Part shown: piece by piece, positions 1 to 64,000 of the stretch
Position numbering within the stretch: the first letter of the stretch is position 1
Layout of the letters: every line of letters begins with the position of its first letter
Source of the DNA: Cantharellus purpuraceus
Lineage: Eukaryota; Basidiomycota; Agaricomycetes; Cantharellales; Hydnaceae
Reading direction: 5' to 3'
Assembly: GCA_025174535.1 (NCBI GenBank)
Contig: JALBUN010000015.1
Coordinates: 1 to 64,000, forward strand
Length of the DNA: 64,000 bases
The notes under the pieces: generated by a model
Seen by the model: the letters and a program-made list of their open reading frames with translations, nothing else
Databases searched by the model: none
Told to the model about the DNA's origin: nothing
Position numbers and translations under genes: made by a program

Positions 1-149
1 TTTCCACCACTTTGGATGGAAAATATGATGGTATTGCACCCTAAAGAACGAGGGATAGTCATACAGTCTCATGTTAGAACAAGATTATCTACCACTATGC
101 CCTAACTAAGTTACTTTGTTTTAAAAGTAGCTTCACTGCATTAAAGGTG

Positions 150-1333
150 TTTGTTTCCAAGACTTTCCTAAGACGCTTATTCAGAAATACAACAAATAAG
201 TATGTACAACCTATTTTCCTCAAATTTTATACAATACACTTCAATTCAAACTTATTTTCATATTTCAACATGATTCTCAAATTTTACACAATATACTAGA
301 TTAAAACATATTTTGATATTTTGGCATAATTCTCAAAAATAATTCTTTTTTTTCCTGATTTAGTGGTGGCAACTCTCTTGAAGGAACATCCAAATATCAT
401 TGATTCTTTCTTATACAATACTTATAACATAATTTGAACTATCTTTAATCCCCACCTGGTATTTGTATATCTAAATACCCTATATAATACCAATTATATT
501 CATATATACATTCCTATTATATCCATGTAAATAATTATGTTCATCTCAACCAAATATCTTATCTTTTAAAGTTTATTAAAATATAGAATATATGTTTATA
601 TTTATGAAAATTTCACACATCCTAAATCTTTTAAGATATCCAAATTGTAACTCCCTGGCTTTATGTATCATTGAAATCCTGATGTATATCTCCTATACAT
701 CAGAATATTGTATACTTACATGATTCCGAACAAGCGTCTAAGTAGACAAATAGCAGTCAGTAGAACAATAGCATAGTATTCTAATATGCAATGGGAATCT
801 TCAAGAGATAAAAGCAGTGAGTCGGTGAGATCAATATGATTTGGAATTGACTGGAGAACTACATGTCTGCAAGGGCATATTTATGTAAATACAAGCAAAC
901 AGGATATCTGGAACATACATGATTTGTTATGGTCACATGTTTATAGATAGGAGAGAAATTGACCATGTGTGAAATATTAGTTAATGGAGAGGTACAAAAA
1001 CAAGATGTGGTTGGATTTGAATTAACAAGTAATCTATAGTAATAAGAAAAATAAAACTTGGCATATGGGTCCATAACTCTTGAACATATGCAGGGGTTCA
1101 TCGTATGGACAGATGTTCATGTGTATGATGATAACATGATCATTCCTTGAGACTGGGATTGGATGGAGCATGATGATTAGAATATGAGGCATGACTTCAA
1201 TAATGCATGTGTTGATCAATATTAGCAAGATCCAGTATTATTTGTGATACAGAGCTTGAGGTGATAGGTCAATGGGTGTGATGAGAGTAAACATTGGTGA
1301 GGATATTATGAACCATGTGCATGTTTTACAACA
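150..1333 (+). mobile_element. LTR-R family solo LTR, copy 1 (interrupted)
   Basis: Long terminal repeat of an unassigned retrotransposon family, here called LTR-R. The sequence begins TGTTTG and ends TTTTACAACA, and it aligns with the well-bounded copy at 41,960-42,387 and the minus-strand copy at 57,176-57,689. Shared blocks include 'gactggagaac' near 855 and 'cttggcatatgg' near 1,056. A MITE sits close to its 5' end (174-738). I see no matching target-site duplication, so the outer limits are approximate. No internal coding region of this family is in the window. Confidence 0.55.
174..738 (-). mobile_element. 565-bp MITE, copy A
   Basis: Non-autonomous DNA transposon of exactly 565 bp with terminal inverted repeats of the form GACGCTTGTTCAGAA (one or two mismatches here). 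It is flanked by the 3-bp duplication TAA at 171-173 and 739-741. It has no ORF and is AT-rich, with a subterminal 14-bp hairpin near one end. Three other copies lie at 3,013-3,577, 19,068-19,632 and 39,617-40,180; this copy is inverted relative to them. The 3-bp T-A-rich duplication suggests the PIF/Harbinger group. That assignment is inference, because no transposase is present. Confidence 0.85.
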
Positions 1334-2303
1334 AATAATACATGCCATCCAAGCCTGACCTAGCAGACAAATCTTCAAGACGATTGATGGATGGACGACA
1401 CAAGTGTCAGACAGTCAGACAGTCAAGTCAGTCAGCAACATTGTGATCCCCCAAAGCCTGCAACACTTGGGAGGACTCGAAATGTTAGCAAAGTAAAAGC
1501 CCCTCCTTCCTTTGATGATTGAACAAGTGAAAGACATTTGATAGTCATCCATGCACTCTGTCCTGGTGAGTGTTTGTTTTGACAATGACTCCCCACATCT
1601 CAATTGATGTGTTGGTGTCACAATGAAGAATGGATATATGCTTATATCTGACATTTCTTATCAAAGTTTTGTTGACACTGTCAACAACCCATGAAACAAA
1701 ATAGACATATTTAAATGGTGAGCAATATGAAACATGCATTGAAGGACTGTATCTCTTACTGTGCACACCAGACAAGAGGAGATGAGCATATTTAAATGGT
1801 GCTATATGAAATGCATACAGAAGGAATGTATTGCTTCTGTGCACACCAGATACAACCCATTGACCATCATCTCACTGGTGTTATGTTGGTGTGAGTCAAC
1901 CATGTGAACCATGTGCCTATGGCTAGAATGAACACCAAACCATGGATCAGCACATGCAATGTCCAAGTGGGCTCACTCGATGTAACAATAATGTCTCCTG
2001 CCAACCACCATTTGCTGGATGTGTACACAGTGGCTTGTCGTCAACATGGACAGCCCAGTCAAGTGGAAACCCTCTGCACATCAGCAAGCATGTTCCAATA
2101 CTGGGCATGATTGTGGATGATAGCCCTTGACATGTGAATTGACTTGATGGGGTGGTCCATGTGTGTGGCACCCACCCACCTCTGTGGCATCCACATGTCT
2201 CATGGCACTAGTACGCTGTCTGATGGCAATGACACACTTGATGACCCTCGGGTCTATATACACATCGCAAAAGCCTATTCAAAGATGTGAAAGAGAGAAT
2301 GGG
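1334..2303. other. No gene recognised; low-information intergenic sequence
   Basis: Short overlapping ORFs on both strands lack any recognisable domain or consistent coding signal. It contains an imperfect direct repeat (1,706-1,772 and 1,787-1,850) and several 'gtgcacaccaga'-like repeats. It lies between LTR-R copy 1 and LTR-B copy 1 and may be more decayed repeat. Confidence 0.4.
1706..1850. repeat. Imperfect direct repeat of about 65 bp
   Basis: Two units (1,706-1,772 and 1,787-1,850) both begin 'catatttaaatggtg' and end 'tgtgcacaccaga', separated by 14 bp. Confidence 0.7.
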
Positions 2304-2308
2304 ATGTG

Positions 2309-4129
2309 TGTTTTGGAACCCACAAAATTATGGTGTTAGGGCAAACTCTAAATCACCACAATTCCATAAATGAACAGCTGAGAAGAATATCAAATCCTAC
2401 TGCAGCACAACTCCAGAAACAATTTAACATTTGTACTTTGGTTACAATCCATTGTAATGGTCAATGCAGATGATACACAGGAAGGTAATACATTTCTTAG
2501 CAGTAGGGAATGAATAAAGACTTCCAGAGTCTAGAGTTCATGGATGCTTAGAAGTCCAGATATTCTGAAAAGAGGGGAATGCACTTAGAGGCTAGAGGAA
2601 GTAGGTGGATGAATCTGACCGTCCAACCAGTGACACTCTGAAGCAGGTAACAGCAATGTGTGAAGTAGCCTAGCAACTGCTTCACACGAGTTCAAGATTC
2701 TAATGCTCTGCAAAGGCAGTACACACTAGTGACTTAAACAAAGAGCACTAATGGCAGGACTATTGACAGACAATCTCACCCTGTAGATTCATAGTCACGC
2801 AAGGTAGATACTACACTCACGCCCAAAGCAGGACAATCACTACTTCAAGTGCAATCAAATACAGTTACACAACTGTAAGCCACCCTTGAACTGGACAATC
2901 AACAGTTACTGAGATATAGAGGATGACACTGTATGTCACTCTAGTCACACTGATGTGCAAATGATGGGGTAGAAATGGTTCTTTATTCAGAGGCAAAATG
3001 GCCTTCTTATATGACACTTGTTCAGAATCATGTCAGTATACAATATTCTGATGTATATGAGATATACATCAGAATTTCAATGATACATAAAGCCAGGGAG
3101 TTACAATTTGGATATCTTAAAAGATTTCTGATGTGTGAAATTTTCATAAATATAAACATATATTCTATATTTTAATAAACTTTAAAAGATGAGATATTTG
3201 GTTGAGATGAACATAATCATTTACATGGATATAATAGGAATGTATGTATTAATATAATTGGTATTATATAGGGTATTTAGATATACAAATACCAGGTGGG
3301 GATTAAAGATAGTTCAAATTATGTTACAAGTATTGTATAAGAAAGAATCAATGATATTTGGATGTTCCCTCAAGAGAGTTGCCACCACTAAATGGGGAAA
3401 AAAGAATTATTTTTGAGAATTATGCCAAAATATCACAATATGTTTTAATCTAGTATATTGTGTAAAATTTGAGAATCATGTTGAAATATGAAAATAAGTT
3501 TGAATTGAAGTGTATTGTGTAAAATTTGAGGAAAATAGGTTGTATATACATATTTGTTGTATTTCTGAACAAGCGTCTGTACTCTACAGGAGCTGACTAA
3601 TCCTTCTACCTATTAATAGTTATGAGTCATGGCAGGAGTCATAACCTGAGTCACTATTACTCAAATAACTTAGGCAACACTCTGTTTCCTGGGCTGATCA
3701 GCATAGCTATGGGTAGGCACAGTTTATTGAACTCTCCACCAAAGGTGGAGTTAGGAGGAGCTGTGGTTGCCAAGATATTGAGGATTTACTGGCAGTGGTG
3801 ATCAGATTGGGTCAGAGATTGAAATAAGTCATGTGATTGAAAATGAGTCAGTAGATCAGGTGACTCTGCTAACTTTGAAGCTGCTGACATCTGTGAAGTT
3901 TTGTGGGTCCATGTGGGTCCAAAACTTCACCCAGCAGGACAATAAGTTTGTGGACTCATTTCTGCATGGAAATTCCCGAAAAAATATGAAGAAAATAGAG
4001 AATATTTGAATGGCCCTGAATCAAGAGAAAGCAGCACATATATGCTGATATTTTAAGGCCATGAAGCTAAATTGTACAGTTTCAGGACTTTAAACAAGAT
4101 CTTTTTTAAGGAAAACCAGTTCCCATACA
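2309..4129 (+). mobile_element. LTR-B family solo LTR, copy 1, with perfect TSD
   Basis: Begins TGTTTTGGAACC and ends GTTCCCATACA, so it is a TG...CA LTR with inverted terminal bases. It is flanked by the 5-bp duplication ATGTG (2,304-2,308 and 4,130-4,134). Without the nested MITE (3,013-3,577) it is about 1.25 kb. Other copies: 27,009-28,437 (+), 35,977-37,398 (-) and a fragment at 7,833-8,094 (-). No internal region is attached in any copy, so the parent element is unknown. The LTR contains TGAGTCA motifs near 3,625-3,650 and 3,840. Confidence 0.85.
3013..3577 (+). mobile_element. 565-bp MITE, copy B, nested in LTR-B
   Basis: Same 565-bp element as copy A, in the opposite orientation. Its terminal repeats are GACACTTGTTCAGAA and TTCTGAACAAGCGTC. 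The flanking triplets TAT (3,010-3,012) and TGT (3,578-3,580) differ by one base. The LTR-B copy at 27,009 is uninterrupted at the corresponding place and gives the approximate empty site. Confidence 0.85.
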
Positions 4130-4262
4130 ATGTGCATGGAGATAAGGCAGTGGACTGGTTGTTTGCACAATACATGGTGAGAGTGTTGATAGGGAGCATG
4201 GCTGTGAACAACAATTGATGAGCTTGCATGTGGGGGACATACATGCACACATCATGCACAGG

Positions 4263-4782
4263 TGTTATGCACTAGGGGGGGTCAGAGATTGGGTCGGAGT
4301 TGACAGTCAGAGTTGGAGCAGGAATTGGGGTGTGTCGTGGGGGTTGGAATGGACTTGGCTTCAGCTTATGTGCTGCACCCTCACTAAGACCAGTGTCCAA
4401 GATTTTGGAGACAGAGTATGACTTAGATAGTTAGAATTGGACTTAGGAGCTAGGCGTGATTTGATATTCGAACTGGGGAATGAAGTCCCCAGTCAGGCAA
4501 CTTAAATACATATTTGAAATCTAATAATAATTACTCCGGTGATGGATCTCCAAGGCCAACAGCCTTACATGAATATGTCTGAGTCCAACAGGGATGGATG
4601 TCTGTTCCTATGGTGATGCTGATGCATCAATTGGAACCAGAGGTGGATGAGTGAGATCGATTGTGACAATCGGACAGATAAATGGGGATGTGATGGTTTC
4701 CAAATGGAGTATAGATTTCATGTGTGTGGGGATCTGATTGGATCGGACAGGGATCTGGGCACTAATGAATATAGTCATAACA
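4263..4782 (-). mobile_element. Gypsy-family LTR, solo or remnant
   Basis: Reads TGTTATGCACTAGG... to ...TAGTCATAACA on the plus strand. That is the reverse of the Gypsy-1 5' LTR (8,095-8,620), so the sense strand is minus. No target-site duplication is visible (flanks ACAGG and ATAGT), which suggests recombination or decay. It carries the shared block 'cagcttatgtgctg' found in every LTR of this family. Confidence 0.8.
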
Positions 4783-5760
4783 ATAGTAGAATATGCAAAG
4801 GCTTATAGAAAGACATGTTCGTTCTGGAGTTATTCCAGGCACAAATAGTTTCAGACACACAGATAGAATCAGTGAGAGATAATTACTCTCTACTCTATTC
4901 AAGTGCAATACAAGCATAATTTATACATGATAAGGGGCCTCATGAATGTAAAAGTCCTTCATAAATGTTCTAGACCAATGATAGAATGTATGATGTAGTG
5001 TTATGACTATATTCATTAACACCCAGATCCCCATCCGATCCACTCAGATCCCCATGCATATGAAATCTATACTCCATTTGGAAACTGTCACATCTCCATT
5101 TATCTGTCTGATTGTCACCGCCAAATCTCACCCATCCATCTCCCGTTCCGATTGATGCATCAGCATCACCATAGGAACCTGGACATCCATCCCCAGGACA
5201 TACTCATGTAAGGCCATTGGCCTCGGAGACCCATCACTGGAGTAATTATTATTAGATTTCAAATATGTATTTAAGTTGCCCAACTGGGGACTTCATCCCC
5301 AGTTCAAATATCAAATCACGCCTAGTTCCTAAGTCTGATCCTAACTATCTAAGTCATACTCCATCTCCAAAATCTCAGACACCAGTATTAGTGGGGGCAC
5401 AGCACATAAGCTGAAGCCAAGTCCATCCCAACCCCCACAACGCACTCCCACCCCTCTCCGACCGACCCAACCTCCACGATGTACCCTGATTCCCTCTCTG
5501 ACTCCAACCCAATCTCCAACCCCAATCGGACCTAGTGTGTAACATGTAGGAATGATGTGGGGGATTGTCCATGATGTAAAAATGATGAAATAAAGTGTAG
5601 GAAAATGTCTAGACAGCTCTAGAACTCACAGGGGCATCTCCCATTCCCTTTACCATCCCTATAATTGTTTCTACTTGTCCCCTTCTCCTCTCTGCTCCCC
5701 CTGAGCCTTCTTTGTGCTCCTGTCTCCCTATCCCGTCTACCCCTCTCCTCCCATAATTCC
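4783..5760 (-). mobile_element. Decayed copia-type LTR, interrupted by a Gypsy LTR
   Basis: The segments 4,783-4,998 and 5,550-5,760 resemble the reverse complement of the Copia-1 LTR: 'gttctggagttattcc' at about 4,820, and a C-rich tract with 'gagcctt...gtgctcctg' at about 5,700. They are strongly diverged. The 5' end of the LTR is not recognisable, so the boundary with the Ser/Thr-rich gene remnant at about 5,760 is approximate. Confidence 0.6.
4999..5544 (+). mobile_element. Gypsy solo LTR with TSD TGTAG
   Basis: Starts TGTTATGACTATATTC and ends GTGTGTAACA, the same orientation as the Gypsy-1 5' LTR. It is flanked by the perfect 5-bp duplication TGTAG (4,994-4,998 and 5,545-5,549). It inserted into the copia-type LTR remnant around it. 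Contains the 'cataagctgaagccaag' block common to the family. Confidence 0.88.
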
Positions 5761-5763
5761 AGC

Positions 5764-7832
5764 TCAATTCCTCATGAAGTAAGTCCAAAGTGAGTGGGTG
5801 GACTCACTCCCCAATAACAATGTATGCATCATCTTGATGGCACTCAATACAGACTCTCTCTGCGCAAAGGTAATGCTGCTTGAATGGGTGTCAGTAGACC
5901 CCTCATGCAGCATGGAATCAATGAGCATGGCATGCAAGGCCGTCCCCTCAGTACCCTGCAATAATCTTTGCGTCTATTCAATGCTCTCAGTGTGAATGCA
6001 ATGTTCTGCAGAAGCATCATGAAGTAATGTGCCTCCAAAAACCATGCCAGACGTGCTATCCAAGTTGATCGTCAGACTAGACGTGTCCAATTTCTTTGCA
6101 AAGGGAGATATGCTCAAGTTCTCCGACAGAGAAGACACGGTCACATCGCACCATGTCAAACTTGATGTTTCTTCTGCGACAGTCTCGCTGCATGTATTCT
6201 GTTCCGGATCAATGGAAACCGCTGAAATGTCAAGGGCAGACTCTGTGAGAAAGGATTCATTCTCACGATTCTCCACACGAGTGATCTGTTGGACTGCTTC
6301 TTCATGAGTCGTCATCTTGTCAGGGTGCATGATTTCCTTGCTCTCCCTTCTAGAAACCTCCTTAACTTTTTTGCTCTGCATAGAGATTGACGGCCCCCAA
6401 TCATCCACACGACCTGATATGCAGTGCCAATCAGACAACTTCATGGTCCATTTTTTTGTTAGATCGCTTAATGCTCTGCAAGCTTACACCGATCAAGCCC
6501 TGCTCAGTGGAAATACACATAACAGTGAGGGGCTAATTGTGAAAATTAGAAGTGTAAGAAGCAACAAAAGGAGCACACACCTGTACAAGTTTCGACACAG
6601 TGGATGTCCCAATGAGCTGAGCTGTTGAACTGGTATCTTGCTCAAGTGAAGACTTTGTAGTCTCACTTCGTTTCTTCGATGAGGTGTAACTCCCAACAGA
6701 GACAGCCATGGCCGCAATACTGAACGAAATCCTGTTGTGACCATGATTTTCCTTGGAGACACCAATGCATTGCATGAATGAATCACCAGCCTCACAATGA
6801 ATGTCTACACCGCCCTTCTCAACATGACCTGTCATCTTGACAGACTGCTCAGTCTTCTGTGTGGTTGAGCTGGCTAGCCCCTGCTTGGCCAAAATTACCC
6901 TAACGCTCAAGGACTGCTTGTACAGCTTCAGAAAGGAAAACTAGTTGCAAAATAGTAAGGGGATCACTCACTTGTACAGACTTCATCACCATGGATGTTC
7001 CAACAGTCTGCAGTTGAACTCGTATCCTGCTCAAGCGATGATTGTGCATGTTTCTCAGTTGAAACGGTTGAAGCTGCGGTGCTCATCTCCACAGCCACAG
7101 CTTCAGCACTAAATGAGATCCCGTAGCGACTTTTATCGTTCCCTGAAATGCTCCTCTCGCCCTGGACATGTGCACTACTCTTATCAGCACGACCCATTGT
7201 CATGTCGGCTTGCTCTGTCTTCTGTGCAGTGAAGCTGGCCAGTCCCTTCTCAGCCAAGATAGACAGCTCATTCTTGGGCGACGCAGTGCCATGGGCCCTT
7301 GCTCAGTTGACATTGCCACAATATTCAGGGACTGCTTCCATTACAAGTTCAAAGAATGGAACCAGTCAAAATATTAGCAAAAAGAGCACTCACCGGACCA
7401 GGATCAGTTGCCTTGGACATTTGGATTGGCTAATGTGTAGAGCCCTTGTTCTGCTGCAATGACGATTGCACGGCCCCGAAGTTCCCCCTTCATTCCCCGC
7501 TCATTATAGCGGTCTGGTTCTCAACAGAAGCAGCTGTAACTGTGGCAGTAACTGCGGCAGTAACAGCCATCTGTTACTGCCATGGTGTTCCCTAAAATCA
7601 TCAGTGTTTCGCACAATGAAACCACCAGTCTCATGGAAAACATCTACACTGCTTTTCTCCACATCAGTATGTTCACCATACAAGCATTTCATCAGAATCC
7701 ACAATGTAACGTCTTGCGATGAGGTTTGGAATTCCCTAGAATCCCTGCAGCCAACACAGATGGTGGAACCACTAGAGCTCATTGTGCTCCGAACAGCTGT
7801 TGAAGCCTGCGCTACTTGGCTGCTTGTGCTTG
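5764..7832 (-). pseudogene. Ser/Thr-rich host gene remnant with tandem repeated exon modules (locus 1)
   Basis: Minus-strand coding segments rich in Ser, Thr, Glu and Gln, separated by probable GT-AG introns near 6,525-6,580, 6,905-6,963 and 7,335-7,393. At least three roughly 100-residue modules are homologous to each other (about 7,800-7,500, 7,257-6,964 and 6,910-6,582). They share pieces such as 'SSLEQDTSSTA' and 'QKTEQ'. The last segment (6,444-5,764) has a TAG near 5,971 inside an otherwise open frame. It resembles the region downstream of the DUF6535 exons of locus 2 (for example the exon start near 44,500), so I infer a paralogous gene. The 5' part is lost at the LTR-B fragment at 7,833. 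The function of the repeats is unknown. The alternative is a live gene whose exon structure I have misread. Confidence 0.5.
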
Positions 7833-8094
7833 TGTATGGGAACCACCTTTTCCTTATCAAATTCCATTTATGCAGCACCAATGTGCTATTCTTTGCTTTT
7901 CTAAATATCAGCATATATTTGATGCTTGTACCTGGAATGGACTTATTCAAATATTCTCTATTTTTTCCATATTTTTCCGGGAATATTCCATGCAGAACTT
8001 GGCCCAGAATCATTTATTTCTGCTGTGCTACAGTTGTGGACCCATAGGCACCCACAAACCTTCGCACAGCCAGCTATCCACCTTTGGACCAGGC
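7833..8094 (-). mobile_element. LTR-B family fragment
   Basis: Begins TGTATGGGAACCACC and is nearly identical to 35,977-36,240, the end of LTR-B read in reverse. It stops abruptly where the Gypsy-1 5' LTR begins, so only the distal 262 bp remain. It separates the locus-1 gene remnant from Gypsy-1. Confidence 0.85.
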
Positions 8095-8620
8095 TGTTAT
8101 GACTATATTCATTAACGCCCAGATCCCCGTCCGATCCACTCAGATCCCCGCGCATATGAAATCTATACTCCATTTGGAAACTGCTACGTCTCCATTTACC
8201 TGTCCAATTGTCACCGCCGATTCCGCCCATCCGTCTCCGGTTCCAATTGATGCATCAGCATCACCATAGGAACCCGGACATCCATCCCCGTCGGACTCAG
8301 ACATACTCACATAAGGCCGTCGGCCTCAGAGACCCATCACCAGAGTAATTATTATTAGATTTCAAATATGTATTTATGTTGCCTGACTGGGGACTTCATT
8401 CCCAGTTCAAATATTGAATCACACCTAGCTCCTAAGTCCGATCCTAACTCTCTAAGTCGCACTCCGTCTCCAAAATCTTTGACACCGGTATTAGTGAGGG
8501 CGCAGCACATAAGCTGAAGCCAAGTCCATTCCAACCCCATGACATGTTCCGACTCCAACCCAACCTCCGACCCAACCTCCAATCCAATCTCTGACCCCAA
8601 ATTGGACCTAGTGCATAACA
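8095..8620 (+). repeat. Gypsy-1 5' LTR
   Basis: TGTTATGAC...GTGCATAACA, 526 bp. The orientation is set by Gypsy-3, where a purine tract (aaatggggagatac, read on the minus strand) directly precedes the LTR that starts TGTTATGAC. The left flank is the LTR-B fragment and no target-site duplication survives. The leader (8,621-8,652) begins GTAT, as does the base pair adjoining the Gypsy-3 LTR. I could not assign a primer-binding site. Confidence 0.85.
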
Positions 8621-8652
8621 GTATATTCGAACTGCCACACTCACTCCTACCA

Positions 8653-10269
8653 ATGCCATGATCCACCGCCAATTCCAAACATGCATGAATTGTCGAGGTA
8701 CCCGCCCCCAGCATCGACACCATCCCCGAGGTCATCGAGGAACTGACGGACCACATAGAGGCTGTCAATGAAGAAGATGACACCCTGCCCTCTCCAAATC
8801 TGGTGCAAGCCATCTCCCTGCTTGCTAGCAGCATCCGTAACCCACAAGCCCCTAAGTCCTGGACCAAGGTCCGAGAACCCGACCCATTCGATGGCTCCGA
8901 TCTGCACAAACTCCAGCCGTTCTTGGTGCAATGCCAGTTGAATTTCCGCGACCGCCCTGACACATTCACATCCGATCGGGCGAAGGTCACCTTCGCCATG
9001 TCCTATCTCAAGGGCACCGCACTGGACTACTTTGAACCAGCGCTCATGGACGACTCCGATGACCCGATATGGTCAGAGGACTACTCCAACTTCATCTCCG
9101 AACTTTGGACCAATTTTGGTCCTTATAACCCCGAGGCCGATGCCGAGAACGAACTCGATTGACTTCAGATGAAGGCGAATCACAAAATCACAAAATACAT
9201 TGTAAGTTTCCAGCAGCTAGCTCCAAAAGTCCAATGGGGCGACGCCACACTCCGATGCCAATTTTACGTTGGACTCCCATCCTGCATCAAGGACGAGATA
9301 TCACGTGTCGGTAAGCCGGATACTTTGGCTACCCTCTGCAAGCTCGCCCAATCCATCGACGCCCATTATTGGGAACGTCAATCCGAGGTCTCCTGCAAAA
9401 ATTCGGCCAACAACAAATCGGACAAGTCATTGGACAAGACCCCAAAGTCCAACAAGGGGTCCGATAAGCGGGCCACTGCCAACTCAGGCCAGAAGTCAAA
9501 CACTGGTAACACTGCCGCTTCCAGTTCCAGCACCAGCAATAACTCTGGAGCTCGCAAGAGTACTCTGGACCTCTCCACCAAGCTGGGGAAGGATGGGAAA
9601 CTTACCCAGCAGGAACGCCAGCGCCGCATGGACAACAACCTCTGTCTGTTCTGCAGAAAGCCTGGTCACCAAGCCAAGGATTGCAACAAAGCAACCTCGT
9701 CCGCAGCAAAGGCAAAGGGCCGCAGCGCCAACGCCACAACGGACAAGTCCGATGCTAAAGCGACGCACCAAAAAAAAATAGTAAGCAGTCCTATAGCCTC
9801 CGTACGGGCTGAGGGCTGCATTGGTACTCCCCGTACTCCAGACGAGGTCTGCCTGAACGCATCCGCTCTTTTCCACTCCGACTCCCTTACCCTCCTTGTC
9901 CACTCCGACTCCATTCCTGATACCACTATTCAAGCATTAATTGACTCCGGTTCTACTCACTGTTTCCTCGATTCCTCTTTTTCTGATTTACATAAACTCC
10001 ACACATACACCATAACTCTGATACCACTCCGATTATTTGATGGCACTACTAATGCTGTTATTTCATGAGCTATAGATCTGTCTATCCGTTTTTCTGTCGG
10101 AGAAATCCAGACCCTTACATTCTATGTTACTCCGCTTGACTCCAGCTGTTCTGTGGTTCTCAGACATAACTGGCTCACCCGCTACAACCCATTGATTGAC
10201 TGGGCATTGGGCCATATCACATTCCATTCTCCAGCACAGGCTGTGTCATCCCCGACGTCACCAGCAACT
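8653..10269 (+). pseudogene. gag-pro: Gypsy-1 gag and protease
   Basis: Gag forms the capsid and the aspartic protease cleaves the polyprotein. All pieces are in one frame. A plausible start is ATG 8,653, with TGA codons at 8,659 and 8,686; clear gag homology with Gypsy-2 runs from about 8,740. The capsid segment continues to the TGA at 9,160-9,162 and resumes at once. A CCHC zinc knuckle (CLFCRKPGHQAKDC) lies near 9,640-9,690, after a Lys/Ser/Asn-rich linker. The protease motif IDSGSTHCF is near 9,940. A TGA at 10,066-10,068 interrupts the protease. Gypsy-2 has CAA at both the 9,160 and 10,066 positions, which fits an ancestral CGA that decayed to TGA in one copy and CAA in the other. Confidence 0.85.
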
Positions 10270-11927
10270 ATAGGTGCGAAATTATCTTCCACCTCCGCTG
10301 ACTCCGCTCCGATAGATACTCTGTCTACCCCTCCGTTTATATCGATGGTGGATGCTATGGTCTTTGCCAGACTAAGCAAGCTGGACGGTTCTCACACATT
10401 CCAGGTCCACCTCTCCGACCCAATATTCCTTGCCGCTCATTCTGCCCGATCCACTCCACCGGACCTCTCTATGGTTCCCAAGGAGTATCATGAGTTCGCC
10501 GATGTGTTCAGCAAGTCTAAAGCCAACTCCCTAGCAGAACACCGACCATATGATCTCAAGATCGAACTGGATGACAACTCCACCCCTCCGCTTGGCCCTA
10601 TCTACTTGCTATCACAAAAAGAGCTACTGGCTCTCCGAACATTCATAGACGAGAACTTGGCCACAGGCTTCATCCGCCCATCTCTATCTCCTCATGGAGC
10701 TCCGGTCCTATTTGTCCGCAAAAAGGATGGATCACTCCGCCTATGCGTCGACTTCCGTGGGCTCAACAAGATCACCAAGAAAGACTGATACCCAATACCC
10801 CGCACCATGGACCTACTCGAGAGTCCTCAAAAGGCTAAGATCTACTCCAAAATAGATCTCCGACATGCCTACCATCTAGTCCATATCCGAGAAGGCGATG
10901 AATGGAAAATGACCTTCCGCACACGATATGGATCTTTCGAGTGGTGTGTCATGCCCTTCAGACTAACCAATGCTCCGGCTGCCTTCCAGAGGTTCATGAA
11001 TGATACCTTCACCGACCTCCTCGATGTGACCATCCTCGTTTACTTAGACAACATTCTGGTATATTCAGGCAACAAAGAAGAGAGGTATTCCGATGTCTCC
11101 GAAAGCATGGCCTCTTCGCCTGTGCTGACAAATGCGAATTCCACTCTGACTCGGTCAAATACCTAGGCTATATCCTCTCCCCGGCAGGATTGACCATGTC
11201 TGATGACAAAATCAAAGCCATACAGGAATGGCCAGAACCCTGGAAAGTCAAGGACATACAGTCCTTCCTCGGGTTCACCAACTTCTACCGCCGCTTTATT
11301 CATGGCTACTCCGATATCACTGTTCCGCTCACCCGACTCACTAGGAAGGGTATCCAATGGAATTTCACTGACGAATGTAGACAGAGTTTTGAGACCTTGA
11401 AAAAGGCCTTTACTTCCGCTCTGATACTGACTCATTGGGTTCCAGACGTTCCCATCCTATCAGAGACTGACACCTCCGACTATGCACTTGCCGCGATCCT
11501 GTCCATCATCTCTCCAGACAATGGACAAGTCCACCCAATCGCTTTTCACTCACATACATTTATGCCCCCCGAACTGAACTATGACGTCCATGACAAAGAG
11601 CTCCTTGCCATATATGAAGCCTTCCAGATATGGAGACACTACCTTGAAGGTCCCTCCGATCCAGTGGACATCATAACTGACCACAAGAACTTGGAATACT
11701 TCTCCACAACAAAACTGCTCACCCAGAGACAAGTCCGATGGTCCGAATACCTATCTCAGTTCAATCTCATTATCCGTTTCCATCCTGGTCAACTCGGAGC
11801 AAAGCCCGATGCATTAACTAGACGCTGGGACGTCTACCCTAAAGAGGGGAGTAGCGACTATGCCACTGTAAACCCACACAACTTTCATCCTGTGTTTACT
11901 AACGAGCAGCTGGCATCATCCCTATGA
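10270..11927 (+). pseudogene. pol: Gypsy-1 reverse transcriptase and RNase H
   Basis: The RT would copy the element RNA into DNA and RNase H would remove the RNA strand. RT motifs: [13 protein letters not shown] (about 10,565), [13 protein letters not shown] (10,735), [13 protein letters not shown] (10,850), [14 protein letters not shown] (10,935) and the catalytic box as YLDN (11,042) where most families have YLDD. Gypsy-2 shares YLDN. A TGA at 10,786-10,788 replaces a CGA kept by Gypsy-2. A frameshift with small rearrangement near 11,075-11,100 moves the frame. RNase H follows (TDTSDYALAAIL about 11,470, HDKELLAIYEAFQIWR about 11,590, TDHKNLEYF about 11,680) and ends at TGA 11,925, which is CGA in Gypsy-3. 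Confidence 0.88.
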
Positions 11928-13423
11928 GCATCCACCTCATGACTCCCACCCTCCGAGCTGTCACCATTATGGACATCAACCAACTCCACTCCGACATCCG
12001 CTCATCACTCCGATCTGATCCTGTTGCGGTTAAACACTTGGACAACCCTTCCAATCCAAAATGGTCACTTGACACCAAAGGGCACCTCCGACACAACGGC
12101 CGGATATACGTCCCCGACGCCAACGGCCTCCGACTCCAAATTTTGCAGTATTATCATGATCACCCGATCTCTGGCCACTTCAGGCAAAATCGCACACAAG
12201 GATTAATCTGACGAGACTACGTATGGCCAAAAATGCGGGAATACATTCAACACTACTGTAACTCCTGTACCACGGTATGCACTCAAAATCGCAAAGGCAC
12301 AAACCCTATGGAACGCTTAAGCAACTTCCGATCCTGGAGCAACCATGGAACTCCATCTCCATGGATTTCATAGAGAAGCTCCCCCATCGCCAGATATAAC
12401 ACCATACTCGTGGTTGTCGACAGGTTCACCAAACAGTCCCTATTCATTCCGACACATGACACCATCACCTCCGCCTCACTAGCTAAATTGTTTGTTCTCC
12501 ACGTATTCTCTAAACACGGAGTCCCATCGCATGTCACATCTGATCGGGGCTCGGAGTTTGTATCCTCCTTCTTCTGCACATTAGGAAAGGCTCTCAACAT
12601 GAAGCTTCATTTCACCTCCGGATACCACCCTGAAGGAGACGGACAAACGGAATGAATGAATCAGTCCCTGGAACAATATCTCCGAATTTATTGTAACTAT
12701 CAACAAGACAACTGGGCTGATCTACTTCCAATCGCAGAGTTTGCCTACAACAACGCTCCGAACGCGACTACCGGCATCTCTCTGTTCTTTGCTAATAAAG
12801 GCTACCATCCAAACATCTCCGTCCACCCCAAGAAGGAACTTGCCTCCACCAAAGCCTGCCAATTCATAACCGACCTCGATCAACTACACCAACATCTCCG
12901 AGAGACCATCTCTGATGCTCAGAAACAATATCAAGTCTCCGCAGACCGACACCGCATTCTGGCTCCAGACCTGCAAATTGGAGACAAAGTATTCGCTAAG
13001 GCCGAACACTTCCGGACCACCTGTCCATTGAAGAAACTCTCCGAGAAATACTTAGGTCCTTATGAGGTCATTGCTCACGCTGGCAGCAGGTCTTTCACCC
13101 TCCGCCTCCTGGACCACTTCCGAGCAGTTCATCCGGTCTTCCATATATCAATACTCAAACCTGCCACTACAAACGAGATCTCCAGTCGCATGCAACCTCC
13201 CCCTCCCCCGATCATCATCAAAGGAGACAATGAATATGAGATCTCTGAGATCCTGGACTCGAAGATCGACTGTCAATACAAGTGCAAGCTCCAGTACTTA
13301 GTCAAATGGACTGGATACGAAGGCACCGATGAAGAATCCTCATGGATCTCCGCGTCCGAACTCGATCACGCATCTGAATCTGTCTCCGATTTTCACTCTG
13401 CTTATCCAGACAAACCTTACTAA
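11928..13423 (+). pseudogene. int: Gypsy-1 integrase with C-terminal chromodomain
   Basis: Integrase inserts the cDNA; the chromodomain, typical of chromoviruses, would direct insertion to marked chromatin. An H2C2 zinc-finger region (HPISGHF ... CNSCTTVC) spans about 12,160-12,280. The catalytic core gives D in VVDRFTKQ (12,413), D in TSDRGSEF (12,538) and E in HPEGDGQTE (12,627-12,652). The chromodomain is at 13,225-13,400 (EYEISEILDSKI ... YLVKWTGYEG ... SSWISASEL). TGA codons at 12,209 and 12,653 are CGA in sibling copies. A frameshift lies near 12,390. The true end is TAA at 13,421-13,423. Confidence 0.9.
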
Positions 13424-13557
13424 TGCTAATGTTATTATTTTGCATCGTCATTTTATTACAAGTCAAGGGAAATTGCATGCCTGCCCAAAAGCTCTGAAGG
13501 AATCACTCCGCCTCATTTTTCTCCGCTCTGAAATTTATAATCATTTTCATTCTTATT

Positions 13558-15243
13558 TTATACATCACGTTTCCTTTTTCCCTTCCCCTTATCTACCTCA
13601 GGCTCCGTCTCCGACTCCTCATCACTCTCTACATCCAACACCCAATCCTTATCATCTCCCATGTCCGAATCCTCGTCCAACAGGGCCATGAATTTCCGCA
13701 ACCGACGTAACTCGGCTGTCCGACGACCCTCCAGAACCTCCTTCCGTTTCATGGTCCTCACCAAGTCTACTAACAACCCCTCCATCTGCCAAAGGTGCTC
13801 CGACTGCAGGTTAACCAGCCGGATAAGCTGGCCCACAGTGCTATTGGGCGCCGAAACGTGCCCTGTACCTGCACTGGTCGTCACCCCTTCCGATCCGACG
13901 CCGCTACCCCCGGCTGCCACAGCACCCATCTCTGTCCACCTCTTTTTGGTCAGACGACCCTCTGATTCCTTCTCTGCCCCTCCTTGTACCACTAGTCAGG
14001 GCTTGACGCTCCGACTCCAGGGATCGAACTTCCCATCGATCCTACACCCTTCTTTCTGACCCCGACAACAATCGCAGGACTGAAGTTGGCAAGTTGGGCC
14101 GGTAGGCCACACGCACTCCACACCCGCATCACAACATAAGTCGCAAGTTACGCTGGGTCCACCAAATGGCTCCGCTGGAGCCAGAGCCTTGGGTGGCCCA
14201 CCCCTTCTCACTGCGGCCTCCAAGCTGCCTCCTCTCCTCCTCCTTGTCCTGCTGTTCTGCCGCCACCTTCTCCATCTCGTGCTTGTGAAGCTGGATCGCC
14301 GACCTCGTGACACGCAGTTCCTTCTTACGGGTTGCCAACACGCGACTCTCCGCCTTGCACCATATGACCCTCCGGTCCACCTCTCGCTTCTCCGTATCAG
14401 CACTCAGGTAGGCCTTCAATGAAAAGACCGCGACATCAAGATTCTTCTTGGTGGTCGCAGCATAGAGCTCCACTCTTTTGCAAGCCTCGACCGCAGCTAC
14501 CCAAGCCATCTCCTCGTAGGAATTCGAAGTGGGATCCGGCTCTGCGTCCGTCCCAACATCCACGCCCACCTTGGGCTCCGCATTCGCACCGAGATCCACA
14601 TTGGCATTGGGATCCGCTTCCACCTCCACCCTCTCCGCCTCTGCCGCATCATCTTCCTCAGCTGCCCCCAACTCAAATAGGGGCTGTGCCCGCGGATGTA
14701 ACGGCGAGTCCTCCACAGTGACAGTCCTCGAACGAGTCGTCTCCATCCATGTAACGGAGATGATGGCCACTTCCAGAGTCCCTGGTCGTATTGGCACACT
14801 CTGACTTCCTGGGTGGCTGGTTCCCCTGCCCCAGTCACCTCCTCCTCTACCTCCATGGCAGCCTCTAACTTGTGCGCCTGCTCCTCCACTTCTTTCAGTC
14901 TCGCAGCCTCCATCACTGCCACAAGTTCCTTCACCATGTGGGCCCTCTCAACTTTTGCTTCCTCCTCTTTCCTTCTCCGTTCTGTTTTCGCCGCCTCTTT
15001 CTGCCGCTGCTCCTCCTCCTCCTTCTGTCTCTGCTCCGCCTCCTCCTCCTCCTTCCGCCTCCATTCCACCTCCTCCTCCTCCTTCTGTCTCCGGTTCCTC
15101 CTCCTCCTTCTGTCTCTGTTCCGCCTCCCTCCTCCTCCTCCTTCCATCTCCGCTCTGCCTCCTCCTCCTCCTTCCATCTCTGTTCCACCTCCACCTCCTC
15201 CACTCCTTCCGTCTCTGCTCCACCTCCTCCTCCTCCTTCCGCC
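13558..15243 (-). pseudogene. Antisense accessory gene of Gypsy-1 (ER/K helix + Zn2Cys6-like cluster)
   Basis: Runs convergent to gag-pol and ends 134 bp from the integrase stop. Reading from the N-terminus (15,243 down): about 100 residues of E/K/R-rich repeats predicted as a charged single helix, an Ala/Glu-rich acidic stretch, a coiled-coil (KKNLDVAVFSLKAYLSADTE, about 14,450), a cysteine cluster at about 14,146-14,043 spaced C-x2-C-x6-C-x12-C-x2-C-x6-C, a TKKRWTE basic patch, a second coiled coil (STVGQLIRLVNLQSEHL), an acidic tail and KGKGKRKRDV at the end. The spacing matches the fungal Zn(II)2Cys6 class, although the usual basic residues in the first half are absent. Frameshifts (about 14,800 and 14,225) and TGA 13,996 break this copy; Gypsy-3 has CGA at the last site. 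The N-terminus is cut off at 15,244. A DNA-binding role is inference. Confidence 0.8.
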
Positions 15244-15815
15244 TGATGAGATTTGGTGTAGTCCTCGTCTAGATATTGACAATTTGAGCAGGGATCAGCA
15301 GCAGATGACTCGAACAAGAGTAAATGCTTCATAGAAAATCAACCAGTGGATTTTAGGCTTCGTAAACTGGGATTCAAATAGATGTTGCAATACTCTGGAA
15401 GAGTATGAAAAAGATTGTAAAATACGCGTTCATTCTGGAGTTATTCCAGAAACGAATAGTTCAGACACAGTCAACAAAAACAAGTGAGAGCAAATTCTCT
15501 AGTCCATTTCACATCTAGCCAAGCTTTTTTATACAAGATATGTGTCCTTAGAACATGTGATAAAAGTCCTGAATCATTTGAAACATGGGAAAGAAACTTG
15601 TGATAAAAACTAAATGGGGGCGGAGCCAATAGGGGAAAAATGACTAAATAAAATATAAAAGATATATAGGAGAATCACCTGATGGGTGTGGAGCTTACAG
15701 GGGCTTCTCCTCTTCCCTCATAACCATTTCCCCTCGCTTTCCTACTCCCCCTCAACCTCCTGAGCCTCCTATGTGCTCCTGTTCCCCCTCTCTCCTAACC
15801 CCTTTCTCCCATAAT
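15244..15815 (-). mobile_element. Copia-1-type LTR, truncated and inverted
   Basis: Reverse complement of the Copia-1 LTR. Recognisable blocks are the 'ctcgaacaagagtaaatgc' region at about 15,310, 'gttctggagttattccag' at about 15,432, and the C-rich end with 'gagcctcctatgtgctcctg' at about 15,760. The 3' part of the LTR is missing at 15,244, where it abuts the antisense gene of Gypsy-1. The other limit near 15,815 is approximate and borders Copia-3. Confidence 0.75.
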
Positions 15816-15825
15816 CAACAAAAAA

Positions 15826-16587
15826 TACTTAAAGGATTATGTTATCAAACATCAGACGACAGCTCCATACTCCTCAGCACAAAATGGGAAGGCGGAAAGA
15901 GTACACTGAACCCTTTTTAATCAAGCTTGGGCAATAATGTCAGACAATGGATTTCCCCCCAAACTCTGGGGAGAATGCATCAAAACCTGTGCGTACATTA
16001 AAGACCACACTCCCACTCGAACACTCAAGAATGTCACACCTTATGAGGCATACTACGGTACTAAACCTGATGTTTCGCATCTGAGAGAGATCGGATGTAG
16101 AGCATTCATCCTTGCGAAGCCTGATCACCGCCCAAAAATATATGCCTGATTGGTCGAAGGAATTCTGATTGGTTATTCAGACCACTCAAAAGCATACAGG
16201 TGCTACTACCCACCTACAGGACAAATTATGATCTCCAGACATGTAACATTCATTGAATCGCAGGATGCGAAGCCACACCCCTACTGTCCTGGCGTTGAAG
16301 TCGGAGCAGATGAATAGAACTCACCCAACAACCTTGAACCACAACCCACTATCACACACAATGCCATGGAGTCTCCTGATGAAATGGAGGAATCTCAACC
16401 AATAGATGACATGCCAGGCAATCCCCCTGAACCCACAGATGACACAATGGCAGATCAATTGGGTGACAGCACACCCACAGATGCGACACCCTCAGTAACC
16501 CTCCCATGCCAATCTGCTCGAGCTAAGAAGATGTCAGCGGCAGGAGCTGCTATGCATGGACTGCCTCACAAATCACTCATTGAATGA
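15826..16587 (+). pseudogene. int: Copia-3 integrase C-terminal part
   Basis: Out-of-frame remnants of the integrase core appear at 15,850-15,920 ('...tcagcacaaaatgggaaggcgg', where copia integrases have S-x-QNGKAER). An open segment follows at 15,937-16,149 (LWGECIKTCAYIKDHTPTRT, TPYEAYYGTKPDVSHLREIG). A stop near 16,147 is followed by the 'GILIGYSDHSKAYR'-like region and a Pro/Asp-rich linker to 16,587. The glutamate of the DDE triad lies in the degraded part. It joins the RT segment at 16,669. Confidence 0.75.
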
Positions 16588-17478
16588 GCCAAACATGAAA
16601 TTAGGGAACTCTCAGATCAACAATCCACAAACTTAGATCACCTACACCCACTATTTGACACTGAATCCATGAATGAGATACTTGGTGTGGCACAAGATGA
16701 TCCTCATACCTATAAACAGGCCATGGAGTCATACGATGGCCCACAATGGGATGAAAGCTATGATGATGAGATGGGCTCAATTCATCACCATAACGTGTGG
16801 ATATTGGTACCTCGCTCCAGCGTACTGAAAGGTCGCAAGATCATAGGAAGTTGCACCATATTCCTACGAAAACGAGATGAGAACAATGAAGTATCTAGGT
16901 GTAAAGTGCGAGTAGTGGTGAAAGGATACTCACAAGTGGAAGGAGTTGATTACACAGACACATTTGCTCCTGTTGCCAGATTGGAATCGGTGCGTGCGGT
17001 CCTTGGAATTGCAGCTTCCCTAGACTGGGAAATACATCAGTTTGATGTCAAGACCGCATTCCTGCATGGGGATCTTACTGAAGAAATTTACATGGAGCAA
17101 CCAGATGGCAGGAAGGAGGTCAGAAAGGAGGACTGGGTATGCCGACTACACAAGTCACTATATGGCCTGCGACAGGCAGGACGCTGCTGGTATGAACAGT
17201 TATGCAATGAAATGATCAGGGTGGGATTCACCCGAGCGAGTGTTGATCACAGTGTATTTGTCAAGCAATGCAAGTCAGGCGATGCTATGATTACGATACA
17301 TGTCAATGACATGGCTGTCGCCACAAGCAATCAACGGACGATGTCTACCACTCTTGAAGACTTACGCGAGATCATTGACATAGTCGACATGGGTGATATC
17401 AAATGGTTCCTCGGTATGGCCATAACTCGGGACCACGAAGCTCGCACCATATCATTCTCCCAAGGGGCCTTTCATTGA
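16588..17478 (+). pseudogene. pol: Copia-3 reverse transcriptase
   Basis: RT of the Ty1/Copia type. Motifs: VVVKGYSQVEGVDYTDTFAP (about 16,915), LESVRAVLGIAASLDWEI, HQFDVKTAFLHGDLTEEIYM (about 17,035), LHKSLYGLRQAGRCWYEQL (about 17,150). The catalytic box reads HVNDM at about 17,299 where the family has [HY]VDDM, so the first metal-binding Asp is Asn. The codon is AAT in 'gtcaatgac', explained by one G-to-A change in a CpG. The frame ends at 17,478 by a +1 shift just after 'SQGAF'. Confidence 0.88.
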
Positions 17479-18292
17479 CATGATCATAAAACATTTTGGG
17501 ATGGAAGACAGCTATGGTGTCTCCACCCCCCTTGACCCAAATGTAGTTCTGTCAAAATCAATGTCCCCCACATCAGACATTGAACGGACACGCATGACAA
17601 AGGTGCCGTACATGGTGGGTGTTGGATCGCTGATGTATATATCACTGGCGACCTGACCAGATATCACCTATGCAACAAACAAATTGAGTCAGTTCAACTC
17701 AAATCCCGGCCAAGCTCACTGGACAGCCCTGCAGCGTGTCCTACGATACTTGAAATGTACTCGAAACCACGTTCTTGTCCTAGGTGGAAAAGGGGGAGTC
17801 ATTTTTCATGGATACACTGACTCAGATTATGCTGGATGTACCGATACTCGCCAATCCACCTCAGGATATGTATTCACACTGGGATATGGAGCAATTTCTT
17901 GGAGTTCAAAACGACAAGCTATAGTCACTACATCGAGCTGTGAGGCGGAGTATGTGGCCAGTTGCCATGCAATGAAAAAAGCCATGTGGCTGTGTCGACT
18001 ATTGGATACCTTGGGCCAAAAGCAAGATATGACTACAATATATGGTGATAACACAGGTTCAATTTCCTTGACGAAAGACCCCACATTCCATGCACGATCT
18101 AAACACATTGATGTGCAATACCATTACACACGCAAACGTGTTGAGGACAAGGACGTACATTTCCAATATATCCCAACAGCCGATATCACTGCAGACATTC
18201 TGATGAAGGCACTGGATCGACAGAAACATGAGAAATTTACATTGGAACTTGGACTACGTGACGACACTGTTGAACGACACTCTGAACACTGA
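17479..18292 (+). pseudogene. Copia-3 RNase H
   Basis: After the frameshift the reading resumes ('DMIIKHFGMEDSYGVSTPLD') and meets a TGA at about 17,654, where copia proteins have Arg in 'ATRPDI'. The RNase H domain follows at 17,810-18,292: DSDYAGCTDTRQSTSGYVF, ISWSSKRQAIVTTSSCEAEY, GDNTGSI, KHIDVQYHYTR and ADILMKALDRQKHEKF. The DSD, E and D residues of the active site are present. Confidence 0.88.
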
Positions 18293-18325
18293 GCCATCCA
18301 ACGACACCACAGTGAGGGAGGGTAT

Positions 18326-18499
18326 TGGAGTATGTGAAGTGTGCACATGTCGTTGACACATCACAGCGTATCATGCACATTACTGCTGCGTTTCAAGCCT
18401 CAATATATTACATATACACACTTAAAATTTTCACCACCACAGACATATATAACACGTCTGTGGTTGCTCGTTCTCCCTCAGCTGTATTCACAATATACA
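18326..18499 (+). repeat. Copia-3 3' LTR (short)
   Basis: Starts TGGAGTATGTGAAG after the purine tract GTGAGGGAGGG (18,312-18,322) and ends CACAATATACA. At 174 bp it is short, as in several fungal copia lineages. No second copy is in the window to confirm it, so the 3' limit is inferred from the TG...CA rule. Confidence 0.55.
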
Positions 18500-18939
18500 G
18501 GCTGAGGTGAGGAGCACTAGAATATGCATTCCCTGCCCACTTGCTTATTTCTTTTGTTATCTAGTCTTGATCATTATCAGACTTCAATAGAATGGCATTA
18601 TCTGGTTGAGCAGTAGTAGATTCCATGGTGCATGAGATGCCAGCAACTATATAAATTTGGAAATGCATGATTAAGAATTGTGAGTCACACCAACACTGGT
18701 GCCATGTTGTATTCGGCTTGAGAAGATGGATGTTGTGACAACATGAAATTTGATATTCACAGTGCTGAGGGAACTTCACGTGAAAGGGTTTGCACACATC
18801 AGATTAGCTTTAACCATATGAAGAGCACAAACTTGAGGAAGCCCTAGAGTTGCATCATCATTCTCCATTTGATATGGCATAGACCTCACAGGAGTTACCA
18901 GACTCACATAATGAACAACCTCAGAAAGGGCTTCTTTGG
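18500..18939. other. No gene recognised
   Basis: AT-rich sequence between the Copia-3 LTR and a Gypsy integrase fragment. Small ORFs on both strands show no known motif. The last 40 bp merge into the Gypsy homology. Confidence 0.4.
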
Positions 18940-20695
18940 GCCATTTTGGGCAAAATCACACACAATGGTTAATCTGACAGGACTACATATGGCCAAAAAT
19001 GTGAGAGTACATTCAACACTACTGTACCATGTGTATGCACTCAAAATCGCAAAGACACAAACCCTATGACGCTTGTTCAGAATCATGTCAGTATACAATA
19101 TTCTGATGTATATCTCATATACATCAGAATTTCAATGATACATAAAGCCAGGGAGTTACAATTTGGATATCTTAAAAGATTTCAGATGTGTGAAATTTTC
19201 ATAAATATAAACATATATTCTATATTTTAATAAACTTTAAAAGATGAGATATTTGGTTGAGATGAACATAATCATTTACATGGATATAATAGGAATGTAT
19301 GTATTAATATAATTGGTATTATATAGGGTATTTAGATATACAAATACCAGGTGGGAATTAAAGATAGTTCAAATTATATTACAAGTATTGTATAAGAAAG
19401 AATCAATGATATTTGGATGTTTCCTCAAGAGAGTTGCCACCACTAAATGGGGAAAAAAGAATTATTTTTGAGAATTATGCCAAAATATCAAAATATGTTT
19501 TAATCTAGTATATTGTGTAAAATTTGAGAATCATGTTGAAATATGAAAATAAGTTTGAATTGAAGTGTATTGTGTAAAATTTGAGGAAAATAGGTTGTAT
19601 ATACATATTTATTGTATTTCTGAACAAGCGTCTATGGAATGCTTAAGCAACTTCCTGTCCCAGAGCAACCATGGAACTCGATCTCCATGGATTTCATAGA
19701 GAAACACCCCCCATCGCTTGGATATGACACCATACTTGTGATTGTTGACAGGTTCACTAAACAGTCACTATTCATTCTGATGCATGACACCATCACCTCC
19801 GCCTCACTAGCCAAGTTGTTCATTCTCCACATATTCTAAACATGGAGTCCCCTTGCATGTCACATCCGATCAGGGCTCAGAGTTTGTGTCCTCCTTCTTT
19901 CACACATTAGGAAAGGCTCTCAACATGAAGCTTCATTTCACCTCCGGATACCATCCTGAAGGAGACAGACAAACAGAACGAATGAATCAGTCCCTGGAAC
20001 AATATCTCTAAGTCTATTGTAACTATCAACAAGACAACTGGGCTGACCTACTTTTGATTGCAGAGTTTGCCTACAACAACACTCCAAATGCGACTACTGG
20101 CGTCTCTCCATTCTTTGCTAATAAAGGCTACCATCCGAACATCTCTGTCCACCCCGAGAAGGAACTCGCCTCCATCAAAGCCTGCCAATTCATAACCAAC
20201 CTCAACCAACTACACCAACATCTCTGAGAAACCATCTCCGATGCCCAGAAACAATACCAAGTCTCTGTGGACCGATGCCACATCCTGGCTCCAGACCTGC
20301 AAATCAGAGACAAAGTATTCATCAAGGCCAAACATTTCCAGACCACCTGTCCATCGAAAAAACTCTCCAAGAAATACTTAGGTCCTTATGAGGCCATTGC
20401 TCACACAGGCAGCAGGTCCTTCACCCTCTGCCTCTGACCACTTCCAAGCAGTTCACCTGGTCTTCCATATATCAATGCTTGAACCTGCTACTACAAACGA
20501 GATCTCCAGTTGCACCCAACCTCCACCTCCTCTGATCATCATCAAAGGAGATAACAAATATGAGATATCTGAGATCCTGGACTTGAAGATTGATTGTCAG
20601 TACAAGTGCAAGCTCCAGTAACTAGTCAAATGGACTGGATATGAAGGCACCAATGAAGAGTCCTCATGGATCTCCATGTCCAAACTCAATCATGT
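18940..20695 (+). pseudogene. int: Gypsy-2a: integrase and chromodomain fragment split by a MITE
   Basis: Homologous to Gypsy-1 from the H2C2 region (12,175) to within the chromodomain. The core is recognisable as IVDRFTKQSLFI (about 19,740), then as frameshifted pieces, with the chromodomain at 20,550-20,690. CGA is kept at 19,979, the position matching TGA 12,653 in Gypsy-1. Many differences from Gypsy-1 are C-to-T or G-to-A at CpG. It is cut at 20,696 by an LTR. The MITE at 19,068-19,632 splits the sequence exactly between 'aaccctat' and 'ggaatgcttaagc'. Confidence 0.85.
19068..19632 (+). mobile_element. 565-bp MITE, copy C, with in-window empty site
   Basis: Perfect terminal repeats GACGCTTGTTCAGAA / TTCTGAACAAGCGTC and target duplication TAT (19,065-19,067 and 19,633-19,635). 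The undisturbed integrase sequence at about 12,302 ('aaccctatggaacgctt') is the empty site and has a single TAT. This defines element length, ends and duplication. A perfect 14-bp inverted repeat with a 3-bp loop lies at 19,100-19,130. Confidence 0.93.
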
Positions 20696-21456
20696 TGTTC
20701 CAGCTGCTGGACGTCTAGCTGCCGGACTTCTGGGGAGAAGGGAGAGGAGAGGGGGATTAGAGAGGACAGGGGAGGAACAGGAGCATATAGGAGGCTCAGG
20801 AGGTTTTGAGGGACAAAGGGGGTAAAGGAGGACGGTTACAGGAATGGAATAGGGAACAGGAGAAGCCCCTGTGAGTTCCAGAACTTCCTGGACATTATTT
20901 TGCTTTTATTTTCATCATTTCATCATCATGGACACTTCCCCCCATCATCATCTCATCATCCATCCCATCATTGACTCAGGACATTTACAAATGACTTCAC
21001 TCATTCATAGGACTTAGTATCATATATAAATCACATCTGTAATGCACTTGAATGGATAGAGCAATTATCTCTCACTTATTCTGTCTGTGTGTCTGAATCT
21101 ATTCGTACCTGGAATATCTCCAGAATGAAAGTGTATTTCTATTAGATTTTGCATATTCTATTAGAATATTGCATATCAACTCGAATCTCAAATTACGAAG
21201 CCATACAATCCCTGGCTATTTTTTTATTAAGCATTTACTCTCGTTCGAGTCATCTGCTCCTCATCCCTGCTCAAATTGTCAATATCTAGACAAAGACTAC
21301 ACCAAATCCCATCAAACTTCATACGAGGATACTCCCAAGATATATCTCAAATTTGACTGCACATACATCGTGTTCCCACCACTGCTCCATTTTCTATTCG
21401 ACTTCTGCTCGTCACTACACCCCAGCAAGGCAATTATTTACATTATTCAAATAACA
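20696..21456 (+). mobile_element. Copia-type LTR related to the Copia-1 LTR
   Basis: Starts TGTTCCAGCTGCTGG and ends TTCAAATAACA. Its middle shares blocks with the Copia-1 LTR ('aggctcaggagg', 'catttactctcgttcgagtc', 'cccagcaaggc'). The flanks do not form a target-site duplication. The right flank repeats Gypsy sequence already present to the left (20,528-20,690), so the LTR sits between two Gypsy fragments and does not split a single one. Confidence 0.7.
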
Positions 21457-22978
21457 TCTGCCTCCTCTGATCATCATCGAAGGCAATAACAAATATGAGA
21501 TATCTGAGATCCTGGACTTGTAGATTGATTGTTGGTACAAGTGCAAGCTCCAGTACCTAGTCAAATGGACTGGCTACGAAGGCACCAATGAAGAGTCCTC
21601 ATGGATCTCCACATCCGAACTTGATCATACATCCAAATCCATTTCCAATTTTCACTCCACTTATCCAGACAAACCTGGCCCTCTTATGAATCTTTAAGTT
21701 CCATTATTGATGCTAATTCTATTATTTCACATCATCATTTCATTACAAAGTCACAAAGGAAATTACAAGTCTACCCAACCTCCAAAAGAATCTCACTCCA
21801 CCCCATTTTTTCTCCACTCCAAAATATTACAATCATTTTCATTTTCATTTTTTTTTAGTTATACATTGCACTTCCTTTTTCCCTTCCCCTTGTCTACCTC
21901 AGGCTCTGTCTCTGACTCATCATCACTCTCCACATCCGACACCCAATCTTTCTCATCCCCCATGTCTGAATCCTTGTCCAAGGGGGCCATGAACTTCCAC
22001 AGCCAATGCAACTCAGCAGTCTGCCGACCCTCCAGAACCTCCTTCCGTTTCATCATCTTCACTAACTCCACTAACAACTGTTATTTGGAAGACTGGACTT
22101 ATAGGGGAGAGGGGAACAGAGGGGGAACAGAGGGGAACAGAGGGGGAACAGAGGGGAACAGAGGGGGAACAGAGGGGATAGGAGGAATAGGAGCGCACAG
22201 GAGGCTCAGGAGGTTGAGGGGGAGGTAGGAAAGCGAGGGGAAATGGTTAGGAGGGAAGAGGAGGAGCCCCTGTAAGCTCCACACACATCAGATCATTCTC
22301 CTATATTTCTTTTATATTTTATTTCGTCATTTTTTTCCCTATTGGCTCCACCCCCCATTTCGTTTTTATCACAAGTTTCTTTCCCATGTTTCACATGACA
22401 CAGAACTTTTATCACGAGTTATTAGCATGCATATCTTGTATAAAACATGCCTAGCTAGATATGCAATGGACTAGAGAATTTCCTCTCACCTGTTTCTGTT
22501 GTCTGTGTCTGAACTATTTGTTTCTGGAATAACTCCAGAACGAACGCGTATTTCTACTATCTTTGCATACTTCTCCAGAGTATTGCAACATCTATTTGAA
22601 TCCCAGTTTACGAAGCCTAAAATCCACTAGTTGATTTTCTATTAAGCATTTACTCTCGTTCGAATCATCTGCTCCTGATCTTCACTCAAATTGTCAATAT
22701 CTAGACGAAGATCACACCAAATCCCATCCAACTTCGTAGGAAGATACTACTCAAGTATATCTTCAATTCGATTATGCATACACTCAGTTCCCATCACTCC
22801 CTCTGTCTCTATTTGAAATCTACTCTCCACACACCCCCAGCAAGGCGAAATTTTTTCAACAACAACCCCTCCATCCGCTGGAGGTGCTCCAACTGAAGGT
22901 TAACCAGCCAGATAAGCTGGCCCACAGTACTGTTGGGCACGGAGACATGCCCCATACCTGCACCGGTCATTGCCCCGA
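21457..22978 (+). pseudogene. Gypsy-2b: chromodomain end plus antisense-gene fragment
   Basis: 21,457-21,700 encodes the end of the chromodomain on the plus strand (VKWTGYEGTNEESSWIS) up to TAA. A short spacer follows, then the minus-strand antisense gene: 22,077-21,859 gives the C-terminal part (MKRKEVLEGRQTAEL ... EPEVDKGKGKRKCNV), continued beyond the inserted LTR at 22,978-22,862 (STVGQLIWLVNLQLEHLQ). The arrangement is the same as in Gypsy-1. At about 22,978 the antisense gene is joined directly to gag, so the 3' LTR, 5' LTR and leader that should lie between are missing. Confidence 0.82.
22079..22861 (+). mobile_element. Copia-1-type solo LTR with TSD ACAAC
   Basis: TGTTATTTGGAAGAC...TTTTTTCAACA, 783 bp, flanked by ACAAC at 22,074-22,078 and 22,862-22,866. 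The empty site is Gypsy-1 at about 13,771 ('ctaacaacccctcc'). Compared with the Copia-1 LTRs it has an expanded G-rich tandem repeat (about 22,104-22,177), which accounts for most of the extra length. Confidence 0.92.
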
Positions 22979-24760
22979 ACAGATGGACCACATAGAGGCC
23001 ATCAATGAAGAGGACAACACCCCGCCCTCCCCAAATCTGGCATAAGCCATCTCCCTGCTCACCAGCAGCATCTGTAACCCACAAGCTCCTAAGTCCCAGA
23101 CCAAGGTCTGGGAACCCAACCCATTCGATGGCTCTGATCCATAAAAGCTCCAGCCATTCTTGGTTCAATGCCGGTTGAATTTCCATGACTGCCCCGACAG
23201 GTTCACATCCGATCGGGTGAAGGTCACCTTCACCATGTCCTATCTCAAGGGCACCACACTGGACTACGCTCATTGTTACGCACTAGGTCCAAATCGGGGT
23301 CGGAGATTTGGTCAGAGGTTTGGTCAGAGGTTTGGTCAGAGGATGGGTAGGAGTCAGAGAAGGAGTTGGGTATGTTGTGGGGTTGGAATGGACTTGGCTT
23401 CAGCTTATGTGCTGTGCCCTCACTAATACCTGTGTCCAAGATTTCGGAGATGGAGTACAACTTAGAGAGTTAGGATCGGACTTATGAACTAGGCATGATT
23501 TGATATTCAAACTGGGGAATGAAGGCCCCAGTCGGGCAACTTAAATACATATTTTGAAATCTAATAATAATTACTCTGGTGATGGGTCTCTGAGGCCAAT
23601 GGCCTTACATGAGTATGTCTGAGTCCCACGGGATGGATGTCTGTTCCTATGGTGATGCTGATGCATCAATTGGAACTGGAGATGGATGGGCAGAATCGGC
23701 AGTGACAATCGGACAGGTAAATGGAGATGTGGCGGTTTCCAAATGGAGTATAGATTTCATATGCGTGGGGATCTGAGTGGATCGGACTGGGATCTGGGTG
23801 TTAATGAATATAGTCATAACACTCATGGACGACTCTGATGATCCGTCATGGTCAGAAGACTACTCTGACTTCATCTCCAAACTTCAGACCAATTTCGGTC
23901 CTTACAACCCTGAGGCCGATGCTGAGAATGAACTCAATCAACTTCGGATGAAGGAAAATCACAAAATCACAAAATACATTGTGAGTTTCCAGCGGCTAGC
24001 CCTGAAAGTCCAATGGGGTGACACCACACTCCGATGCCAATTTTACATTGGTCTTCCATCCTGCATCAAGGACAAGATATCACGCATCAGTAAGCCAGAT
24101 ACTTTGGTTAACCTTCACAAGCTCGCCCAATCCATTGAGCCCGTTATTGGGAACATCAATCCAAGGTCTCCCGCAAAAATTCAGCTAACAACAAATCAGA
24201 AAAATCATTGGACAAGACCCCAAAGTCCAACAAGGGGTCTGATAAGAAGACCACCGCCAACTCAGGCCAGAAGTCAAACATGGGTAACACTGCCACTTCC
24301 GGTTCTGGTCAGAACAACTCCGGAACTGGCAATAGCTCTGGAGCTCACAAGAGCGCTCCGGACCTCTCCACCAAGCTGGGAAAGATGGAAAACTTACCCA
24401 GCAGGAACGCCAGCATTGCATGGACAACAACCTCTGTCTGTTCTGCAGAAAACCCAGCCACCAAGCCAAGGATTGCAACAAGGCAACCTCATCCGCAGCA
24501 GGGGCAAAGGGCCATGCCACCAATGCCATGACGGACCAAAAAAAACGGTAAGCAGTCCTATAGCCTCCATATGGGCTGAGGGCTGCATTCATCCTCCCCA
24601 TACGCATCCGCTCTTTCCCACTCCGACTCCCTTACCTTCCTCATCTACTCCGACTCCATTCCCAATACTGCTATTCAAGCATTAATTGACTCCGGTTCTA
24701 CTCACTGTTTCCTTGATTTCTCTTTTTCCAATTTACATAAACTCCATACATACATCATAA
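22979..24760 (+). pseudogene. gag-pro: Gypsy-2 gag and protease
   Basis: Gag homologous to Gypsy-1, interrupted by the solo LTR. The part after the LTR (23,822-24,200) reads DDSDDPSWSEDYSDFISKLQ, NPEADAENELNQLRMKENHK and keeps CAA where Gypsy-1 has TGA 9,160. The linker and zinc knuckle (about 24,200-24,490) are spread over several frames. The protease motif IDSGSTHCFL is near 24,690. No intact frame remains. Confidence 0.82.
23274..23821 (-). mobile_element. Gypsy solo LTR with TSD CTCAT, inside Gypsy-2 gag
   Basis: TGTTACGCACTAGG...TAGTCATAACA on the plus strand, so sense is minus. Flanked by CTCAT at 23,269-23,273 and 23,822-23,826. Gypsy-1 gives the empty site ('gcgctcatggacgac', about 9,040), although a short gag segment just left of the insertion is also missing. 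It shows that the family inserted into its own copies. Confidence 0.9.
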
Positions 24761-27008
24761 CTCCGATATTGCTCTGATTATTTGATGGCACTACTAATGC
24801 TGTTATTTCACAAGCTATAGATCTGTCTATCCGTTTTTCTGTTGGAGAAATCCAGAACCTTACATTCTATGTTACTCTGCTTGACTCCAGCTGTTCTGTA
24901 GTTCTCGGACATAATTGGCTCACCACTACAATCTGTTGATTGACTGGGCATTGGGCCATATCACATTCCATTCCCCAGTACAGGCTGTGTCATCCCCAAC
25001 GTCACCAGCAACTTTAGGTGCAAAATTATCTTCTGCCTCCACTGACTCCGCTCCGATAGATACTCCATCTACCCCACCATCTATATCAATGGTGGACGGT
25101 ATGTCTTCGCCAGACTAAGCAAACTGGATGGTTCTCACACATTCCAGGTTCACCTCTCTGACCCGATATTCCTTGCTGCCTGTTCTGCCCGATCAACTCC
25201 ACCAGACCTATCTATGGTCCCTAAGGAGTATCATGAGTTCGCCGACATGTTCAGCAAGTCTAAAGCCAACTCCCTAGTGGAACACCGACCATATGATCTC
25301 AAGATTGAGTTGGATGACAACTCCACCCCTCCACTTGGCCCTATCTACTCGCTATCCCAAAAAGAGCTACTGGCTCTCCGGACATTCATAGACGAGAAGT
25401 TGGCCACGGGCTTCATCCACCCATCCCTATCTCCCCATGGAGCTCTGGTCCTGTTTGTCTGCAAAATGGACGGATCACTCCATCTATGCATGGACTTCTG
25501 TGGACTTAACAAGATCATCAAGGAAGACCGATACCCAATACCCTGCACTGTGGACCTACTTGAGAGTCCGTGAAAAGCTAAGATCTATTCCAAAATAGAT
25601 CTCTGACATGCCTACCATCTAGTCTGCATCTGAGAAGGCAATGAGTGGAAAACAACCTTCCACACTTGATATGGATCTTTCGAGTGGTGTGTCATGCCCT
25701 TCGGACTGACCAATGCTCCAGCCATGTTCCAGAGGTTCATGAATGATACCTTCGCTGACCTCCTCAATGTGACCGTCCTTGTTTATTTAGACAACATTTT
25801 GGTATATTTGGACAATGAAGAAGAGCATCGGACACATGTCCGAGAAGTACTCTGACGTGGCCTCTTCACCCGCACCAACAAATGTGAATTCCACTCTGAC
25901 TCAGTCAAGTATCTAGGCTATACCCTCTCCCCGGCAGGACTGACAATGTCTGATGACAAAATCAAAGCCATACAGGAATGGCCAGAACCGTGGAAAGTCA
26001 AAGATGTACAGTCCTTCCTGGGGTTCGCCAATTTCTACTGCCGCTTCATTTACAGCTACTCTGATATCACCATTCCGCTTACCTGACTTACTAGGAAGGG
26101 TACCCAATGGAATTTCACTGATGAATACATTCCTATCCTATTAGAAACCAATGTCTCCGACTATGCACTTGCCACAATCCTGTCCATCATCTCTCCAGAC
26201 AATGGACAAGTCCATCCAATCACTTTTCACTCATGTACATTTACACCCCCTGAACTGAACTATGATGTTCATGACAAAGAGCTCCTTGCCATATATGAAG
26301 CCTTCCAGATATGGAGACACTACCTCAAAGGCCCCCCTGATCCAGTGGACATCATAACGGACCACAAGAACTTGGAATACTTCTCCACAACAAAACTGCT
26401 CACCTGGAGACAAGTCCGATGGTCTGAATACCTGTCTCAGTTCAACCTCGTTATCCGTTTCCATCCTGGTCGACTTGGAGCAAAGCCTGATGTGTTAACT
26501 AGACACTGGGACATCTACCCTAAAGAAGGGAGTAGCAACTATGCCACTGTAAACCCACACAACTTTTGTCCTGTGTTCACTAATGAGCAGCTGGCATTGT
26601 CCCTATGGGCATCCACCCTCATGACTCTGAGCTGTCACCATTATGGACATTGACCAACTCTGCTCCAACATCTGCTCATCACTCCGATCTGATCCAGTTG
26701 CAGTTAAACACTTCAACAACCCTTCTGATCCAAAATGGTCACTTGACCCCAAAGGACACCTCCAACATAACAACCAGACATACGTCCCTGACGCCAACGG
26801 TCTCCAACTCTGAGTTTTGCAGTATTATCATGATCACCCAATCTCCAGCCATTTTAGGCAAAATCACACACAAGGGTTAATCCGATGAGACTATGTATGG
26901 CATCCGAGAATACATTCAACACTACTGTAACTCCTGTACCACATGTATGTGCTCAAAATCACAAAGGCACAAACCCTACAGAACACTTAAGCAACTTCTG
27001 GTCCTGGA
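24761..27008 (+). pseudogene. pol: Gypsy-2 RT, RNase H and integrase zinc finger
   Basis: RT at 25,214-25,900 ([31 protein letters not shown], then YLDN at about 25,790). It keeps CGA at 25,529 where Gypsy-1 has TGA 10,786. Stops include TGA at 25,573 and about 25,851. RNase H at 26,150-26,600 (HDKELLAIYEAFQIWRHYL, ITDHKNLEYFSTTKL). The H2C2 region at 26,820-26,950 keeps CGA where Gypsy-1 has TGA 12,209. Ends at LTR-B. Confidence 0.82.
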
Positions 27009-28437
27009 TGTTTTGGAACCCGCAAAATTATGGTGTTAGGGCAAACTCTAAATCACCACAATTCCATGAATGAACAGCTGAGAAGAATATCAAAACCTGC
27101 TGCAGCACAACTCCAGAAACAATTTAACATTTGTACTTTGGTTACAATCCATTGTAATGGTCAATGCAGACGATATGCAGGAAGGTAATACGTTTCTTAG
27201 CAGTAGGGAATGAATAAAGACTTCCAGAGTCTAGAGTTCACGGACGCTTAGGGGTCCAGATATTCCAAAAAGAGGGGAATGCACTTAGAGGCTAGAGGAA
27301 GTAGGTGGATGAATCCAACCATCCAACCAGTGACACTCTGAAGCGGGTAACAGCAATGTGTGAAGTAGTCTAGCAACTGCTTCACACAAGTTCAAGATTC
27401 TAATGCTCTGCAAAGGCAGTACACACTAGTAACTTAAACAAGAGCACTAATGGCAGGACTATTGACAGACAATCTCACCCTGTAGATTCGTAGTCACACA
27501 AGGTAGATACTACACTCACGCCCAAAGCAGGACAATCACTACTTTGAGTGCAATCGAATACAGTTACACAACTGTAAGCCACCCTTGAACTGGACAATCA
27601 ACAGTTACTGAGATATAGAGGATGACACTGTATGTCACTCTAGTCACACTGATGTGCAAATGATGGGGTAGAAATGGTTATTTATTTCAGAGGCAGAATG
27701 GGCTCCTTTTATATTGTATTTACAGGAGCTGACTAATACTACTGGAAAATTCTACCTATTAATAGATGGAAACTACTGGAAGCTAGTGGAATATGTGAGA
27801 AGGGAGTGGAAGTTTCCTAGCCAATGAGCTGCTTGATTTGCTCTGACTCATGGCATGAGTCATGGATGGAGTCATAGTGTGACTCAGAGCAGGAGTCATG
27901 GTATGAGTCATGGAAGGAGTCATAGCATGAGTCATGGCAGGAGTCATTGCATGAGTCACCATTACTCAAATAACTCGGTCAATACTTTGTTTCCCAGGCT
28001 GATTAGCACAGCTATGGGTAGGCACAGCTTCTATTGAACTCTCCACTGAAAATGGAGTCAGGAGGTGCAGTGGTGGCGAAGATATTGAGCATTTACTGGC
28101 AGTGATGACCAGATTGAGTCGGAGATTGAAATGAGTCATGTGATTGAAAATGAGTCAGTTGTCCCGGTGACTCCGGCTGACTTTGGGGCTGCTGACATCT
28201 GCGAAGGTTTGTGGGTCCATGTGGGTCCCAAAACTTCGCCCAGCAGAACAATAAGTTTGTAGACTCATTTCTGCATGGAAAATTCCCAAAAAAATATGAA
28301 AAAATAGAGAATATTTGAATGGCCCTGAATCAAGAGAAAGCAGCAGATATATGCTGATATTTTAAGGCCATCAAGCAGAATTGTACAGTTTCGGGACTTT
28401 AAACAAGATCTTTTAAGGGAAAACCAGTTCCCATACA
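27009..28437 (+). mobile_element. LTR-B family solo LTR, copy 2
   Basis: TGTTTTGGAACCCGC...GTTCCCATACA, 1,429 bp, uninterrupted. The left flank is the Gypsy-2 integrase and the right flank is the MPS1 pseudogene. The flanks CTGGA and ATGCC do not match, so a rearrangement followed insertion. It contains an unusual array of AP-1/Gcn4-like sites (27,844-27,958). Confidence 0.85.
27844..27958. promoter_or_regulatory. 12-bp tandem array of TGASTCA (Gcn4/AP-1-like) sites in LTR-B
   Basis: Perfect TGA[G/C]TCA heptamers start at 27,844, 27,856, 27,880, 27,904, 27,928 and 27,952. GGAGTCA variants fill the intermediate 12-bp positions (27,868, 27,892, 27,916, 27,940). Two more perfect sites lie at 28,132 and 28,151. 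The heptamer is the consensus bound by fungal Gcn4/Cpc1-type bZIP factors. Binding here is inference. Confidence 0.6.
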
Positions 28438-30600
28438 ATGCCCGAAGCTTTGGTAACTGCCACGGCAGTTGGCCATCGCCCCTTCATAAAGATCATGTCA
28501 CACACCAATGGTGAGTCCGATGCCCAAGGTTGCGCCCCTCCCTGCATGTTGATTTCCATCCACACAACTCATTCAATACCGAGATTCAGCATTGGGATCA
28601 AGCATGGGGAACACATAGCAGGATCTGGCGTCCATTACACCGCAGCCGGAGCCTCTGCCCAGCCTCAGTCATAGCAACTCGCAACAGCAGATGCAGTCTC
28701 AGCCCTCATCCCGTGGTCAGCATCAACAGAGTCCTACTGCTCTGGAAGTGCATCATATGCATTTGAATGGGGCAGGGTACCATGCACATGCAAATGGAGG
28801 ACAAGCTGGTGGTGCTGCTGTGGCAAAAGGAAAGATGTGGGGGATGGGGGCGGAGGTTGTGGGGGATGTTGATCGCGATTTGGGTGGGTTGGGCTCATTG
28901 GGTGAGGTGGGAGTGCGTGAGAAGGATGCCAGAAAGACGAAGCCTCCCCCAGCTCCCGTGAAAGTCAATGGAGCCAAGAACTTCACTGTGCGCAACATGT
29001 TTTTTCTTCTTTTCTTTTTTGGCGGTGCATGACTCATATGGCTTTTGTCGTTGTGTAGGTGAACAGGAAGACATATGACAAGCTCAATATGATTGGCAAG
29101 GGTGGATTGTCGAAGGTGTATCGCGTCATTACTCCCTTGAACAAGATATATGCCCTCAAATGGGTGAGTCTTGACCGGATGGACCAGGGGACAATGCAGG
29201 CAAGTCGTTGTGTTGAGTGGGACTCGACCATCATGAATCATCTTCACTGTGAACACGTCGATTGGACGGGAACGAGTGTATCATTCAACTTGTAGAAAGC
29301 GAGGTCCGAGGTGGGAGTAATGGCCACCTGATGCTCGTATGTATACCTTATTCGTGGACTGTATGGGGGAGACTCAAGTTGCTGGCTAGGTGATGGAGTG
29401 CGGGGAGGTGGATCTAGCCAGGCTAATAGCTGCGAAACAAAGTAGGTCACTGGATATGGTGTGGGTTTCCTACCATTGGAAGCAGGTATGATACTATCCC
29501 ATCTGAAGGCTGGAATGTAACCTGATATGTTGCTCCGTTCAGATGCTCAAGGCCATACATGTCATTCATGAAGAGAAGATCGTCTATTCTAATCTGAAAC
29601 CTGCCAACTTTGTTCTCATGAAAGGCGAGCTCAAGTTAATTGACTTTGGGATTGCGAATACGATTGCAAATAATACGGCAAACCTTCAGAGAGATCATCA
29701 GGTATAACAGATATATTAGGGCTGTGTAAGCAAGTTGTTTTTGGCGATGCATTTGTTTATTAGATTGGCATGGTCAACTATATGAGCCCAGAATCCATCG
29801 AGGTGCGGTGCTATTGCATGGTGTTTCAATGATGGCTGAGATTCTCACTTGCGTGTAGGTGGCAGAAGGGAATTCTTGACTAAAGGTATGCAGCCACGTG
29901 CGACTTTGGAAATCTGTCTATCTCATGGCTTGTTTCTCAGGTCGGCCGCCCAAGTGATGTCTGGTCCCTGGGCTGCATTCTCTATCAAATGATCTATGGG
30001 ACTCCGCCATTTCATCAATTCTCCATGTTCCAGAAGATGTGCACCATTGTTGATCCGAACAACATAATTGAGTTTCCTGAAGAGGCTATATCTATTGTGC
30101 TACAACCACGAGGTGCTGTCTGTGGGACAAATGGCAACGGGCCAGTACCTCCAAAAAAGATATATCATCTGGTGAAGGCTGTTCCACTGGAGGTGATTGA
30201 GAGCCTGAAGAGTTGTTTGATGAAAACCCCCAAGGAGCAGGAGACCATACCGCAGCTGCTAATAGTGGGATGGCTGCATCCCAAGGGAAGGATGGGAGAA
30301 TTGAGTGAGTGGTCAGATGTTGTGTATGATTGGATTCTGAGTATTTGAAAAGGCTTGTCTCCCAACGAGGTGGTGATTGACTGTGATCTGCTGAAGCAGG
30401 TTGTCACGTGGGTGATCAGCGTTGGCCTGACGATGGGTATGCCAAAGGAGGGAGAGGAGTTTGAGGAGCCGCTTTCGGTATGATTTTTTTTTTGTTCTGC
30501 TGTTGTATTTTTGTCTGGCTGATTCCTTGTGCCAATAGCAAACTTTGATGCAACTCCAGTTGTGCACATGAAAACGATGAGGTTCAAGTTACGTGTAAGG
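28438..30600 (+). pseudogene. MPS1/TTK-type dual-specificity kinase, degenerate copy
   Basis: Spindle-checkpoint kinase family. Exon ends follow from GT-AG introns at 28,988-29,058, 29,337-29,389, 29,486-29,542, 29,702-29,763, 29,803-29,858 and 29,886-29,940. Motifs in order: TYDKLNMIGKGGLSKVYRV (Gly loop), ALKWVSLD (Lys), VMECGEVDLA (hinge), [20 protein letters not shown] (DFG intact), NYMSPESIE, GRPSDVWSLGCILYQMIYG. The catalytic loop has Tyr-Ser-Asn at 29,585-29,593 where MPS1 has His-Ser-Asp, so the catalytic base is lost. TGA stops at 29,877 and 30,346 and a scrambled segment near 29,200-29,270 confirm decay. The N-terminal exon starts at the LTR-B boundary, so the upstream gene is missing. 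A last intron may lie at about 30,478-30,538. Confidence 0.85.
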
Positions 30601-31619
30601 GTATTTTACTGTACATAGTACAAAGGTATTATTCACCTTTGGTGTGAAATTTTTGGTATCTTGCTGTTTGACAGTCCATCCTGACGCATGTTCTCCTGCA
30701 GCAATGGTAGCATGGACTTGCTTCTGGTCATTCCATCGTACTGCTGTCGTTGCTATTATTCCCGCTCATTCCCATGTTTTCTTGTCTTCCCCTCATGATC
30801 TCTGCACATACACCAGCAGTATTGGTTTCCTTTTTCTCTCAGTTTCCACAATCCATCCCTTCCCCCCCCTACACATACAATGCATGATGACTTTCGTTTC
30901 CTTCTCTATTCTTTGACCATCGTATGGTGACATTGATTAATATACCATTTTTCTAAATGAGTCCTGAAAAGGCTAAGTGGCTGCGGCACAGCTTACCCAA
31001 TGACCCCGATCAACAACATATGTCACATGTCACATTTGATGTCAAACCTGGCTGGCCTGACTATAAAGAGCAACTAAAAAGTAAATTCCTAGTATGATAC
31101 AAGCAGTTTTACATCCTCCTCGAAACAGCTAATTGGCATGGGAATGATATCATGATATCAATGTATAGGTCCTACCACCTCAAGTTTTGACTTCATGCAA
31201 GGGCTCTGTGAGTTTTCTGTTGAAGTCCACACGAGCCTGAAGACCATGACCAGTGTGGTGAGCGCACCTCAGAACCAGCAAATCCAATTGTGACACACTC
31301 TTCATCCTCGTTGAACACGTCGAATGCACGTGTGAGCTCTTGAAGCGTCATTCCACGCTTTCCCAATCCCCCATCACATGGTATGTTTTGGACAACGATT
31401 CTAAGGGGGTATTCTCTGCCCCTGAGGAGCAATGCTGTACTCGCTGTGGGTTAGAGGGAACATGTGAGGACTGGGATGCTTGATAGCTCAACATGAAAGG
31501 CGTCATAAACCGCATGAAAGGTGGAGAGAGGTAGCCAGGTACTCTATATATCACCGGTGATTCAATGCCCCTCGTGCCACACATCAGCCTCACCATCGAG
31601 TTTGCACCCACCGAGCATG
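30601..31619. other. MPS1 3' flank and unassigned sequence
   Basis: 30,601-30,950 is pyrimidine-rich and looks like the 3' UTR of the kinase. 31,190-31,695 holds overlapping minus-strand ORFs (for example one containing GMTLQELTRAFDVFNEDEE) without a family I recognise. No splice pattern or conserved motif supports a gene. Confidence 0.4.
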
Positions 31620-32165
31620 GCGGACATCCCACGTGCTGGGTGCGTGAGTTCAGAGTCTGAGGTACCTGCACCCGCCCCCCTTGCACCTGCCGCACTCACA
31701 CCTGCCCCCTCCAGCCCATCCACCACCCAGGGCAGGCCAGAATCAATCCGACTCACACTTTGCTCCCTCTGGCCCACACTTGTGCCCTCTTCAGCCCTCA
31801 CTCGTGTCCACACTCACACCCCTGCACTCACACCCCCTCCACCCCACACTTGCATCTGACTCCTGCCCATGCCTCCTCTAGCCCACACTCGCACCCCCTC
31901 TAGCCCACACCCCCTTCAGCCTGCATGCGTGCCTGCTGACGTGCACTGTGCTGTCCCTGCCACCCAGTCTGTCCCCCGCCAGCATCCACCCCGGTGACGG
32001 TGCATATGGTGTGCCCCACGGCGACAGGGACAACTACCGCCACCATGATGACGGCCCGGAGGAGGGCACTAGCGCCTGTACTCGCACCTGCTGCACTCAC
32101 ACCTGCACACTAGCGCCCACATTCGCACCTGCCATACTTGCCCCTGCCCCGCACATGCAACATGT
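31620..32165. repeat. Degenerate CA/CT-rich minisatellite
   Basis: Loosely repeated units of the type 'cctctagcccacactcgcac' and 'cacctgccccctccagccc'. They give Pro/His/Thr-rich translations in every frame, which are not evidence of genes. The unit is irregular and the edges are approximate. Confidence 0.55.
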
Positions 32166-32307
32166 ATTTAGTAAAATAATTCTTTAGTTTTTTGTTTTTT
32201 TTTTAGCAAAGTGTTATTTAGAGATTTAATAAGATTTAATTAAGTTGACAAACCCTAAGGACAAATGGAAAATAAAAATGACATGAGAGAGATTTTAACC
32301 TTCAACC

Positions 32308-32855
32308 TGTTACACACTAGGTCCGATTGGGGGTCAGAGATTGGGTCAGAGTTCGGGTTGGAGGTTGGGTTGGAGGTTGGGTTGGAGGTTGGGTCAGAGT
32401 CAGAGCATGTCATGGGGGTCGGGACGGACTTGGCTTCAGCTTATGTGCTGCGCCCTCACTAATACTGGCTGAGATTTCAGAGACGGAGTACGACTTAGAG
32501 AGTTAGGGTTGGACTTAGGAACTAGGTGTGATTTGATATTTGAACTGGGGAATGAAGCCCCCAGTCAGGCAACTTAAATACATATTTTGAAATCTAATAA
32601 TAATTACTCTGGTGATGGGTCTCTGAGGCCAACGGCCTTACATGAGTATGTCTGAGTCCCATGGGGATGGATGTCTGGGTTCCTATGGTGATGCTGATGC
32701 ATCAATTGGAACCGGAGACGGATGGGTGGAATCAGCGGTGACAAATGGACAGGTAGATGGAGATGGCGGTTTCCAAATGGAGTATAGATTTCATATGCGT
32801 GGGGATCTGAGTGGATTGGACGGGGATCTGGACGTTAATGAATATAGTCATAACA
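32308..32855 (-). repeat. Gypsy-3 3' LTR
   Basis: Plus-strand reading TGTTACACACTAGG...TAGTCATAACA, 548 bp. On the coding strand it is directly preceded by a purine-rich tract (aaatggggagatac, 32,856-32,869), the expected polypurine primer. Carries the 'ggttgggttgga' minisatellite near 32,345-32,400. Confidence 0.85.
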
Positions 32856-32956
32856 GTATCTCCCCATTTAAGGCCGAGCCCCTGAGGCCTCATGTCCATG
32901 GATTGAATAGGTGAGATGGTTGGGTGCAGTCGGAGTTATACTGGGGGTCTGGAGAC

Positions 32957-32964
32957 ATATAAAA
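32957..32964 (+). promoter_or_regulatory. TATA-like box of the antisense accessory gene
   Basis: ATATAAAA about 100 bp inside the 3' LTR of Gypsy-3 and just upstream of in-frame ATGs at 32,973, 32,994, 32,997 and 33,018. A start site about 30 bp downstream would favour translation from 32,994-33,018. The antisense gene would then have its own promoter in the internal region. Inference only. Confidence 0.45.
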
Positions 32965-32972
32965 GGAGGGGC

Positions 32973-34705
32973 ATGATTGAGGTCTTATCCTCAATGATGT
33001 CAAACCCTTTGGCAAGCATGAGCGTGGCCAAGCTTGAGCAGCTGCTCTTGGCCCAATGGAAGGAAGAGGAGGAGGAGTGGAAACGGAAAGAGGAAGAGGA
33101 AGCAGAACGGAGATGGAAGGAGGAGGAGGAGGCAGAACGGAGACGCAAGGAGGAGGAGGAGGTGGAACGGAGATGGAAGGAGGAGGAGGAGGCAGAACGG
33201 AGATGGAAGGAGGAGGAGGAGGCAGAACAGAGACGCAAGGAGGAGGAGCAGAGGTGGAAAGAGGCGGTGGAGACGGAACGGAGACGGAAGGAGGAGGAGG
33301 CAAAAGCTAAGAGAGCTCGCAGGGTAAAGGAACTTGCGGCAGTGATGGAGGCTGCGAGACTGAAGGAAGTGGAGGAGCAGGCGCATGAGCTAGAGGCCAC
33401 CATGGAGGTAGAGGAGGTGACTGGGGCAGGGGGAACCAGCCACCCAGAAAGTCCAAGTGTGCCAATATGGACAGGGACCCCGGAAGTCGCCATTATTTCC
33501 ATTACGCGGTCGGAGACAACTCACCCAACAACTGTCACTGCGGTTGACTTGCCATTACGTCCGCAGGTACAGCCATTGTTTGGGTTGGGTGCAGCTGAGG
33601 AAGATGAAGCGGCGGAGGCGGAGAGAGCGGAGGTGGAGGCGGACCCTGATGCCAATATGGAGCTTGACGCAAATGCGGAACCCGAGGCGGGTGTGGATGT
33701 TGGAATGGATGCGGAGCCGGATCTGACTTCGAATTGTTTCAAGGAAATGGGTTGGGTAGCCACAGTTGAGGCTCGCAAGAGGGCAGAGTTCTATGCTGTG
33801 ACCACCAAGAAAAACCTTGACGTCGCGGTCTTTTCATTGAAGGCATACCTGAGTGCGGATACAGAGAAGCAGGAGGCAGACCGGAGGGTCATATGGTGTA
33901 AGGCAGAGAGTCGCGTTTTGGCGACCCGTAAGAAGGAGCTGCGTGTCACGAGGTCAGCGATCCAGCTTTGCAAGCACGAGATAGAGAAGGCGGCAGCGGA
34001 ACAACAGGACAAGGAGGAGGAGAGGGAACATTTGGAGGCCGCAGCGAGAAGGGGCGGATCACCCAAGGCTCTGGCTCCAGCGGAGCCATTTGGCGGACCC
34101 GGCGTAACTTGTGACTTGTGTCGTGATGTGGGCATGGAGTGCGTGTGGCCTACTGGCCCAACTCGCTGACTTTGGTCCTGTGATCGTTGTTGGGGTCGGA
34201 AAGGGGTGTAGGATCGATGGGAAGTTCAATCCCTGGAGTCAGAGTGTCAAGCCCCGACTAGTGGTACAAGGAGGGGTAGAGAAAGAATCAGAAGGTTGTC
34301 CAACCAAAAAGCGGCGGACGGAGACAGGTGCTGTGGCAGCCGGGGTAGCGCGCCAGATCGGAAGGGGTGATGACCGGTGCAGGTACGGGGCGCATCTCTG
34401 TGTCCAATAGTACTGTGGGCCAGCTTATCCGGCTGGTTAACCTGCAGTCGGAGCACCTTCGGCGGACGGAGGGGTTGCTAGTGGACTTGGTAAAAACGAT
34501 GAAACGAAAAGAGGTTCTGGAGGGTCGGTGGACAGCCGAGTTACATCAGTTGTGGAAGTTCATGGCCCCTTTGGATGAGGATTCGGACATGGGAGATGAT
34601 AAGGATTGGGTGTCAGATGTAGAGAGTGATGAGGAGTCGGAGATGGCATCGGAGACAGAGCCTGAGGTAGATAAGGGAAACAGGAAAAGGAAACACGATG
34701 TATAA
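32973..34705 (+). pseudogene. Antisense accessory gene of Gypsy-3 (best-preserved copy)
   Basis: Nearly intact to 34,169. Opening MMSNPLASMSVAKLEQLLL; ten-residue repeats of the type KEEEEAERRW (33,056-33,297); KRARRVKELAAVMEAARLKE; acidic Ala/Glu/Asp tract (33,590-33,720); coiled coil KKNLDVAVFSLKAYLSADTE; first cysteine triad CDLCRDVGMEC at 34,109-34,141. A TGA at 34,168 (CAA in Gypsy-1) and a 2-bp deletion disturb the second triad, after which GCRIDGKFNPWSQSVKPRL continues. The C-terminal block at 34,367-34,705 matches Gypsy-1 and ends KGNRKRKHDV. Total length would be about 570 residues. Upstream is a TATA-like box; downstream the stop faces the chromodomain stop of the opposite strand, 150 bp away. 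The earlier in-frame ATG at 32,916 precedes the TATA box and is less likely. Confidence 0.8.
33056..33297 (+). repeat. 30-bp tandem repeats coding E/R-rich decapeptides
   Basis: About eight imperfect 30-bp units ('gaggaggaggaggcagaacg' plus 'gagatggaag'), each a ten-residue KEEEEAERRW-like block. The Gypsy-1 antisense gene has an orthologous array with different unit composition. Confidence 0.8.
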
Positions 34706-34852
34706 AAGTAAAAATGAGAATGATTATAAATTTCAGAGCGGAGAAAAATGAGGCGGAGTGATTCCTGTGGAGCTTTTGGGCAGGCATGTAATTTCCTTGA
34801 CTTGTAATAAAATGATGATGCTAAATAATAGAATTAGCATTAGTAATCGAAC

Positions 34853-35976
34853 TTAAAGATTCATAAGGGGTCCAGGTTTGTCTGGATAAGCGGAGTGAAA
34901 GTCGGAGATGGATTTGGATGCATCATCGAGTTCAGACGCGGAGATCCATGAGGATTCTTCATCGGTGCCTTCATATCCAGTCCATTTGACTAAGTACTGG
35001 AGCTTGCACTTGTATTGACGGTCGATCTTCAAGTCCAGGATCTCAGAGATCTCATATTCACTGTCTCCTTTGATGATGATCGGGGGAGGTGGAGGTTGCG
35101 TGCGACTGGAGATCTTGTTCGTGGTAGCAGGTTTGAGCATTGATATATGGAAGACCAGATGAACTGCTCGGAAGTGGTCCGGAAGTCGGAGGGTGAAGGA
35201 CCTGCTGCCCACGCAAGCAATGACCTCATAAGGACCTAAGTATTTCTCGGAGAGTTTCTTCGATGGGCGGGTGGTCCGGAAGTGTTCAGCCTTAACGAAT
35301 ACTTTGTCTCCAATTTGCAGGTCCAGAGCCGGAATGCGGTGTCGGTCTGTGGAGACTTGATATTGTTTCTGGGCATCGGAGATGGTCTCTCGGAGATGTT
35401 GGTGTAGTTGATCGAGGTTGATTACAAATTGGCGGGCTTTGGTGGAGGCAAGTTCTTTCTCAGGGTGGACGGAGATGTTTGGATGGTAGCCTTTATTAGC
35501 AAAGAACAGAGACGCCAGTAGTCGCGTTCGGCGCGTTGTTGTATGCAAACTCTGCTATTGGAAGTAGGTCAGCCCAGTTGTCTTGTTGATAGTTACAATA
35601 GATTTGGAGAGGTTCCAGGGACTGATTCATTCATTCCATTTGTCCATCTCCTTCAGGGTGGTATCTGGAGGTGAAATGAAGCTTCATGTCAAGAGCTTTT
35701 CCTAATGTGCGGAAGAAGGAGGACATGAACTCCGAGCCCCGATTGGACGTGACATGCGATGGGACTCCGTGTTTAGAGAATATATGGAGAATGAACAACT
35801 TAGCTAGTGAGGCGGAGGTGATGGTGTCATGCGTCAGAATAAATAGTGACTGTTTAGTGAACCTGTTGACAATCACGAGTATGGTGTCATATCCGAGTGA
35901 TGGGGGGAGTTTCTATGAAATCCATGGAGATGGAGTTCCATGGTTGTTCCAGGACTGGAAGTTGCTTAAGCGTTCC
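34853..35976 (-). pseudogene. int: Gypsy-3 integrase core and chromodomain
   Basis: Minus-strand reading: VNRFTKQSLF, HVTSNRGSEF (second catalytic Asp replaced by Asn; the AAT is explained by a CpG change from GAT), HPEGDGQ, then TGA at about 35,631 as in Gypsy-1. After a frameshift near 35,535 comes FFANKGYHPNISVHPEKELA through the chromodomain (EYEISEILDLKI ... YLVKWTGYEG ... SSWISASEL) to the stop at 34,853. Overall less mutated than Gypsy-2. Confidence 0.87.
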
Positions 35977-37398
35977 TGTATGGGAACCACCTTTTCCCTA
36001 TCAAATTCCATTTATGCAGCACCAATGTGCTATACTTTGCTTTTCCATTCCTAAATATCAGCATATATTTGGTGCTTGTACCTGGAATGGACTTATTCAA
36101 ATATTCTCTATTTTTCCTTATTTTTCTGGAAATATTCCATGCAGAACTCAGCCCAGAATCATTTATTTCTGCTGTGCTACAGTTGTGGACCCATAGGCAC
36201 CCACAAACCTTTGCACAGCCGGCTATCCACCTTTGGACCAGGCATTCCGCCTGAATTCAAGCTCAGATGTCTCTGATCAATAAATATTCTCTAACTTGAC
36301 AACCACAGCCTCTCAGGGCACTATTTTCCGTGCAGATCATCACATGAGATGTGGCTATCCATGGCTGTCCAAACCAGTGCAGAAAACAGGGTGGACACCC
36401 TTCTTTTTGCCTGATCAGTGCCTAGTTCAGGGATCAAATCAGCTGATGGGTGATCAAATCAGGTGATTGCCTTGGAATATTCTACCCCTTTCCATAACAT
36501 TCTAGCTGTTTCCTTCTATTATTAGATAGAACTTTCCAGAACCATTATTCAGCTCCTGATCAGTGTTAGTCCAGTGATCAGAACCTGTGATTGGCTTGGA
36601 ATATTCTACCCCTTTCTTCCACCTTCCACAACCTTCCATCTATTAATAGTAGAATATTCCAGAAGCATTAGTCAGCCCCTGTAAATACAATATATAAGGA
36701 GGCCATTCTGCCTCTGAAATAGGAACATATCCATCATATTCTACCCATCTTCTGCACACCAGTGTGACTAGAGTGACATACAGTGTCATCCTCTATCTCA
36801 GTAACTGTTGATTACCAGTTCAAGGATCTTTTACAGTTGTGTAACTGTACTTGATTGCATTCGAAGTAGTGATATTCCTGCTTTGGGCGTGAGTGTAGTA
36901 TCTGCCTCATGTGACTACGAATCTACAGGGTGAGATTGTCTGTCAATAGTCCTGCCATTAGTGCTCTTGTTTAAGTTACTAGTGTGTACTGCCTTTGCAG
37001 AGCATTAGAAGCTTGAACTTGTGTGAAGCAGTTGCTAGACTACTTCACACATCGCTGTTACCCGCTTCTGAGTGCCACTGGTTGGATGGTTGGATTCATC
37101 CACCTACTTCCTTTAGCCTCTAAGTGCATTCCCATCTTTTTGGAATATCTGGACCCCTAAGCGTCCGTGAACTCTAGACTCTGGAAGTCTTATTCATTTC
37201 TTGCTGCTAAGAAATGTATTACCTTTCTGCGTATAGTCTGCATTGACCAATACAAAGGATTGTAACCAAAGTACAAATGTTAAATTGTTTCTGGAGTTGT
37301 GCTGCAGCAGGGTTTGATATTCTTCTCAGCTGTTCATTCATGGAATTGTGGTGATTTAGAGTTTGCCCTAACACCATAATTTTGCAGGTTCCAAAACA
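35977..37398 (-). mobile_element. LTR-B family solo LTR inside Gypsy-3 integrase
   Basis: TGTATGGGAACC...GGTTCCAAAACA on the plus strand, 1,422 bp. Flanks GTTCC (35,972-35,976) and GTTCT (37,399-37,403) form a 5-bp duplication with one mismatch. The empty site is Gypsy-1 at about 12,307. Lacks the TGASTCA array of copy 2. Confidence 0.88.
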
Positions 37399-38255
37399 GT
37401 TCTGTAGGGTTTGTGCCTTTGCGATTTTGAGTGCATACACGTAGTGCAGGAGTTACAGTAGTGTTGAATGTATTCTCACATTTTTGGCCATACATAGTCT
37501 CGTCGGATTAATCCTTGTGTGCGATTTTGCCCGAAATGGCTGGAGATCGGGTGATCATGATAATACTGCAAAACTCAGAGTCGGAGACTGTTGGCATCGG
37601 GGACGTATATCCGGCCATTGTGTCGGAGGTGTCCTTCGGGGTCAAGTGACCATTTCGGATTGAAAGGGTTGTCCAAGTGTTTAACTGCAACAGGATCAGA
37701 TCGGAGAGATGAGTGGATGTCGGAGCGGAGTTGGTCGATGTCCATAATGGTGACAGCTTGGAGAGTGGGGATGCTCGTAGGGACAATGCCAGCTGCTCGT
37801 TAGTAAACACAGGATGAAAGTTGTGTGGGTTTACAGTGGCATAGTCGCTATTTCCCTCTTTAGGGTAGACATCCCAGCGTCTAGTTAAAGCATCGGGCTT
37901 TGCTCTGAGTCGACCAGGACGGAAACGGATAATGAGATTGAACTGAGATAGGTACTCGGACCATTGGACCTGTCTCCGGGTGAGTAGTTTCATTGTGGAG
38001 AAGTATTCCAGGTTCTTGTGGTCCGTTATGACATCCACCGGATCGGAGGGGCCTTCAAGGTAGTGTCTCCATATCTGGAAGGCTTCATATATGGCAAGGA
38101 GCTCTTTGTCATGGACGTCATAGTTCAGTTTGGGGGGCATAAATGTACGTGAGTGAAAAGCGATCGGGTGGACTTGTCCGTCATCCAGAGAGATAATGGA
38201 CAGGATTGCAGCAAGTGCATAGTCGGAGGCATCGGTCTCTAATAGGATAGGAACG
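37399..38255 (-). pseudogene. pol: Gypsy-3 RNase H and integrase zinc finger
   Basis: RNase H at 38,255-37,830 (PPKLNYDVHDKELLAIYEAF, ITDHKNLEYFSTMKLLTRRQ, KPDALTRRWDVYPKEG), then the H2C2 region to 37,500. CGA is kept at the positions matching Gypsy-1 TGA 11,925 and 12,209. TAA interrupts near 37,508. The 5' end is lost at about 38,255. Confidence 0.87.
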
Positions 38256-38570
38256 ACACCTCGAATGGATACTTGATGACCAAGATCTATGGGAGGTGAC
38301 CTTAGGCACGGAAACAGTGCCTGTTCCAGCTAAGCCACCGCAGTGGAGCAACAGGCGATTGTGGAGTGGAAGAAGAAAGACAAGAAAGCTAGAAAGGAGA
38401 TATGTCTGAGGATCTCCAATGAGTATTTGGTATACATTGATCAAACTATGACCGCACCAGAAATTTGGACCAGGCTACAGGGCATCTTTGAGTCCAGGGC
38501 AGCTGTTCAGATGATGCCTGCTCTGAATAGTCCTGTTCCCTTGTTTGTTCTAGAACAGTGCTGACTGCAC
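38256..38570 (+). pseudogene. Copia-type gag fragment (UBN2-like)
   Basis: The plus strand reads AIVEWKKKDKKARKEICLRI followed by SNEYLVYIDQTMTAPEIWTR and LQGIFESRAAVQ. This is the conserved gag segment of Ty1/Copia elements, in which W, A, I/L and 'W..L...F' positions are typical. It lacks the rest of gag and is wedged between Gypsy-3 and the locus-2 gene. It is not closely related to the gag of Copia-1 or Copia-2. Confidence 0.65.
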
Positions 38571-39616
38571 CAAGGGTCTGCTAGCAATGTAAGCACACAT
38601 TCAGCCACCAGACCTTCCACAGACACTCACCTCTCCCTCTTCGATTAATCTAGCTGTGAGCTCCATCTGTACGAGATTATGGTGTTCGTCTGCCAGTATC
38701 CATGACGGTAGTGTCACTGCCCACAGATATCTCCATAATTTCTGGTGATACAGGTGCTGTCTTGTCCTGACCATCCAGAAGGACTCGTCCATCCAGATGC
38801 TGCTCATCATGGATTTCGTCATAACTGCTGTACGCACCAATACCCAAGGCATGGCTTTGTAAATGTTCTGGCTCCTTGTCTGTAACCATCCATGCAGTCT
38901 CTAACCTGGCATTCTGAGAGTCGGACCTGATCAGAAACATGTCAGGGCCAACAGGCATATCACTATCGTGCGTGTGATCACGATCTTCCATCAACGAAGA
39001 ACCAGAGGCGACCTCATCCTTTACGACTGTTATCTTGCTCTCTAGTTTGAGTCGCTCCAATTGCACCTCTGATGCAGCAGACCTGTACTGCTGAGACTCC
39101 ACTGCCGTTAAATTTTGCTTAACCATCTTCTGTGCCAATTCTATGGCTGTTTGCAGTCTCCATCGATGATGATGAGAATAAATTCTCTTGTGCCAACTCC
39201 GTCGCCGTCTGCACAACCTTGATCGATGAGGAGGCGTTTTCCTTCATTGGAACGGTCGTCATTTTCACAACCCCTGTAAGTAAATGACAAAGTAATATTT
39301 TGCTGCGAGGACCAGTCATAACTCTCAGTCATGCCTTCTGCCAGGGTGATGACAACATTCTCCATCTCCCTGACAGACCGGGGCTCTGTGTAATTCACCT
39401 GGGTGAAAGTGGTACTAGCCAGATGTTCATTGGATTGACTGGACTGCTGCTCAATTTCTGAATTGCACTGGGTGACCTCTTGTGTTGAGCTTAAGCTTTG
39501 GGTGATAATTTCCTGCGCTGTTCGTTGGTCGTACTTGTGCTGCTGCAAGGAACTTTCGCTGGCCTCTGGCAGCAAGTACATCTCTGCTGAACCCATAGTG
39601 ACCCTTTGTGTGGTTA

Positions 39617-40180
39617 GATGCTTGTTCGGAATCATGTCAGTATACAATATTCTGATGTATAGGAGATATACATCAGGATTTCAATGATACATAAAGCCAG
39701 GGAGTTACAATTTGGATATCTTAAAAGATTTCGGATGTGTGAAATTTTCATAAATATAAACATATATTCTATATTTTAATAAACTTTAAAAGATGAGATA
39801 TTTGGTTGAGATGAACATAATCATTTACATGGATATAATAGGAATGTCTGTATTAATATAATTGGTATTATATAGGGTATTTAGATATACAAATACCAGG
39901 TGGGGATTAAAGATAGTTCAAATTATGTTACAAGTATTGTATAAGAAAGAATCAATGATATTTGGATGTTCCTTCAAGAGAGTTGCCACCACTAAATGGG
40001 GAAAAAACAATTATTTTTGAGAATTATGCCAAAATATCACAATATGTTTTAATCTAGTATATTGTGTAAAATTTGAGAATCATGTTGAAATATGAAAATA
40101 AGTTTGAATTGAAGTGTATTGTATAAAATTTGAGGAAAATAGGTTGTATATACGTATTGTTGTATTTCTGAACAAGCGTC
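39617..40180 (+). mobile_element. 564-bp MITE, copy D, in a host reading frame
   Basis: Terminal repeats GATGCTTGTTCGGAA / TTCTGAACAAGCGTC, target duplication TTA (39,614-39,616 and 40,181-40,183). The minus-strand frame runs ...HEATIGL into TTQRVTMG... with the element and one duplication ignored, so the insertion broke a previously open frame. Confidence 0.92.
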
Positions 40181-41299
40181 TTAGTCCAATGGTAGCTTCA
40201 TGCTGGGACTGTTCAGACGAGGATACTGCAAGTGTCTGCGTCTCTTCACGAACCTCAGTGTGAATCTGCTCAGTAGATGCGGACACATGAAGGAGCATAG
40301 GGTTGTCATTCACCTGCATCTGGGTTGCCGCCTTGGACTCAGCCGTGGCTTCTCTAATCGTCTGTGGCTGAGGAAGGGTAGCTGCGAGGGAGAGGGTAAT
40401 ACTTAGTGAAGGCACGTCTCTTGTGCAAGTCTGTTGGAGAATACTTACGATCCTGTTCTGTGTATTGCAAGATGGAGGCAGTACTGCTGGCCTCAATGTC
40501 CATGGGGCGGCCTCTGGCATTGGTCGTCTGAATCTCACCCTCGGTGACGACATTGGTATTGACCCGTTCCAGGGAGGATGTAATGCGTCAACGATGGTAG
40601 TGGTAGCGGCGGATGTGGTAAGCACGCCAGTGTGCAACTCGCTCGCTCTAGCTTCAATGGGTCCAAATGTCACATCGACACTCTTGCTCTCATCAACAAG
40701 GCTTCCCTCCTCTGGGAATCTCTGTACCATTGAGCTCAATATCCATTAAAGAAACGCAAACTGTCCGCCGAAGAATGTGCACCGTTGTACTGCTCAGTCC
40801 CGACAACTGTCTCTTCAGCTGTCGAAAAATCCACCGTTGCTGCAGTCAAAGCTTCCTGAGTAGCCACATGCACAACCTCAATCGATGATGAAATATTCCC
40901 ATGTGCCGCCATTGACACAATTTCCTTTGGCAACCAAGAGACATCTTCCTGTGACAACGTCGTCTTCGTATGCACAAACCCGATCAATGATGAAATATTA
41001 TCCTCCACCGCTGTCCATGCAGGTTCGGTAGATGATAAAGTAATATTCTCTAGGCCCAATGTTAACACACGACCATGATCGTCGCTCACGAAGTATCCAC
41101 CAAGAGACCTGTGTTGGGTCAACTGTTGTTCCGCTCCTGATTCGTGTTGGGCAATCTCCTGCTGCACTGAGCTTTGTGAGACTTGTGCTAAGCTTTGTGT
41201 GATATCATGCGCTGAGTGACCTCATGCATTGAGCTTTGGTGAAACTGTTCAGAAGAAGTGAGGGCAAGGGCTTCTTCAGAGGTGACAACATGGGGTATT

Positions 41300-41700
41300 T
41301 CATAGGTCACAGTGCGGGTTTTTCCAGAGACCGTTTGAAGCTGTTCAAAGGATGACACTGCTTGAGTCTGCTCAGACGACGCAACGGCCTGAATCGGCTC
41401 TGAGACCTCCATTTGAACCTGCCCAGCAGACACGGACGCCTGGAAGAGGGCAGGTGCCACAGTCGTGGAGTGGATAAGCTCGGCGGGAACAGGGACATCC
41501 TGTTGAGATTGTATGACACGAATCTCACCAGAGGTGGTGGAAGCGTGAAACTCATTAGAGGTGATGGTACGAGTTTGTTCAGAAGAGGAGACCACCTGAT
41601 ATTGTTCAGATGATACGGTCCTAGTCTGCTCAGATGATGAAACGGCCTGAATCTGCTCTGAACCCTCCATTTGAACCTGCCCAGCAGACACGGTCATCTG
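41300..41700 (-). repeat. Imperfect repeats coding S-S-E-Q motifs
   Basis: Repeated blocks 'tctgctcagatgatgaaac' and 'ctccatttgaacctgcccag' occur twice about 250 bp apart (about 41,408 and 41,668). A local duplication is suggested, with shorter SSSEQTRT-type repeats inside. Confidence 0.65.
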
Positions 41701-41959
41701 GAGGGTGGGCACCATTGTCGTACTCAAAGACCTGCTGATGACGTGCCAATTGTCGCTATGCACCAATGACCCATTGTGATTGCTGCCGTTGCAATTACCA
41801 CATTCCTGAACCTTTGTCAAAGCTTCATCAGACGTCACTTCAGTGATCTGTTCTGACTGATCAATGAGGACTGCAATGCAGAGGGTAACGCTCAGAGAAC
41901 AATATGGTTAAGTTATACTGTAGGGAACTCACGTTAGTGTGCCGTTGTGGAGGTACTGC

Positions 41960-42387
41960 TGTTGTAAGATTAAGTAGACGGATAGCAAACAGTAAAATAA
42001 GAGCGTAGAATTCCAATATATAATTGGAATCTTAGAGATAGAAGGTGGTGAGTCAGAGAGAAAAGTACAACTGTGATTGACTGGAGAACTGCGTATTGGT
42101 AGAACGCGTACTTATACATATGAGAATGACCTTGGCGTCCGGATCATGAACATGACGTCAGAATTATATATACACAGGTAAATGCTTAGCATATTCATTC
42201 ACTACTCCTGAATGTAAACGGTGATTGGATATACAGATGGATGTTCGTGTGGACGACAGTGACATGACTGCATCTCGTGAGATGTTTGGATATGGTCCGG
42301 CAATATCGAGTTCGAGATGTCTATTGATATGATCTGGTGGTACGGAGCCTGAGTTGAGTGATCAGCAGGTGAGTACATTTCTCAACA
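41960..42387 (+). mobile_element. LTR-R family solo LTR with TSD ACTGC
   Basis: TGTTGTAAGATTAAG...TTTCTCAACA, 428 bp, flanked by ACTGC (41,955-41,959 and 42,388-42,392). It lies inside the Ser/Thr/Gln-rich gene of locus 2 and defines the ends of the LTR-R family. Confidence 0.88.
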
Positions 42388-42689
42388 ACTGCCTGTAGCT
42401 TCTACCCTAGTGATCTCTGTAGAAATTTATGCTATGGTCTTCACCTGCGATGAGAGTGGAGGTAGAGGGGATGTGGTGAGTGAACCAGCTCGCACGTCGC
42501 TAGAGCTTGCCATCACGGAGTCATATGTTGCCTCAACATTCTTGCCCTGCACCAATCCTTGCACCCGCAAAGTCGACACGTTCGGTTTCATGGCAGAAAC
42601 CACAATGCCTGTTAAAGACTGAGCACCCCCTTACTGATGGGTCTCAAATATCGCAACATCAGCAGTTGACGAGCCGAGTTGAACTTTTC

Positions 42690-43010
42690 TGAGTGGCCGT
42701 TTGAGCAACCTCCGTGGATGAGGAGATATTACCTGTGCCGCCATCTGCGCAGGCTCCGTCAACGAGGAGATACTTTTTTGTATGGCCGTTTGTGCAACCT
42801 CCGTGGACGAGGAGATACTTTCCTGCATCGTCGTCTGCGGAAGCTCTGTCGTTGATATACTTTTGCTAATTGGCCGTTTGCACAACCTCCATGGATGAGG
42901 AGATATTTCCCTGCACCGCTGTCTGCACGAGCTCTGTGGACAAGGGAATACTTTGCTGAGTGGCCGTTTGCGCAACCTCTGTCGACAAGGAAATAGTGAC
43001 ATTCTCTTGC
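42690..43010 (-). repeat. 45-bp coding minisatellite
   Basis: Five to seven units of about 45 bp containing 'ggccgtttg.gcaacctc' and 'gaggagata'. On the minus strand they give 15-residue repeats such as QESISSSTEVAQTAI. Unit length is a multiple of three, as expected for a translated repeat. Confidence 0.72.
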
Positions 43011-44515
43011 GCCGCCACCTGCAAAACCTCTTTTGCCATTGACGAGGAGGTAATATTCGTTGTTGCCGATTGTATGGCACCATCACTCGCAATTGTGCCC
43101 TCTGCCAGCATGACAGCAACATCCCCAATCATCCCGATGGACTGCAATTCCATTCCACTGGTATACTGTTCCACCAGCAGGACCGCCATTCTCGTGAACT
43201 GCCCTTCGAGAGACGTGTCTTGATTGGATTGCTGGTCTGCTTTTGACTTGTACTGGGAAACGTCTTGCATTGCTGATGATCCTAGAGTGACTTTCTCTGT
43301 CGAGCTTTGGCTGATCTCTTGTGAGAGCCCTTGGAGAGACACCTGCGCTGGGGCGACCCACTGCACTGAACTTTGTGTAACCTCTTGCAGTGATCCTATG
43401 GTGGCAGATCCCACGTTCACCACCTCCCCTACCTCAGTCTGCACATCACCCTGCATCAAACAGCCCCACACAGTCAGCCTCAATAGCATTAAGAATCAGA
43501 GCCTAACTCCTTACATTGTAACTGCCAGAATACCCACTCTGGTCAATTCTCCCAATCCCACTTGATGTTTCAACCTCTGTTTAGGACAAGGACCAACATT
43601 TTCCTGGGTTGAGGACTCCGCCGTGGTTGGCTGAACCGGGGACTGCTGGGGTCTGTACCGTATGGTCGGTAAAATCCAATTGGTCAAACTTGCGTCATGA
43701 CTACACAATGCACTCACTGTGGACAACTGAGGCTCAGACCCCATAGTCGGCTGGGCTGGTATCATGGCTTCCTGTATGGATTGTGTGGACTCTCACACTA
43801 CCTGGGCTTGCACCGACGAGTCCCACTGCATCTCCACCTCGGGAAGAATCATGATGTCAACAGACTTCCCTTCCCCCTTCCCTTGCTCCAAGGCCTGACC
43901 GCCATGTTGTCCCGATGACGCTGCAAATGTGACGCAAATATCTGGCTCTGCTGCTACTTGCGCGATCTGTTCCATTGTCACTTCTGTGATGGTCTGCTCC
44001 ACTAACCCCCCACCCCTCGTCATCCGTACTGTCTCCAATTGCCCTGCTGCTCCGGGTAGGGCAGTAATGGTGTTAATATCAGCAGGAATAAGAGTCCCCC
44101 CATAATCAGTAACGTCGTCTGCTGCCACTGAGCACACGGTCGAGCCATGCTGATCCTGGACTGACCTCTCGCTCTCGGACTTCACGCATACAGCTTGTAT
44201 CTGCTGCACTTGCGTGTCATCCGATGACATATGTAGATGCTCAGAGCATATCACAGTGCTGGCCTCACTGCATCCATCTTCCTCACGGCCAGCAGAAACA
44301 ATTGATATGTCGAAAGAAGACTCATTCCCATGGACCTCCACAGAAGTGACAAGCATCGTTGATCCAGATATATCATGAACTGTAGTGTTATGCTGCTCAA
44401 TCTCCCCAGTCTCTGATCCAGATAACTTCATGGTTTGTTCATTTCGCAAGTACAGCTCATCTGCATTCCTCCGCACGAGTGATATGCAGCGCCCATGCAG
44501 ATTCAATTTTGTGAG

Positions 44516-45690
44516 CCGCCGTCTTGTTAGATAACCGATGTTCGAAAGGGGGTCATGAATATTAACACATGCTGAAGTACTGTTGACACTGGCATCTGGA
44601 ATGGACAGTCAGGAGATTTCAACGATGACACCATGGTGAAGAAGTAGAATATAAATCCGAACACCGTTGTCGCCATAATCACAGTTGCAATGGTATGTTG
44701 TAAAGTCCAGATATTGGCAGCGAGAGTAATCCCAAAGAAGAGGAGCAACATCTGCAGTAGGATCGGAAGAGTGGCGATGATCGTGTTGAAATGCCATGTT
44801 GCCATGCATCCAGCTTCTTCTGCCTACGCTGGCAGTGTTCATGCAAGGCGCCTTGTCCGAAACACATTGTTTTGAAGTGTCCCAGCCACTGTTTCCATAG
44901 CACTGCACTGGATGCAGCCAATAGACTGCTAGAGAGACTTGTGTACGCCAGCGTCTGGATCCAAATAGTCATAGAACTATGTCCATTCCAGACGGGAAGG
45001 GATGCCTGTTGAGCAGGAAACATAGAACCGTTGATTGTGTTGATTAGTGTCATTAAGAGGGCATTGGTGGTGTCACTGGGAACCGGACTGAGACTCGATT
45101 GCATGTTGACGATGAAAGTCGAGCTGATGGCCAAGAATAAACCAGCCTGAATGTCATGTTTTTGAGTGATGGTCAATGAAAAGGATGAAGCACATATGAA
45201 TATAAGCAGTACATCTAGACCGCCATTGTGCCTCTCAATCAGCTCGTCATCATGCTTTTTGTCTGGCCACCCATTCATATGTAGACCAGAAATGCGAGGG
45301 GGCATCCTTTCTAGTCCGTTCAAACATATCGGATTCATACGTTGTGTCAAGGATGTCTTGGAGGACAGCCTCAGATCTGGTCGCAAAACGTCAGCATGGA
45401 ATTAGATAAGGAACTGTGCACTCACTTTGTCATTGGTTTGTCCGATACGACACGCTCGGAATTATTGGCACCATATTCCTGTGTCGCTGATGTCGTTGGA
45501 ATGCCAGTTTGGGGGAGATCTGGATCTTGTGAGGGTGATTGCGGTGCATGTATGGTGTCTATCACACTTTGTAGGCTCGCTTCCGGCCTGTGGCAGGCCA
45601 CCCTTTCACATGTTAGTTCAAGAAGTGCAAACCGAATGAGTCGTTGTGTCATTCTCACCGTTGTATGATGTATCAATTGAACCATCCTGG
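44516..45690 (-). pseudogene. DUF6535-domain membrane protein, N-terminal exons (locus 2)
   Basis: DUF6535 is a multi-copy family of Agaricomycete membrane proteins of unknown function. Exon 1 (45,685-45,426) is joined by a 49-nt intron (45,425-45,377) to a segment reading SHFWSTYEWVARQ, then DDELIERHNGGLDVLLIF, AGLFLAISSTFIVNMQSSLS, TIWIQTLAYTSLSSSLLAAS and SAVLWKQWLGHF. A second transmembrane block follows, ILLQMLLLFFGITLAANIW ... ATVIMATTVFGFIFYFFTMV. Three defects are visible: an A5 run (45,256-45,260) puts exon 2 one base out of frame; the next intron (45,147-45,197) has ATATGT where GTATGT is expected; and an 8-bp insertion (about 44,794-44,805) shifts the frame before the last membrane block. 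Homology to the family is clear from the motifs; the pseudogene status rests on these defects. Confidence 0.75.
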
Positions 45691-47906
45691 TCCCGATGAG
45701 CTAGAGGATGCCCCGTGTGCCCAGCCTGCTCCTGTGGCAGAGTGTGTGATTCATCGTGAAGGGGGGCCTCTGGGCTGATCGCACGCCGTCAGCATCCATT
45801 TAACATGTTAGATCAGGAGGCGTGCACTCACCGAGTCGACGGTTGGTTAGACTCTGCAGAGACCGGTGGATTACTTGCTTGCACGGCAAGGTCAGACATG
45901 GTGGAGGGAAATGTGTGGTTATTGGTAGGAGGCACTGATTAACTCCTAACTGCCAGACCCTGTATTCTGCTTCTTGAGATGTCATCGCCCTTCGCTCCCA
46001 CATCTGGCACTAGATCACTGGTTAATGTGACAGCGCGTCAGTCACATCTAACATCATGTGCACGTACAGAGTTCTAACCGGCCTAGAAGTGATTGATAGT
46101 GTTCGTGGACCTATACATGGCAGGTGAGTCGGAGGCAGGTCTCTGGGTAGATCGTGATGAAATACATACAGCTACTGTCTGCTGCCATGATCACCTCGAG
46201 CTCCACAGGCAAAGGCACGCTCCCTCTTAACGCCTCCAGAGGCCTACCGGAAACTTTCATGCGGCGAGGAAAGGTTTGTACAACGCCTCTATGATAGATT
46301 TGGTGGCTCTAGTCTCTGACGGGCGTGTGGGTACTGAGACGTTGCTGGGGTAAGTCTTGGGACGACAGGGATACCGTTACTCTGACATCATCCTCAGGGG
46401 GCTGAGAGAATGGTCAAAAATGTTACAGTCTTCTTCACATTCATTAGGACACCACTCAGACATGATGGTATTACCGGATGATATGGTTGACAGCACTGTT
46501 TTCATGAGTCTCGCATGGGACTGCGGTGGATGGAGGACACTTGGGTATTCTACTCAGTCACTGCGATGACCTCAGGCGATCTTGTGGCTCACTGTGTAAT
46601 TATTACTGCACATCCTAGAGTTAGTTTTCAAAGGACCGGAAGAACCCCATGAAGACATAGTAAAGTGTTCTTCCTCTTATGAAACCTCTTGCGCGATTAT
46701 TTCACACATGAGAAACTTGCACATACACCTTGTCTGAAGGGAAGAACACAGCCAAGCTGATGTGAAAGCGGTAAATCTGCATATTTAGAGGACACTGTTC
46801 ATAATCGGCATTGATATTGATGAAAAGGGGCCCCCATCAAATAATCAAGAGCCCAAGGCTTCAGTGAAACCTCCGCGTGACGCAATGCTCACTCTTCTGC
46901 AAAAAACACTTGTGGACAAAGCACGTCGCAAGCCTGAAAAATTAGTCCACTGAGGGATGGAGTTGAGGTGGACGAATGTGAAAGGATTGAGATAGAGTCG
47001 GCAGTTGCTAGCATACCTGGTCCAATGAGTCCATATTGAATAGAGGATCACTTGGACGAATACATAGGAGGCTGGTCGGGGTGTTCGTCAGTCTATTCCC
47101 AGCATGAAGTAAGATGTGGACATGCCTGCTGGAGGGGTTTCCTGAAGGAAGATAGCCTCACGCACAGGCTGAATATCCCCACATAAGCGGTCCACTGGCC
47201 TCAAGCACGATAGGATAACTTCTGCAGCAAGCGTGCGTATTTGCGGCATCATGCCATTGAGATCCACAAGATCGACATTTCCAACAACCTCAGATTCCAT
47301 GTGTGACAGCTTTCGTGACCGCTGCGATGGAGCACACTTGTTTTGCAAGAGCATTGGCGGCGCTCGACATAAGGCATTTTTATGACTTGCCAGGTTACTA
47401 TATCCAGTCATAAAAACTGTCATCGAGATAGGACATTGCAGCCTCCTTAGCTGTGCCGAGCACGGGTATATCCTAATTCAACAAAGAAGCATGCTATTTC
47501 CACGAAGAAACGGGACGCAGCATAGCCAAGGCAGCAAATGAGGCCTCGCTTGACAGTGGAACACCATCAACTCACTTCGAAGAAGTCTGGATAACCGGAA
47601 GCGAGAATAAAGGAAGATTGAGGACCGGATACATGCCTCTTGATACGTGTGCTTCGGTGAATGCATTAGACCTAATTTGCCCTAATGAATTCACAAACCA
47701 GCGAGACCCTAATTATTTCAGACTATGTCAAAGCAAACAATCCAGAAAGACGGTTCAGACAACACCATCACAGGCCAGGATCATGTCAGCAGTCCCTAAA
47801 CAAGGTTCAGTCTCACCTAGCCAAATCGGTCCCTTAAGATTGCCTTGAGGACCCCACCCCCTTTACATGCACAATTGGCGACATGATCCTGTGGTCTAAG
47901 CTGTCG
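45691..47906. other. Unassigned sequence, possibly decayed exons
   Basis: Small ORFs on both strands (for example minus 47,423-47,088 and plus 46,357-46,569) show no family I recognise. The minus ORF at 47,423-47,088 could belong downstream of the DUF6535 locus-3 gene, but nothing in the sequence proves it. No LTR or MITE boundary is visible here. Confidence 0.35.
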
Positions 47907-47913
47907 ATATAAA
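47907..47913 (+). promoter_or_regulatory. TATA-like box upstream of a small ORF
   Basis: ATATAAA 76 bp upstream of the ATG at 47,989, followed by a pyrimidine-rich stretch (about 47,925-47,960), a common layout of basidiomycete promoters. Confidence 0.4.
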
Positions 47914-47988
47914 GGCCAAGACAATTCCTCGTCTCACGTCAACCCTTCGCCTCCCCACAGCAACCTACTCACACGACTGATACCACCT

Positions 47989-48165
47989 ATGTCATACAAC
48001 ATGAACCAGTATCCCTCAAAGTGTCATTGCCGGGACATTCACATCTCGCCCCTGCTCATCCGTTTGGCGTATGACTTATATATTCACAGTCCCACTTTTG
48101 AAAACGGTTACAACTATGCGCCTTTTGAGGATGCACTCGAAGCCCTCACCGCAACCGACCCCTAG
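47989..48165 (+). CDS. Small hypothetical protein, 58 residues
   Basis: Uninterrupted ORF beginning MSYNMNQYPSKCHCRDIHIS and ending with TAG after ALTATDP. Start context is 'cacctATGtc', and a TATA-like box lies 76 bp upstream. It has no signal peptide or membrane segment; its composition is ordinary and includes a CHC motif near the N-terminus. It sits on the opposite strand to the broken DUF6535 gene at 48,430-49,346. I do not recognise it. It might be the first exon of a longer gene or a chance ORF. Confidence 0.35.
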   Translation: MSYNMNQYPSKCHCRDIHISPLLIRLAYDLYIHSPTFENGYNYAPFEDALEALTATDP

Positions 48166-48429
48166 TACATCAAATAACTGACATGGCCACAGAAAGCCAC
48201 TCACCTTGCTCTCGCTTCAGGGTTGCATTCCCAAACGGCGATGTCGGCGCCTTTCAAGAGGTGCCAATTTGTCTACTGTATGTCAACAAGCAATTCCAAT
48301 GTCTAAGGCACATCACTCACTTGTTCTCCACTTCAGCACCCCATTACTGGACGACCCAGACAACATCGCCTTCGGAGAGGCGTTGATCGATGACCTCCCC
48401 GTGACGGGTCCGTCGAGTGGCATACACCA
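48166..48429. other. No gene assigned
   Basis: Overlapping small ORFs on the plus strand, and the likely 3' part of the DUF6535 gene on the minus strand. No recognisable motif. Confidence 0.35.
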
Positions 48430-49346
48430 CTGAATCGCCAACTCTCTCCCTTTGCTCCTTGGTGGCGGTGTCACCTACCTCCTCTGGATCATCTTTCATC
48501 TGATGATCCTCCATCCTCTGTCCGCACGCAAAATGCAAGGAACTGCAGGGACGGCTGTATATATCATTCCACCATGTGCAATGGTTGTCTCTGATTGGAA
48601 CAATTCAAGGCATGACTTGGGGGTCGTTCTTCGCAAGCTGGAGCAGAGCATACAGATAAGCCTTGACTTGACTGATATTATCAACGGCTATTGTGAGATC
48701 TGGAGAACAACCTGAAGCATCGGCAGACCCTGTCGCAAAGTACTGACACAGCTCCATACTTTGGCCATCACGCTCCCCCCCCCGATATGCGTCAAAACAT
48801 GTCAAAGGCATGCCCGCTACAACTCGGACAGCCTCTTCATATGTTTTCTCTACGGCAGAGTTTGCAATGACCCATGAGAGAAGATTGTCGCTTCGAGTTC
48901 CGTGTGCCCTGGCTTATAACGCAGATCTGCAAGCATGTGCCAGAACGACATACTCTTCCCAGAGTCAAACTTTCCCACCCCATAAGAAAAAGTACGGTCT
49001 TTCTTGTATCGTGTAAATACTGCCCATCCCCAGTATAAAATCAGACATTGTTGTCTGAAGCGGACATCCTGGGGAGACCACGGTAAGACAGTCCCCAAAA
49101 CACAGACGGCTGCAGTGAAGAGGACCAAGCCGAGAATAGTATATCCAATTCCACTGCTGTTGTCCATGATGAATAGTACAACTCTTGGGAAGTACGACTC
49201 TTGGGAAGAACGAGAAGAGGGCCAGCGGAATCAGAAACGGGATGCCACTGATGACTGCACTAAAATGCCACTTGAAAGCCCCAATGGCACAAAGATGACA
49301 TTCACAAGCATCACTGGACGACATTCCAGGAGATGCAGGTGCATAC
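48430..49346 (-). pseudogene. DUF6535 gene of locus 3, C-terminal half
   Basis: Continuation of the half at 56,070-56,420, separated by Copia-1. Minus-strand order: YAPASPGMSSSDACECHLC at the insertion edge, IGAFKWHFSAVISGIPFLIP, LALFSFF (membrane segment), SSGIGYTILGLVLFTAAVCV (second membrane segment), SPGCPLQTTMSDF, NLLSWVIANSAVEKTYEEAV, MELCQYFATGSADASGC and VKAYLYALLQLAKNDPQVMP. A 16-bp tandem duplication (49,177-49,208) and a one-base loss near the PW/SPGC junction (about 49,074) break the frame. The last conserved block ends near 48,605. Confidence 0.78.
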
Positions 49347-50075
49347 TGTTATTTGGAAGACCGGACTTCTAGGGAACAGAGGGGGAACAGAGGGGATAGG
49401 AGGAATAGGAGCACATAGGAGGCTCAGGAGGTTGAGGGGAGGTAGGAAAGCAAAGGGAAATGGTTAGGAGGGAAGAGTAGAAGCCCCTGTAAGCTCCACA
49501 GACATCAGAACATTCTCCTATATTTCTTTTATATTTTATTTCATCATTTTTTCCCTATTGGCTCCACCCCCCATTTCATTTTTATCACAGGTTTCTTTCC
49601 CATGTTTCAAATGACACAGAACTTTTATCACGAGTTATTAGCATGCATATCTTGTATAAAACACGCCTAGATAGATATGCAATGGACCAGAGAATTTACT
49701 CTCACTTGTTTTTGTTGACTGTGTCTGAACTATTTGTTTCTGGAATAACTCCAGAACAAACGTGTATTTCTACAATCCTTTGCATACTCCAGAGTATTGC
49801 AACATATATTCGAATCCCAGTTTGCGAAGCCTAAGCTCCACTGGTTGATTTTCTATTAAGCATTTACTCTCGTTCGAGTCATCTGCTCCTGATCCCTGCT
49901 TAAATTGTCGATATCTAGATGAAGATCACACCAAATCCCATCAAACTTCGTAGGAAGATACTACTCAAGTATATCTTCAATTCGACTACGCATACATCCA
50001 GCTCCCATCACTCCCTCTGTCTCTATTCAAAATCTACTCTCCACACACCCCCAGCAAGGCGAAATTTTTTCAACA
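49347..50075 (+). repeat. Copia-1 5' LTR
   Basis: TGTTATTTGGAAGACC...TTTTTTCAACA. Contains two G-runs with 'aacaga' spacers near its start and a probable TATA region ('cttgtataaaacacg', about 49,652). It differs from the 3' LTR at CpG sites near its positions 18, 200, 410 and 640, at one transversion, and at three indels. Confidence 0.93.
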
Positions 50076-50092
50076 AAGATTAAGAGTCTCAG
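50076..50092 (+). other. Copia-1 primer-binding site, tRNA-Lys(CUU) anticodon-arm type
   Basis: AAGATTAAGAGTCTCAG directly after the LTR. Its complement is CTGAGACTCTTAATCTT, which matches the anticodon stem and loop of tRNA-Lys(CUU) as known in other eukaryotes. Copia-2 has the same core at the same place despite unrelated LTRs. Confidence 0.7.
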
Positions 50093-50101
50093 TACTCTCC
50101 G

Positions 50102-51127
50102 ATGGCCCAACCACAGAAGCATGATATTCACAAGTTTCGAGACATTAGACCAAAGCTGAGTCGAGACAATTGGGTATCTTGGAAACGAGAGCTACTTGCA
50201 ACCGCACGTGACAGAGGATTGTATGCTACCATCTTGGGCACGGATGTACTCCCTACTGCTCAGAACATTACCACTACTACGGATGATGGTGTACAACTGG
50301 TTCGAGGAATTCCTCTCCCTCAGGCGATCGAGGAATGGCATGACCGAAATAACTCATCATACAACCAAATCCTCCTAACGATCTCATCTGAATACCAAAC
50401 TGCTATCGACACGACAGATTTGGCGGCAGCAGCATGGGCAATCCTCAGGAACGAGTTCAAGTCTAGAGACCCGAGCAAGATTAGTGTCGTTCGGATGAGA
50501 TACGAACATTACCACATGCTCGAAGGACAGTCCATCAATTCTTATCTGATGACGATGAGGGAATACAGAAATCAGCTTTATCAGATGGGAGAAGCTATTC
50601 CGGACTCAACTCATGCTGCCACCATACTGCGTCACGTACCGGAGTCATGGAAATCAATAGCGCTGACCATTCAACTTATGCATACGGATCTTAACGAGAT
50701 CGAACAGAAGCTGAAAGCATACGAGGCCAACATGAATGCCAGGGATCTATCGAGCCAAACTTCCACTGCATTTTCTGCGAAGCTCTCACCTCAGGGCCGA
50801 GTCAATCCCACATTCCCTTCCAATCAGCAATCTATTTTGAACTTTACAGCTTCATGTCCAGCAAATCCAATATCAAACTTTCATTGCACGAACTGTGGTA
50901 GACAAGGCCACACTATTATCAGGTGTTACGCACGAGGAGGCGGTATGGAGGGCAGAGCACCATGGAGCAACCAATCTGAGTCACATGTTACTTCAAACAG
51001 AAACTCACCATCAGCCTCCCCACTCAGAAATCACCCAACTCCCCCTACCATACCGAAGCCTACGAAATCAGCCAAATTTGCAGAAGAGACAAAGCCAAAC
51101 ATCGTTCTTATGGCTTACATATCCTAA
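50102..51127 (+). CDS. gag: Copia-1 gag
   Basis: 341-codon ORF beginning MAQPQKHDIHKFRDIRPKLS. Gag segments: NWVSWKRELLATARDRGLY, AWAILRNEFKSRDPSKISVV, LEGQSINSYLMTMREYRNQL, a long hydrophilic linker, and the zinc knuckle CTNCGRQGHTIIRC (CX2CX4HX4C) at about 50,887. It ends at TAA 51,125 in frame with pol. In Copia-2 gag continues without a stop into the protease, so this TAA is probably a mutation. Gag alone could still be made. Confidence 0.9.
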   Translation: MAQPQKHDIHKFRDIRPKLSRDNWVSWKRELLATARDRGLYATILGTDVLPTAQNITTTTDDGVQLVRGIPLPQAIEEWHDRNNSSYNQILLTISSEYQTAIDTTDLAAAAWAILRNEFKSRDPSKISVVRMRYEHYHMLEGQSINSYLMTMREYRNQLYQMGEAIPDSTHAATILRHVPESWKSIALTIQLMHTDLNEIEQKLKAYEANMNARDLSSQTSTAFSAKLSPQGRVNPTFPSNQQSILNFTASCPANPISNFHCTNCGRQGHTIIRCYARGGGMEGRAPWSNQSESHVTSNRNSPSASPLRNHPTPPTIPKPTKSAKFAEETKPNIVLMAYIS

Positions 51128-54100
51128 ACCGAAGCTGAAGAGGCCAAGGTACATGTATCAACAAACACGACTGCATTCTCATCGATGGAAGAAACTTCTC
51201 ACCTCTGGTTCATGGATTCGGCTCACCTCTGGTTCATGGATTCGGCCGCCTCCAGCCACATATGCGGAAACAAGAACATCTTCGATACGATGTATACGGT
51301 TCCCATCCTCACAATTGAAACTGCAAGTGGAGAATCTTTCACCGCAAATAAACGAGGCACCATCAATATTATGCTCCACTCAGACGGTATGGACGACATA
51401 CCAATCACATTGAAGGACGTCGTATACGTACCAAAGCTCAATGTGAATTTATTATCAGTCGGATGTGTTACAAATGCGAACGTGGACGTATCTTTCACCA
51501 AAGATTATTCATTTTTGTCGATAGATAACACTATCATCGCACAGGGTTCAAAAGTCAACAATCTATTTGCATTTCAAGCCACAATTGAACCCACCAATAT
51601 TCGAGTCAACTACACAAATGACCAAGTTCACTACTCGAATCAGACATCAGACGCGACTCTTTGGCATCACCGACTTGCACATGCAAGTTACTCCACAATC
51701 GATAAAATGATGAAATCCAATACGGTCATTGGACTACCCACAAAGATCAGCTTTGATCAAATCAGTCAATGTATGAACTGTCCATATGGGAAACAAGTGC
51801 GCGCACCATTCAAAAATGTCGAAGAAATTCCCAAGGACATTGGTGATACGATTGTCTCCGATCTCTGTGGCCCCTTCGAATTATCCATTGGAGGATACAG
51901 ATACTTCATAACATGGATCGACCTCAAAACCAGATATGTCAGCATCGAGTTTCTGAAGAACAAAGAATGTAGGACCATCACCGATTCATTCAAATGCTTT
52001 CTGGCATGGATTACAAGGCAGAAAAGCGTATATGTTAAGAAGATAAGGACCGATAATGGTGGCGAGTACACTGGACACGAATTTCAGGAGTTATGCGGTG
52101 AGCTAGGAATAATACACGAGACTACCTCACTGTACACTCCAGAACACAATGGGATATCCGAACGATATAATCGCACCCTTCAAGAAGGGGCACTCACTCT
52201 ACTACATGACTCAGGCCTTTCAAACAGATTCTGGGTGTCAGCTATACATACGGTGAATTTTGTCAAGAACCGTTTACTCCACAGTCGTATCAAAATGTCC
52301 CCACACAAAGCATTTTGGGGACACAGGCCCAAAATAGATTGGTTTAGGACATATGGTGCAAAATGTTGGCCCCTCGTACCAAAACCTATCAGAAAAAAGG
52401 GCGACTTCAGATCTATTGAAGGGATCTTCGTCGGATATTTCGATAATTCAAAGTCTTACAAAATATGGATCCCGTGCACACACACGATCATGAAAGCTCG
52501 CGATGTTATATTCGACGAAGCCAATCACATTGAACGTGTAACTATACACGCGACCGATGATGATGACCTCCCCGATCTGTGGAAAGAGGATATCCCAATC
52601 CACGTCACACCCATCGATGCACCAACGCCCGTGACTCAGTGGACGGAGGACCACGAGCTCCCGTTCGCGTCTGGAGATATTGAGACTGAAGCTGAAACCG
52701 CGGATATGGATGGAGGAGATACAGAGAGAGGAACGGCCGAAGAAGAAGGCGGTGAATCAGAAGAAGAAGAAACATACGCGCCAAAGGACTTTGAGCGAGG
52801 CGCCTGGCTTGACCCGTCCAACGTTACTTACGGACGAGGGAAAAGAATAAAAGCTTTATATTCGGTCATATCAGCTTTCTCGGATGGCGCAGTCAACTTA
52901 GAACTCACCGAACAAGCCTTCGTCACACTCGGTGAAGATGAACCGGCCAGTTATACGGATGCGATGACATCCGTTAACGCCAACGAGTGGAGAAATGCCT
53001 GCCTGACCGAATATGATAACCTGATGAGTTATAACACGTGGACATTAGTTGAGAAACCCACTCACACGAACATAGTCGGGAACAGATGGGTTTTTCGCGT
53101 TAAAAGAGATAATCTAGGTCAATTTGACAAAAGGAAGGCCAGACTCGTCGCTCAGGGCTTCTCTCAGATCCCCGGCATCGACTTCAATGAAACATACTCC
53201 CCCACTATCAGATTCACATCCATACGACTTATCCTCGCACTTGCCGCTCAATATGATCTCGAACTGCGTCAAATCGACATTAAGGGGGCGTACCTGAACG
53301 GCATACTTGAAGAAACAGTCTATATGCAACAGCCCGAAGGATTCATTGTGAAAGGAAAGGAGGGCCTCGTTTGCAAGCTTAAAAAGGGTGTATACGGTCT
53401 CAAACAGTCCGGGCGAGTCTGGTATCAAACGCTTAAGGAGAAGCTCACGAAACTTGGGTTCACACCTGGTAAAGCCGATGAAACCATCTATTTCCAGAGC
53501 AAGGAGTCAGGATCTCTCAAGATAGCCGGTTGGTATGTGGACGATGGACTATTGGCTACGAATACGAAGGAAGCGATGGAAGAACTCGTTAAAGATATCA
53601 GTGGCATTTTTGACATACAAGATCTGGGAGAACCAACGCGGTTATTAGGCATTAAAATCCACAGAAATCGAAGCAATGGGACGATACATATCTCTCAACC
53701 CTTGTTCATTAACACCATCGCCAAACGCTTTGAAATATCGCCTGGAAAGTCAATCAACAGTCCCATGGATCCTGTACTTGACTTACGCACCTCAACGAGT
53801 TCCGACAACACCATTGACGTCCCTTATGCCTCCCTCATTGGCTGCATCAATTACTGCGCAGTCTTCACTCGACCCGACATAGCGTATGCCACGAACAAAT
53901 GTGCCCAGTTCACGTCATGTCCTACAACCGACCATTGGGAAGCCGTGAAGAGGATCGTTCGATATCTACAACATACAGCAAATCATGGCATTCTCTATCA
54001 GAAAAACGGCAAGGGAGTCCAAGGATATGCTCATAACCTTGCAGGCTTCACGGATGCAGACTTTGCAGGTGACGTGAATGATCGCAAGTCAACGACAGGG

Positions 54101-55330
54101 TGGATATTCACGTACAACGGTGCCCCTCTCTCTTGGGCCTCGAAGAAACAAACATGCGTTTCATGATCATCGATGGAATCCGAACTGATTGCAGGATCGT
54201 TCGCTTCAGCAGAGGGGATATGGTTGATAAGATTGGGACAAGATTTTGTTAAGAAAAGATATGGAGGGGTGTTGTGGGTGAGTGTAAAATGATGGTGAGG
54301 GATGGTGGCGAAGTAGATTTTGAATAGGGGAGCAATTACTGCAAGGATGCAGATATATGCGGGGTCGATGGAAAGATATTGTTTAGTAGAGTAATGTTAC
54401 CAAATATCAGAATATTTGGTTAAGAACTAGGACTTCTGCAAAATATTTGAGCAGAAATGGGAATAGCAACACTTCGAAAAAGTGTTTGCTAAATAGAAAT
54501 GGATGTAATGATCCAAATCGTTCGTAATTTGAGATAGAAATAGTTGATGCAATATCCTAATGGGATATGCAAAAGATTTCCAATCGAATAGGTCGTTTAG
54601 GAGTTATTCCAGGAACGACAGAAAGTTGACACAAGCTGTTTGTTTGCAGCTTGGAAGGGATTAAGAGTAGTGAATCTCCTTTTTGATACTCATACACAGT
54701 TGTAGTTAATATACAATTTGACAATCACATGATAAAAAAGCCTTTTAGTAAGATTGAAACATATGATAAAAGAAATGATGTGGATACTGATAATATGTGG
54801 TGTCATGGGGAAAAACTTTTTACAGAGAAAGGAGTTTTTACCCGTTTGACTTGAGGTTTATGACGAATGAAAATCATCATAATACCTCCATTTTTGAGTA
54901 GTAGCCACCCCCGTAGAACGAAAGGATGGCTCACAAAATAAAATCGAAAAACACCTTCTCCTCATCCCTTAATCAAAAAATTCCCAAACTTTTCACAACT
55001 TTTTCTTATCATAAAACTCCCCCTTCTTGCTCCAATAGATTGTAATATTCCTTGAATAAATTCTTGACAGATTTCACGCATGTTTTCGCTCCAATCCCAG
55101 TCTTCACTGACAACCAGTCTTTCCTCATGTTCGCCAACAACGACATCAGTAATAATCGAACCAAACACATCGATACGCACTATCACTATGCACGTGATCA
55201 AGTTTCAAAAGGAAACATCGTATTACATTATATTCCCACACACATCAACCCTGCCGACATCTTGACTAAGCCACTATCTCCACGCAAGCATCAGCAATTA
55301 CTCGCTTTGCTCGGCATCTGCTGTGCTTGA
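51128..55330 (+). pseudogene. pol: Copia-1 pol (protease, integrase, RT, RNase H)
   Basis: Same frame as gag. The protease motif LWFMDSA is present twice because of a 24-bp tandem duplication (51,200-51,247). Integrase: HHRLAHASYSTIDK ... CMNCPYGKQ (zinc finger), DLCGPFELSIGGYRYFITWI, RTDNGGEY (about 52,050) and TPEHNGISERYNR. RT: GFSQIPGIDFNETYSPTI, QIDIKGAYLNGILEETVYM, GWYVDDGLLA (about 53,530, intact YVDD). RNase H: GFTDADFAGDVNDRKSTTGW, then TGA at 54,164, where Copia-2 has Arg (CGA to TGA). The last part resumes after the nested LTR at 55,070 (FTDNQSFLMFANNDIS, KHIDTHYHYARDQV, PADILTKPLSPRKHQ) and ends at TGA 55,328-55,330, followed by GGGGGC. Confidence 0.92.
54247..55069 (+). mobile_element. 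Copia-2-family solo LTR nested in Copia-1
   Basis: TGTTAAGAAAAGATATGG...TTCTTGACA on the plus strand, 823 bp, nearly identical to the Copia-2 LTR at 62,406-63,226; its sense strand is therefore minus. Flanked by GATTT (54,242-54,246 and 55,070-55,074). The RNase H frame resumes directly behind it. Confidence 0.95.
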
Positions 55331-55337
55331 GGGGGCG

Positions 55338-56069
55338 TGTTATTTGGAAGACCAGACTTCTAGGGAACAGAGGGGGAACAGAGGGGATAGGAGGAATAGG
55401 AGCACATAGGAGGCTCAGGAGGTTGAGGGGGAGGTAGGAAAGCAAAGGGAAATGGTTAGGAGGGAAGAGGAGAAGCCCCTGTAAGCTCCACAGACATCAG
55501 AACATTCTCCTATATTTCTTTTATATTTTATTTCGTCATTTTTTCCCTATTGGCTCCACCCCCCATTTCATTTTTATCACAGGTTTCTTTCCCATGTTTC
55601 AAATGACACAGAACTTTTATCACGAGTTATTAGCATGCATATCTTGTATAAAACACGCCTAGATAGATATGCAATGGACCAGAGAATTTACTCTCACTTG
55701 TTTTTGTTGACTGTGTCTGAACTATTTGTTTCTGGAATAACTCCAGAACGAACGTGTATTTCTACAATCCTTTGCATACTCTTCCAGAGTATTGCAACAT
55801 ATATTCGAATCCCAGTTTGCGAAGCCTAAGCTCCACTGGTTGATTTTCTATTAAGCATTTACTCTCGTTCGAGTCATCTGCTCCTGATCCCTGCTTAAAT
55901 TGTCGATATCTAGATGAAGATCACACCAAATCCCATCAAACTTCGTAGGAAGATACTACTCAAGTATATCTTCAATTCGACTATGCATACATCCAGCTCC
56001 CATCACCCCTCTGTCTCTATTCAAAATCTACTCTCCACACACCCCCAGCAAGGCGAAATTTTTTCAACA
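55338..56069 (+). repeat. Copia-1 3' LTR
   Basis: Identical start and end to the 5' LTR, preceded by the purine tract GAGGGGGCG (55,329-55,337) and followed by the duplicated target CATAC. Confidence 0.93.
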
Positions 56070-56420
56070 CATACTTTACAAGCCAACCTTTGGCAAGCAC
56101 TCTAGCCAGTGCACCGATGAGGGTAAACGTCAGGCTAGTACACCATAGATAATTCACATGCAAGTACAAAGTGGATAGAGTGAAGGAAGATCTGGACACG
56201 TTTAAAGAGCAGAAAAGCAGTAGCATGCTTTGTGGCTCTGCCTGCAATCCTTTCCGCCCCTAGATAAGGAAAGCAATCAGAATTCCAACGGATAGACCGG
56301 CCTGAGGCACGTCAGACTTTGCCTGTGAGCCGACGAAACTCTGGACTCATGGATACCAAAAGGGTGTCATGGCCACTCTGCCATCACTTCACCAATCCCT
56401 TGTTCTCGGCCTCCGTTTCC
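56070..56420 (-). pseudogene. DUF6535 gene of locus 3, N-terminal half
   Basis: Minus-strand reading contains HVNYLWCTSLTFTLIGALAR followed by VLAKGWLVKY, the membrane helix and following segment typical of DUF6535. It ends exactly at the Copia-1 insertion; the frame continues at 49,346 if the element and one CATAC are ignored. Upstream (56,250-56,420) a hydrophobic stretch (GLSVGILIAFLI) and stops suggest further decay. The first exons are not identifiable. Confidence 0.7.
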
Positions 56421-57175
56421 TTCATGTAGAATGACCATATGGGTACATCAGGGTGATAATGAGGCATATGAGCTGTCACTTATCTCGGCAGGATCAGACT
56501 CTGAGGTGGTGGCGGAAATGTCGTGGGACGGAGGGTTAGCATGAGCAAGGGTGTCTCAATACAGCAGTAATTCAAGGACAATGTGAGGTGATGGAACCAA
56601 GACCGGCACAGACCTTCATGGTTGTGTTCCTGGCCTTCAACCTGGCACGACTTGAGTATGATTCATTGGATGTATACCGCAGGGCTACGCAGACAGACCT
56701 TGCCTTGCTTAAATATGGTCAGAGCGAAGATGCCTGATATCAGGCTATGAAACGATCGGCGCGGCGCTTCAGTGTTATATTTCTGGGCTTCAGCCTCTGG
56801 CAAGTCAGACGGGTGCTAGTAACCAATGTCGATAGTATCAGCCATCACATGTGCTGCAGGACCACACACATTCACTTGCTCAGACATGGAGGTTAGATGC
56901 TAAGATAGTGAAACGCCAGTATTATGTGGCCACAACACTTCTTTGCATTCAAACTTCGAAGACGACCTTATTCTTTCTTTCAGCCAGAATGAGTGTTTCC
57001 AGTCATCTCGAAGTCCGTCTGCGGTTCCTGCGCACATCGCGTAAAGTGCTGAAATTTTGCTATTCTTCAACCATATGCATGTCGATGGCAATATTCTCTT
57101 GAATTACACTTCACAATCGGCCTCCCACCCTTGCATATTCTCCACAAAGTCAAGTGTGGTGGGTGTAGTATAGGA
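56421..57175. other. Unassigned sequence
   Basis: No recognisable protein motif on either strand. A plus ORF at 56,851-57,102 and its antisense shadow lack features. It may include upstream exons or the promoter of the DUF6535 gene, but I cannot show that. Confidence 0.35.
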
Positions 57176-57689
57176 TGTTGTAAACCATGCGTACAGGCTT
57201 ATTCTGTTCCCGCCAACATACACAACCACTCATTCATCTCTCGTCACAAGCTCCATATCACATTCCAAATACTATGCTCTGTCCGATCACCAGTCATGAG
57301 GCTAGATCATATTATCATTGCCTACACAAACGACTGCCTGCATGATATATCCCTGCATACAGTCAGGAGTCATGGATCCATATGCCAAGTCTTTTATCTT
57401 TGTAACTAGCTATTCAATTCTATCTCCTATTTCTCATTCATATTGATTATCACCCCCTCTATGTCTAATATCACCTGATCCTCATGTCCAATCCTCATCG
57501 CTTTATACCTCCTACCTGATCATATACAAAACACAGTCTATTTTCTATTCTATTTCACTCATGTGATATAGATACTTCATGTATGATCTGGATTCCAAGA
57601 TCATTTTCACATGTATAAGTATACCTACTACAGATATGTATTTCTCCAGTCAATCTGAGTCATTGTACTCACTGACTCACGTTTGTCTC
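57176..57689 (-). mobile_element. LTR-R family, copy 3, truncated
   Basis: The reverse complement aligns with LTR-R copy 1 (for example 'ttggcatatggatcc' against 'ttggcatatgggtcc', and 'gactggaga' near 57,640). The plus-strand left end TGTTGTAAACC corresponds to the LTR 3' end. The 5' part is cut where the Copia-2 3' LTR fragment starts. Confidence 0.65.
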
Positions 57690-57983
57690 TGATGTGGATA
57701 CTGATAATATGTGATGTCATGGGGAAAAACTTTTTATAGAGAAAGGAGTTTTTATCCGTTTGACTTGAGGTCTATGACAAATGAAAATCATCATAATACC
57801 TCCCTTTTTGAGTAGTAGCCACCCCCGTAGAACGAAAGGATGGCTCACAAAATAAAATCGAAAATCACCTCCTCCTCATCCCTTAATCAAAAAATTCCCA
57901 AACTTTTCACAACTTTTCCTTATCATCAAACTCCCCCTTCTTGCTCCAATAGATTGTAATATTACTTGAATAAATTCTTGACA
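57690..57983 (-). repeat. Copia-2 3' LTR, truncated
   Basis: Minus strand starts TGTCAAGAATTTATTC directly after the purine tract and matches the first 294 bp of the 5' LTR. It then stops at the junction with LTR-R (57,689). Confidence 0.88.
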
Positions 57984-57990
57984 TGCCCCC

Positions 57991-60900
57991 TCAAGCACAG
58001 CATATACCAAGAAGCTTGAGTAAATGCTGATGCTTGCGTGGAGATAATGGCTTTGTAAGGATGTCGGCAGGGTTGTTATGTGTAGGAACATAATGAAGGA
58101 CAATGTTTCCATTCGCAATCTGATCATGAGTGTAGTGATAGTGTGTGTCGATGTGTTTTGTGCGAGTATTACTGATATCATTGTTCGCGTATGCGATAAA
58201 AGATTGATTATCAGTGAACACAGGAATTGGGGTGAACGGAAGTGTGAAATCTGCTCCCAATTTGATCAACCATATTCCTTCTGTAGATGCAAATGACCCT
58301 GTGATGAGCTCCGATTCCATTGAAGATCTGGTGACGCAAGTTTGTTTCTTCGAGGCCCATGAAATAGGCGTGCCATTGTAAGTGAACATCCAGCCGGTAG
58401 TGGATTTTCGGTCGTTTACATCGCCAGCGAAGTCCATGTCTGTAAATCCAGCTAGGTTGTGGGCATATCCTTCCATGCCTTTGCCGTCCCTCTTATAGAG
58501 TATGCCAAGATCTGATGTATGCATTAGATACCTGACAATCCTCTTGATGGCCTCCCAATGCTCGGTTGTGGGATGAGAGGTGAACTGAGCGCATCGATTG
58601 GAGGCGTATGCAATATCCGGTTGAGTAGATACTGAGCAGAAGTTGATTGAGCCAATGAGTGACGCATATGGGACATCGATTTCATCATTTGAATCGGTGG
58701 ATTTCCTGAGATCGTGTGATATATCCATCGGGCTATTGATGGATTTTCCGGATGAAATTTTGAAACGTTTCGCAATGTTATGAATGAAGGCAGGTTGGGA
58801 AATATGAATGGATCCATTGGTTCAATCTCTGTAGATTTTAATGCCCAATAGACGTGTCGGCTCACCCAAATCTTGAATTTCAAAAGAATTACTGATCTCC
58901 TCGACAAGTTTGTCCATAGATTCTTTTGTACGTGTTGCCAACAACCCATCATCTACATACCAGCCAGCAATTTCAATATTTCCTGGTCCATCTGATCGGA
59001 AAAAGACTGTTTCATCGGCTAGTCCAGATCTAAATCCGAGCTTCTCCAATTTGGATTTGAGTGTTTGATGCCACACACGTCCAGACTGTTTGAGGCCGTA
59101 GATACCTTTATTGAGCTTGCAAACAGAGTTTTCATTCCCTTTGATGATAAAGCCTTCAGGTTGATGCATATATACGTCTTCCTCGAGTATACCATTTAAG
59201 TACGCCCCTTTAACATCCACTTGGCATAATTCAAGATCATTTTGAGCTGCAAGCGCGAGAATGAATCGAATAGATGTGAATCAGATAGTGGGTGAATATG
59301 TTTCATCATAATCGATGCCAGGGATCTGAGAAAAGCCTTGAGCTACGAGTCTAGCTTTAATGGTGTAAGCTTGTCCCAGATTATCTTTTTTGACACAAAA
59401 GACCCATCTATTTCCGAGGATATTGGTATCACTCGGTTTATTAACGAGTGTCCATGTATTGTACTTTGATAGATTCTTCATTTCATCTTGACAAGCTCTT
59501 CTCCACTCATCTGCATGTGGAGAATTCATAGCGTCTTGATAGTTTGATGGCTCATCATCCGCCAAAGTAACGAAGATTTGCTCAGTTCGTTCAAGAGCCA
59601 TTGTGCCCTCTGATAGGGCAGATAACTCTGTATACAATGCTTTGACTCATTTACCTCGTCCATAAGTGACATTTGATGGATCGAGCCAGGCGCCTCTTTC
59701 AAAGTCCTTGGGTGCATATATGCGGTCTTCCTGCGATTCTTCCGATTCTTCAGCTTCTCTCGTTTCAGCTTCTCTTTCAACTTCTTCAATCTCAATTTCT
59801 CTATCCGGTTCCTCAAATTCGGATGCAAATGGAAGTTCGTGATCATCTGTCCAACGAGTTCCAGGAGATGGTGTGTCGATTGGAGTGATATGAGTGATGA
59901 TATCCTTTTCCCAGAGATTTGGGAGGTCATCATCATCAGTGGCATGGATAGTTACTCATTCAACATGATTTGACTCATCAAAAATCGCATCGCAGCATTT
60001 CATGATTGTTCGCATGCGTGGGATCCATACTTTGTAAGCCTTTGAATTGTCGAAGTAACCAACAAATATTCCCTCAATCGACCTAAAATCTCCTTTCTTC
60101 CGGATCTGTTTGGGTACAAGAACCCAACATTTTATGCCATAAGTCTTGAGCCAATCGATGCGGGGTTTTCTACCCCAAAATGCTTCGTATGGAGACATTT
60201 GAATGCGTGAGTGCAGGAGGCGGTTTTTGACGAAGTTTGTAGTATGCACTGCCGAGACCCAGAATTTAAATGGTAGTGATGAGTCGTGTAGTAAGGTTAA
60301 TGCGCCCTCTTGAAGCATTCGATTATATCGTTCGGCGACCCCATTATGCTCTGGAGTATACGGTGAAGTCGTTTCGTGTATTATACCGAGCTCACCGCAT
60401 AATTGCTCGAATTCATGTCCAATATATTCACTGCCATTATCTGTTCGAATTCGTTTCACCTGTGTATTCTTCTGCCTTGAAATCCATGATAAAAATCTCT
60501 TGAATGAATCTGTAACAGTCTTGCATTCCTTGTTCTTCAGGAACTCGATGCTCGCGTATCTTGTCTTCAAATTGATCCAGGTAATAAAATACCTGTATCC
60601 TCCTATAGATAGCTCAAATGGGCCACAGAGATCCGAAACGACAATCTCTCCAATATCATTTGGGATCTCCTCAATCTTCTGGAATGGAGCGCGAGTTTGT
60701 TTCCCGTATGGACAGCTTTGACATAGGACTGTCTCATCAAAATTTATTTTTGAAGGAAGACCGATGGCTGTATTATTCTTCAACATTTTATCGATCGTGG
60801 AGTAGCTTGTATGCGTGAGTCGATGATGCCAAATGGTGGCATCTGTAGATTCAATGAATGAATGAACTTGATTATCACCAATTTCAGGAGGTTTGTCTAT

Positions 60901-61128
60901 GAAAGCTTTGAATGCGAATAGATTATTGATCTTTGAACCCTGTGCAATAATGGCGTTGTCCATAAACAAAAACGAATGAGTCTTTGTGAATGATACGTTC
61001 ACATTGGCATTGGTGATTCGTCCAACCGATAAAAGATTCACTTGAAGCTTCGGCACATATACTACATCCAGTAGAGTGAATGATGCATCATCAACATCAT
61101 CAGATGTGATTGTGATGTTGATATTCCC
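57991..61128 (-). pseudogene. pol: Copia-2 pol
   Basis: In frame with gag-protease. Integrase: HHRLTHTSYSTIDK ... CQSCPYGKQ, DLCGPFELSIGGYRYFITWI, RTDNGSEYIGHEF, TPEHNGVAERYNRM. RT: GFSQIPGIDYDETYSPTI, VKGAYLNGILEEDVYMHQPE, GWYVDDGLLA. RNase H: GFTDMDFAGDVNDRKSTTGW, MESELITGSFASTEGIWLI, KHIDTHYHYTHDQI, ending at TGA 57,991. The frame is interrupted only by TGA codons at 59,956, 59,647, 59,281 and 58,822 (plus 61,129 at the gag-protease border). I find no frameshift. Where Copia-1 aligns cleanly it has Arg at these sites. Confidence 0.93.
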
Positions 61129-62367
61129 TCATTGATTCGCAGTGAATGATTCTCCACTGGTGGTTTCAATGATGAGAGGGGGAACCGTATACATTGTGTC
61201 AAAAAGGTTTTTCCTCCCACATATATGACTGGATGCAGCTGAATCCATAAACCAGAGATGGGAGTCATTTTCCATTGACGAAAATGCAGAAGTGCTAGTA
61301 GATACAACCACTTTTGGTGTCGGTGAAGAATTGGCACTGGATATATGCGCCATGAGAGCAATGTTCGGCTTCTTTTGTCCAGTAGGCTTGGCTATAGATG
61401 GAGTCGATGATTTAGGTAGAATGGATTGATGAGTTTGAACTATGGGTTGACTCTGATTATTCCAAGGTGCCCTGCCCTCCATATGGCCTCCCGGTGCATA
61501 ACATCTAATAGATGTATGTCCGCGTCTTCCACAATTTGTACAATGGAGATTCAAATAGGAGTTTACTTGATGAGAGAAAGTTGGACCAGTAGTAGAAAAT
61601 TGATTGGCAGGTGGTGTGGAATCAATGTGTCGACGATTTTGGGGAGAATAGGGAGTAGGATCGCTATTTCGATTTTGTGATGAAGATTTAGCAGAAAATG
61701 CAGTAGAGGTTTGAGTAGAGAACTCAAGAGCATTAATATTAGCTTCATGAGCTTCCAATTTCTGCTCGATTTGATTGATATCCGTATGAATCATCTGAAT
61801 TGTTTGAGCGATTGGTCTCCAAGACTCGGGTACATTGCGCAAAATGGTGGCAGCATGTGTCGAGTCTGGAATCTTTTCTCCCATTTTATCAAGCTGATTC
61901 CTGTATTCTCTCATCACTGTCAGATAGGAGCTGACAGACTGGCCTTCAACCATATGATAACTCTCATATCTCATCCGAATGATACTGATCTTGCTTGGAT
62001 CCTTGGACTCGAATTTATTCGTGAGTATTGACCATGCAATCGTAGCTTGATCCATTGTATCAATGGCGCTTTGATATTCAGAGGAGATGGTTAAGAGAAG
62101 TTGGTTGTATGCGGCATTATTCCGATCATGCCATTTGATAATAGCTTGTTGGAGTGGGGTTTGTCCTACAAGTTGAACGCCTTCAATATTCATGAGAGTA
62201 ACTTTTGCCACTGTTGGTAACTCGTCTGTCCCCAGAATAGTCGCATAGAGTCCCCTGTCACGAGCTGTAGCAAGCAATTCTCTCTTCCATGGGACCCAAT
62301 TGTCTCTACTCAGCTTTGGCCTGATTTCCCTGAATTTATGAACATCATGCTTTTGTGGCTGAGCCAT
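61129..62367 (-). pseudogene. gag-pro: Copia-2 gag and protease
   Basis: 412-codon ORF starting MAQPQKHDVHKFREIRPKLS, with the zinc knuckle CTNCGRRGHTSIRC at about 61,540-61,500 and the protease motif SHLWFMDSAASSHICG at about 61,260-61,210 (single copy, unlike Copia-1). It ends in TGA 61,129-61,131, where Copia-1 has CGA (ANK-R-G). This shows that gag and pol are one frame in the ancestral element. Confidence 0.92.
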
Positions 62368-62390
62368 TATGACGTTTCAATCGAAGAGTC

Positions 62391-62405
62391 TGAGACTCTT
62401 AATCG
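62391..62405 (-). other. Copia-2 primer-binding site, tRNA-Lys(CUU) anticodon-arm type
   Basis: The plus strand reads TGAGACTCTTAATCG immediately next to the 5' LTR, the same core as in Copia-1. The element RNA strand is the complement and would pair with the anticodon arm of tRNA-Lys(CUU). Confidence 0.7.
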
Positions 62406-63226
62406 TGTTAAGAAAAGATATGGAGGGGTGTTGTGGGTAAGTGTAAGATGAAGGTGAGGGATGGTGGCAAAGTAAATTTTGAATAGGGGAGCAATTACTG
62501 CAAGGATGCAGATATATGCAGGGTCGATGGAAAGGTGTTGTTTATTAGAGTAATGTTACCAAATATCAGAATATTTGGTTAAGAACTAGGACTTCTGCAA
62601 AATATTTGAGCAGAAATGGGAATAGCAACACTTCGAAAAAGTGTTTGCTTAATAGAAATGGATGTAATGATCCAAATCGTTCGTAATTTGAGATAGAAAT
62701 AGTTGATGCAATATCCTAATGGGATATGCAAAAGATTTCCAATCGAATAGGTCGTTTAGGAGTTATTCCAGGAACGACAGAAAGTTGACACAAGCTGTTT
62801 GTTTGCAGCTTGGAAGGGATTAAGAATAGTGAATCTCCTTGTTGATACTCGTACACAGTTGTAGTTAATATACAATTTGACAATAACATGATAAAAAGCC
62901 TTTAGTAAGATTGAAACATATGATAAAAGAAATGATGTGGATACTGATAATATGTGGTGTCATGGGGAAAAACTTTTTATAGAGAAAGGAGTTTTTACCT
63001 GTTTGACTTGAGGTTTATGACGAATGAAAATCATCATAATACCTCCATTTTTGAGTAGTAGCCACCCCCATAGAACGAAAGGATGGCTCACAAAATAAAA
63101 TCGAAAATCACCTCCTCCTCATCCCTTAATCAAAAAATTCCCAAACTTTTCACAACTTTTCCTTATCATAAAACTCCCCCTTCTTGCTCCAATAGATTGT
63201 AATATTACTTGAATAAATTCTTGACA
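62406..63226 (-). repeat. Copia-2 5' LTR
   Basis: Plus-strand reading TGTTAAGAAAAGATATGG...TTCTTGACA, 821 bp. Nearly the same as the solo LTR at 54,247-55,069; differences seen by eye are small indels and a few substitutions. Confidence 0.92.
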
Positions 63227-63421
63227 TCTAAGTCAGACTCCATCTCCAAAATCTTGGACACCGGTATTAGTGAGGGCGCAGCACATAAGCTGAAGCCAAG
63301 TCCGTTCCGACCCCCACGATGTGCTCTGACTCTGACCCAACCTCCGACCCAACCTCCGACCCAACCTCCGACCCAACCTCCGACCCAATCTCCAATCCCC
63401 AATTGGACCTAGTGCATAACA
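63227..63421 (+). mobile_element. Gypsy LTR 3' fragment
   Basis: Last 195 bp of a Gypsy-family LTR, from 'tctaagtcagactcc' to 'tagtgcataaca', with the 12-bp repeat 'ccgacccaacct' in four or five copies (63,335-63,390). It joins the Copia-2 LTR on the left and an epoxide-hydrolase remnant on the right. Confidence 0.85.
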
Positions 63422-63882
63422 AAGGTGCACTCAAGAAATAGCTCATAGAGGACAGAAGGGCACCTGATAAGGTATCAATCCATTAGCCTCCTGACATCAT
63501 TTAGGACAAGCACCTGAAGTCATTCAAGGCAGGTGGTTGGTACGCACCAATGAATTGGTACAGAAGCCTGATGCAAGGCACAATGAGTGAGGGTGACAAA
63601 GGTGAGGCTTATTATATTTCTATTGTACCCTTGTTCACGTCAATCTTATGTCACCTTAGCCATTCCTAAGGAGTGCTACAATATTACATACCCAGTTCTT
63701 ATGGTTGTCACTCTTCTGGATACTATTTGTATCCCAGCTATGGCAAAGGCTGTCATGACAGCCATGTGCACAAATGCAACAGTGTGTTAGCTAGACACTG
63801 GTCACTGGGCTATGCTTGAGAAGCCCCATGAGCTTAATGCCTTCATTGACGAACTCTTGGGGGGCTTGTCAGTTGAAATATG
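63422..63882 (+). pseudogene. Epoxide hydrolase (alpha/beta-hydrolase), C-terminal remnant
   Basis: Exon-like blocks joined by two probable GT-AG introns (63,473-63,504, short, and 63,602-63,659): KSFKAGGWYAPMNWYRSLMQ, then ECYNITYPVLMVVTLLDTIC, then LDTGHWAMLEKPHELNAFID. These match the C-terminal part of fungal epoxide hydrolases, including the acid Asp in LLDT and the catalytic His in GHW. The N-terminal nucleophile region is missing. Stops (TAG at 63,439 and 63,787) disrupt the frame. The enzyme would hydrolyse epoxides to diols; this copy cannot. Confidence 0.72.
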
Positions 63883-64000
63883 ACTGCATAGACAATGTGA
63901 TGCATAACTAAATGGGACTTAATCAGGGCCGAGTAGGCTTAGGAACTGATTATATGCAGTTAAATGGGCCATGGTAAGATCATCAGTAAAATACTACACC
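63883..64000. other. 3' flank, nothing recognised
   Basis: AT-rich sequence after the hydrolase stop. No motif seen. Confidence 0.4.

What the first reader, a model, noticed from the sequence alone, without database searches (positions are those of the whole stretch)
32973..34705. Chromovirus family with an antisense Zn2Cys6-like gene next to the 3' LTR
Three separately placed copies (Gypsy-1 13,558-15,243; Gypsy-2b 21,859-22,978; Gypsy-3 32,973-34,705) carry the same large gene on the strand opposite gag-pol, ending 130-150 bp from the chromodomain stop. Seen: E/R decapeptide repeats, coiled coils, six cysteines spaced C-x2-C-x6-C-x12-C-x2-C-x6-C, basic patches and an acidic tail, with a TATA-like box close to the LTR. 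Known: this cysteine spacing is that of fungal Zn(II)2Cys6 regulators, and antisense ORFs are known in some plant Gypsy elements. Inference: the element carries its own nuclear DNA-binding factor, which might control its LTR, oppose gag-pol by antisense transcription, or help target integration.
Basis: partly seen in the sequence, partly recalled or inferred. Interest (0 to 1): 0.88.

Follow-up and report, generated by a model that had tools for sequence, protein, structure and literature searches.

The report
Antisense gene inside a fungal retrotransposon
A mobile DNA element in a fungus-like genome carries an extra gene written backwards next to its end; the gene is damaged here but open in a number of other copies and kept by natural selection, so it probably makes a nuclear protein that helps the element.

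Summary
The same antisense gene lies between the chromodomain and the 3' LTR in three window copies; all three are broken. Elsewhere in the 40-Mb genome it is open: 12 of 73 scored places match query residues 1-598 or 1-599 without a stop. Of 16 loci chosen by pol, 16 carry at least part of it.

The frame is under purifying selection. Away from CpG decay, changes shared by copies give a stratified dN/dS of 0.26 (0.19-0.35); pol gives 0.12, and four of five other frames 1.3 or more. All six cysteines are kept in the 39 copies readable there. Eight metagenome proteins are homologous (30-44% identity); the seven that reach the cysteine stretch keep all six. A TATA box (29 of 30), start codon and downstream AATAAA suggest a complete transcription unit.

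The Zn2Cys6 label is not supported: no PF00172 match reaches the cut-off. Antisense genes at this place are known (Boty brtn, Grande, Retand), so this is a new variant of a known kind. A nuclear regulator of the element is my leading, untested reading.

The parts
32352..32855 (-). 3' LTR of Gypsy-3 (element reads on -); starts TGTTATG at 32855, outer end approximate
   Evidence: self-comparison; CATAACA on + at 32849-32855; homologous LTR of L040 is 514 bp with TSD AATAC
32958..32965 (+). TATAAAAG box of the antisense gene, about 100 bp inside the LTR edge and 39 bp before the conserved ATG
   Evidence: kept in 29 of 30 copies, though these were picked with a query that spans it; the 60-bp block holding it has the lowest non-CpG diversity of all blocks (0.005)
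32997..34166 (+). open part of the antisense gene in Gypsy-3 (residues 31-420 of its frame), ended by TGA at 34167-34169
33057..33296 (+). charged E/R decapeptide repeats (about 30-bp units), coiled-coil-like; approximate limits
   Evidence: sequence
34110..34209 (+). six-cysteine stretch, C-x2-C-x6-C-x12-C-x2-C-x6-C; sixth Cys out of frame in this copy
   Evidence: sequence; all six Cys invariant in the copies readable and in the seven of eight metagenome relatives that reach this stretch
34207..34344 (+). continuation in another frame (residues 438-483; holds the basic NLS-like patch)
34358..34705 (+). C-terminal piece in a third frame (residues 489-599: coiled coil and acidic tail) with final stop 34703-34705
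34806..34811 (+). AATAAA about 100 bp after the antisense stop, inside the 147-bp gap between the convergent genes
   Evidence: 22 of 23 copies with an intact gap; 7 of 30 were dropped as cut or diverged there
34853..35548 (-). pol C-terminus with SH3_Tf2-1 and chromodomain; stop at 34853
   Evidence: Pfam PF24626 and PF00385
13558..15243 (-). antisense gene of Gypsy-1, broken; residues 126-599 in three frame pieces, 5' end cut at 15243
21859..22976 (-). antisense gene remnant of Gypsy-2b, residues 491-599, split by a repeat at about 22154-22862

Best explanation
A chromodomain Ty3/Gypsy element of a fungus carries a second gene, antisense to gag-pol, between pol and the 3' LTR, with the layout of a complete transcription unit: TATA box, start codon, about 570 codons in one open frame, stop, AATAAA. 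Its protein has N-terminal charged coiled-coil-like repeats, a long helical segment, a six-cysteine stretch that probably binds zinc, a basic NLS-like patch, a C-terminal helical coil and an acidic tail. Shown: gene structure, element linkage and purifying selection. Inferred: expression from the promoter near the 3' LTR, nuclear entry, zinc binding, self-association. Mechanism I commit to: a self-encoded nuclear regulator acting on the element's own LTR or chromatin, in the manner of retroviral HBZ or plant GENE23.
For: Selection: non-CpG shared changes give 0.26 [0.19-0.35] in the antisense frame and 0.12 in pol. The pol-chosen set alone gives 0.23, so choosing copies by the antisense protein did not cause it. 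Open copies: 12 of 73 scored places; 9 of 16 pol-chosen loci open to the native C-terminus over the part held. Linkage: 16 of 16 pol-chosen loci carry at least part; antisense and pol distances correlate in 27 copies, Mantel r 0.66, 0 of 999 permutations as high. Distant homologs: P0001-P0008, found, aligned. Six Cys kept in 39 of 39 (one position 40 of 40) readable copies of 42 rows. Transcription-unit signals. Helices in the AlphaFold2 model of P0002: residues 22-129 mostly confident, 265-330 moderate.
Against: No expression data. No zinc-cluster profile match over the cut-off. The cysteine stretch is modelled with low confidence. The LTR's CGG-rich end, an obvious candidate site, is the most variable block of the LTR, and its CGG triplets decay like other CpGs (0.46 over 21 sites against 0.47 over 6). 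Nuclear location rests on a basic patch alone. Most copies are broken: only 4 of the 30 loci are open from start to native end.
Confidence: 0.5

Rival explanations
1. The protein is an accessory of the integration complex or a chromatin tether: it enters the nucleus with the cDNA and, with the chromodomain, steers where the element inserts.
For: Self-association and NLS-like features would fit; the review PMC7264820 (section 7 read) proposes a nuclear role for such proteins and mentions the pre-integration complex. The element already has a chromodomain.
Against: A separate promoter-like box and opposite strand suggest production apart from gag-pol; no link to integrase is visible. Nothing here tests it.
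Confidence: 0.2
2. The protein opposes host silencing or acts in particles (silencing suppressor or structural accessory) rather than on the LTR.
For: Lineage-restricted, charged accessory proteins of mobile elements often do this (general knowledge, recalled). The element shows heavy CpG-type decay, so a defence or methylation probably exists.
Against: No feature specific to it; the NLS-like patch and cysteine stretch fit nuclear work better.
Confidence: 0.15
3. Only the antisense RNA matters: convergent transcription yields double-stranded RNA that restrains gag-pol, and the reading frame is incidental.
For: Convergent layout with 147 bp between stops; an antisense RNA role is discussed in PMC7264820 (passages).
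Against: Strong protein-level constraint on non-CpG shared changes and near absence of shared non-CpG nonsense changes (stratified ratio 0.07); protein homology at 30-44% identity.
Confidence: 0.03
4. It is a genuine Zn(II)2Cys6 transcription factor captured from the host.
For: Cysteine spacing; a short resemblance of the first half to three zinc clusters of this genome (14 columns, probability 70, E-value 4e-5 for this single comparison).
Against: PF00172 below cut-off wherever it appears in the scans; a profile of the family's cysteine stretch finds no solved structure, while a three-sequence profile of this genome's real clusters finds the ethanol regulon factor (AlcR, name recalled), LAC9, LEU3 and CYP1/HAP1.
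Confidence: 0.12

Closest known systems
brtn of Boty-like elements (Botrytis, Sclerotinia)
   Same: fungal chromodomain Gypsy element with an additional antisense gene between pol and the 3' LTR (PMC7264820 section 5; passages of PMC8365987 and PMC4227169)
   Different: the brtn sequence is not held, so homology could not be tested; the Zhao 2011 paper itself was not seen
Plant aORF-3R genes: Grande GENE23, RIRE2, Retand TRP28, PvRetro13
   Same: [quoted passage not shown] GENE23 is nuclear and transcribed from a promoter upstream of it; TRP28 predicted to bind DNA
   Different: different proteins as far as described there (not compared by sequence); Retand is a non-chromovirus lineage; here the gene sits in a fungal chromovirus, has a six-cysteine stretch, and codon-level selection is measured
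HTLV-1 HBZ
   Same: antisense gene served from the 3' LTR, nuclear product, role in the virus life cycle (passages in PMC7264820 and PMC11963269)
   Different: bZIP protein, spliced (both recalled), promoter inside the LTR; no sequence relation claimed
Zn(II)2Cys6 zinc clusters (PF00172)
   Same: cysteine spacing; a coiled coil lies further C-terminal, as in Gal4 (recalled)
   Different: profile match fails; about 65 residues lie between the stretch and the coil; the usual basic loop residue is Gly in this family, Lys in relatives (pattern recalled)

Membership tests
Antisense additional ORF between pol and 3' LTR (aORF-3R) | ORF antisense to gag-pol, between pol and 3' LTR | tested here: met
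Antisense additional ORF between pol and 3' LTR (aORF-3R) | present in most copies with conservation like other element proteins | tested here: met
   16 of 16 pol-chosen loci carry at least part, the best-scoring 16 of 150 matches; constraint real but weaker than on the pol C-terminus (0.26 against 0.12)
Antisense additional ORF between pol and 3' LTR (aORF-3R) | transcribed from its own antisense promoter | not testable with these tools
   TATA box and AATAAA only
Chromovirus (Ty3/Gypsy with chromodomain) | chromodomain at the C-terminus of pol | tested here: met
   PF00385 34.7 bits, PF24626 68.8 bits
Chromovirus (Ty3/Gypsy with chromodomain) | LTR pair and target-site duplication | tested here: met
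   L040: 514-bp LTRs, TSD AATAC
Zn(II)2Cys6 family PF00172 | score over the curated cut-off of 21 bits | tested here: not met
   best 11 bits
Zn(II)2Cys6 family PF00172 | six cysteines with spacing of the zinc cluster, all conserved | tested here: met
   the family's spacing rule itself is recalled
Zn(II)2Cys6 family PF00172 | two-zinc fold and DNA binding at CGG triplets | not testable with these tools
   low-confidence model there; CGG triplets of the LTR not specially kept
brtn family | sequence homology to BRTN | not tested
   no BRTN sequence held

The most novel reading that the evidence does not exclude
The element encodes its own sequence-specific nuclear factor with a zinc-binding six-cysteine domain outside known families. 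The factor would recognise a short oriented motif, CTCCG on the gag-pol strand, scattered through the whole element, and so distinguish the element's own nucleic acid from the host's.
Probability: 0.06. Interest if true: 0.85.

Novelty: new variant of a known kind. Interest (0 to 1): 0.6.

Why it matters
Antisense genes at the 3' end of LTR elements have turned up in plants, retroviruses and a few fungi, with roles mostly unknown. Here many copies in one genome let selection on such a gene be told apart from decay after insertion (42 rows). The cysteine stretch, TATA box and poly(A) signal give direct handles to ask whether retroelements repeatedly evolve an antisense nuclear regulator, as HTLV did.

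Tried and rejected
Swapped halves of the zinc cluster: suggested by a weak Pfam hit of the first half to profile positions 20-38. Rejected: nine half-domain pieces gave no PF00172 hit, and profile comparison aligns first half to first half.

CGG array in the LTR as binding site: TCGGAG is over-represented (4 against 0.4 expected), but that LTR end is variable and its CGGs are not specially kept.

Host-gene ancestor of the antisense gene: not separable, since element copies fill the capped result lists. Viral contigs (query A3) and prokaryote genomes (query P0001): no relative. The first protein search found nothing, probably because its words fell in the E/R repeats. Solved-structure searches with the whole L034 protein and with the cysteine stretch gave no meaningful match.

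Literature: searches listed no report of this gene; only listings and the passages cited were seen. Subscription papers are mostly not held.

Full report
WHAT IS THERE. The window is part of a 40.15-Mb, 50-contig genome. That it is a fungus is inferred from chromodomain Gypsy elements and 19 matches to the Zn_clus family, all over its cut-off, with none in 14 control genomes (the controls' names are not given). All three are broken: Gypsy-3 has one stop and two frame changes, Gypsy-1 has frame changes and a cut 5' end, Gypsy-2b is a remnant split by a repeat.

OTHER COPIES. A search of the own genome with the 420-codon open piece of Gypsy-3 scored 100 of 1156 first-look candidates and gave 132 matches of 75-100% identity, some places taking two rows. 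With the 599-codon frame of copy L034 as query, 73 of 1362 candidates were scored; 12 of 73, the query's own place included, match residues 1-598 or 1-599 with no stop. Of the 30 loci held, 4 are open from the start to the native C-terminus (L021, L022, L030, L034). These lists favour well-kept antisense genes, so I took a second set by pol: the best 16 of 150 scored matches. One, L042, is L034's place, and L045, L052 and L057 are the places of L037, L031 and L020, so the sets overlap. All 16 carry at least part of the antisense gene; 9 of 16 are open to the native C-terminus over the roughly 445 codons held, 2 shift frame near the end, 2 have one stop, 3 are truncated or broken.

THE ELEMENT. 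L040 shows LTRs of 514 bp (TGTTATG...CATAACA at the 3' copy) with target-site duplication AATAC; the LTR pair differs at 21 CpG-type and 3 other sites. It appears to hold a nested insertion, and its gag and pol frames are interrupted. Antisense and pol distances between 27 copies correlate (Mantel r 0.66, 0 of 999 permutations as high), so the gene travels with the element.

SELECTION. Decay is dominated by CpG changes, which hit replacement and silent sites nearly alike. I therefore counted polymorphic columns in three classes (CpG transition, other transition, transversion) and combined them by a Mantel-Haenszel ratio, for singletons and for changes shared by two or more copies, in all six frames; intervals are bootstraps over codons. 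Codons are read in the register of L034, so frame changes elsewhere in a copy do not count. The E/R repeat region was left out, non-homologous stretches were masked, and L042, L045, L052 and L057 were dropped from the joined set as duplicate places (42 rows). Joined result: antisense frame 0.26 [0.19-0.35] for non-CpG shared changes, nonsense ratio 0.07. Other frames 1.32, 1.52, 1.60 and 2.31; the opposite-strand frame, which shares its third positions, gives 0.45. Pol C-terminus 0.12 [0.06-0.22]; there too the mirror frame is low (0.20). CpG changes give 0.92 (antisense) and 0.93 (pol). Non-CpG singletons give 0.88 and 0.64. Separately, the antisense-chosen set gives 0.25 [0.18-0.33] and the pol-chosen set 0.23 [0.14-0.37]; their non-CpG singletons are 0.85 and 0.37, so the relaxation of singletons is not seen in the smaller set. 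Against my reading: with CpG changes included the ratio for shared changes is only 0.56-0.67, rows are related (some are near twins, such as L009 and L010, L012 and L013), and some shared CpG changes are surely parallel hits. By region, non-CpG shared ratios are 0.16 in the cysteine stretch (2 replacement, 6 silent), 0.14 in the C-terminal coil, 0.19 in the helical part, 0.29 in the acidic tail, 0.31 in the second linker and 0.37 in the first (with three duplicate places still in).

THE PROTEIN. Two searches found homologs: P0001 and P0001-P0008, all from metagenomes, 30-44% identical in alignment. Seven of eight contain the cysteine stretch and all seven keep the six cysteines; P0008 ends before it. 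P0007 begins with a motif matching the conserved start (MLSPFKNMSIADIEKLL against MSNPLASMSVAELEQLL). Whether these relatives sit in elements is unknown; their contigs were not read. In this genome the six cysteines are kept in 39 of 39 readable copies (40 of 40 for the last). A basic patch (TKKRR; AKRRR in P0002, altered in some others) follows. AlphaFold2 on P0002 with ten relatives or window pieces gives mean pLDDT 57.8: helices at 22-129 mostly confident, 265-330 moderate, the cysteine stretch poor. The model was not searched against fold libraries.

ZINC CLUSTER? No scan reaches the PF00172 cut-off of 21 bits; best 11 bits, half the profile. A profile of the stretch finds no solved structure, whereas a profile of three real zinc clusters of this genome finds the ethanol regulon factor, LAC9, LEU3 and CYP1/HAP1. 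hhalign between the two aligns 14 columns at probability 70, E-value 4e-5 for the single comparison, so a partial resemblance remains. I call it a zinc-cluster-like six-cysteine stretch, not a family member.

TRANSCRIPTION UNIT. TATAAAAG is kept in 29 of 30 copies and ATG at the conserved start in 30 of 30. These copies were picked with a query that began upstream of the box, which favours its retention. The 60-bp block around it still has the lowest non-CpG diversity of all blocks tested (0.005). AATAAA follows the stop by about 100 bp in 22 of 23 copies with an intact gap; 7 of 30 were dropped as cut or diverged there. The gap holds no AATAAA on the gag-pol strand. No expression data exist here.

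MECHANISM. A self-made nuclear regulator at the LTR is the best fit but rests on analogy. The acidic tail would suit activation; antisense output beside the 3' LTR would suit feedback. I could not find a credible binding site.

KNOWN OR NEW. The arrangement is known: brtn in Boty (PMC7264820, sections 5 and 7 read, other passages seen), plant aORF-3R genes and Retand TRP28 (PMC11963269, abstract and passages). Passages of PMC8365987, PMC4227169, PMC5987419, PMC2864245 and PMC3248453 were seen (with 58, 59). What seems new, as far as searches show, is this protein family and codon-level evidence of constraint on a fungal antisense gene.

Noticed in passing
L040:292-9254 (whole element); LTR of L034: CGGAG occurs 60 times on the antisense-gene strand against 5 on the other (dinucleotide shuffles expect 13.7 and 4.6). 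In six gene pieces CTCCG on the gag-pol strand exceeds codon shuffles (34 against 18.8, 0 of 400; an unrelated element 1 against 2.8). The motif was chosen after seeing it, a second-order Markov model expects 32.7 of 60, and the copy holds a nested insertion, so the excess may be modest.
   Followed up: partly
L014, L016, L017, L026, L029, L031, L032, L035 (residue 50 of the frame): In eight of 30 held copies the antisense frame stops after residue 49 of the open stretch, at the same codon: a mutational hot spot or an inherited change.
   Followed up: no
L039:1-1934 and 7384-9305: Two stretches spanning part of the antisense gene and the LTR are 98.8% identical and about 7.4 kb apart, as if two elements share an LTR in tandem.
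   Followed up: no
window 50102-54166 and 58247-62367: Two inverted copies of a Copia-type element (gag PF14223, RVT_2 PF07727), about 72% alike; the first has a 993-codon open frame.
   Followed up: partly
window 168-750, 3010-3578, 19065-19633, 39605-40184: Four copies of one roughly 570-bp repeat, 95-98% identical, one in the other orientation, lying inside or beside the Gypsy copies: perhaps a recent solo LTR family.
   Followed up: no
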